Assembly (NCBI GenBank): GCA_023267855.1
Contig: JALNLN010000016.1
Coordinates: 1 to 36,979, forward strand
Direction of reading: 5' to 3'
DNA: 36,979 bases
Source of the DNA: Candidatus Geocrenenecus dongiae
GTDB lineage: Archaea > Thermoproteota > Nitrososphaeria_A > Caldarchaeales > Wolframiiraptoraceae
Positions within the stretch are counted from its first letter, which is position 1. Every line of letters begins with the position of its first letter. The position numbers were made by a program, and so were the translations under genes. The notes beneath the pieces were generated by a model. It was not told the origin of the DNA and searched no databases. It was given only the letters and a program-made list of their open reading frames with translations. Shown piece by piece: positions 1-36,979 of the stretch.

Positions 1-1
1 A

Positions 2-154
2 GGTCTAGGGACTCTCCGAGAAATATTTAACGCTGACCCTCAAACACTCTCCACAGTTGGTAAGATACCACATAATAAATCTCATAAAATCTACGAGATC
101 ATAAATACAAAATATAGCAAATTTAAGAGTGGGGAACAATTGAAGATAGGCTAA
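2..154 (+). CDS. XPF/Hef-type nuclease, C-terminal fragment
   Basis: An open frame enters from the left edge and ends at a TAA at 152-154, giving 50 visible residues. They begin GLGTLREIFNADPQTLSTVG and continue through KIPHNKSHKIYEIIN. The pattern of a first hairpin with 'FGS/GLGTLREIF-A' followed by 'L-TVGKI' and a helix ending in 'IYEIIN' matches the C-terminal (HhH)2 domain of archaeal XPF or Hef flap endonucleases, which cut branched DNA during repair. No nuclease core is visible because it lies outside the window. The domain is short, so another HhH protein is possible. Confidence 0.5.
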   Translation, partial: GLGTLREIFNADPQTLSTVGKIPHNKSHKIYEIINTKYSKFKSGEQLKIG

Positions 155-162
155 GAATTTCT

Positions 163-286
163 TCTCGAAACCTTATGCTAGTAGATGTACCAATAAATCC
201 TGAAGCTGAGGAAATTCTTGAAGAAAGAAGAATGAAGTAAAATGCATCCACTAGAAGTTATTAAAAAAGAGGTTAGGAAGTTATTT
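163..286 (+). pseudogene. Chimeric relic of ilvB and ilvC 3' ends
   Basis: Bases 179-205 are identical over 27 nt to the complement of 2534-2560 inside ilvB, coding LVDVPINPE. From 196 onward the sequence follows the ilvC 3' end instead: NPEA-EILEE, then HPLEV-KEVRKLF after a frame break, matching the complement of about 1190-1288. The switch falls in AATCCTGAAG (196-205), a 10-bp string present in both genes. Homology to ilvC stops near 286, where the tnpB tail begins. The frame is interrupted by TAA at 238-240. This is a dead recombination scar, not a gene. Confidence 0.8.
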
Positions 287-296
287 CAAGTGGGGT

Positions 297-439
297 GCCC
301 TCGATTTTTTCGAGGGCTTCCCAGCGTTCAGAGTAGGCTTTACGCCTATCTCCTCATCTGCTGGTACGGGGGCCCCACCGCTCCCCCCACCCATAGAGAT
401 TTACCCTATGGGTTAGGCATCAATAAAAATTAATATTTA
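297..439 (-). ncRNA. Putative omega-RNA/right-end region of a decayed TnpB element
   Basis: This stretch follows directly behind the stop of the tnpB remnant. It is GC-rich in an AT-rich setting and full of hairpins: GCCCTCGA/TCGAGGGC at 297-304 and 310-317, TAGGC/GCCTA at 334-338 and 344-348, and CCCATAG/CTATGGG at 390-396 and 406-412. In IS200/IS605 and IS607 elements the tnpB 3' end and right end encode the guide-carrying omega-RNA, so position and structure both fit. Whether it is still transcribed cannot be told; its own tnpB is broken. Confidence 0.45.
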
Positions 440-577
440 CTAGTATAAGTATTTTGCAATCATTGTTAATGCTTTTCCTGCAATGTTTGCTGCAGCATTC
501 GCATCTCTATTATACTCTGCTCCACATATACTACATCTAAACTCTCTCGAATTGGATGGTTCATTGATATGCCCACA
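440..577 (-). pseudogene. TnpB C-terminal remnant
   Basis: Read on the minus strand, this codes about 45 residues ending in TAG at 440-442. They include TCGHINEPSNSREFRCSICG, most of a zinc ribbon, then EYNRDANAAANIAGKAL. The NRDANAAANI string is the third RuvC motif of TnpB nucleases. The first CxxC pair is damaged: the residues before TCGH read YR, so one cysteine is missing. Coding similarity stops where the next gene starts on the other strand. The RuvC I and II parts and any transposase are absent, so this is the 3' stub of an IS605-like element. Confidence 0.8.
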
Positions 578-796
578 TGTCCGGTATGTGGTAAAGATAT
601 AAGGTATCTGTTGAACTACTGTAAGGTTTATGAAGCATATATCTATGATGGTGAGACATATCTCAGGGATAGTTCTAGAGATATGATGGATGATATAGGT
701 GATGTAGAGTATATGTGTCCAGAATGTCTATCTATACTGTTCTATGATGAGGGAGAAGCAGATAGATTCTTGAAGAGAAGTGAGCAAAATATATGA
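569..796 (+). CDS. Small zinc-ribbon protein
   Basis: A 75-aa acidic protein with CPVCG near residue 4 and CPEC near residue 50. The two CxxC pairs can bind one zinc ion. Between them lies a tyrosine- and aspartate-rich stretch. The stop codon overlaps the next start (ATGA at 793-796), so the two genes are probably translated together. I do not recognise the family. Its place beside a TnpB remnant and a recombination scar suggests cargo or a relic of an integrated plasmid or virus, which is inference. The zinc pairs and the overlap argue that it is real. Confidence 0.6.
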   Translation: MPTCPVCGKDIRYLLNYCKVYEAYIYDGETYLRDSSRDMMDDIGDVEYMCPECLSILFYDEGEADRFLKRSEQNI

Positions 797-1029
797 GCGG
801 GGTAGAGATTAAGATTACAAAAGAAGATGTATTGTATGTTGCTAGACGATTGAGGATTGAGCTGACGGATGAGCAGATCGAAGAAGTCTTAGAGACCACT
901 AAAGATATTCTGCTGGATGATGAAATGTTCTGGAGAATAGTGATGGATGTGGTAGAATACTCGATAAAAGATGTATTAGCATACATAGTAATGATTATTA
1001 ATAATGGTGGCATGGATGACCAAAGTTAG
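793..1029 (+). CDS. Hypothetical acidic helical protein
   Basis: A 78-aa protein, starting MSGVEIKITKEDVLYVARRL, with charged amphipathic helices and no cysteines. Its middle part (LTDEQIEEVLETTKDILLDD) resembles small helical regulatory or adaptor proteins of archaeal mobile elements, but no family can be named. The start ATG overlaps the stop of the zinc-ribbon gene by 4 nt. Its own 3' end overlaps a possible 29-aa basic ORF. The tight packing supports a small co-transcribed set. Function unknown. Confidence 0.55.
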   Translation: MSGVEIKITKEDVLYVARRLRIELTDEQIEEVLETTKDILLDDEMFWRIVMDVVEYSIKDVLAYIVMIINNGGMDDQS

Positions 1030-1105
1030 AAGACACATCTACTATATAGATTATTATAGTAAATATGGAGAGAGACGTTACCGAAAAAGAAAGGGAGATG
1101 ATTAA
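1016..1105 (+). CDS. Possible 29-aa basic peptide
   Basis: An ATG at 1016 opens MTKVRRHIYYIDYYSKYGER and runs to TAA at 1105. The peptide is very basic and tyrosine-rich. It overlaps the end of the preceding gene by 14 nt, in the same style as the upstream pair. A second ATG at 1004 gives 33 aa. At this length an open frame can occur by chance, so support is weak. Confidence 0.25.
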   Translation: MTKVRRHIYYIDYYSKYGERRYRKRKGDD

Positions 1106-1169
1106 GTATGCTTTACATAAGCTTTATTTCATCCCCACATAAACTTCCCTTTCTTCTTTAATATATCTT

Positions 1170-2156
1170 TTAGACAACTCTATCAAATAACTTCCTTATC
1201 TCTTTTCCAACAACTTCTAGTGGATGCTTACTTACTTCATTCATTTTTTCTTCAAGAATTTTCCTAGCTTCAGGATTACCAGTCCAAGATCTTTCAAAAC
1301 TCCCGTCCTGAATATTCTTTAAAGCTTTCAGCATATTCTCTTTCACGTGTTCATCTATTATCTTCGGTCCTATTGTTAATCCTCCGAATTTCGCTGTATC
1401 TGAAACTGATTGAAGCATCTCCATCAACCCTCCTCTATATATCAAGTCGACTATGAGTTTAAGTTCATGACATACTTCAAAGTATGCTACTTCTGGCTTG
1501 TATCCATTCTCCACCAGTACCTCAAACCCCTTCTTGATAAGCTCCATAACACCTCCAACTAATACAGCTTGCTCACCTAACAGATCTGTTTCCGTCTCTT
1601 CCTTAAAGGTAGTCTCTATAACACCTCTTCTAGCTGCACCTATAGCTTTAGCTATAGCTAAAGCTTTCTGTAAAGCTTTTCCTGAATAGTCTCTACCTAC
1701 AGCTACGAGAGCTGGTACACCATCACCTTTGAGATACATTTCTCTTACGAGAGGACCCGGCCCTTTTGGAGCTACCATTATTACATCCACCCATTTTGGT
1801 GGATCTATGAGACGGTAGTGGAAATTGTATCCATGTGAGAAGGCTATTGTTTTCTCTTTCTTTAAGTATGGTTCTATTTTTTCTTTGTAGACTTTCGGCT
1901 GCTCTGTGTCGGGTATGAGCATATATATTATGTCTGCACGTTCTGCAACTTCTTCTATTTCAGCAACCTCAAGTTTATCTTCTAAAACCTTTTCCCAAGA
2001 TTTCCCTCCACGTCTAACTCCAACTATGACATTCAATCCAGAATCGTGCATGTTTAGAGCTTGTGCTCTCCCCTGGCTTCCATAACCTATAACTCCTATG
2101 ATTTTATCTTTTAAGATCTCTAAATCTATATCCTCATCTCTCCAGATCTTAATCAT
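1170..2156 (-). CDS. ilvC: Ketol-acid reductoisomerase
   Basis: This is the second enzyme of valine/isoleucine synthesis: it isomerises and reduces acetolactate or acetohydroxybutyrate with NADPH and Mg. I place the start at [15 protein letters not shown], which aligns with the family start 'AKIYYDKDADL'; a longer frame from 2195 adds 13 residues and overlaps ilvN. This gives 328 aa, normal for class I enzymes. Visible are the dinucleotide loop GYGSQG, the phosphate-binding GVRRGGKSW, the APKGPG segment, and the helical C-terminal knot with [10 protein letters not shown] and the metal-binding E-x3-E region. It is the last gene of the leuA-ilvB-ilvN-ilvC operon. A broken copy of its 3' end lies at about 196-286. 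Confidence 0.95.
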
Positions 2157-2181
2157 AATCGATTTAATTAAAATACCCGTA

Positions 2182-2463
2182 TTAAAGATTTTCATTAAAA
2201 TCTATTTCCTTATTCTCTACTTTTAGCACTTCAACATATGTTTCATAGAGCTTGGTGAGCCTTTCAATATTTTTCTTATTAGTTTTGACTTCTATGTAAA
2301 AGATTCCTCTCGATTCGTCTTCTCGTTCAACTTCATAATGGAATTTTAAGAGAACGTATAGTTTAGGTGAACGACGTATTGTTCCAGCTAGCTTCTCTAT
2401 CATATTTGGTTGATTTATCGTTACACCATACAAAGCATAATTCTTAAAATCCTGCCTACTCAT
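2182..2463 (-). CDS. ilvN: Acetolactate synthase small subunit, short ACT-type
   Basis: A 93-aa protein between ilvB and ilvC, starting with an ATGA overlap on the ilvB stop. The N-terminal 80 residues ([20 protein letters not shown] and onward) fit a divergent ACT fold, the domain that senses valine in IlvN/IlvH. Standard small subunits are about 160 aa and carry a second C-terminal domain that is absent here, so this is nearer to the short IlvM type. Identity rests on gene order plus the weak ACT resemblance. It may activate the large subunit, give feedback control, or both. Confidence 0.7.
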
Positions 2464-4172
2464 TTTCTCAATCCTCCTGGAAGTATTACATCTTTATAGC
2501 TTCTTCCTGGAGGTACGAATGGTAAGACATCTTCTTCAGGATTTATTGGTACATCTACTAATAGAGCTGTATTATTTCTTATCGCTCTTGAAACAGCCTT
2601 TTCTATTTCTTCTGGATTGTTTGTTCTTATACCTTCAACGTTATATGCTTCAGCTAGCTTGACGAAGTCAGGTATATCTTTAAACTGGACAGCTGAATAT
2701 CTTCTATTATAGAATATTCTCTGCCATTGTGCAACCATTCCAAGTACTCTATTATCTAGTATAACTACTATAACAGGTATATCTTCAGAAGATACTACTG
2801 CTAGGTTGTTTTCATTCATGAGGAAGCTTCCATCTCCAGCTATATCTATTACAGGTAGGTCTGGTCTAGCTATCTTCGCTCCAATAGCTGCTGGGAAACC
2901 GAAACCCATCGTACCTAAACCTCCAGATGATATGAATGTATCTGGTTCAATCACAGTCCAGAATATTGATGCCCACATCTGGTTCTGTCCAACTTCTGTA
3001 GTAACTATAGTGGATGGTGGAGCTGCTCTCCTAAGAGCTTTAAACACACTAGAAACTTCAGATTTATTTATCGCTCCATCTTCACCGATAACTTCTCTCC
3101 ACTTCTCTCTTACTTCTTCAATCTTCTTCATCCAGCTACTCTTCTCTTTCTTAAAAGCTATCTGGTTAAGACATTCTAGTATTGCTTTAAGTGCTTGATC
3201 TGCAGATGCAACCAACCCTATATCTACATCCTTATTCTTCCCTATCTCAGAAGGGTCGACATCTATGTGTATTATCTTTGCCCCTGAACCGAACTCATCT
3301 ATCTTACACGTAGTTCTATCTGAGAGACGTGCACCTATCACTAGCAAAAGGTCTGCATTCATTATGACTTCATGTGCTACAGGGTTTCCATGCATACCTA
3401 CACATCTTAATGCGAGTGGATGGGTTTCCGGTATCACCCCTTTCCCCATGAATGTTGTTGCGATAGGTATCAATAGTTTTTCAGCAAGTTCAAGTAGTAG
3501 TTTACCAGCTTTAGCCCACTTTACTCCTCCTCCAGCTAAAATTACAGGTTTCTCAGATTCAAGTAGGTATTCAACTATCTTTTTAACAATCTCAAGTTTT
3601 GGTGGAGATGGGTTGATGATCTTCCTGACAATCTTGGCGTCATTGATATCAACTTCTCCAAAAGATGTTTGAATATCTCTAGGCAGATCTATGACTACTG
3701 GACCAGGTCTACCTGAAACCGCTATCTTAAAAGCTGTCTTCACTATAGAAGGTATCTCTGAAACAGACTTAACTTGGTAGCTCCATTTAGTTATAGGTGT
3801 TGTAAGACCTACCATATCCGTTTCCTGGAATGCACCCATACCCATTACAAATGTTGAAACCTGACCTGTAAACGCGATTACGGGAGAAGAATCCATATAT
3901 GCATTAGCTATTCCAGTAATTAAGTTTGTTGAACCTGGGCCTGATGTAGCCATACATACACCTGGTTTCTTACTAACTCTAGCGTATCCATCGGCCATAT
4001 GTGCAGCATGTTGTTCGTGTCTTGCAAGTATGTGTCTTATGTCTGAATCTCTAAGTACATCGTAGACAGGCATTATGGCTCCTCCAGGTATGCCGAATAT
4101 TACATGCACACCTTCATTTTTCAGAGAATCTACTAATGCTTTCGCTCCCGTGATCTCAACCATTTGCTCCAC
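2460..4172 (-). CDS. ilvB: Acetolactate synthase large subunit
   Basis: Thiamine-diphosphate enzyme of 570 aa that condenses pyruvate with pyruvate or 2-oxobutyrate, the first common step of valine and isoleucine synthesis. Domain order is normal: N-terminal PYR domain with the catalytic Glu in RHEQHAAHMADGYAR (about residue 53), central FAD/transhydrogenase-like domain (DLLLVIGARLSDR), and C-terminal PP domain with the TPP motif GDGSFLMNENNL. The 5' end overlaps the upstream leuA/cimA gene by 17 nt and the 3' end overlaps ilvN by 4 nt, so translation is probably coupled. A 27-nt piece of its 3' end recurs in the relic at 179-205. Confidence 0.95.
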   Translation of the reverse strand: MEQMVEITGAKALVDSLKNEGVHVIFGIPGGAIMPVYDVLRDSDIRHILARHEQHAAHMADGYARVSKKPGVCMATSGPGSTNLITGIANAYMDSSPVIAFTGQVSTFVMGMGAFQETDMVGLTTPITKWSYQVKSVSEIPSIVKTAFKIAVSGRPGPVVIDLPRDIQTSFGEVDINDAKIVRKIINPSPPKLEIVKKIVEYLLESEKPVILAGGGVKWAKAGKLLLELAEKLLIPIATTFMGKGVIPETHPLALRCVGMHGNPVAHEVIMNADLLLVIGARLSDRTTCKIDEFGSGAKIIHIDVDPSEIGKNKDVDIGLVASADQALKAILECLNQIAFKKEKSSWMKKIEEVREKWREVIGEDGAINKSEVSSVFKALRRAAPPSTIVTTEVGQNQMWASIFWTVIEPDTFISSGGLGTMGFGFPAAIGAKIARPDLPVIDIAGDGSFLMNENNLAVVSSEDIPVIVVILDNRVLGMVAQWQRIFYNRRYSAVQFKDIPDFVKLAEAYNVEGIRTNNPEEIEKAVSRAIRNNTALLVDVPINPEEDVLPFVPPGRSYKDVILPGGLRK

Positions 4173-5679
4173 CTCTCTGCATAGATTGTATAAACGCGTT
4201 TATGAAAGCTTGTGCAAAAGCTATATACGGATCTGGATGTACACCTCTACCAATAAACTCTAAGCCGTTCACTGATAATATTACTTCCGACTCAGAGTAT
4301 CCTTTAGGTTTCTGGGCAAACCATATCTTATAATCTTTTACTTCTGCTCCTTTCTCCTCCATTAATATTTGTTTGAAGATTTCTAAGAATGCTTCTAGCT
4401 GATTTCTTCCAACACCAAAGTATAGTTTATTGTTTGGTTCATTGAGTGAAAGTATCGCAATAGATTTATCTAGAGTATTCTCTACTAGGATTCCACGTAT
4501 ATCTACAGGTTTCTTGAAGACTTCTTTACCACATACTTCTTCGATAATTTTTAAGAACTCTGTTTCCGTCATCTTTATACCTTGATCACATTTCTTCTTA
4601 ACCTCCATGAGCACCTTTAATGTTTGTTCAGATGTAAGTCTTATGCCGAATTGTTTTGAAAGTTCTTCTATGGAGTGTCTTCCAGAGTGTTTACCTATGA
4701 TGATCTTCCTGTTTCTACCTACTATCGATGGATCTATAGGCTCATATGTTTCAGGAGAAGATATAACTCCATGAACATGTATTCCACTTTCATGGCTGAA
4801 AGCATTTTCTCCAACTATTGCTTTATTCTTTGGAACAATTATTTCTGTTAGCTTCTCGACGAGTCTAGAGAGTTCGTATATTTTCTCTAACTTTACATTT
4901 GTTTTTACGCCGTAGAGCGTATGGAGTGAAACGACTACTTCTTCTAGTGATGCATTTCCGGCCCTCTCACCTATGCCGTTTATGGTTACGTGTACTATCT
5001 CTGCTCCGGCTTCTACTCCAGCTAGAGAATTTGCTACAGCTAGACCCATGTCATCATGACAGTGGACAGCTACAGGTATCTTTACATTTTCCCTAACCTT
5101 CGATACAATCTTCTTCATAACTATAGGTATAGCGAAACCTACAGTATCAGGTATATCTACACTATCTGCTCCAGATTCTTCAGCTACCTTAAATACTTTC
5201 ACAAGGAATTCTAGATCTGTTCTAGTAGCATCTTCAGCTGAGAAATGTACTACCACTCCATGATCCTTCGCATATGTAATTGCTTCTTCTATCTTCTTTA
5301 AGACTTCTTCTCTAGTCATCTTGAGTTTATGTGTTAAGTGAATATTGGAGGTAGCGATGAATATATGTATCCAGTCTACATCACATTCTAATGCTTTATC
5401 TATATCCCTCCTATCTGCCCTTGCAAGTACACATATTTCCGCATCTAGATTTTCTTTAACAATCCTCTTTACAGCTTCTTCCTCACCTCTAGAAACTATT
5501 GGGAAACCTGCCTCAATTACATCTACACCAAGCTCATCTAAAGCTTTAGCAATCTCCATCTTAGCATCTATGGTTAATGCAACTCCAGGTGTTTGCTCAC
5601 CATCTCTAAGAGTTGTATCTAGAATCATTACCTTCTCCGGAAGTTTAGACTCTCCAGAGATCATATTTCTCCAAGCCAT
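4156..5679 (-). CDS. leuA: 2-isopropylmalate or citramalate synthase
   Basis: A 507-aa HMG-CoA-lyase-like enzyme that joins acetyl-CoA to a 2-oxo acid. The TIM barrel shows ILDTTLRDGEQTPGV near residue 19 and the metal-binding HCHDDMGLAVANS; later come NAFSHESGIHVHG and a C-terminal regulatory domain of about 120 residues. The full length fits both LeuA (leucine pathway) and CimA (pyruvate route to isoleucine); the two cannot be separated by eye. A second start at MISGESKLPEK (5664) is equally good. It heads the ilv operon and faces a leuB-like gene across a divergent promoter region. Confidence 0.85.
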   Translation of the reverse strand: MAWRNMISGESKLPEKVMILDTTLRDGEQTPGVALTIDAKMEIAKALDELGVDVIEAGFPIVSRGEEEAVKRIVKENLDAEICVLARADRRDIDKALECDVDWIHIFIATSNIHLTHKLKMTREEVLKKIEEAITYAKDHGVVVHFSAEDATRTDLEFLVKVFKVAEESGADSVDIPDTVGFAIPIVMKKIVSKVRENVKIPVAVHCHDDMGLAVANSLAGVEAGAEIVHVTINGIGERAGNASLEEVVVSLHTLYGVKTNVKLEKIYELSRLVEKLTEIIVPKNKAIVGENAFSHESGIHVHGVISSPETYEPIDPSIVGRNRKIIIGKHSGRHSIEELSKQFGIRLTSEQTLKVLMEVKKKCDQGIKMTETEFLKIIEEVCGKEVFKKPVDIRGILVENTLDKSIAILSLNEPNNKLYFGVGRNQLEAFLEIFKQILMEEKGAEVKDYKIWFAQKPKGYSESEVILSVNGLEFIGRGVHPDPYIAFAQAFINAFIQSMQRGGANG

Positions 5680-5983
5680 AGAGATCCCCCTAGAGAAGAA
5701 GAATTATAGCGATAGGTTCAACACCTTCCAGAAACGTATTCTGAGATATAGATAGAATTCTTCTTACATCAAATTTAGGTGGGTTTATAAGAGACCAAGC
5801 AATATTCCCACCACACTCCTTTGAATATTCTAACTATAGAGATATTATTTAAGTTTTCTACAGGAAAAGGAGCATGGTTCTAAGAATTCTTAGCGAGATC
5901 TTTCTTTCCACTTACTTAAAGCATAATCGTAGAGTAATGTTAATTTAAGAGTTTTATCTAGAATGTGTTCTGAGCTGGTGATT
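5680..5983. promoter_or_regulatory. Divergent promoter region between leuA and leuB-like genes
   Basis: About 300 nt without a convincing gene. A minus-strand TATA-like TTATAAACCC lies near 5781-5790, about 100 nt ahead of leuA, implying a leader for that operon. On the plus strand, TTATTTAAG near 5846 is one candidate. The sequence just before the plus-strand ATG holds GGTGATT, a weak ribosome site. No clear inverted repeat or riboswitch fold was seen. Confidence 0.4.
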
Positions 5984-7003
5984 ATGGTAAAAGTAAGTGT
6001 GATTAAGGGTGATGGTATCGGTCCTATGATTATGAACTCAACCTTAAGAATACTTGATACTGTAAACGATATTTTTAATCTTAACCTAGAATTTATAGAT
6101 ACACCTGCAGGTGATAATGCTTTAAGAGAATATGGTTCTCCTCTACCTAGAGATTCTTTGGGGAAGATAAAGAATTCAGACGTATGTTTAAAGGGACCTG
6201 TAGGTGAAACTGCTAAAGATGTTATAGTTTTCCTTAGACAAGAACTTGATCTATATGCTAATATACGTCCATTTAAGAGTTTTAAAGGTGTAAAAACTTT
6301 CTGGAAAGATATAGATTTCGTAATTGTTAGAGAGAATACTGAAGATCTTTATCGTTGTGTTGAAGATATTGGAGTTGATCACGCTGTCTCACTACTAGTA
6401 ATAACTAGGAGGAGGACAGAGAGGATAGCTAAGATAGCCTTCGATCTAGCATCAAGAAGAAAACGTAAAGTCACAATAGTCCACAAAGCTAATGTTTTAA
6501 GAAGCTACAAATTCTTTAGAGATGTAGTTCTAGAAGTTTCTAGATCTTTTAGAGATATAGTTGTTGAAGACATGTATGTTGATAATGTAGCTTACCAGTT
6601 AATAGTAAATCCATGGAGATTTGATGTACTTCTTACACCAAATATGTTTGGAGATATTCTTAGTGATGAAGCAGCTGGACTCGTAGGATCGATTGGATTA
6701 ACGTGTTCAGCAAATATAGGTGATAATTTCGGTCTCTTTGAGCCTGTGCATGGTTCAGCTCCAGATATAGATCCGAGATTCGCTAATCCTCTAGGTCAGA
6801 TACTGACAGCCTCTATGATGCTCGAATGGATAGCGTATAAAAGAAATTCGAGAGACTTCCTGAAAGCATCTACAATTATAAGAGAATCCGTAGAGAAGAT
6901 TTTAGATGAAGGTAAAATCCTCACACCGGATCTAGGTGGTTCATCAACTCTCGATGAAGTAACAGAACACGTAATACAGCACATTAAAGAAAAACTTATT
7001 TAG
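5984..7003 (+). CDS. Isopropylmalate/isocitrate dehydrogenase family protein
   Basis: Beta-decarboxylating dehydrogenase of 339 aa. I start at MVKVSVIKGDGIGP (5984), the usual family start, rather than 21 nt upstream. Visible are GDGIGP, the substrate region RQELDLYANIRPFK, VIVRENTEDLY, the catalytic Lys in HKANVLRSYKFFRD, the metal aspartates in MFGDILSDEAAGLVGSIGL, and the NAD-binding GSAPDI. Together with the leuA-like gene opposite, LeuB (3-isopropylmalate dehydrogenase) is the best guess. The RENTEDLY motif also occurs in archaeal isocitrate and homoisocitrate dehydrogenases, so the substrate is open. No leuC or leuD is in the window. Confidence 0.8.
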   Translation: MVKVSVIKGDGIGPMIMNSTLRILDTVNDIFNLNLEFIDTPAGDNALREYGSPLPRDSLGKIKNSDVCLKGPVGETAKDVIVFLRQELDLYANIRPFKSFKGVKTFWKDIDFVIVRENTEDLYRCVEDIGVDHAVSLLVITRRRTERIAKIAFDLASRRKRKVTIVHKANVLRSYKFFRDVVLEVSRSFRDIVVEDMYVDNVAYQLIVNPWRFDVLLTPNMFGDILSDEAAGLVGSIGLTCSANIGDNFGLFEPVHGSAPDIDPRFANPLGQILTASMMLEWIAYKRNSRDFLKASTIIRESVEKILDEGKILTPDLGGSSTLDEVTEHVIQHIKEKLI

Positions 7004-7031
7004 ATGTTGAAAAAGAAATCTTAAGAGGAGA

Positions 7032-7553
7032 ATGCTACAACTCCAATTAAATTTTGAGTTAGCACCTATAAATGGAATATTGTTAATCTTGCTGGGACTT
7101 CTTTTAACATTTCTTGGAAGGAAGTTTATCAAGATTATAGTTTTTATTCTTGGAGGATTGTTAGGAGCATTCTTAACGTACCAGTTCATATTACCGAGAC
7201 TATCTTTAGGAGAGCCTATGAATATTATTTTACCAATAATCGCTTTCGTAGGTTTCGGTCTTCTATCACTCTTATTGATGGGGATAGTTGTAGGTTTCAT
7301 AGCTGGATACTCTGTTTATACTTTCTCATTATCCTATTTTGAAAACTGGATATACTCTCTAATCCTAGCCGTAATAGTGTTCATAATTATTGCTGCTTTC
7401 TTCAACAAGATTTTATCTATTGTAACAGCTGTAACTGGAGGCCTCGTAACTGCGACAGGAATCCAGATGATCATACCACTCAACTCATTCCTGTACCTAG
7501 TAATTGTAGTAGTATTATCAGTACTGGGAGCATACTATCAGCTTAAACATTAA
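7032..7553 (+). CDS. Integral membrane protein (DUF4203/TMEM198-like)
   Basis: A 173-aa protein that is nearly all hydrophobic, with about six membrane segments rich in Ile, Leu, Val and Gly. The repeated 'GGLLGAF' and 'VTGGLVTATG' glycine patterns look like the TMEM198/DUF4203 group of small membrane proteins of unknown role. It follows the leuB-like gene by 28 nt on the same strand and may be cotranscribed. Its stop overlaps the stop of the convergent LOG-family gene by 4 nt. No catalytic or transport residues can be named. Confidence 0.6.
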   Translation: MLQLQLNFELAPINGILLILLGLLLTFLGRKFIKIIVFILGGLLGAFLTYQFILPRLSLGEPMNIILPIIAFVGFGLLSLLLMGIVVGFIAGYSVYTFSLSYFENWIYSLILAVIVFIIIAAFFNKILSIVTAVTGGLVTATGIQMIIPLNSFLYLVIVVVLSVLGAYYQLKH

Positions 7554-8119
7554 GGATTCATAATGTTTTCTAAACTCATCTTGTAGGCTAGTTCTGCAGC
7601 TTCTTCTGGATCACTAGTAAATACTGGTCTAACTATCTTCCTATGATCCAAGTATCCTTCTACACATATCTTCTCTAAGTTGTCTGTAGGGTAACCAGTA
7701 TCCATCAATATTATTAGGGGTTTTGAGTATATGTATGCTAGGTATGCTTCTATTATTGTTCCAGCTCCTCCTCCTAGGACTACAAATGAATCACTACTTC
7801 TAACAAGCATTATACTTCTAGCTTGGAATGTTACGCCTGATAGTATCCTAATTGTATTGTATGGATTGTATCTAGGTTCTCCCGGTCTCCTATGCTCATC
7901 TTCAAGAGGTATGAAGCCGATTGTTTCCCCACCATTCTTAACAAATTCTTCACATGCAATCTTCATTAAACCACCATCTCCACCACTAGCTAAGACTAAT
8001 CGTTCCCGATATTTTGAAAGCGCTTTAGCAAATTTTCTAGTCTTTTCTACAGCTTTCGTAGGCGGGTCTGGGTCACTTCCACCAGCTATACCTACAATTA
8101 TCTTTCTTCTAAACTTCAT
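7550..8119 (-). CDS. LOG-family (TIGR00725-like) nucleotide-binding protein
   Basis: A 189-aa Rossmann-type protein. It shows the N-terminal GIAGGSDPDPP, the ASGGDGGLMKIACEEF segment and the glycine-rich phosphate site VVLGGGAGTIIEAYLA; in LOG lysine-decarboxylase-like proteins the last motif is PGGxGTxxE. Family members include cytokinin-riboside phosphohydrolases and uncharacterised TIGR00725 proteins; the latter is the closer match in size and start. Lys of the GGxGT motif is missing, as in many members. It is transcribed alone, convergent with the membrane protein gene. The in vivo role is unknown. Confidence 0.7.
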   Translation of the reverse strand: MKFRRKIIVGIAGGSDPDPPTKAVEKTRKFAKALSKYRERLVLASGGDGGLMKIACEEFVKNGGETIGFIPLEDEHRRPGEPRYNPYNTIRILSGVTFQARSIMLVRSSDSFVVLGGGAGTIIEAYLAYIYSKPLIILMDTGYPTDNLEKICVEGYLDHRKIVRPVFTSDPEEAAELAYKMSLENIMNP

Positions 8120-8163
8120 AACTAGATAATATTAGTTTGGGGAGAAATAAATTAAGAGGATGT

Positions 8164-9630
8164 TTAATCGAATACTAGTGCGTTGCCTACTAGTTCATGT
8201 ACTCCTCCAACTGTTATATTTAGTTTAAAGTGGTCAGAGTATTCTGTGAATGCTGCTTTATCTATAGCACATATACATGCGAGGAAGTTTGCTCCAGTTC
8301 TCTTTATAGCTTCTATCTTAGGTCTAACAGCTTTCAGTCTAAGCTCTATTGTTTCATCTGCGAGTAATCCTCCACCTGCACAACAACAGATAGTCTTCTC
8401 CCGATTAACATTCGGATCAAGTTCAACATAGTTTCTACAAACATTCTTAAGTATGTATCTAGGCTCTTCTATAAGCCCCATAACTCTCGCAGGATTACAT
8501 GAATCATGGTATGTGACTATGTATTGATCATTCTTGGATGGATCTAGTTTAAGCTTACCATGTTTTATTAAATCTGCTGTAAATTCACATATATGGACCA
8601 TTTTTGTTGAAGCTGCATGTTTAAATTTTGTTCCAGTTATAGGTGAGACAGGTTCTTCGAGGAAGTCTAGCGGCCCATTCATAGTATCCATGAATGCGTG
8701 GATAACTCTCCACATATGTCCACATTCTCCACCCAGTATCCATTTTACTCCTAGCCTTCTAGCTTCTTCAACAAGCTTCTTATTTATCTTCTTCATATGC
8801 TCGTATCCCAGCCATGTACCGAAGTTTCCACCTTCACTTGCATACGTGCTTATCGTATAATCTAACCCGATCTGGTGAAACATCTTTATAACTCCTTTAA
8901 GTGTTCCCCAGTGTGGTCCTCCGAAAAAGTCTGCTGAAGGTGGTACATACAGTATTTCCGCACCCTTCTTATTTATCGGTACTTTGATTTCTATTCCTGT
9001 TTCTTCTTTTATTTCTTCTTCAGCAAACTGTATTGCACTTAATAGTGCTGCTGGAGGTATACCCATATGGTTTCCTATTGTTTCACATTTAGCTATAGCT
9101 TCTGTTAGAGATCTCGGGCTGAGACCTATTGCTGTTAAGACTTCTCTAGCAGCTATCATTATTTCTGCTGTATCTATGCCGTAGGGGCAGAATACTGAGC
9201 ATCTTCTACACTGGGAACACTGGTAGAAGTATGTATACCAGAGTTCAACCATCTCTTCTGTAAGTTCTTCTGCTCCAACAAGTGCTCCAAAGATCTTCCC
9301 AGTTAATGTAAAGTATTTCTTGTAAACTGATCTGAATAAGTCTTGTCTAGCTACAGGCATATTGTTTGGATCTAGTGTTCCGAGGAAGAATGGGCACTTA
9401 TCTGTACATGCACCACATTTTACACATATGTCTAGGAATAGTTTTACAGATCTATACTTATTTACAACTTCCTCCATCTTCTTTAAAGCTATCTTCTTCC
9501 AGTCGGGTGGTAGATTGAATTCTTTATGACTCCACTCTCTTGGGAAAGGTAGTTCAAGAGTCTCCATATCACGTTTCCAAGTAGCGTATAGCTTATACTT
9601 TCTAGCTGGTAAACTCTTATCTATCTTCAC
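8164..9630 (-). CDS. dsrK: DsrK/HdrD-like iron-sulfur protein, paralogue 1
   Basis: A 488-aa soluble protein expected to pass electrons from the DsrM haems to a disulfide or DsrC trisulfide. Two [4Fe-4S] motifs lie at C69/C72/C75/C79 and C138/C141/C144/C148. The C-terminal catalytic part has GGECGH, YHDSC and CCCAGGG, the CCG-domain elements that bind the non-cubane cluster in HdrB/HdrD. The last CxxC is altered: it reads C454-A-I-D457, with Asp where the paralogue at 23389 has Cys. The start overlaps the dsrM stop by 4 nt. It closes the dsrC-Rieske-cytochrome b operon. DsrK, Hdr-like or a specialised relative are all possible. Confidence 0.8.
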   Translation of the reverse strand: MKIDKSLPARKYKLYATWKRDMETLELPFPREWSHKEFNLPPDWKKIALKKMEEVVNKYRSVKLFLDICVKCGACTDKCPFFLGTLDPNNMPVARQDLFRSVYKKYFTLTGKIFGALVGAEELTEEMVELWYTYFYQCSQCRRCSVFCPYGIDTAEIMIAAREVLTAIGLSPRSLTEAIAKCETIGNHMGIPPAALLSAIQFAEEEIKEETGIEIKVPINKKGAEILYVPPSADFFGGPHWGTLKGVIKMFHQIGLDYTISTYASEGGNFGTWLGYEHMKKINKKLVEEARRLGVKWILGGECGHMWRVIHAFMDTMNGPLDFLEEPVSPITGTKFKHAASTKMVHICEFTADLIKHGKLKLDPSKNDQYIVTYHDSCNPARVMGLIEEPRYILKNVCRNYVELDPNVNREKTICCCAGGGLLADETIELRLKAVRPKIEAIKRTGANFLACICAIDKAAFTEYSDHFKLNITVGGVHELVGNALVFD

Positions 9631-10436
9631 TTTCTCTCACCTCCAGGTCCTATCGTTTCAAGTTCGTCTTTAAACTTCTCGTAATATTCCTCCCAAGTCA
9701 TTATCTTGACTGGATAATCCCATGGATTAACATGTCTCCTCCATCTAGTTATGTTTCTCTTATTTCTCGTTGTTGAGAGTATCCATCCAATTAGGTGCGA
9801 TACCTTACTAAATGGTATGTAGATGAAGAGTATCTGGGCTAGTATGTAGTGTGTAAGGAAGTATATGTTATCTGGAGGAGCTGTAGGGTTGAAGGTCAGT
9901 AGACTATACATGTATGTGCTTACGGCTGAAATATCTATAAGCCCGAAACTCCTCATGTAGACTCCGAGGAAGACAATAGCTATCAACAATATCAAGATAA
10001 TGTAATCACTTATCTTCGAGATGTATCTAACATTCGGTAATACAATTCTTCTGACAAATAAGAATATGAGAGCGGCTAGGAAAAATATTCCAGAGTATAG
10101 TACAGCTTCATACCAGAAGTATCCTACGACATCCCAGATATAGTGGAAGTATACGTTAAGTATGTGAGATATCAATGTTATCGCTAAAGCTACGTGGAAT
10201 ACGTAACCTCCGATCCAGAGTTTCTTATTCCCTTTTAGTAAGCTTCTAAATACAAATAAATCTAGAGACATTCTCTTCAATACTCCTAGACGTGTTACTG
10301 GTGCAGGAGCTACGGGAAATCTGAATGGGATAGGTATTGATAACCATCTAACAACTCTGTATGCTAGCCCGAATATCAGAACGAAGAAAGCTATATAGGG
10401 CGTTATAGAACCTATGAAGAAGAGTATTGGATCCAT
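9627..10436 (-). CDS. dsrM: DsrM-like membrane cytochrome b (NarI family), paralogue 1
   Basis: A 269-aa membrane protein with about five or six helices, of the nitrate-reductase gamma/DsrM type, which binds two b haems and exchanges electrons with quinone. Likely haem ligands are His in GGYVFHVALAITLISHILN and in LTHYILAQ plus KVSHLIGW. The C-terminus is a charged cytoplasmic tail that could dock on DsrK, whose gene begins in an ATGA overlap. It starts one base after the stop of the 87-aa membrane protein. Its partners here are a Rieske protein and cytochrome b rather than DsrJOP. Confidence 0.8.
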   Translation of the reverse strand: MDPILFFIGSITPYIAFFVLIFGLAYRVVRWLSIPIPFRFPVAPAPVTRLGVLKRMSLDLFVFRSLLKGNKKLWIGGYVFHVALAITLISHILNVYFHYIWDVVGYFWYEAVLYSGIFFLAALIFLFVRRIVLPNVRYISKISDYIILILLIAIVFLGVYMRSFGLIDISAVSTYMYSLLTFNPTAPPDNIYFLTHYILAQILFIYIPFSKVSHLIGWILSTTRNKRNITRWRRHVNPWDYPVKIMTWEEYYEKFKDELETIGPGGERK

Positions 10437-10700
10437 CTACACTACACCTCCCTTAAGATACGTTAGGAGAAGTATTAGAGCAACCATAGCTATACCCATC
10501 GCAACCCACTCTTGATCATAATCTTCTCCACGATAATACACGTAAACTATGATGGCTAGTATTATCAATGTTGAAGCTATGTATCCTGCAGCAAGAACTT
10601 GGTGAGATACAATTATCGGGTTCAACGTCCATACAAAAATAGTTAATACGAGCTGGACTACTATGAGTAAAGCTAAAGCTAAATCTATCTTATTAACCAA
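10437..10700 (-). CDS. Small three-helix membrane protein of the Rieske/cytochrome b-Dsr operon
   Basis: An 87-aa protein with three predicted membrane segments: about residues 6-27, 34-56 and 66-83. Only one conserved-looking His (in SHQVLAAG) and an acidic loop RGEDYDQEW stand out. Its gene overlaps the end of cytochrome b by 8 nt and touches the DsrM start, so it is almost certainly part of the same complex. It could be an assembly or linker subunit, comparable in role to the small subunits of b6f or SoxL-type complexes. I do not recognise the family. Confidence 0.65.
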   Translation of the reverse strand: MVNKIDLALALLIVVQLVLTIFVWTLNPIIVSHQVLAAGYIASTLIILAIIVYVYYRGEDYDQEWVAMGIAMVALILLLTYLKGGVV

Positions 10701-12168
10701 TCTTCAACCACCTCCCTAACCAATTTTCCTTCTTAACGTTTCCAAGTTCTAAGTCAGCGGAGTATATTGTTCTCATTGCTTCGAGAGTAGACGTAGTGAG
10801 TAATGCTAAGCCGAGTATCGTAGACGGTACGCCTAGTCCTTCAAATATGGAACCATATAGGATTCTGAATGAGAGCCCTGCTGAAGCTATCGTTAAGATA
10901 AGTTTAACAGAATTCCAGACATATGTTTTTGAATTTGTGTGTAGAGTGGTTGCTCTAAGTTTAGCGAACTTCTCCCAAACCATCTCAGGCGGCTTCATTA
11001 TTCTTCTCTTATATACGTAGGCTGCTGTAAACACTATTATCGTTGGAATTATTATGCTGAGTACTGCGTGTTCTGACTTTATGTATGAGCCGGCTGTAAT
11101 CCACGCAAGATAAGTCATTAAACCTATCTGTATGATAATCCATACTCCGAGAGCTATGAAGAACGGTCTTTCAGAAGGATGCTTATCTTTCCATTTATCT
11201 ATGAAGGGTAGGAAGATGAAGAGGAGAGTTACTATCAACAGGACTGTTATGAATATCTTGAAACCTGTTTCTCCGAGAACCTCAATAAACTCTGTCTTCG
11301 CTATAGCGTAAGTCCACATGAAATACCATTCAGGCATAGGTATTGTTACAACACCCGGAGTATATTTCTCATGGAGGCCGAAGGGATAGATTATTGAGGC
11401 TACGACTATAGAAGCGAAGAATACACATGCAAGTATAACGAAGTAGAGGAAAACGTGGGGAAACCATGGAACCAGCTTCTTGTCTTCTTCAGGTAAATCT
11501 CTACTTAAAGATTCTGTTATTCCATGAACTTCGAAAATATGGAGCTTAATTGCTAAAAGTATTATGAGCACTGCTGGTAGAAGGACTGTATGGAAGACAT
11601 AGAATCTCCTAAGTAACTCTACGTCCGTACCATATCCTGCAACAAGGTATTCTAGGAAGTTGCTAAGAGGGTATGGAAGATGTTTGATCATAGTTATCCC
11701 AAAGCCGACCGCCGCGTAAGATAAAGCATACCAAGGAAGTAGATATCCTGTGAACCCCATCAACAGAGTCACCAATCCCATAAGCATTCCAACAATCCAC
11801 ATAAGTTCTCTAGGCTTCTTGTAAGCTACTACGAAATAATTTCTCATAAAGTGGAGGAATGTTATAAAGATCATTGAGAATGCTGAGTATATGTGTATGT
11901 TTCTTATGAGATTGCCGAAGGGGACCTCCACCATTATCCTGCTTACAGATTCCCAAGCTGTATCTGGATGAGGCTCATAGTACTGTAGCATTATCACTCC
12001 AGCTATTCCAGCACTGAAGAAAGCAAGAACAGCTAATGCTCCCAGCCAGTAGGATGGATTCTTGAGAGAGTACATTGGCGCAGGTCTAAGAATAGTTTTT
12101 GTAAAACCGAAATTTTCGTCAAGCCATCTTGCAAACCTATCAACTATACTTTTTCCCTCTTCAGACAT
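10693..12168 (-). CDS. Cytochrome b of a Rieske/cytochrome b complex
   Basis: A 491-aa fused cytochrome b. The N-terminal four-helix part carries H92 and H106 (14 apart, normal for helix B) and H193 at the start of helix D. The expected partner in helix D is Lys208, with a His two residues later (H210), which is unusual. The quinol-oxidation motif PEWY is intact at 279-282, followed by further helices and a C-terminal extension of about three more. It would oxidise quinol and feed the Rieske protein encoded 4 nt upstream. No cytochrome c or oxidase gene is near; the downstream genes are dsrM and dsrK types. Confidence 0.88.
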   Translation of the reverse strand: MSEEGKSIVDRFARWLDENFGFTKTILRPAPMYSLKNPSYWLGALAVLAFFSAGIAGVIMLQYYEPHPDTAWESVSRIMVEVPFGNLIRNIHIYSAFSMIFITFLHFMRNYFVVAYKKPRELMWIVGMLMGLVTLLMGFTGYLLPWYALSYAAVGFGITMIKHLPYPLSNFLEYLVAGYGTDVELLRRFYVFHTVLLPAVLIILLAIKLHIFEVHGITESLSRDLPEEDKKLVPWFPHVFLYFVILACVFFASIVVASIIYPFGLHEKYTPGVVTIPMPEWYFMWTYAIAKTEFIEVLGETGFKIFITVLLIVTLLFIFLPFIDKWKDKHPSERPFFIALGVWIIIQIGLMTYLAWITAGSYIKSEHAVLSIIIPTIIVFTAAYVYKRRIMKPPEMVWEKFAKLRATTLHTNSKTYVWNSVKLILTIASAGLSFRILYGSIFEGLGVPSTILGLALLTTSTLEAMRTIYSADLELGNVKKENWLGRWLKIG

Positions 12169-12172
12169 CTAC

Positions 12173-12862
12173 CTACACCTTCTCTGTTAGAAGAGTTTCA
12201 GATAAAAGCCTCTTCCCAAGCATAATTCTCTTCAATTCTTCAGGGTTCGTAGAACATTGTGTAACGCCTGGAACAGCTGGAGCTGGAGGAGCTAAACTGA
12301 CAGCATAAATATCTCCAGAAGCCTCATCATACTCTAATAACACTCTACATAAACTACAGAATGGTGGCCCGGTTAAAACGCTACCTCTCTCTTCAAGATC
12401 GTATAGAGCTGCATGAGCAGGACAGTACAACATGTTCTTCTCTGGATATAGTTCTAAAATGTTTGGAGGAACAGTCTTCAGGTACGTTAAGATATTTGGG
12501 TCCCGTTTATCTTTAGGAGGAATGTATATTGTCCCATAGTATCTAGCATGCTGACATATCATTACATAGCCGACAATATCCTTGTCTGGACCAACACCTT
12601 CAGGTACAGCTTTACCCAGCTTCACCAATATACATGGAATATCAGCAATTGGATAAGAGAATAGGTACCATGTATTCTCCTTCAGGTCTTTTATGTTCGC
12701 TAGTCTGAGTTTAGGCCATTCAGGTATCTCAAGTTGAGGTGCAGTAACAGATTTTAAGAGAGATAAAAGACTGCCTAGACCAAAGATAAAAGATAATGTT
12801 GTAAGTATTTTTAAAGCTCTACGTCTTTCGACAACTACAGGTTCTCCTCCCTCATGGGACAA
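12173..12862 (-). CDS. Rieske iron-sulfur protein without the usual disulfide
   Basis: A 229-aa protein starting at TTG, with VERRRALKIL followed by a hydrophobic helix (about residues 14-36), a Tat-like or membrane anchor. The [2Fe-2S] ligands are C103-x-H105 and C147-x-x-H150. In respiratory Rieske proteins the motifs are CTHLGC and CPCHG; here the disulfide cysteines are Tyr108 and Ala149. An extra C169-x-x-C172 follows the proline loop TGPPF. The insertion between the two ligand pairs is about 40 residues. It lies 41 nt behind dsrC and 4 nt ahead of cytochrome b. A lowered midpoint potential is an inference. Confidence 0.85.
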   Translation of the reverse strand: MSHEGGEPVVVERRRALKILTTLSFIFGLGSLLSLLKSVTAPQLEIPEWPKLRLANIKDLKENTWYLFSYPIADIPCILVKLGKAVPEGVGPDKDIVGYVMICQHARYYGTIYIPPKDKRDPNILTYLKTVPPNILELYPEKNMLYCPAHAALYDLEERGSVLTGPPFCSLCRVLLEYDEASGDIYAVSLAPPAPAVPGVTQCSTNPEELKRIMLGKRLLSETLLTEKV

Positions 12863-12903
12863 TCATATCACCTTTCTTAGTTTTCAGAGAAATGGCTGTC
12901 TAT

Positions 12904-13224
12904 TTAGACGCAGCCTGTAGGTTTCGGTAGGCCAGCTACTTTACATGCACCTTTAGCTGGACCTGAAGGGAAGAGTTCATATATCTTCTGTAAGCTGAAC
13001 CCTGTTTGTTTCACAAGCATTCTTATTGGTGGAGCGACACCATACTTTAGCCAGTACTCTCTAAGATAATTGATAACTTTCCAGTGTTCTTCAGTAAGCT
13101 TTTCTATACCTTCAAAGTGTTTAGCGAAGAATTCTGCTACTTCAGGGCTCCACTTCTCAGGTTCCTGCAAGAACCCGTCTTCATCAACTTCAAGTTTCTG
13201 ACCTTTAAACTCTACATACGGCAC
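12904..13224 (-). CDS. dsrC: DsrC, sulfur-carrier substrate of sulfite reductase
   Basis: A 106-aa protein of the DsrC/TusE family. It has the helical core with YLREYWLKYGVAPPIRMLVK and the flexible C-terminal arm GACKVAGLPKPTGCV with both redox cysteines, C94 and C105, ten residues apart. TusE-type proteins have only the last one, so this is a true DsrC: it takes sulfur from DsrAB-bound sulfite as a trisulfide and is then reduced by a membrane complex. The start is GTG, with a GGTGGGATAG ribosome site 7 nt ahead and a TATA-like run near 13245-13255. It heads the operon with Rieske, cytochrome b, DsrM and DsrK. Confidence 0.93.
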   Translation of the reverse strand: MPYVEFKGQKLEVDEDGFLQEPEKWSPEVAEFFAKHFEGIEKLTEEHWKVINYLREYWLKYGVAPPIRMLVKQTGFSLQKIYELFPSGPAKGACKVAGLPKPTGCV

Positions 13225-13395
13225 CCTATCCCACCCTTAAATGGTATTAAATATTTGGAGTATTTATTTTTTTAGATATAAAAATTTATCTCTCAAATGT
13301 AGGAATAGAATATTTTTACTATCAAGCGAAGAATTTCAATTTATATTATTTGATCTTTAATCTTCTTGGTATCGTGTTTTCAATGTTATTCCTGC
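13225..13395. promoter_or_regulatory. Promoter region of the dsrC operon
   Basis: About 170 nt of AT-rich sequence between dsrC and the end of hemA. On the minus strand a TTTAATA box lies about 25-30 nt before the GTG of dsrC, with a strong purine ribosome site GGGTGGGATAGGG in between. The hemA stop is on the far side, so hemA transcription from upstream could in principle read into dsrC. Confidence 0.4.
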
Positions 13396-14691
13396 TTAAT
13401 GTTTTGATTGTATTCTATCTGGATCTTCTGTATCGAAGAAGAGTTGGAGCAGGTTTACTAAATCGTTGTAATTTAACTGTCTATAGTTTTTCTTCAAGTT
13501 TTCTATGAATGGATTCATTATTCTCTTTACTATTGCTTTAGACATACACTCCATTATCTTCAAGGTTCTCTCATCTACAGTTGCCTCCACCTTTCTGATC
13601 ATTGATAGTGCTTCTTCAAGTTCTTCTAATCTAATATTCTCAATACGCTTATAGATCTTAGAGATTATTTCGTTCACTTGCATACTCTCAAACTTCTCTA
13701 AGAATCTTTCTACTTCTTTCTCTACGATATTCTCAACTTTCTTTACTTCCCCCATCTTATCGTAAATATATTCGTCTACGTATTCTTTTATATCGTCTAG
13801 AGTTAAGAGTTTGACTGAAGATATTTCTGAGATTTCTGGGTCTACGTTTCTGGGGACGGATAGGTCTACGATTATCAAGGGTTTCTCTCTTTTCTCTAAT
13901 GCTTCTTCTACTTTCTCTCTTGTCAGTATGTAGTGTGGGGCGCTTGTTGTAACGAATACTATGTCTGCGATTGGAAGGTAGTTTGGTATTTCATTTAACT
14001 GTAACGCTATTCCACCACTTATATTTGCAAGTTGTTTAGCTTTCTCGTAAGTTCTATTTGCAAATAGTAGTGTTAGCTTTCTATAGCTCTTCCCTACTAG
14101 CGTAGAGTTTACTAGCTCTCCTGTTTCTCCAGCTCCAATTATCATTATTACTTTATCGTTTAAGTCTCTAAGCATTTTCTCAACGACTTCTACAGCTATC
14201 TGGGGAAGAGAAAGTCTTCTTTTATCTATCTCTGTCTCAGTTCTAATCTTTTTACCGAGTCTGATAGCTTCTTGGAAAATAATTTTCATCGTTCTTGATA
14301 GGCTTCCAATTGTTAAAGCTTTATAGTATGCGTCTTTAACTTGACGTAGAATTTCCTGCTCACCTATAACCATAGATTCTAGTCCAGATGCAAGCCTAAA
14401 GATGTGTCGAACTACATCTACACCTCTAATTATCGTTAAATCTTTACTGAGTTCTTGATCTTCAACCAACTCTTCCCAGAATTCTATTAGATATCCCGGA
14501 TCTCTTCCACTACTTAACTCTACGTAAAGCTCTACTCTATTACATGTCTGGATTATTGCTACACCTAAAACACCGTCTATTTCTTTAAATACTCTTAGAG
14601 CAAAATCCAAGTCTTTATAAGCTGCTTTATCGAGACGAGCGATAGGCACGTTCTTATGATTCAAGAGAAAACCATAGAGATTCTCTAACAT
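13396..14691 (-). CDS. hemA: Glutamyl-tRNA reductase
   Basis: A 431-aa enzyme that reduces glutamyl-tRNA to glutamate-1-semialdehyde with NADPH, the committed step of the C5 haem route. Seen are the catalytic Cys in IIQTCNRVELYVE (about residue 49), the GLESMVIGEQEILRQVKDAY active-site segment, the Rossmann loop IGAGETGELV, and the long helical C-terminal dimer domain. It feeds HemL, encoded about 4 kb away. It stands alone on the minus strand, downstream of cbiA and separated from it by the hydrolase gene on the other strand. Confidence 0.95.
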   Translation of the reverse strand: MLENLYGFLLNHKNVPIARLDKAAYKDLDFALRVFKEIDGVLGVAIIQTCNRVELYVELSSGRDPGYLIEFWEELVEDQELSKDLTIIRGVDVVRHIFRLASGLESMVIGEQEILRQVKDAYYKALTIGSLSRTMKIIFQEAIRLGKKIRTETEIDKRRLSLPQIAVEVVEKMLRDLNDKVIMIIGAGETGELVNSTLVGKSYRKLTLLFANRTYEKAKQLANISGGIALQLNEIPNYLPIADIVFVTTSAPHYILTREKVEEALEKREKPLIIVDLSVPRNVDPEISEISSVKLLTLDDIKEYVDEYIYDKMGEVKKVENIVEKEVERFLEKFESMQVNEIISKIYKRIENIRLEELEEALSMIRKVEATVDERTLKIMECMSKAIVKRIMNPFIENLKKNYRQLNYNDLVNLLQLFFDTEDPDRIQSKH

Positions 14692-14848
14692 AGATCTCCT
14701 CTACTCCATCAATACTTGACTACCTCATTCCTTAAAACACTTTTCTCTACAATAACTCTCTACCTAACCTATCACATTTTTTAGAATTATATTCGTGTAT
14801 CTTGAAAACGTATTTATTTTTGATGGATTTTGTATATGTTGATCTAGG

Positions 14849-15667
14849 TTGCCTTACCTGAGGGATGAGATTTATTATGAAGTTTATGGTGAGGGGCGTC
14901 CGCTCGTTTTGATACATGGTGCTTGGGCATCTCATGAATGGTGGAGGATGCAGATACCTGAGTTATCAAAATATTATAAAGTTGTAGCCATGGATGTTAG
15001 AGGTCATGGGAAGTCTGCTAGATTAGAGAAACCGACTACGGTTGAAAAGCTGGCTGAAGATTTGGATATGCTTCTCGATCATCTGAAAGTAGATGAAGTT
15101 GTTATGATAGGCTGGTCTATGGGGGGTATGATATCTACACAATATTATTTCATGCATCCAGAGAAGGTTAAGGCACTCATCCTGCTTGCAAGTAGATTAT
15201 TTAAGAGACCTAGAATGCTTCTAGAAGCATATCTAAGAGTTTGGAGAGAGATGCTGACCGTGTTTATGGATTTCGCAGATTATGAAGGATTTGAATCAAC
15301 CAAATACGAAGACTTCGTAAGAAGAGAATTGGAGAAATCCTTCCACCCAAACACTCCACGTGAAGTTATAGAATGGGCTGTGAGAGACTTGACAGAGAAT
15401 AGGAGAAGAGACTACCTAAATCTTGTTAAGACTCTTAGTAGGTACGATGCATCGAAGAAGCTAGGTGAGATCAAGGTCCCCACACTTATAATTGCTGGTG
15501 ATAGAGACGATAGGGTACCATTAGATTATGTGAAGAGAGCTAAAGAAATGATTCCAAACTCTAAGCTAATCATACTAGAGGGATATGGACACTACTTTCT
15601 CTTAGAAGCACCTGAAAGAGTCAATAAGGAAATACTGGAATTCCTCCGTAGCATAGGGTACTACTAG
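14849..15667 (+). CDS. Alpha/beta hydrolase
   Basis: A 272-aa hydrolase starting at TTG. It shows the oxyanion HGAW at about residue 24, the nucleophile elbow GWSMGG near residue 92, the acid in AGDRDDRVP and the catalytic His in GYGHYFLLEAPE. These give a complete Ser-Asp-His triad. The start is fixed by a TAG just upstream in frame with the ATG at 14836. It lies between two convergent siroheme-related genes, and its stop overlaps that of cbiA by 4 nt. The substrate is unknown; an ester or lactone hydrolase is likely, and a tetrapyrrole link is only suggested by position. Confidence 0.8.
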   Translation: MPYLRDEIYYEVYGEGRPLVLIHGAWASHEWWRMQIPELSKYYKVVAMDVRGHGKSARLEKPTTVEKLAEDLDMLLDHLKVDEVVMIGWSMGGMISTQYYFMHPEKVKALILLASRLFKRPRMLLEAYLRVWREMLTVFMDFADYEGFESTKYEDFVRRELEKSFHPNTPREVIEWAVRDLTENRRRDYLNLVKTLSRYDASKKLGEIKVPTLIIAGDRDDRVPLDYVKRAKEMIPNSKLIILEGYGHYFLLEAPERVNKEILEFLRSIGYY

Positions 15668-17034
15668 CTTTCTTCAACCCATTTAAGCATTCTCAAGAAT
15701 ATTCTATAGTTATGTAGAACGTGTAGGTGCGTATACATCGCTAGAATATTTTCTTTAATTATTCCATCATGTACACCGTTTACACCGTATCCTTTCTTGA
15801 CTTTGAAAGCATAATCTACTTCTTCACGTAGGTTGATCTTCGAGTAGTGGAATTCATGTCCAACGACTTCTGAGCCAGGATCTGCGAGAGGATTACCTCT
15901 TAGAGCTTCTAGATACGTGTATCCGTGAGCGACAGGTTTCTCAAACATTTCTACAAATCCATCTATTAATCCTACCATCTCATACTCTTTATTATCGAAT
16001 GCTTTAACTTTTTCTGAAAGGTACATAAGTCCACCACACTCAGCGTAGATCTTCATCCCCTTCTCCACATTTCTAACAATCTCTTTCTTCATAGTTTTAT
16101 TCTTCTCGAGAGCTTCGGCATACACTTCTGGGAACCCTCCACCGATGTAGAGCATGTCTATCTCTGGTAGCTTAGAATCTTTTAGAGAATTTATTGTTAC
16201 TATTCTTTGAGCAGTATTCTGGATGTACTCGACGTTTTCTGGATAGTAGAATGAGAAAACATCATCTATCATTACGCCGACTCTTACATTTACTTTAACT
16301 CTTGGGAAATCTAATTCTATTTCTGGGAGATCTTCAGCTTCTCTTGAGATTTCGATAATCTTATCTATCTCTATATGTTCTCCAACAAACTTTATTGCTT
16401 CCTCCACTTCTATCATCTCTCTACTTCTCTCTGAGACAGGTGTTAAACCTAAGTGTCTATACCTCATCTTCTCTTCAACTATCCTACTTCTAGGAACTGT
16501 TCCAACAACCTCTACATCTTTAAACTCTTCTCTGAAAGCTTTGACAATCTTTTCTTTTTGACGTTCATTAGCAATATTGTTTATTATCACTCCTCTTATC
16601 CTCACTTTTCTATCGAACTCTCTAAAACCTCTCAGTATTGGGATGAGACCTCTGTTTATTCTCTCAGCATTCATTACGAGTATCACGGGAGTCCTCAGAA
16701 TTTTAGATATTTCAGCCGTGCTACCTTTCTCTGTAACCCCATCTACACTATCATATAGTCCGAAGACACCTTCAATTACAGCTACATCAGAGTTAGATGA
16801 ATTTTTTATGAAAGAAGCTAAAATAGTCTCTTCGGAAAACATTACTGAATCGAGATTTCTAGAATATGTTCCAGAGAAGTATGTGTGATAAGAGGGGTCT
16901 ATAAAGTCTGGTCCAACTTTGAATGGTTGCACTCTTAAACCATGTTCTCTAAGCTTCTTTATCAAAGCTATCGTTACAGTCGTCTTCCCAGATTTCCCAC
17001 TCACACTGGAGATAAGTATACGTGGAATCTTCAA
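15664..17034 (-). CDS. CbiA/DsrN/CfbB-family a,c-diamide synthase
   Basis: A 456-aa ATP- and glutamine-dependent amidotransferase. The N-terminal P-loop SSVSGKSGKTT starts at about residue 8; the C-terminal glutaminase domain has IGGGFPEVYAE, the Cys nucleophile in YAECGGLMYLSE and the His in MYTHLHVLHNYRIF. Family members amidate two side chains of cobyrinate (CbiA), of Ni-sirohydrochlorin (CfbB) or of siroheme (DsrN, which makes the sirohaem amide of some Dsr enzymes). The neighbours are all siroheme genes, and no cobalamin or F430 genes are in view, so a DsrN-like role is favoured. It starts directly after the stop of the precorrin-2 dehydrogenase gene. Confidence 0.8.
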   Translation of the reverse strand: MKIPRILISSVSGKSGKTTVTIALIKKLREHGLRVQPFKVGPDFIDPSYHTYFSGTYSRNLDSVMFSEETILASFIKNSSNSDVAVIEGVFGLYDSVDGVTEKGSTAEISKILRTPVILVMNAERINRGLIPILRGFREFDRKVRIRGVIINNIANERQKEKIVKAFREEFKDVEVVGTVPRSRIVEEKMRYRHLGLTPVSERSREMIEVEEAIKFVGEHIEIDKIIEISREAEDLPEIELDFPRVKVNVRVGVMIDDVFSFYYPENVEYIQNTAQRIVTINSLKDSKLPEIDMLYIGGGFPEVYAEALEKNKTMKKEIVRNVEKGMKIYAECGGLMYLSEKVKAFDNKEYEMVGLIDGFVEMFEKPVAHGYTYLEALRGNPLADPGSEVVGHEFHYSKINLREEVDYAFKVKKGYGVNGVHDGIIKENILAMYTHLHVLHNYRIFLRMLKWVEES

Positions 17035-17706
17035 TTACAATCCCTCTCCAATCTCTACACTATTTTCCTTTAGAATCTCTAGAATCTTCTTAGTAGCAGA
17101 ATCTATGTCCCCGGTCTTAACATACCGTCTAAACTCTTGGTCGCTATAAACTCTACGGTATATCTCCATCCTCTTTTTCGGCGTCAAATTTGCTTCTTTG
17201 AGAATCTTTTTTAGACGATGTATTAGCTCTGCAAGTAAGTGGAGTTCCATATCCTTCTCAAGCACTTCCCTGATCTTGTATAAAGCTTCTCTCGCAACCA
17301 TGCTGCTTTTTCCTTCAGTTGTTAAAGCTACTCTAAACGGTCCGACAGATGTGTCTATCGGTACAACTAGATCTGTCTCAAATGCATCATTAGCTAAATT
17401 CAGTAACCGTTTATGTTTTTCTACAATCTTCTTGATGTATTCATTATGCTCTCTTGTATCCAACGTTACCATGACGATATCTGATTCCTTTACAAGCTTC
17501 TCAAGTTTCTCTTCTTCAACAACATCTCCTTCAACTAACTCTATAAATCTTCTAGAAGCTAACTCAAGTATCCTTTCATCGAAGCTCCTACTATAGACTA
17601 TTATCCTAGCACCTGTCTTACAGTATTTCTCAGCTCTTTTGAATCCTTCTTCACCTCCACCTATTATTAGTACTGTTTTCCCAGACATTTCAATAAAGAA
17701 CGGCAT
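17035..17706 (-). CDS. Precorrin-2 dehydrogenase / sirohydrochlorin ferrochelatase
   Basis: A 223-aa protein of the Met8/CysG N-terminal type that oxidises precorrin-2 with NAD and, in many members, inserts iron to make siroheme. I start at MPFFIEMSGKTVLIIGGGEE; a longer frame to 17895 runs through the divergent hemB and is not credible. Visible are the NAD loop GGGEEGFKRA, the Asp/Ser region TLDTREHNEY, and NLANDAFETDLVVP, the family's active-site region. A second start is MRMPFF at 17712. It is followed at once by the cbiA-like gene. SUMT is a separate gene (20970). Confidence 0.85.
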   Translation of the reverse strand: MPFFIEMSGKTVLIIGGGEEGFKRAEKYCKTGARIIVYSRSFDERILELASRRFIELVEGDVVEEEKLEKLVKESDIVMVTLDTREHNEYIKKIVEKHKRLLNLANDAFETDLVVPIDTSVGPFRVALTTEGKSSMVAREALYKIREVLEKDMELHLLAELIHRLKKILKEANLTPKKRMEIYRRVYSDQEFRRYVKTGDIDSATKKILEILKENSVEIGEGL

Positions 17707-17730
17707 TCTCATACAGTTCTTCTCAAAGAA

Positions 17731-17754
17731 TTCTCTAAGAGAAATGCTTAAAAA
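17731..17754. promoter_or_regulatory. Divergent siroheme promoter with small palindrome
   Basis: The 73 nt between the two divergent starts (17706 and 17780) hold a perfect 6-bp inverted repeat TTCTCT-A-AGAGAA at 17731-17743 and a TATA-like GCTTAAAAA at 17746-17754, about 25 nt before the hemB ATG. The palindrome sits where a repressor could block both directions. Confidence 0.35.
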
Positions 17755-17779
17755 GATTACACTACTAAAATTAATCTTG

Positions 17780-18799
17780 ATGATGCAGTCATTTAAAGCT
17801 GGTTTTCCACAAATCAGGATGAGGAGGCTTAGAAAAATCAAAACTTTGAGAAATCTCATAGCTGAAGAACATGTAGATTTATCTTCACTGGTCATGCCGT
17901 TGTTTGTCCGTGAAGGTTTAATCGGTCGAGAGAAGATAGATAGTATGCCAGGTCAGGAGAGATTATCTATAGATGAATTAGTTAAAGAAGTTTCAAATTT
18001 ACTTGAAGTTGGTGTTAAGTCTATACTCCTCTTCGGCATTCCTTCTAGGAAAGATGATTACGGATCCTCAGCGTATAGTAGAGATGGAGTTGTCCAGAAG
18101 GCTATTAGAGAAGTTAAGAAAAATTTTGGAGACGACGTTCTAGTTATATCTGATATCTGTTTATGTCAGTACACTAGTCATGGGCACTGCGGTATAGTTG
18201 TAGAAAAGAATGGAAGGAAGATAGTTGATAATGATACAACATTAGAGGTTCTTTCTAAAATTGCTTTAAGCCATGCTGAGGCAGGTGTAGATATCGTGGC
18301 CCCTTCAGATATGATGGATGGAAGAGTTGGAGTTATAAGAAGATCTCTAGATGAAGAAGGATACACGGATGTCGCCATAATGTCCTATTCCGTGAAGTAT
18401 GCTTCATCCCTCTACGGCCCATTTAGAGATGCAGCTCACTCTTCACCTAGATTCGGAGATAGGAGAAGTTATCAGATGGATCCTAGAAACATTAGAGAAG
18501 CTTTGAGAGAAGTTGAGCTGGATATAGTTGAAGGCGTTGATATAGTGATGGTTAAGCCTGCTTCATGGTATCTAGACGTGATATCTCTCGTGAAGAAGAA
18601 CTTCAAGATACCTTTGGCCGCTTACTCTGTAAGTGGAGAGTATACTATGATTAAGCTTATGGCTGAGAAGGGTTTGGTGGATGAGAAGCAAGCCGTCTGG
18701 GAGCAACTACACTCGATAAAGAGGGCTGGGGCAGACATCATAATAACGTATTATGCTAAAGAGTATGCGAGGTGGGTTAAAGATGGTCTCATCAGCTGA
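17780..18799 (+). CDS. hemB: Porphobilinogen synthase
   Basis: A 339-aa enzyme that joins two 5-aminolevulinates into porphobilinogen. I start at MMQSFKAGFPQIRMRRLRK, matching the family start; the longer open frame reads into the divergent gene. Key elements are the zinc site DICLCQYTSHGHCG (three Cys, a zinc-type enzyme), APSDMMDGRVG, the lysine in YSVKYASSLYGPFRDA, and the Schiff-base lysine in VMVKPASWYLD. It is the first gene of a tight operon hemB-hemL-hemC-cobA-hemD in which each gene overlaps the next. The ATG follows a TATA box at leaderless distance. Confidence 0.95.
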   Translation: MMQSFKAGFPQIRMRRLRKIKTLRNLIAEEHVDLSSLVMPLFVREGLIGREKIDSMPGQERLSIDELVKEVSNLLEVGVKSILLFGIPSRKDDYGSSAYSRDGVVQKAIREVKKNFGDDVLVISDICLCQYTSHGHCGIVVEKNGRKIVDNDTTLEVLSKIALSHAEAGVDIVAPSDMMDGRVGVIRRSLDEEGYTDVAIMSYSVKYASSLYGPFRDAAHSSPRFGDRRSYQMDPRNIREALREVELDIVEGVDIVMVKPASWYLDVISLVKKNFKIPLAAYSVSGEYTMIKLMAEKGLVDEKQAVWEQLHSIKRAGADIIITYYAKEYARWVKDGLIS

Positions 18800-20060
18800 A
18801 CTATATGAAAGAGCACGGAGACTCATACCCGGAGGTGTAAATAGCCCCGTTAGAGCATATGATCCATACCCATTCTTCACTAAGAAAGCCTCAGGATCAA
18901 GAATACATGATGTTGATGGTAAGGTCTACATAGACTACGTGATGGGTTACGGTGCTCTACTACTAGGTCATTCTCCAGAGATAATAATACAGACTCTCAG
19001 AAAAGCAGTAGAAGATGGTGTACTCTATTGTACGCCTACAGAAGAAGAAGTAATCTTAGCTGAAAAGATCTGTAAACTCTATCCATCGATAGAGATGGTT
19101 AGATTAGCAAATACGGGATTGGAGGCAACGATGCATGCTATAAGGCTGGCCAGAGGATACACGGGTAGAAAAAAGATACTGAAATTCGAGGGATGTTATC
19201 ATGGGGCACATGACTCACTATTAGTTAAGGCAGGTTCAGGAGCATTAACTTTCGGGGCCCCTTCAAGTCTAGGTGTTCTAGAAGATTTAGCTAAACATAC
19301 GTTAATCTCAAGATACAACGATATAGAACTTACCGAGAAGATCGTTAGAGAAAACGCTGAAGATCTAGCAGCAATAATAGTTGAGCCAATTCCAGTAAAC
19401 GTTGGATTAATAAAACCTAAGAAAGGATTCCTAGAAGCTTTGAGAAGATTAGCAGATGAGGTTGGAGCTGTCTTGATATTCGATGAAGTAGTCACAGGTT
19501 TTAGGCTTGCTCCTGGAGGTGCACAAGAATACTTCAACGTTAAAGCTGATATAACAACTCTAGGTAAAGCTCTCGGTGGAGGTTTACCTATATCAGCTTT
19601 CGGTGGAAAGAGAGAGATTATGGAGAACTTATCACCAGTCGGGAAAGTGTATCAAGCTGGAACATTTAGCGGAAACCCACTCTCAACCAAAACAGCTTTA
19701 ACAGTAGTAGAATACATTGAGAAGAACAGGCAGATATATGGAGAGATGAGAAGAATGGTGGAGAGACTCTGTAGAGCTGCGAGAGAGTTCATAGAAGATC
19801 TCAAGATAGATGCGACAGTAAACAATCTGGAGTCTATGTTCCAGGTATTCTTCACTTCTAGAGAGATCTTAAGCTACGATGATGTTTTAACATCCGACTT
19901 AGGTAGATTTAAGAAATTCTTCCATAATCTACTGAAGCAGGGCGTCTTCATACCTCCAAGCCAGTTTGAGACATGCTTCTTCTCAACAGCACATACAGAC
20001 GAAGATTTAGAGAAGACTATAGAAGCCTTTGGCAGAGCGTTCGCTGAGTGTCGGGGATGA
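18783..20060 (+). CDS. hemL: Glutamate-1-semialdehyde 2,1-aminomutase
   Basis: A 425-aa PLP enzyme that turns glutamate-1-semialdehyde into 5-aminolevulinate. The start MVSSAELYERARRLIPGGVN fits the family; it overlaps hemB by 17 nt. Visible are the GGVNSPVRAY substrate loop, NTGLEATMHAIRLARG, the PLP aspartate in ILIFDEVVTGFR, and the PLP lysine in ITTLGKALGGGLPISAFGG. The C-terminal part ends in QFETCFFSTAHTDEDLEKT, also typical. Stop and hemC start overlap in ATGA. Confidence 0.95.
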   Translation: MVSSAELYERARRLIPGGVNSPVRAYDPYPFFTKKASGSRIHDVDGKVYIDYVMGYGALLLGHSPEIIIQTLRKAVEDGVLYCTPTEEEVILAEKICKLYPSIEMVRLANTGLEATMHAIRLARGYTGRKKILKFEGCYHGAHDSLLVKAGSGALTFGAPSSLGVLEDLAKHTLISRYNDIELTEKIVRENAEDLAAIIVEPIPVNVGLIKPKKGFLEALRRLADEVGAVLIFDEVVTGFRLAPGGAQEYFNVKADITTLGKALGGGLPISAFGGKREIMENLSPVGKVYQAGTFSGNPLSTKTALTVVEYIEKNRQIYGEMRRMVERLCRAAREFIEDLKIDATVNNLESMFQVFFTSREILSYDDVLTSDLGRFKKFFHNLLKQGVFIPPSQFETCFFSTAHTDEDLEKTIEAFGRAFAECRG

Positions 20061-20977
20061 AATTAAGGATAGGCACACGTGGAAGTAAGCTATCCTTGAT
20101 CCAGACGAACGAGGTGGTAGAGAAGATTAGAAGATTTTATCCAGAGATAGATGTAGAGGTCAAGGTTATCAAGACCAGGGGAGACATAGATCTAGAAACA
20201 CCATTATACATGATCCCCCAGAAAGGAATATTCGAGAAAGAAATAGACCAAGCATTAGCTAGAGGAGAAATAGATGTGGCAGTACATAGTATGAAAGACT
20301 ATCCAACAGAAACAATTGAAGAAGTAAAGATTGTAGCGGTACCTGAAAGGATGAGTCCGAGTGATGTATTTATCTCAAAGATCTCTAGAGACCTACATGA
20401 TCTTCCACCAAGATCAAGGATAGGAACAAGTAGTTTGAGAAGAGAGGCCTTTATAAGATACGTTAGAAACGACCTGGAAGTTCTTCCTATTAGAGGTAAT
20501 GTAGATACACGTTTAAGAAAGATGATGGATGGGCAGGTTGATGGTTTAGTGATAGCTGAAGCAGGTCTAAAGAGACTACAAGAAAACATAGACTACACTA
20601 GACTCTCCATAGAAGATTTCACACCCCCAGCCGGTCAGGGAGCACTCGCAATAGTCATAAGAAGAGACTCCAATCTAGAAGAAATTCTATCAAGACTAAA
20701 CGATTATGAAAGTTACATGGAGACCATGATTGAACGGAAAATAGTCTCTAAGCTGAGAGCTGGATGTAAGACACCCTTAGGCGTAAATGCTGAAATCTCT
20801 AAAGATGAAGTAAAAATAACACTCTCAACAGTTTCACCAAACTATAAAGAAAAGATCACGGTACAAGAGTACTTCAAGTTGAACGATATCGAGGAAATAG
20901 TCTCCAAAACAATACAGATTTTTAGAGAGAAGAATGGAGATAAGATAATAGAAGAGTGGAGGGAAAGATTTGGGTAA
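20057..20977 (+). CDS. hemC: Hydroxymethylbilane synthase
   Basis: A 306-aa porphobilinogen deaminase that builds the linear tetrapyrrole. The start MKLRIGTRGSKLSLIQT is placed at the ATG inside the hemL stop overlap. It shows the catalytic segment VHSMKDYPT, RIGTSSLRREA, the arginine-rich VLPIRGNVDTRLRK and the cofactor cysteine in KLRAGCKTPLGVNAE. It ends 8 nt into the next gene, so the hem operon is translated as a chain. Confidence 0.95.
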   Translation: MKLRIGTRGSKLSLIQTNEVVEKIRRFYPEIDVEVKVIKTRGDIDLETPLYMIPQKGIFEKEIDQALARGEIDVAVHSMKDYPTETIEEVKIVAVPERMSPSDVFISKISRDLHDLPPRSRIGTSSLRREAFIRYVRNDLEVLPIRGNVDTRLRKMMDGQVDGLVIAEAGLKRLQENIDYTRLSIEDFTPPAGQGALAIVIRRDSNLEEILSRLNDYESYMETMIERKIVSKLRAGCKTPLGVNAEISKDEVKITLSTVSPNYKEKITVQEYFKLNDIEEIVSKTIQIFREKNGDKIIEEWRERFG

Positions 20978-21713
20978 AGTCTACTTGGTAGGAGCTGGAC
21001 CAGGAGACCCCGAGTTAATAACATTGAAAGGATTAAAGATTCTCAAACAAGCTGACGTAGTAATATATGATAGACTCGTAAATGAAGGAATACTGAAGTA
21101 TGCTGAGAATGCTAGGGAATTGATCTGTGTTGGAAAAGAGAAGGGGGAGAGCTGGAAACAGGAGAAGATAAACAAGCTAATGATAGAGAAGGCGAAGACA
21201 TACAATATCGTTGTTAGATTAAAGAACGGTGACCCAATGCTATTCGCTAGAGGAGGAGAAGAATGCGAAGCATTAAGATCTGCCGGAATATCTTATGAGA
21301 TCATACCAGGAGTTTCTTCTGCTATCGCAGCTCCAACTTATGCAGGCATACCATTAACACATAGAGAATACTCTTCATCGGTTGCGATCGTTACAGGGCA
21401 TAGAAGAGAAAGATATGGAGGAGATTTAACATACTTGAGGAAGATCTTCTCTTCTGTAGATACTGTCATAGTTTTGATGGGTGTATCGAATTTGGAGAAC
21501 ATAGTTAGAGAAGCCATGGCCTCTGGTCTTTCTATCTCTACACCAGTAGCAGTAATCGAGAATGCTACACTTCCATCCCAGAGAGTTTACATGGACAAAT
21601 TGGTAAACATAGTTAAGACAGCTAAAGAAAATAATGTAAAACCTCCAGCTGTACTAGTTTTTGGAAAAGTTGTCGAGTTGAGAGAGAAACTGAAATGGAT
21701 AGAAGTATTGTAG
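20970..21713 (+). CDS. cobA: Uroporphyrinogen-III C-methyltransferase (SUMT)
   Basis: A 247-aa SAM methyltransferase that makes precorrin-2 from uroporphyrinogen III, the first siroheme-specific step. It starts at TTG with GKVYLVGAGPGDPELITLKG, the family signature, and continues with VVIYDRLV, the SAM-binding LKNGDPMLFARGGEE, and PGVSSAIAAPTYAGIPLTHRE. It overlaps hemC by 8 nt and hemD by 19 nt. As a stand-alone protein it works with the separate dehydrogenase at 17035. Confidence 0.95.
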   Translation: MGKVYLVGAGPGDPELITLKGLKILKQADVVIYDRLVNEGILKYAENARELICVGKEKGESWKQEKINKLMIEKAKTYNIVVRLKNGDPMLFARGGEECEALRSAGISYEIIPGVSSAIAAPTYAGIPLTHREYSSSVAIVTGHRRERYGGDLTYLRKIFSSVDTVIVLMGVSNLENIVREAMASGLSISTPVAVIENATLPSQRVYMDKLVNIVKTAKENNVKPPAVLVFGKVVELREKLKWIEVL

Positions 21714-22465
21714 TAATCCTACCTGGAACACTTGATACATCTAGAAACATAGTTAGATATTTAAGAGATTTAGACATCGAAATAAAGATGATTCCCATCC
21801 TCCGTGTTAAGATTAATCGAGACGAAATCAAGGCGGCTCAAAAAATATTTTCCTCAGGCTTCACTCCGGACGTCAGCATCTTTACAAGTAAGACAGCAGT
21901 TAAGATTGTTAAGAAACTAATCCCAGAAGCTTGGAGATGTGCTAAAAAGTATTCCATAGCTATAGGTCCAGGAACAGCCTCTCTAATAAGAAAGCTAGGT
22001 GGATTAGAAGTGAAGCATCCGCAGGAACATTCATCGGAAGGATTAATGAAATATTTAATCAATTTCCCCGAATCGATAAGATTAGCAGCATACTGTTCAA
22101 GTGAAGTAAACATGTCATTAGAAAATTTTCTGAAAGAATATTTCAAGGATGTCTGCTTATGGAAGCTATATACTTTATCCGAGGAAACTGCTTCGGTAAA
22201 GGAGATAGTAGACCTCGTCGGAACATCAGCTGGAAGAACTTACTTAATAGTTATCACTTCTCTAAAGATCCTAAAGATTATTTCTAGAGAAGTAGATTTA
22301 TTAACAAAATATGGAAACGTGTTTTTCTCAGCAATTAGCAAAAGATTAGCAAGAGAAGCTTCACGTCTAGGCTTAAAAATAAACCATTTATCTTCAACCA
22401 ACAACATCATAGAATATTACAATGAGTTAAGACAATATATTGAGAACTTATTACGACACTCCTAG
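21695..22465 (+). CDS. hemD: Uroporphyrinogen-III synthase
   Basis: A 256-aa protein at the end of the hem operon. HemD sequences diverge widely, so the call leans on position after cobA and on fold markers: two Rossmann-like halves, VSIFTSKTAVKIVKKL, AIGPGTASLIRKLGG, and a late VITSLKILKIISRE matching the typical 'TSxxxV' element. It closes the tetrapyrrole to uroporphyrinogen III. A 229-nt gap follows, so it is probably the last gene of the transcript. Confidence 0.85.
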   Translation: MDRSIVVILPGTLDTSRNIVRYLRDLDIEIKMIPILRVKINRDEIKAAQKIFSSGFTPDVSIFTSKTAVKIVKKLIPEAWRCAKKYSIAIGPGTASLIRKLGGLEVKHPQEHSSEGLMKYLINFPESIRLAAYCSSEVNMSLENFLKEYFKDVCLWKLYTLSEETASVKEIVDLVGTSAGRTYLIVITSLKILKIISREVDLLTKYGNVFFSAISKRLAREASRLGLKINHLSSTNNIIEYYNELRQYIENLLRHS

Positions 22466-22605
22466 TCAAAGAAAACTCTACAACACTGTCATACTATCTC
22501 AAGCTAAGAGTTTCTCCTCAGTCCCACTTCTTCTATGTGGATACAACTTTACAATAACAACGACGATGACATTACATTATAAGTGCTGTGAACTGGTTCT
22601 ATGAG

Positions 22606-22647
22606 CTAAATAAATAATATATATCTACATTTAGTTTAAGACTAAAT
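22606..22647 (+). promoter_or_regulatory. Promoter and palindrome ahead of the second dsrMK pair
   Basis: The 229-nt gap before 22695 ends in an AT-rich run TAAATAAATAATATATAT (near 22606-22623) and a perfect 7-bp inverted repeat ATTTAGT-TTAAG-ACTAAAT at 22629-22647. This could be an operator or simply an AT-rich promoter. The rest of the gap shows no gene. Confidence 0.35.
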
Positions 22648-22694
22648 GATATAGTTAAATAATTCAATATCAACAATTACGAACGGACTCATAC

Positions 22695-23381
22695 ATGTAT
22701 GAGTATATGCTACTCATCGTTGGAATCATATTGCCTTATCTCACATTAGCAGTGTTCGGTATAGCATTGGCTTATAATTTCTTTAAATGGATGTTTCTAC
22801 CTAGACCAGTAATGTGGGCTATCTTCCCAGCTAAAGAAAATACAGTAAGCATACTTCTTACTATTGCGAAGAGAATCTTTTCATTACCAGGTCCCAGGAA
22901 GTTTGATAAACTGATATTTACGCTAGCATGGATGTTCCATATAGGGTTAATCGTAAGTCTCTCATTACACGCCAAATATATCTTTCTTCCCCACTTACCC
23001 TTTGAATATGAAATGGGTTCAATAGCAGGATTGTTTGCTGCTATTGGCTCCTTTGGGTTCATCATCAGGAGATATTATGATAAGAGAGCAGAATCGTATT
23101 TTGCAGACTATTTCGCCTTAGTACTACTAATAATTACATTGTTACTTGGCACATATATTCGAATCCTTAAGTTGGTGGATCCAGCTCAGTTATGGGGCTG
23201 GGTTCAAGGGATCCTAAGTTTGAACCCCGTCTTACCACCTACTAATACTCTATTTTTAATCCACCTATTCTTTGCACAGATCTATATGATGTATCTTCCA
23301 TTTAAGACCCTTATACATCCAATAGCGATATTCTATGGGCAGAAAGTAATTCTTGATAAGAGACATATTGGAAAGGAGTGA
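22695..23381 (+). CDS. dsrM: DsrM membrane cytochrome b, paralogue 2
   Basis: A 228-aa NarI/DsrM-type protein with five membrane helices. Likely haem-b ligands are the His residues in WMFHIGLIVSLSLHAKYIF and in FLIHLFFAQIYMMYLPFKTLIH. It would oxidise menaquinol-type quinones and hand electrons to DsrK. It ends GKRHIGKE just before the dsrK start, and the AAAGGAG before its stop serves as the dsrK ribosome site. It is 41 aa shorter than the paralogue at 9627, mainly at the C-terminus. It stands directly upstream of dsrAB, so it is the likelier classical DsrM. Confidence 0.85.
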   Translation: MYEYMLLIVGIILPYLTLAVFGIALAYNFFKWMFLPRPVMWAIFPAKENTVSILLTIAKRIFSLPGPRKFDKLIFTLAWMFHIGLIVSLSLHAKYIFLPHLPFEYEMGSIAGLFAAIGSFGFIIRRYYDKRAESYFADYFALVLLIITLLLGTYIRILKLVDPAQLWGWVQGILSLNPVLPPTNTLFLIHLFFAQIYMMYLPFKTLIHPIAIFYGQKVILDKRHIGKE

Positions 23382-23388
23382 TGTAAAG

Positions 23389-24771
23389 ATGATGGAAAAG
23401 TTATTTGATGAATATAGAGGTCTCTCTGATAAAAAGATTCGCCCCAATGAACCTAAATCTGAACAATTTCTCAAAGCATTTAAAGAACTATTAGATAAGA
23501 AAAATAACTGGGCTTTTCTACTACCCTTTAAGCTAAGCTTAGAAGCATGTACACATTGTGGAACATGTGCTGAAGCATGCCCAGTTTATATTGGAAGTGG
23601 GAGAGAGAAGATCTACAGCCCAGTCTACAGAGCTGACATGCTTAGGAGGATCTATAAGAAGTACTTTACGTTAAGTGGGAGAATCTTTGGAAGACTGGTG
23701 GGCGCTAAAGAAATTACTGAGCGAGATGTTAATGCTTTAGCTGAAGCAGCTTACAGATGTACGATATGTAGAAGATGTGCTTTAGCATGTCCATTTGGTT
23801 TAGATAATGGATTAATAATGAGAGAAGCGAGAAAGATCTTAGCAGAACTAGGCATAGTTCCAGATGAATTGAAAGAAGAAGGTGTAGAAAATCAGATTAC
23901 ATATGGTAGCGCTCCTAAGATACCTTATGAAGCTTTAATGAATATCTTAGATTTTGTAAAGAGTGAAATCGAGGAAAATAGAAAGAACGTTAACATAGAA
24001 GTACCTGTTGATAAAGTCGGCGCAAAATACCTAATCATAAATAATGCAGGAGATTACCTATCTTTCCTAGATACCATTAGAGGGATCGTCGAGATAATGA
24101 ATTATGTAAATGAAGATTGGACATTCAACTCTCAAAATACAGGTGTATTTGACAACGTTAACTATGGGTTATTCTATAGTGATAAAGACATGATACGTGT
24201 AATTAGAGCGCATTTAGAAACGTTTAAGAAGCTTAAGCCAGAATACGTGGTTGTCGGTGAATGTGGTCATGCTTATGATGTTTTAGGCCACCTAATGAAG
24301 GATTTAATTCCCGCTGAAGAAAGACCCTTCAAAGTAATCCACATAGTTGAGTTATATGATAAATTCTTAAGAGAGGGGAAGTTAAAACTCGATAAAGATA
24401 AGAACTCTGCACCAGTCACTTTCCACGACTCATGTAAAATTGGAAGATGTGGCGGAATCTACGATGAACCTAGAAGATTGATAGCTGCCTCATGTAGAGA
24501 TTTCAGAGAAATGTACCCAAATAGAGAGTATAATTATTGTTGTGGTGGTGGTGGAGGGTTCGCTTTGATGAGTAAATACAATTTCCTAGATTTTAGAATG
24601 AAGACGTATGGAAAATTAAAAGTACAGCAAATTAAAGATACAGGGGCCTCGACGCTGATTACTATATGTGCAAACTGTAAAAGACAGTTTCTCGACATGG
24701 TAAGCTACTACAATCTTAACACCACAGTATCGGGCTTAAGCGAAATAATTGCAAATGCCTTAGTATACTAA
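23389..24771 (+). CDS. dsrK: DsrK iron-sulfur protein, paralogue 2
   Basis: A 460-aa HdrD-like subunit thought to reduce the DsrC trisulfide. I start at MMEKLFDEYRG, 10 nt behind GGAAAGGAG. It has two ferredoxin motifs, CTHCGTCAEACP and CTICRRCALACP, and a complete CCG catalytic part: VGECGHAYD, FHDSCKIGRC, NYCCGGGGGF and ICANCKRQF. All ligands of the non-cubane cluster are present, unlike the paralogue at 8164. It forms a two-gene unit with dsrM and lies 213 nt ahead of dsrA. No J, O or P subunits are present. Confidence 0.88.
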   Translation: MMEKLFDEYRGLSDKKIRPNEPKSEQFLKAFKELLDKKNNWAFLLPFKLSLEACTHCGTCAEACPVYIGSGREKIYSPVYRADMLRRIYKKYFTLSGRIFGRLVGAKEITERDVNALAEAAYRCTICRRCALACPFGLDNGLIMREARKILAELGIVPDELKEEGVENQITYGSAPKIPYEALMNILDFVKSEIEENRKNVNIEVPVDKVGAKYLIINNAGDYLSFLDTIRGIVEIMNYVNEDWTFNSQNTGVFDNVNYGLFYSDKDMIRVIRAHLETFKKLKPEYVVVGECGHAYDVLGHLMKDLIPAEERPFKVIHIVELYDKFLREGKLKLDKDKNSAPVTFHDSCKIGRCGGIYDEPRRLIAASCRDFREMYPNREYNYCCGGGGGFALMSKYNFLDFRMKTYGKLKVQQIKDTGASTLITICANCKRQFLDMVSYYNLNTTVSGLSEIIANALVY

Positions 24772-24946
24772 CACAGCCCTAAGCCTCACTACAAAGTTTC
24801 CTAATTGAAAATGTTCAGACAAATCATGAAGTAGGTATTTAAAGTTATGCAAACATTTTCTTCAGCATAAGCGATCAGAAATCTTTCTCAGAATGTTTTA
24901 ACACACTGTTATCTTAGATGTTTTCTAATTTTAGGTAGAAAAAGAA

Positions 24947-24956
24947 TATATAGATC
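24947..24956 (+). promoter_or_regulatory. dsrA promoter, TATA-like box
   Basis: GAATATATAG sits about 28 nt before the dsrA ATG, in the 213-nt gap behind dsrK. This spacing predicts a transcript with almost no leader. The rest of the gap is AT-rich with no gene. Confidence 0.5.
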
Positions 24957-24984
24957 TGAACATAGAATTCTCTATGATGTTAAA

Positions 24985-26160
24985 ATGTCTGAGACTCCTC
25001 TCTTAGATGAGTTAGAGAAGGGTCCTTGGCCGAGTTTTGTTAAAGAAATGAAGAGGATGGCCGCTGTAAAGCCTTACGCTAAGAATGTCCTGTTACAGCT
25101 TGAGAGATCATACAGAGATAAGATTACCCACTGGAAGCATGGTGGTATAGTAGGAGTAAGAGGGTATGGAGGAGGGGTTATTGGAAGATATAGTGATCTA
25201 CCCCCAGAGGAGATGCCTACACCTGAAGTCCACACACTTAGAGTAGCCCAACCAGCAGGATGGTTCTATTCAACTAAAGCTCTTAGAAAACTATGTGATG
25301 TTTGGGAGAAGTATGGTACAGGCTTTATAAATCTACATGGCTCAACTGGAGACATCATACTACTTGGTGCACCTACAGCAAACTTACAACCATGTTTTGA
25401 AGAACTAGTATCGATTGGTTTCGACTTGGGTGGATCGGGAAGCGATGTTAGATCTCTCAGTTGCTGTGGTGGACCTGCATTCTGCCAGTGGTCTTGTATA
25501 GATACTCTCGACATGTATCACGATTTAACCATGGAGTTCCAAGACGAGATTCATAGACCAAGGTTTCCATATAAGTTTAAGATAAAGATCTCTGGATGTC
25601 CAAATGATTGTGTAGCAGCTCTTGCACGTGCGGATCTAGCTATAATCGGTACATGGAAAGATTCTATAAAGATTGATCAAGAAGCTGTAAGAGAGTATGC
25701 AAAACAAGGTGTAAACATTTCTAAGATTGCTGCTCGCTGTCCTACACAAGCTTTAGAATGGGATGGAAAAGAACTCAAAGTTGTACCAGAAGATTGTGTG
25801 AGATGTATGCTGTGTTTATCCGCTCTTCCAAAAGCAATTTTACCTGGAGATGAGAAAGGAGCAACAATACTCCTAGGTGGTAAAGCAACAATACTGCAGG
25901 GAGCATTTCTCGGATGGGTTATAGTGCCATTCATTAAAGCTGATAAACCATACACAGAAATAAAAGAGTTGATAAGGAAGATCCTGGACTGGTGGGATGA
26001 AAATGCAAGAACACGAGAAAGAATTGGAGAACTAGTGTATAGGCTAGGCATGAGAACGTTCTTAAAAGCTATAGGTCTCCCACCTGTTCCACAGATGATC
26101 TACGTACCGAGAGCCAACCCATACTACTTCTGGAGTCCAGAAGAACTTGAAGAAAAGTGA
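24985..26160 (+). CDS. dsrA: Dissimilatory sulfite reductase, alpha subunit
   Basis: A 391-aa subunit of the siroheme enzyme that reduces sulfite to sulfide, passing sulfur to DsrC. The coupled [4Fe-4S]-siroheme site is complete: C161-x5-C167 ([18 protein letters not shown]) and C205-x3-C209 (KISGCPNDC). The inserted ferredoxin domain has C252 plus C271-x2-C274-x2-C277. The C-terminal part ends with the family pattern [10 protein letters not shown] and [13 protein letters not shown]. No frame damage is seen. dsrB follows after 12 nt with its own ribosome site. A DsrD-like gene, DsrC and two DsrMK pairs nearby suggest the reductive direction. Confidence 0.97.
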
Positions 26161-26172
26161 GGTGGTGGGAGA

Positions 26173-27246
26173 ATGTCTGGAGAAAAGAAATACATAACAG
26201 ATGTAGGTCCACCACACTACAAAGATATGGTTCACCCAGTACTCTTGAAAAACTATGGTAAATGGAGATACCATGAATATGTTGCTCCAGGAATAATAAA
26301 GCATGTCTCACTAAATGGTGAAGAAGTATACATGGTTAGAGCAGCTATACCGAAAATAGTAAGCATATACTTTGTTAGAGAACTATGTGATATTGCAGAT
26401 AGATATTCAGATGGTTATGTGAAATTCACCAGTAGACATAACGTAGAATTCATAGTCACAGATAAGAATAAACTTGAAGGTTTATTGAAAGAATTGAAAG
26501 AGAAGGGGCTACCTGTAGGAGGTACAGGTCGTTCTCTTAAAGCGATAATACATACTCAGGGATGGGTTCACTGCCATACGGCGGTAATAGATGCACCTGG
26601 ATTAGCTAAAGCACTCTACGATGAACTATATGAATACTTTACTAGAGACGATCTTCCAGGAAAACTTAAGATAGCTATAGCATGCTGCTTAAACATGTGT
26701 GGTGCTGTGCACTGCTCAGACCTAGCATTCGTAGGAATGCACAGGAAGCCACCAATAGTAAATGATGATATTGTTAGTAGGCTGTGTGAGATACCCACAC
26801 TCGTCGCAAGCTGTCCAACAGCAGCTATCAGACCTGCACCTGAGAAGAAATCTGTAATAGTTAATGAAGAGAGGTGTATGTATTGTGGAAATTGCTACAC
26901 TGTATGTCCTGGAATGTTCATACATAACCCGAAGTACGATTGTATCTCAATGTGGGTTGGAGGTAAAGCTAACGCTGGAGGCCCACCAGACTTCTCTAGA
27001 CTAGCAATACCATACCTACCTAATAATCCACCTAGATTCCCAGAAGCAGTCCAAGCTGCTAAGAACGTTATCGAGACATGGATAAAACATGCTAAACCAG
27101 GTGAGAGGATAGGAGACTGGATAAAGAGGATAGGCTGGGAAAGATTCTTCACATTAACAGGAATACCGTTTACAGATAAACACATCGATGACTTCATATT
27201 CTCAGTACCAACATTCAGAACAACAACAAACTTCAAGTGGAAGTAA
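26173..27246 (+). CDS. dsrB: Dissimilatory sulfite reductase, beta subunit
   Basis: A 357-aa partner of DsrA. It has HTQGWVHCHTAVIDAPG with C134 and the AIACCLNMCGAVHCSD site (C171, C172, C176, C181) that binds siroheme and its cluster, then a ferredoxin domain with C214 and C235-x2-C238-x2-C241-x3-C245. The ending RIGWERFFTLTGIPFTDKHID is characteristic of DsrB. The ATG follows GAGGTGGTGGGAG. A T-rich run 35-46 nt after the stop may end the dsrAB message. Confidence 0.97.
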   Translation: MSGEKKYITDVGPPHYKDMVHPVLLKNYGKWRYHEYVAPGIIKHVSLNGEEVYMVRAAIPKIVSIYFVRELCDIADRYSDGYVKFTSRHNVEFIVTDKNKLEGLLKELKEKGLPVGGTGRSLKAIIHTQGWVHCHTAVIDAPGLAKALYDELYEYFTRDDLPGKLKIAIACCLNMCGAVHCSDLAFVGMHRKPPIVNDDIVSRLCEIPTLVASCPTAAIRPAPEKKSVIVNEERCMYCGNCYTVCPGMFIHNPKYDCISMWVGGKANAGGPPDFSRLAIPYLPNNPPRFPEAVQAAKNVIETWIKHAKPGERIGDWIKRIGWERFFTLTGIPFTDKHIDDFIFSVPTFRTTTNFKWK

Positions 27247-27280
27247 ACTAGACAACCTACTAAACTTCTCTTCCCAAAAA

Positions 27281-27292
27281 TATTTTTCTTTT
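27281..27292 (+). terminator. T-rich terminator after dsrB
   Basis: TATTTTTCTTTT starts 35 nt after the dsrB stop, the usual form of an archaeal intrinsic terminator. It would separate most dsrAB transcripts from the next gene, which has its own TATA-like box near 27358-27366. Confidence 0.4.
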
Positions 27293-27410
27293 AAGATTTT
27301 ATAAAGAATCGTATCATTCTCGAAATCTATCGAAGGAAGGAGTACGATTATAGTTTATTTTTAAAGCATAAGGCTTTTCAACTAGAAGTAGAGACGAATA
27401 TTTGAGGAAT

Positions 27411-27623
27411 ATGTCTGAGGTGACTGAAGAAATTAAACAGAAAATTGTTGATTACCTTAAGAAAGTTGGCAGATCTGTAACTAGTAGAGACGTGGCCAAA
27501 GCGTTAAAGTTAGAGAAAAAGATTGTAGATAAAGCTGTAGCAGAACTTGTAAATGAAGGTAAGATAGAGTACGTATCATTCGGTGGAGAAACAAGAATAA
27601 AGATACCGGAAGCCTCAGAATAA
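27411..27623 (+). CDS. dsrD: DsrD-like winged-helix protein
   Basis: A 70-aa protein in the standard dsrABD order. EEIKQKIVDYLKK, then KKIVDKAVAELVNEGKIEYV and a wing FGGETRIKI, fit the DsrD fold; from memory, bacterial DsrD has the same EEAKQKVVDFL and LVNDEVLEYWSSG pieces. DsrD is known to stimulate sulfite reduction by DsrAB and is found mostly in reductive-type organisms. I start at the ATG behind TTGAGGAAT. The middle is shorter than in the bacterial protein, so a plain winged-helix DNA-binding protein cannot be fully excluded. Confidence 0.7.
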   Translation: MSEVTEEIKQKIVDYLKKVGRSVTSRDVAKALKLEKKIVDKAVAELVNEGKIEYVSFGGETRIKIPEASE

Positions 27624-27733
27624 TTAACCTACATCTCCTCCTTTCTTTTTATCCTAATTCCTCTACAAAAAGCTACGAAACTAAGTATATCTTAAAATTA
27701 TTGACTTTCTTTAATTTGTTAGGTGTAGATGGC

Positions 27734-27919
27734 ATGTTCCTAGTAAATGTAGATAAAGAGAAGTGTACGGGAGATGGTGAATGTGTCAATATATGTCCTG
27801 TAGGAGTTTTTGAGCTACAGGGAGGTAAAGCTGTACCAGTAAACCAAGACCAGTGTCTAGGATGTAGATCTTGTGAAGCAGTCTGCCCCTCTGGAGCAAT
27901 AACAATCACCGAAGTCTAA
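27734..27919 (+). CDS. Ferredoxin with two iron-sulfur clusters, one Asp-ligated
   Basis: A 61-aa ferredoxin. I start at MFLVNVDKEKC behind AGGTG; a longer frame from 27701 adds 11 residues. Cluster one has C-T-G-D-G-E-C-V-N-I-C-P, that is Cys-x2-Asp-x2-Cys-x3-Cys, as in Pyrococcus ferredoxin where Asp replaces the second Cys and the cluster can be [3Fe-4S]. Cluster two is the standard CLGCRSCEAVCP. It follows dsrD by about 110 nt and is a good candidate for the soluble electron donor to DsrAB. Confidence 0.85.
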   Translation: MFLVNVDKEKCTGDGECVNICPVGVFELQGGKAVPVNQDQCLGCRSCEAVCPSGAITITEV

Positions 27920-27940
27920 CCTAAACACCATATTCATAAA

Positions 27941-28038
27941 CTCTTTTATTTTTCAAAAATCTAGGAAAAGTTTACTCTGCATGCTATCTCATCAATTAAC
28001 ATAATTTTTATTACTTGAATAGAGTTTCTGAAAACTCT
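27941..28038. terminator. Convergent terminator region
   Basis: Behind the ferredoxin stop come CTCTTTTATTTTTC (27941-27954) and, further on, a hairpin AGAGTTT/AAACTCT at 28021-28027 and 28032-28038. The 150-nt gap lies between two convergent genes and holds no ORF. The hairpin could serve the minus-strand gene. Confidence 0.3.
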
Positions 28039-28069
28039 TCTCTAATTTATCAAGTTTTTGTTTATTTTT

Positions 28070-29119
28070 CTAAACACCGTAAGCTTTATAACAATTCCAG
28101 CATTGTTTAGGTAGTCTAGGATATGTAGGTTTTTCTCCAAAATTCATAAGCTTACTAAGCAAGCTTCCCGAGCTAGTGTATTCAGATCTCTTCCTATATA
28201 TTTCTCTAAAATCTCTACATTCTCTTTTTTCAATTATTTTTGTAAGTTCTTCTTTCTTTAAGTCTCCGAAGATGTACTTCTCTGTTGTGTAGGTTTTTCC
28301 TTTGAAGTATCTTGGGAATATATTGGTTTTAAGTGGTATGTTTAGGTAGACGCACGGTGAAACTGTCCCATCATGGCATACATACAGGTTTTCTATAGGG
28401 TTTTCTGAGCATATCGCGACTTCATCCATCTTTACAGGGTAATTATATATGGAGATACCGTTTTCTTTAGCTTTCTCTTCACTTTCACGTATAATCTCAA
28501 GATATTCTTCTGGAGGTTTTTCTTCAAAGAATATTTTCATATCGTAGTGTTCTCTGGTTGGTATGTAATCTAGGTTTGTTCCAACAACTTCATCTACATC
28601 AAGGCTTGCTGCAAGTTCTACTACGTCTGGAAGTTCTCTTATATTCTGCTTTATCCTGAGAAATGTAAAGATTACTTTAAGATCTTTAGCATTCATAGAT
28701 CTTCTTAGACGTGTTAGTGTTTCAACGTTCTCTACGATCTTCTTGAATATTGTTCCTCTCCTAATGTTTTCATGGGTTTTCTCAGTTGCTCCAGCTATAG
28801 AGATTGCTATTACTCTTAACCCTGATTCTATGAGTTTTCTTGAAAAATCTTCATTTAGGAGCATAGCATTCGTTGTTAAACCTACAGATCCGTGAACTTT
28901 ACCGGCCAATCTAACCATATCGAAGATCTCTTTCACGAGTAATGGTTCACCCCAACCTTGAAGCCATATCAAATCAAACAAATCAAAATATTCTGACATC
29001 CTTCTATACACGTCCATAGGTAGATCTCCAGAATTCCACAATTCTCCCATACATGATTTAGGACACATTATACAGAAAGCAGTACATCTAGACGTAACTT
29101 CTATCTGGATAATCTTCAA
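28070..29119 (-). CDS. Radical SAM/SPASM protein of unknown function
   Basis: A 349-aa protein with the radical SAM motif CTAFCIMC, about 15 residues in, then GWGEPLL and SIAGATEKTHENIRRG typical of the AdoMet barrel. The C-terminal part has VCHDGTVSPC, CRDF and CWNC, a SPASM-type auxiliary cluster domain. I start at TTG (29119): it lies behind CCGGGGATTGC and a TATA-like CTTATAAAC, while the longer frame to 29284 would run into the divergent transporter gene. Family members mature peptides or modify haem-like cofactors. Between the dsr genes and a sulfur-anion transporter it might serve Dsr, but the sequence does not prove it. Confidence 0.7.
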   Translation of the reverse strand: MKIIQIEVTSRCTAFCIMCPKSCMGELWNSGDLPMDVYRRMSEYFDLFDLIWLQGWGEPLLVKEIFDMVRLAGKVHGSVGLTTNAMLLNEDFSRKLIESGLRVIAISIAGATEKTHENIRRGTIFKKIVENVETLTRLRRSMNAKDLKVIFTFLRIKQNIRELPDVVELAASLDVDEVVGTNLDYIPTREHYDMKIFFEEKPPEEYLEIIRESEEKAKENGISIYNYPVKMDEVAICSENPIENLYVCHDGTVSPCVYLNIPLKTNIFPRYFKGKTYTTEKYIFGDLKKEELTKIIEKRECRDFREIYRKRSEYTSSGSLLSKLMNFGEKPTYPRLPKQCWNCYKAYGV

Positions 29120-29136
29120 GCAATCCCCGGAAAGAT

Positions 29137-29192
29137 GTTTATAAGTTGAAAAATAAAAGCGTAACTTTTTTCCATGTAAAAGTATATAAATC
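29137..29192. promoter_or_regulatory. Back-to-back promoters of radical SAM and YeiH genes
   Basis: GTTTATAAG (29137-29145) is the minus-strand TATA candidate, 18 nt before the TTG of the radical SAM gene. AGTATATAAATC (29181-29192) is the plus-strand box, about 28 nt before the ATG at 29220. Both imply short or absent leaders. Confidence 0.45.
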
Positions 29193-29219
29193 TTCCCTAC
29201 ATAATTACTTTTGACCACT

Positions 29220-30605
29220 ATGCCTATAGATTGGTCTAGTTTATGGAGAAAAGAAGATTGGTGGGCTGTCTGGATCGGCTTCATAATAATCTTTATAGGA
29301 TTGGCGGCTGCAGCAGGAACAGGATGGACGGCACAACCATTCTATCAACCATGGATAGGCTGGTTCTTGAAATCAGAAGCTAAGTGGCTTCCAACACCTC
29401 CTGCATGGGTAGCTGCAGAACACTGGATAGGCTGGTTCATAGTGCTGATCTATACGATGATACTGACATTAATAGCTGTCTGTGCTATTGAAAAAAGATT
29501 TGTAAAAGAATACATACCTGGATTCATAGTAGTATTCATACTAGCATGGCTTGCTATAATAATTGGAGCTACAGAATTTGCGAAATACTGGGGTCTAGAA
29601 TATCCATTATGGGCTCTAATAATAGGTTTATTGATAAGTAATACTGTCGGTGTACCGAAATGGCTTAAACCAGCTGTTAGAACAGAACTCTTCATTAAGA
29701 TCGGTCTAGTAATCTTAGGACTCAACATCTTCTTCACAGACCTAGTTATAGCTGGAGGACTAGCAGTAGTTCAAGCCCTCATAAACGTATTGGTAATCTG
29801 GTACGTAGCATACTATATCTGTAGAGGTTTCGGACTCGACAGAGAATTTTCAAGCATAATGGCTACGGGAGTATCAATCTGTGGAGTATCAGCTGCGATT
29901 GCTGCAGGAGGTGCAGTAAAAGGAAATCCAAAATACGTAAGCTATACCATATCACTAGTGTTGATTACAGCTGTACCGATGCTTGTAGGTCTACCATATA
30001 TTGCTAAAGCTCTAGCACCTGTTATCGGTAAGTACTGGTTACATGTTGCAGGTGCATGGATAGGAGCAACAATAGATACTACACCAGCTGTAGTTGCTGC
30101 TGGAGGATTTCTAGGTGGAAGAGCACTTGATGTAGCAGCTATAGTTAAGATGGCACAAAACGTTCTAATAGGATTCGTAGCATTCTTACTTGCAATAATA
30201 TGGGTCTTCAGAGTGGAGAAGAAACCTGAAGAAAGAGTTAGCCCAATGGAGGTCTGGTACAGGTTCCCGAAGTTCATTCTAGGATTCATAATCTCAAGCA
30301 TAATACTATCACTAGTAATTGTAAGCGTCGCAGGTGCTATGGGGATCACTCTAGCGAAAGCTAAATCAGATTTTGTAGCAAAGTTCTGGGCATCCCCTGT
30401 AGACAAATTTAGAAGCGTAATCTTCTTCCCACTGGCCTTCGTCGGCATAGGTCTAGATACCAGATTCAAAGAACTGGTATCTATTGGCAGAGGTAGACCA
30501 GCAGTCGCATATGTAATAGCCCAGATAATCAACATAATCTTCTCGCTGTTCCTAGTATGGCTGCTCTGGGGAGGAGTATTCTTCACACCACCACTAGCAG
30601 ACTAA
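29220..30605 (+). CDS. YeiH/UPF0324-family membrane transporter
   Basis: A 461-aa protein with 11 or 12 membrane segments of the YeiH (Cons_hypoth698, 'putative sulfate exporter') family. Helpful segments are GLLISNTVGVPKWLKPAVRTELFIKIGLVILG, VSICGVSAAIAAGGAVKG and the late FIGLDTRFKEL-like FVGIGLDTRFKELVSIGRGRP. The N-terminal 100 residues, with tryptophan-rich WIGWF repeats, are longer than in the bacterial protein. I start at MPIDWSSLWRKED, 9 nt inside a longer TTG frame. Near dsr genes, movement of sulfite, sulfate or sulfonates is the natural guess; the substrate is unproven. Confidence 0.75.
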   Translation: MPIDWSSLWRKEDWWAVWIGFIIIFIGLAAAAGTGWTAQPFYQPWIGWFLKSEAKWLPTPPAWVAAEHWIGWFIVLIYTMILTLIAVCAIEKRFVKEYIPGFIVVFILAWLAIIIGATEFAKYWGLEYPLWALIIGLLISNTVGVPKWLKPAVRTELFIKIGLVILGLNIFFTDLVIAGGLAVVQALINVLVIWYVAYYICRGFGLDREFSSIMATGVSICGVSAAIAAGGAVKGNPKYVSYTISLVLITAVPMLVGLPYIAKALAPVIGKYWLHVAGAWIGATIDTTPAVVAAGGFLGGRALDVAAIVKMAQNVLIGFVAFLLAIIWVFRVEKKPEERVSPMEVWYRFPKFILGFIISSIILSLVIVSVAGAMGITLAKAKSDFVAKFWASPVDKFRSVIFFPLAFVGIGLDTRFKELVSIGRGRPAVAYVIAQIINIIFSLFLVWLLWGGVFFTPPLAD

Positions 30606-30627
30606 AAACACAACCTTCCCCAACATT

Positions 30628-30647
30628 CTATTTTTCTTTTATTTTTT
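30628..30647 (+). terminator. T-rich terminator after the YeiH gene
   Basis: CTATTTTTCTTTTATTTTTT lies about 25 nt behind the stop codon, a clear archaeal-type T tract. The next gene is convergent. Confidence 0.5.
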
Positions 30648-30661
30648 CAGATTCTTGAACT

Positions 30662-31453
30662 TTAGCCAATCATCTCTAATCCACGTAGATATAGAAATAT
30701 GCTTAAAGCATTAACTATTAGGTGTCCTGTTAATGCAGATGTTAGTCTGAAACCATGTTTTATAGTTAAGAATCCAAAGAGAAAACCGAAGATGAACATT
30801 GGTATTATTCCTGCAAATAACCCTCTATACCAGTGGAGAATAGAAAATAATAATGCTTGAACAACATTCACAACCCATAGGTTGTTAAACATATTTCTAA
30901 GGATGCTTATTGAGTACCCTCGAAAATACATCTCTTCAATAACCGCAGGAATAATTATCATGTAGGAAGCATATAACCATGGGTTAAGTATGGAGATGAA
31001 CCGCATCATCTTCTCTACTGGAATGACGTAACCATAAAAGATATTGAAGATCACGGTTTCAGTTCTCTCAGGAATAAACGGTATAAAGAAGATTGAGAGA
31101 ACCCATGTTACCAATATGTAGAAGAGTGAAAACACCCCACCATGGAGAATATCGTTGAGAGTAAGTTTAACAGTAGACCAAAAACCAATATTCTTAAAAT
31201 CTATCCTAGATCTAAACATAATGAAAAGCATAACAAATAATATCGAGAAATACTTACACGATTGCCCTAAGTAGAATTCAATTTCACTAGAAGGTATGAA
31301 GAATCTTTCAGGACCAGCAATCATAAGCCACGGAACCCTGATAAATAACATGACGATTATTGGAGAAAGCCAAATTAAAACTAATGATAGTAAATTAGCT
31401 TGAATCTTCAATTCAAATATTAAGATTAACAGCAAGAATAATAATTTTATCAC
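30662..31453 (-). CDS. CPBP-family intramembrane metalloprotease
   Basis: A 263-aa membrane protein with about seven segments. The Abi/CAAX protease motifs are present: EEMYFRGY (E-E-x3-R), a His after the next helix in SILHWYRGLF, and HLIVNALS near the C-terminus. Relatives process prenylated proteins or bacteriocins, or act in regulation; no partner substrate is nearby. It is a single gene on the minus strand, behind the convergent YeiH gene. Confidence 0.75.
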   Translation of the reverse strand: MIKLLFLLLILIFELKIQANLLSLVLIWLSPIIVMLFIRVPWLMIAGPERFFIPSSEIEFYLGQSCKYFSILFVMLFIMFRSRIDFKNIGFWSTVKLTLNDILHGGVFSLFYILVTWVLSIFFIPFIPERTETVIFNIFYGYVIPVEKMMRFISILNPWLYASYMIIIPAVIEEMYFRGYSISILRNMFNNLWVVNVVQALLFSILHWYRGLFAGIIPMFIFGFLFGFLTIKHGFRLTSALTGHLIVNALSIFLYLRGLEMIG

Positions 31454-31583
31454 TCAATAACTAGGAATTATTTAAAATATATTTGATACGCATTTTCTTA
31501 ACGAGAAATTCCACTAGCCTAAAAGTTAATTTTTTAATCATAATGTTTTTTAACGTGTTTTTTAGTTTTTTTATAGAAGTGTT

Positions 31584-32570
31584 ATGGTCGAGGCTCCTGT
31601 TACACCACACCATCATATTGAAATAGAAGTACCGATGTGGTTCTGGGAATTATATCATGCAGTAATTCTAGTTTTCATAGCTATAGATCTGCTTGCAGGT
31701 GTTAGAAGAAAACACGCTATGACGTATAAGGAGGCAGGCGCATGGTCAATTCTATGGATAGCCGTAGGTTTAGCATGGGGAGCGTTCGTATACTGGTTTG
31801 CAGCTCCAGAAGATAAACTACATGCTTTAGCGCTATACTATGCGGCATTCGTTGTAGAGAAATGTTTGAGCATGGATAATTTATTCGTCTTTGCAGTGAT
31901 CTTCGGCTATTTCGCAGTCCCACTTCGAACGCAACCAATCGTACTATATGTTGGAATAATAACAGCAATCATATTAAGGGCCACGTTCATAGCTGGAGGA
32001 TTATGGTTAATAGAACAGTTCCACTGGACTGTATACGTTTTTGGAGCGGTCTTGATATACTCTGGATACAAACTACTAAGAGCAGGAGAAGTAAAAGTAG
32101 ATCCTTCAAGAAATCCAGTTATAAAATTTGCTAAAAAATTTCTCCCCTTAACCGACTACTATAATGGAGCAAAGTTTATTGTACGTTCAAAACAAGATAG
32201 AAGATTAATGTTCACCCCTCTCATACTAGCCCTACTTGCAATTGAAACATCTGACATAATATTTGCATTCGATTCTGTTCCAGCAGTCATAGCTATTACG
32301 ATGAACTTCTTCCTAGCATATACTTCAAATATAGCTGCAATTCTTGGATTAAGAGCATTATACTTCCTAATAGCTATCACAATGTTTAGATTCAAGTACG
32401 TTGGACCTGCACTAGCAGGCATACTACTCTTTCTAGGAATCAAACTACTCGTAGTACAATTCATAGAAATACCGTTATGGCTATCAATATCAATAGTATT
32501 TTCAGTCCTGGGAGCAGCTATAATACTTTCAATAATAAGAGGAGAAGTCAAGAAAGAAATCGAAGAATAA
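31584..32570 (+). CDS. TerC/Alx-family membrane protein
   Basis: A 328-aa protein with about nine helices. The two signature acidic motifs are clear: EKCLSMDNLFVFAVIF and ETSDIIFAFDSVPAVIAI, about 130 residues apart. TerC/Alx proteins export manganese or help load metals on secreted proteins. A charged cytoplasmic loop VKVDPSRNP lies between them. An N-terminal histidine run, TPHHHIEIE, might bind metal. It is monocistronic and sits just before the tRNA gene. Confidence 0.85.
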   Translation: MVEAPVTPHHHIEIEVPMWFWELYHAVILVFIAIDLLAGVRRKHAMTYKEAGAWSILWIAVGLAWGAFVYWFAAPEDKLHALALYYAAFVVEKCLSMDNLFVFAVIFGYFAVPLRTQPIVLYVGIITAIILRATFIAGGLWLIEQFHWTVYVFGAVLIYSGYKLLRAGEVKVDPSRNPVIKFAKKFLPLTDYYNGAKFIVRSKQDRRLMFTPLILALLAIETSDIIFAFDSVPAVIAITMNFFLAYTSNIAAILGLRALYFLIAITMFRFKYVGPALAGILLFLGIKLLVVQFIEIPLWLSISIVFSVLGAAIILSIIRGEVKKEIEE

Positions 32571-32695
32571 ATAATCACAACTCCAACATATCTTTTAAAA
32601 CCTAGAGAATTATAACATAAATCTTACTTCTTACATCATAGAATTAAGGAGTTATGCGGGGGTAGCCAAGCCAGGTCAAAGGCGCAGGGCTCAGG

Positions 32696-32712
32696 TTCTA
32701 TAGAGATGGGAG
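32696..32712 (+). other. tRNA intron 1, canonical 37/38 position
   Basis: The precursor folds into a textbook bulge-helix-bulge: outer stem CAGGG/CCCTG, four-bp central helix CTCA/TGGG, three-base bulges GGT and AGC, and an inner TCT/AGA hairpin. The splicing endonuclease would cut GG|T and AG|C, freeing 17 nt. Confidence 0.85.
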
Positions 32713-32718
32713 CCCCTG

Positions 32719-32735
32719 AAAATATTTCTGGGGAA
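32719..32735 (+). other. Probable tRNA intron 2 in the variable-arm junction
   Basis: These 17 nt lie between the anticodon stem and the variable stem. They form a hairpin with CCCC (32713-32716) against GGGG (32730-32733), leaving three-base bulges TGA and AAT. Cuts after the second bulge base on each side (TG|A, AA|T) give exactly this interval and join CCCTG to TCCCGTAGGGG. The inner helix is imperfect, so it is a relaxed motif. Confidence 0.7.
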
Positions 32736-32881
32736 TCCCGTAGGGGTTCGTGGGTTCAAATCCCACCCCCCGCAAACATGTACAGAACAGAACATCTAAT
32801 CTTCCTTACTTTGAACTACCTATCTTCTGATAGAAGTCTTTCAGGAAAGATGGGAACATAGTTTATATGGATAACATGTTT

Positions 32882-33889
32882 TCATGGTATGTATCTTCCT
32901 CTTATTGGGATCTTTTCTCTACATCTTGGGCATCTGTCTTCATCTAGTTTGAAGTATGTTACTCTATATCTTCTTCTAGAGATTAGTATTTTACCACAGT
33001 TTGGACATTTGGTATCTTCTAAACCTTCAATCCCCACGTTTCCTATGTAAACATATTTTATACCTATTTTCTCTGCTCTCTCTTTTATCTTCATTAAGGT
33101 TGTGAGTGAGGTTGGAGGTGTTTTCCAAACGTTTGCTGGATAATATCTATTTATGTGGAGGGGTGTATCTGCACCTAGAAATTCTAGATGTTTCTCTAGT
33201 ATCCATTCTACGCATTCTTCATGGTCATTGAATTCTGTTACGACTAGGTAAACCATCTCAACATGTCCACCTAGATCAATTATCATCCTAGCATTACTAA
33301 GAACTTTAAGATGATCTATAGATGCTATCGCTCTGCGTGATGTTGGACAGCCCTTAATATCTATACTAAAACCATCTACACCAGCTTCTATCAATTCCTT
33401 TATAGCATTAGGTGTGAAGTAACCATTAGTCACTATTGTACCATATAGATCATGTTTCCTAGCTAATTGGAATAAGTCTAATAGATAATCGAAGAGAGTG
33501 GCAGGCTCATTAAAACTTGCGCAAAGTCCATTATCACCTATCTTCACAGCTTTCTCAACTAGTTCTTCAGGCATAATTCTTCTCGGATTCTCTGGAAGTT
33601 TAGAGAAGCTTATATGATAGTTTTGACACCAGGGGCAGTAGAAGTTACATCCATATCCCGAAAATGTTAGAGAAGTACTATTTGGCCAATAGTGAAAGAA
33701 TGGCTTAATCTCTATCGGTCTACTTTCTACAGCACTTAAAACACCATACCCAACATGCACCAACTTACCATCTAAGTTTACATAATTCCTACATACACCC
33801 ACATTATTTACCCTAAGTCTACACTTTCTCCAACATACTTGACACTCAACAAGATTATCTATCTTCAACCAAAGTCTTGCAATCTTCAA
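32882..33889 (-). CDS. amrS: AmrS-like radical SAM enzyme (AmmeMemoRadiSam system)
   Basis: A 335-aa protein with the radical SAM motif C-N-F-Y-C-P-W-C-Q-N in GYGCNFYCPWCQNYH. Ahead of it is the family's N-terminal region CQVCWRKCRLRVNNVGVCRNY and IEIKPFFHYWPNS, which matches 'IEKKPLFHF-PGS' of AmrS. The C-terminal tail has CPNCG and CPRC, a zinc ribbon. AmrS members are radical SAM enzymes found with AmmeMemoRadiSam proteins in archaea and bacteria; their exact reaction is poorly known. The two partner genes (Memo, AMMECR1) are not in the window. It is a single minus-strand gene. Confidence 0.8.
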   Translation of the reverse strand: MKIARLWLKIDNLVECQVCWRKCRLRVNNVGVCRNYVNLDGKLVHVGYGVLSAVESRPIEIKPFFHYWPNSTSLTFSGYGCNFYCPWCQNYHISFSKLPENPRRIMPEELVEKAVKIGDNGLCASFNEPATLFDYLLDLFQLARKHDLYGTIVTNGYFTPNAIKELIEAGVDGFSIDIKGCPTSRRAIASIDHLKVLSNARMIIDLGGHVEMVYLVVTEFNDHEECVEWILEKHLEFLGADTPLHINRYYPANVWKTPPTSLTTLMKIKERAEKIGIKYVYIGNVGIEGLEDTKCPNCGKILISRRRYRVTYFKLDEDRCPRCREKIPIRGRYIP

Positions 33890-33956
33890 CTATGCTCTCC
33901 CTCTTAACAGTTTCTCCAAATCTTTAACCATTAATACTGTAAATCAGTTTTCATGT

Positions 33957-34346
33957 ATGTTAAAGATTTATTTAGCTCGTTATTTATCTTTCTCTGGAAT
34001 GGGTTGTTCTGAGAGTCTATCTTTATCTGAAGTTGAACGATTGATTAAAGTTTTAAGGTTAGGGTTTGTAAAGATTCTCGGTGAATCTAATTTAAATATT
34101 CTTGAAATTTTCTTGCGAAGATTCTTCAAGAGAGATATTTACCATGTTTTCTTAGAAGAACCTAAAAGATTTTATGAAGAACTTATAAAAATCTATGGTG
34201 ATGGAGCAGATTTTCTTCTAAGAGCATTATTCACAGTTCTCGTTCGAGAAGATTTACTTAAGCCTCTAGATATAGATGAGATAATGAGGTTGATGAAAAT
34301 GGATGATAAAGATTTTATTAAAAAACTTTTAGATAAACTGGAATAG
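33957..34346 (+). CDS. Hypothetical helical protein, partner of the KaiC-like gene
   Basis: A 129-aa protein with no metal or nucleotide motif, made of charged helices (SLSEVERLIKVLRLGFVKIL and so on). A start at residue 15 (MGCSESLSL) is equally possible. It ends 11 nt before the KaiC-like gene on the same strand, so they probably form one operon. A role as regulator or adaptor of the ATPase is plausible; the family is not recognised. Confidence 0.55.
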   Translation: MLKIYLARYLSFSGMGCSESLSLSEVERLIKVLRLGFVKILGESNLNILEIFLRRFFKRDIYHVFLEEPKRFYEELIKIYGDGADFLLRALFTVLVREDLLKPLDIDEIMRLMKMDDKDFIKKLLDKLE

Positions 34347-34357
34347 GGGGTTCTAAC

Positions 34358-35475
34358 ATGGAGGTTGAAGAAAAATTTAGACTGACTGGCATTCCAGGGC
34401 TCGATGAGTTGATTAAAGGATTCCCGAGAGGTGGTTTAATAATAGTCTCAGGCACGCCTGGAACAGGTAAAACTGTTTTTGCATCAAGTTTCATCTATTA
34501 TGGTGCTGTTAAGTATGGTGAACCAGGAGTATTTGTTTCTCTTATTGAAGATGAGAAACGTTTTTACACTTACATGAAGGGCTTTGGGATGGATTTCGAG
34601 AAACTTGCAGAAAAAAGATTGTTTAAGCATATTCCTCTCCTAATATTACTTGAACCTAGTTTAGCTTCAAGTATAGATGTAATCGTTGAGAATATTGTTG
34701 AGTTGAATGCAAAAAGACTTGTGATAGATTCTTACACTGCGATGAATAGATTGTTTAGAAGTCAGAAAGAAGCAAGAACATTTCTCCACAGCATACTATC
34801 TAAGATAGTCTCCCAACTTGAATGTACCACGATCTTGATAAAAGAAGAGAAGATGCTGGAAAAGAAAGAATTCGATTACGTTGATTTCATAGCAGATGGT
34901 GTAATACATCTGAAGTATGGAACAATTGAAGATAAGTTTTACAGAGAACTATCCTTCATTAAGATGAGGGGATCCGAAGTTAGAAGCCAGAAAACATACT
35001 TTACAGTACATGGGGGATTAAAAGTTATGACTCCTACAAAGATTCCTAGAAAACAAGTATCCGTTAGACTACACTATCCTGAGAATCCACCTAGAGGATA
35101 TACGACAGGTATACCAGACCTGGACTTAGAGATTGGAGGATATCCAGATAAATCTGTAGTGCTATTTGAGATAGATCCAAAACTCACCTTCAAAGACTAC
35201 ATGATGTTAACAGTTCCAACCATCGCTGCATACATTCTAAAGAATGGTTACTGCTTAGCGGTTCCTTCAGGAGGAGTTACCTGGGATGTCTTACTAGATG
35301 CATATATGACGTATGGTGTAAGTGAAGAACTATTTAGAAGACACTACTACCTAATCGCTGAGCCAAGTTACAAAGAGAAGGAGTATGAAAATATTATAAA
35401 AATCGAAACTGATGAATCATCTGTTAAAAGATTTCTAGAAATTGAAGACACATTCGTTAAAAAATATGGAAAGCC
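34358..35475 (+). pseudogene. KaiC/RadA-type ATPase, 5' part, split by an IS607 element
   Basis: The gene codes about 372 residues of a KaiC-like protein before the element. The first domain has GIPGLDELIKGFPRGG, Walker A SGTPGTGKT, the Glu-rich VSLIEDEKRF and Walker B RLVIDS; the second copy begins GIPDLDLEIGGYPDKS but lacks a P-loop. The frame then enters the element and stops at 35503. Joined at CC(G) to 36855, it resumes as PIRLFGIDRLIHYYGERISN without a frame shift. The protein here is therefore interrupted in its second domain. Such ATPases act in signalling in archaea, often with small partner proteins. Confidence 0.85.
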
Positions 35476-35537
35476 GCCTAGTCAGCAGTTTCGGAATAGG
35501 TAGGTTTAAATATTTGTTCAACTCTATTAACTCTTTG

Positions 35538-35723
35538 ATGGAAGAAGAACTCTTACGTCCCTCTGAGGTTGCTAAGAAGTTCGGTATATCTGTTAAGACT
35601 CTTTGGAAGTGGCAGAAGAAGGGTATTATTAGAGCTGTCAAGCTTCCAACAGGTAAGCTCCGTTATCCAAAGAGTGAGGTTGAAAGACTATGGAGGCAGT
35701 TAAAAGCTACAGAATCCCAGTAG
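35538..35723 (+). CDS. tnpA: IS607 TnpA reduced to its DNA-binding domain
   Basis: A 61-aa protein, MEEELLRPSEVAKKFGISVK onward, with TLWKWQKKGIIRAVKLPTGK and RYPKSEVERLW: the MerR-like helix-turn-helix that starts IS607 TnpA. A full TnpA goes on with about 130 residues of serine recombinase (RVSS-x-DQ-x-DL). Here the frame ends nine residues after the helix-turn-helix, and the next ORF in this space is tnpB, which it overlaps by 34 nt. The longer frame from 35442 starts inside the host gene and is not used. It cannot catalyse transposition alone. Confidence 0.8.
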   Translation: MEEELLRPSEVAKKFGISVKTLWKWQKKGIIRAVKLPTGKLRYPKSEVERLWRQLKATESQ

Positions 35724-36844
35724 ATGCTCCGAAAGATCTAATTGAAGAATACTTCAAAGTTAAGCAAAAAGCTTTAGACATAATCTTCTCACATGTTAAG
35801 TTCTCTGGGAAGGCTCACCTTAAATTCAATAGAGAGGATAGGAGAAAGCTTAGAGATGAATTACTACGAGGATGGAAATACTCTAAACACTACATTGATT
35901 CAGCAATAAACTCCGTTATCGGATTGGTTAAGAGCTGGATAACATTATATAATGGGGGGAAAGCTGAAAGTAAGCTTGAGATAACTAAAAGAACAGTGTA
36001 CATCAAGAATACGCTCTTCAGCTTCAGGAACGGTTTTCTGAAGATAAGCATAGAGCCTAGTAAACGGTATCTTGAGGTTGACTTGAGTAAGTATTCATGG
36101 ATTCCAAAAGACTTCGATAAAATCGGTGGACTACTTATGACTGAGAAGGAGCTCATAGTTACGGTTAAGAAGAACGTTGAGCCGAGGGCTGATAAGTGGG
36201 CTTCCTTCGATGTGAACCTGACAAATGTAACAGCATTCATAGATGGAGAGGTTAGACGCTACGACTTAAGAAGACTCTACCATGTCCATAGAGTCTATGA
36301 GGTTAAAATACGGAGGATACAAAAGTTATCTAAGATTAATCCTCTAACCTCAAAGAAACTATTAGAGAAGTATTCTAGACGTGAGAAGAATAGAGCTAAG
36401 GACTTCATGCATAAGTTAACAACACAGATTGCGAAGGAGCTCAAGAAGAAGAACTGTGGAGCAATACTTGAAAACCTGAAAGATATAAAGAGACGAATCC
36501 TCAATGGCTCGAAAGACATGAACCGAAAGCTATCAAAGTGGAATGCAAGAACATTCCAGTTCATGCTTGAATACAAGCTTAAATGGCTTAACCTACCAGT
36601 AAAATACGTTAATCCTAAAAACTCTTCTAAAGTCTGCCCCCTCTGCTCTGGAAGCATGGCTTCCTATGGGGGCAGAATAATGAAATGTGGAAAGTGTGGA
36701 TTAACGATGGATAGAGACGTTATAGCAGTATTGAACCTTCAGATGCGGGGAGAAGGGTTCCCCCAAAGAGCCCTCAATGAAATAATCGAGAGGGAAGAGT
36801 TAAGTAGGAATAAAATCAACGATCCACCATGTATTCCTACTTAA
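35690..36844 (+). CDS. tnpB: TnpB, RNA-guided nuclease
   Basis: A 384-aa TnpB, intact by motif: RuvC I Asp174 in SFDVNLTNVTAF, RuvC II Glu261 in AILENLKDIKRR, zinc ribbon C316/C319 and C333/C336, and RuvC III Asp343 in MDRDVIAVLNL. The N-terminal 140 residues match the WED/REC region. These are the ancestors of Cas12 and cut DNA using an omega-RNA from the element's right end. It overlaps the TnpA stub by 34 nt. All catalytic residues are in place, so it may be active; the relic at 440 is a different, IS605-like TnpB. Confidence 0.9.
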   Translation: MEAVKSYRIPVDAPKDLIEEYFKVKQKALDIIFSHVKFSGKAHLKFNREDRRKLRDELLRGWKYSKHYIDSAINSVIGLVKSWITLYNGGKAESKLEITKRTVYIKNTLFSFRNGFLKISIEPSKRYLEVDLSKYSWIPKDFDKIGGLLMTEKELIVTVKKNVEPRADKWASFDVNLTNVTAFIDGEVRRYDLRRLYHVHRVYEVKIRRIQKLSKINPLTSKKLLEKYSRREKNRAKDFMHKLTTQIAKELKKKNCGAILENLKDIKRRILNGSKDMNRKLSKWNARTFQFMLEYKLKWLNLPVKYVNPKNSSKVCPLCSGSMASYGGRIMKCGKCGLTMDRDVIAVLNLQMRGEGFPQRALNEIIEREELSRNKINDPPCIPT

Positions 36845-36847
36845 CTC
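36797..36847 (+). ncRNA. Putative 3' hairpin of the omega-RNA at the element's right end
   Basis: GAGTTAAGTAGGAAT (36797-36811) and ATTCCTACTTAACTC (36833-36847) form a perfect 15-bp stem with a 21-nt loop. It spans the end of tnpB and stops 5 nt before the insertion junction. Further pairs, CCCTC/GAGGG at about 36771-36794 and GGGG/CCCC at about 36747-36764, precede it. The guide would be read from host DNA behind 36853. It could also be a recombinase binding site or terminator. Confidence 0.55.
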
Positions 36848-36854
36848 AGAACCC

Positions 36855-36979
36855 GATAAGATTATTTGGAATAGATAGGTTGATCCATTACTATGGAGAA
36901 AGAATATCTAATCTACTATACATTGTACCAGATGAAGTTAAAAGTAGAGGTGGACTAGTTATGTGGATAACTAAACCTG
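36855..36979 (+). pseudogene. KaiC-like gene, 3' part after the insertion, runs off the window
   Basis: An open frame without its own start, coding IRLFGIDRLIHYYGERISNL, LYIVPDEVKSRGGLVMWITK, continuing past 36979. It matches the position and frame of the second KaiC domain broken at 35475. The last visible pattern (RGGLVMWITKP) suits a strand before the C-terminal region of such ATPases. Confidence 0.85.

Follow-up and report, generated by a model that had tools for sequence, protein, structure and literature searches.

Candidatus Geocrenenecus (Aigarchaeota), a genus of hot-spring archaea, carries an operon in which the genes for a Rieske protein and a cytochrome b exist between dsrC and dsrMK. 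What could such a quinol-oxidizing module do beside the proteins of DsrC reduction? No description of Rieske/cytochrome b and dsrMK in one operon was found in the open papers searched. Judged from sequence, the locus points to a hybrid respiratory complex for sulfite respiration that is previously undescribed.

The six-gene operon and the second dsrMK

The window (the whole 36,979-nt stretch of DNA analysed) contains the six-gene operon on the minus strand (13224-8164). It also contains a second dsrMK next to dsrAB, which the original prediction had omitted. The features are as follows.

dsrC, 12904..13224, minus strand: 106 aa; PF04358, E=4e-38; redox C94 and C105
Rieske [2Fe-2S] protein, 12173..12862, minus strand: 229 aa; matches structures of AioB and SoxF in profile and fold
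cytochrome b, 10693..12168, minus strand: 491 aa; PF13631/PF00033, E~1e-32; PEWY at 279-282
87-aa membrane protein, 10437..10700, minus strand: about three helices (TM prediction)
dsrM1, 9627..10436, minus strand: 269 aa; NarI-like di-heme b membrane subunit; NF038037, 169 bits; PF02665
dsrK1, 8164..9630, minus strand: 488 aa; two [4Fe-4S] motifs plus CCG domain; NF045796, 610 bits
dsrM2, 22695..23381, plus strand: adjoins dsrAB and is not part of the hybrid operon; matches DsrM1 by phmmer, E~1e-22; di-heme ligand His kept
dsrK2, 23353..24771, plus strand: NF045796, 313 bits, under the cut-off
dsrA, 24985..26160, plus strand: TIGR02064, 539 bits, above the cut-off
dsrB, 26173..27246, plus strand: TIGR02066, 489 bits, above the cut-off

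Re-checking of coordinates and spacings confirmed the tight order of six ORFs reported earlier, with junction spacings of 41, 4, -8, 0, and -4 nt. The "fusing" of DsrC and DsrMK to Rieske/cytochrome b refers to genes that are adjacent and overlapping; their products are separate polypeptides. The motifs read in the original prediction are also in place: PEWY in cytochrome b (residues 279-282), the Rieske ligands C103-x-H105 and C147-x-x-H150 (motifs CQH, 103-105, and CPAH, 147-150), both redox cysteines of DsrC (C94/C105), and, in DsrK, two CxxCxxCxxxC sets plus the CCG domain.

When this gene order was sought in relatives, as the original prediction had proposed, the six genes were found in the same order in all five Geocrenenecus species genomes. 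The last three junctions (-8, 0, -4) are unchanged across the five species, and the genes flanking the block differ among them while the block itself is constant. All six genes are under purifying selection (dN/dS of 0.02-0.13, from finite dS only and with synonymous sites near saturation). At the other sampled Thermoproteota dsrMK loci, Rieske/cytochrome b is found in none of 15.

DsrC has a single match genome-wide and is 91-98% identical to its congeners. DsrK1 exceeds the NF045796 cut-off of 400 bits, which among 398 sampled genomes of the phylum is exceeded only by Geocrenenecus; DsrK of other sampled genera reaches at most 358 bits, compared with about 610 for DsrK1. A PDB sequence search with DsrK1 gave no match. 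DsrM1 scores under the NF038037 cut-off of 300 bits and matches Nitrate_red_gam (PF02665); its heme-ligand histidines (H81/H91 and H196/H214) are present in 16/16 aligned DsrM.

The Rieske/cytochrome b module and its archaeal relatives

Cytochrome b has its N and C halves on a single chain, and its heme bL ligands are H92/H193. At the heme bH site, H106 is paired with K208, which replaces the helix-D His; H210 is found at +2. In alignments to PDB cytochrome b6, K208 falls on the b6 His. Lys is found at this position in all five Geocrenenecus species, with three of the four canonical His ligands present. A heme ligand usually regarded as invariant is substituted, and because heme bH lacks the usual second His, electron flow of the textbook bc1 kind cannot be taken for granted. 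With a pLDDT of 38, the structure model of cytochrome b is of too low quality for judging heme geometry. In the first comparison sets K208 was held to be unique to Geocrenenecus, a view dropped after a profile search gave five more Lys-type cytochromes.

The Geocrenenecus module groups with other archaeal Rieske/cytochrome b modules that have Lys at the bH site and a small third subunit, a clade defined in the present analysis by alignment, the m87 profile and a tree (support of only 83/89 for the joint group). The relatives are G379, G277, G317, G299, and G228, with cytochrome b identity of 34-37%. The 87-aa protein (m87) is homologous to their small third subunit; profile matches adjoining cytochrome b were obtained in G299 (4.7e-7), G228 (6.8e-9), and G379 (1.4e-5). 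Like Geocrenenecus, these relatives combine a Rieske protein, Lys-type cytochrome b, and a small membrane subunit. They have no dsr genes nearby, and their acceptors are outside ones or are missing from the operon. Instead of DsrMK, the partner is a cupredoxin fused to the m87-like subunit (G379) or the product of an EB_dh/CbsA-like gene (G277). One archaeal clade is therefore found with swapped partners: cupredoxin, CbsA-like protein, and DsrMK. A further match, L056 from Chloroflexota, was rejected as an ordinary b6-like protein; inspection of its ORF list by eye showed no Rieske or dsr genes.

The Rieske protein begins with an RR-type membrane/Tat-like segment and is 72-74% identical to its congeners. 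It has no match in Pfam and misses the cut-off of TIGR02694 (arsenite-oxidase small subunit; 71 bits, cut-off 95.65); in its structure model the core alone is usable. Both disulfide Cys are absent, with Y108 and A149 at their positions, as is the H-bonding Ser, and the Pro-loop reads GPPFCSLC. The Lys-type relatives, in contrast, keep the disulfide and a GPAP/GPAA Pro-loop; compared with the other archaeal Rieskes, such remodelling around the cluster is found only in Geocrenenecus. The cluster tip is the site where the partner docks. A low potential due to the lost disulfide was also considered, but this idea is weakened by AioB, some of which likewise lack the disulfide and in which it does not track potential (PMC3758308).

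A possible quinol:DsrC-trisulfide assembly and its alternatives

The partners of the module were sought in the 98%-complete genome, examined in stretches. Seven ORFs in the genome contain CXXCH and none resembles an exported heme-c protein, in agreement with the original prediction that cytochrome c is missing. No cupredoxin was found, nor any high-potential acceptor for the Rieske protein. A COX1-like protein was dropped as acceptor, as it lacks the GHPEVY His (one CuB His) and the CuA cysteines are absent from its subunit II. The absence of DsrJOP was likewise borne out: the only NrfD protein of the genome and its FeS partner sit in a molybdopterin reductase operon. Elsewhere in the genome are a CydA-like pair and a NOR-like oxidase, which had been omitted before.

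Our favoured explanation, to which we give roughly even chances on the sequence evidence, is that an archaeal Rieske/cytochrome b module minus its usual acceptor has joined DsrMK and fills in for DsrJOP, in one membrane assembly for quinol:DsrC-trisulfide transfer. The three-subunit module (Rieske, Lys-type cytochrome b, small subunit) would be the second quinone-reactive, outside-facing part of the DsrMK complex. Quinol would be oxidised at the PEWY-type Qo site, and the Rieske cluster, lacking a cytochrome c or cupredoxin acceptor, would pass electrons to di-heme DsrM. Crossing the membrane through DsrM, they would arrive at DsrK for reduction of the DsrC trisulfide that DsrAB makes in sulfite respiration. 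For the second electron, which sits on heme bL, the changed heme bH site may offer a way to DsrM or into the quinone pool. Gene content and order, their conservation, the motifs and the lack of other recognisable partners are observations; that the proteins form one complex, and its direction, electron route and energetics, are what we infer. The only DsrC of the genome and its only Rieske and cytochrome b of such kinds share the operon, which supports a joint assembly, as do the fixed order and junctions, the purifying selection, the constant block amid varying flanks, the lack of DsrJOP and of another acceptor, the different partners of the related modules, and the remodelled Rieske tip. Against it, dsrMK2 beside dsrAB could by itself perform ordinary DsrC reduction, most sulfite-reducing archaea get by on DsrMK, and we know of no precedent for direct transfer from Rieske to DsrM. 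Quinone cycling between DsrMK and DsrJOP was proposed earlier (PMC8076601).

The original prediction linked quinol oxidation to DsrC and DsrMK, perhaps with bifurcation or a gain in proton-motive force. The linkage is favoured by the genus-wide conserved operon, purifying selection, and the absence of a cytochrome c or cupredoxin acceptor; an energy-yielding menaquinol-to-DsrC Q-cycle is thermodynamically doubtful. DsrC reduction by menaquinol is near or above thermoneutral, and with so little driving force it could hardly fund a proton-pumping Q-cycle. For comparison, menaquinone lies at -80 mV and the CoM-S-S-CoB heterodisulfide at -143 mV (PMC4683180). This same difficulty speaks for quinol bifurcation, in which one Qo electron goes up via Rieske to a higher-potential acceptor and pays for the difficult DsrC reduction by the other, sent via low-potential heme(s) to DsrM/DsrK. 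The intact PEWY motif and bL ligands agree with it, and an altered bH ligand would fit a low-potential branch diverging from the usual Qi route. However, bifurcation is doubtful because the acceptor that it requires was not found in the genome. Moreover, the Lys substitution is common to relatives without adjoining DsrMK, so Lys did not arise for bifurcation. We regard bifurcation as unlikely, and less likely still its strongest form, a new quinol-bifurcating supercomplex whose His/Lys (or missing) heme bH would hand low-potential electrons directly to DsrMK and DsrC while the remodelled Rieske passes the other electron to a further partner.

A stronger competitor, though still on the unlikely side, is that a generic Rieske/cytochrome b complex and DsrMK are separate, merely co-transcribed, and linked only via the quinone pool. 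The Rieske/cytochrome b/small-subunit set does occur without dsr genes in other archaea, DsrMK alone suffices in other sulfite-reducing archaea (PMC10504309), and Haloferax NarB did not co-purify with NarGH (PMC7754194). Yet the genome has no other recognisable acceptor for the module, the -8/0/-4 junctions are invariant among species, and the Rieske tip is remodelled in Geocrenenecus only. Improbable, and the least favoured, is oxidative operation, in which DsrC thiols or persulfide would feed electrons via DsrK and DsrM into the quinone pool and on to a quinol oxidase. The CydA-like pair is present in 5/5 Geocrenenecus genomes, and sulfide:quinone reductase is reported in Aigarchaeota, a dsrAB-bearing bin included (PMC6053391). 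But DsrAB clusters near reductive bacterial-type enzymes (PMC10591310, PMC6053391), the Geocrenenecus genomes have only one or two weak DsrE-family matches each and no DsrEFH set was seen in them, and a quinol oxidase does not need Rieske/cytochrome b.

If the joint assembly is correct, replacement of the DsrJOP half by Rieske/cytochrome b would offer an independent handle on how DsrMK pays for DsrC reduction and whether it conserves energy, since the system could then be probed with Qo-site inhibitors and by Rieske EPR.

Comparison with known systems

With cytochrome bc1/b6f the module shares the Qo PEWY motif, the bL ligands, and the Rieske ligands, but it lacks cytochrome c1 or f and the Rieske disulfide and has Lys in place of the bH His. 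The closest solved structures to its Rieske protein are those of AioB, the Rieske subunit of arsenite oxidase; the operon has no AioA gene, and the Rieske gene adjoins cytochrome b instead. The minimal archaeal DsrMK of Thermoproteota likewise occurs without JOP in a sulfite-reducer gene set, and such a pair also adjoins dsrAB here, whereas the other sampled loci have no Rieske/cytochrome b and a lower DsrK score. In haloarchaea, Rieske/cytochrome b (NarB/NarC) clusters with a terminal reductase, NarGH, in the absence of cytochrome c, which sets a precedent (PMC7754194, PMC4683180). NarGH faces the outside, while DsrK is cytoplasmic and reached via DsrM. DsrMKJOP of sulfate reducers and sulfur oxidisers shares with the Geocrenenecus operon a di-heme b DsrM, DsrK with a CCG domain, and DsrC as partner; in both, the operon also encodes an outside FeS protein and another membrane subunit that reacts with quinone. 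In Geocrenenecus, DsrM1 scores under the curated DsrM cut-off, and the place of DsrJ, DsrO, and DsrP is taken by Rieske, cytochrome b, and a small membrane protein.

Gene order and conservation of the operon

Six tightly ordered genes had been claimed for this operon, and both the order and the spacings are borne out by the ORF coordinates and by profile searches, which recognise its DsrC, cytochrome b, DsrM and DsrK.

Window 13224 down to 8164, minus strand: six ORFs, dsrC, Rieske, cytochrome b, 87-aa small membrane protein, dsrM1 and dsrK1; spacings 41, 4, -8, 0 and -4 nt

The Rieske protein has no Pfam match; its ligands (C103/H105 and C147/H150) are present, and its profile and modelled fold resemble the structures of AioB and SoxF. 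C94 and C105 are present in DsrC, PEWY occupies residues 279-282 of cytochrome b, DsrM1 has the four NarI-type heme ligands, and DsrK1 contains a CCG domain and two 4Fe-4S motifs. Judged by sequence, the operon is a hybrid of two known kinds of system.

The original prediction also turned on conservation in relatives, and the six-gene order is kept in all five Geocrenenecus genomes, where the junctions of 8-nt overlap, 0-nt gap and 4-nt overlap are identical. Cytochrome b is 73-74% identical in Candidatus Geocrenenecus huangii, Ca. G. arthurdayi and two other MAGs (labelled Aigarchaeota archaeon and Nitrososphaerales archaeon). dN/dS of the operon genes is 0.02-0.13 where dS is finite, synonymous sites being almost saturated. 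The flanks vary: one genome lacks hemA next to dsrC, and in two of the five no LOG-family gene was found 3' of dsrK. Since the MAGs were assembled independently in different projects, a binning artefact is unlikely. The genetic linkage of Rieske/cytochrome b with dsrC and dsrMK is real.

Among 398 phylum genomes, only Geocrenenecus passed the DsrK cut-off, and no Rieske or cytochrome b was found within the stretches fetched around 15 other Thermoproteota dsrMK loci. The search for the gene order was made in a sample of archaeal genomes from the phylum, Korarchaeota apart. The dsrAB genes of this lineage were reported earlier (PMC6053391, PMC10591310), and PMC9246946 is the source of the genus name; no description of the hybrid operon was found in these three papers. 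No paper describing a Rieske/cytochrome b and dsrMK gene order was found in the open literature.

Altered cytochrome b and Rieske proteins

K208 of the operon cytochrome b aligns with the second helix-D His, a ligand of heme bH, of PDB cytochrome b6. Lys stands here in all five Geocrenenecus species, with differing codons, and His at +2 in each. All class-level and phylum-level sequences of the first alignments have His at the bH position. A phylum Rieske profile search, followed by reading of neighbourhoods, yielded five archaeal relatives (G299, G228, G379, G277 and G317) with Lys, then Tyr or Phe at +2.

L266 10010-11254: Lys-type cytochrome b of a relative
L267 5166-6665: the same
L268 7426-8679: the same
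L269 7973-9343: the same
L270 7797-9185: the same
L267 4183-7306: Rieske/cytochrome b/small-subunit cluster of G379

The Lys-type sequences group together in the tree, with moderate support (83/89); other cytochromes b from the family and order of Geocrenenecus fall in a different branch. Because the five relatives share Lys with Tyr or Phe at +2, Lys is a trait of the clade and the +2 His is peculiar to Geocrenenecus. In this genus the Lys may ligate heme bH, H210 may do so, or bH may be absent.

Lys-type cytochromes b with an adjoining small third protein occur in at least three archaeal families outside Geocrenenecus. The five relatives have the order Rieske-cytochrome b-small protein without dsrMK; a small protein occupies the expected position in G277 and G317, scoring below the profile threshold. 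The small subunit of G379 carries a fused copper-binding (cupredoxin) domain and its Rieske protein an N-terminal cytochrome-b5-like domain; the genes for these two lie on either side of the Lys-type cytochrome b. An EB_dh (CbsA-like) gene lies ahead of Rieske in G277, and a UbiA prenyltransferase is close by in G299 and G228.

Both disulfide cysteines are retained in the Rieske proteins of the relatives, whose motifs are CQHLGC or CEHMGC paired with CPCHGS or CCCHGS; their loop reads GPAP or GPAA. Matching sites in Geocrenenecus read CQHARY, CPAHAA/G and GPPFCSLC. As read from these motifs, the partner-meeting tip is changed and the cluster ligands are unchanged. Em does not follow the presence of the disulfide in AioB (PMC3758308), so disulfide loss is no guide to the potential of the Geocrenenecus protein.

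Electron acceptors and sulfur genes

DsrC occurs once in the window's genome, as do a Rieske and a cytochrome b of the operon type; DsrMK occurs twice, the second pair adjoining dsrAB. The absence of cytochrome c and DsrJOP, noted in the window, holds genome-wide. No exported c-type cytochrome was found among seven CXXCH ORFs, which resemble PheT, TatC, MoaA-like and other non-heme proteins (named by eye from the sequences), and DsrJOP is absent because NrfD is encoded in the operon of a molybdopterin enzyme. A motif scan of this genome gave no cupredoxin. A second, ordinary Rieske-type protein (CTHLQC/CPCHGS) exists in the congeners G004 (L051 7964-8473) and G001 (L050 1473-1706); no neighbouring cytochrome b was recognised.

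L095 8892-11084 (G000:C32, the window's genome): COX1-like protein and subunit II
L194 15866-18468 (G000:C33): CydA-like pair encoded side by side (496 and 370 aa), similar to archaeal CydAA'
Window 29211-30605: YeiH-family transporter, beside dsrAB
Window 28070-29284: radical-SAM protein, beside dsrAB
Window 13396-22465: siroheme/heme block (hemA, CobB/DsrN-like, SirC-like, hemB, hemL, hemC, cobA, hemD)
Window 35690-36844: TnpB-like protein, closely matched by a copy at L050 336-1424 (G001)

In the COX1-like protein, GLDLIADGN replaces the GHPEVY stretch (site of one CuB ligand) and the His is missing. Subunit II has no Cys, which rules out a CuA entry point. This combination recalls some NO reductases, and the protein looks like an NO-reductase-type heme-copper enzyme. 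The CydA-like pair is present in all five Geocrenenecus genomes.

ATP sulfurylase is found in one of the five genomes (L211, G002:C22:12027-12653) and was not found in the window's genome; therefore, sulfite rather than sulfate is the likely substrate. Matches to the DsrE family are few and weak. Distant homologues of the YeiH transporter and the radical-SAM protein are near dsr genes in two fetched stretches (L105, L106), and a YeiH piece is in L107. Because such homologues recur near dsr genes, the transporter may carry sulfite. The siroheme/heme genes form a long block separating the window's two dsr clusters.

Proposed electron route

The simplest and most likely account is a quinol-oxidising Rieske/cytochrome b module joined to DsrMK and doing the job of DsrJOP. 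Like DsrJOP elsewhere, the module would contribute an iron-sulfur protein on the outside and, in the membrane, a second subunit that reacts with quinone. From the observed gene content we infer all later steps: quinol electrons would pass through Rieske to DsrM, then across the membrane to DsrK and the DsrC trisulfide. An ordinary energy-conserving Q-cycle is unlikely because menaquinol to DsrC offers little driving force. Electron bifurcation would overcome this small driving force, but it requires an acceptor, and none was found. For the joined quinol-oxidising module and DsrMK, the nearest precedent in principle is the haloarchaeal NarBC-NarGH system (PMC7754194, PMC4683180).
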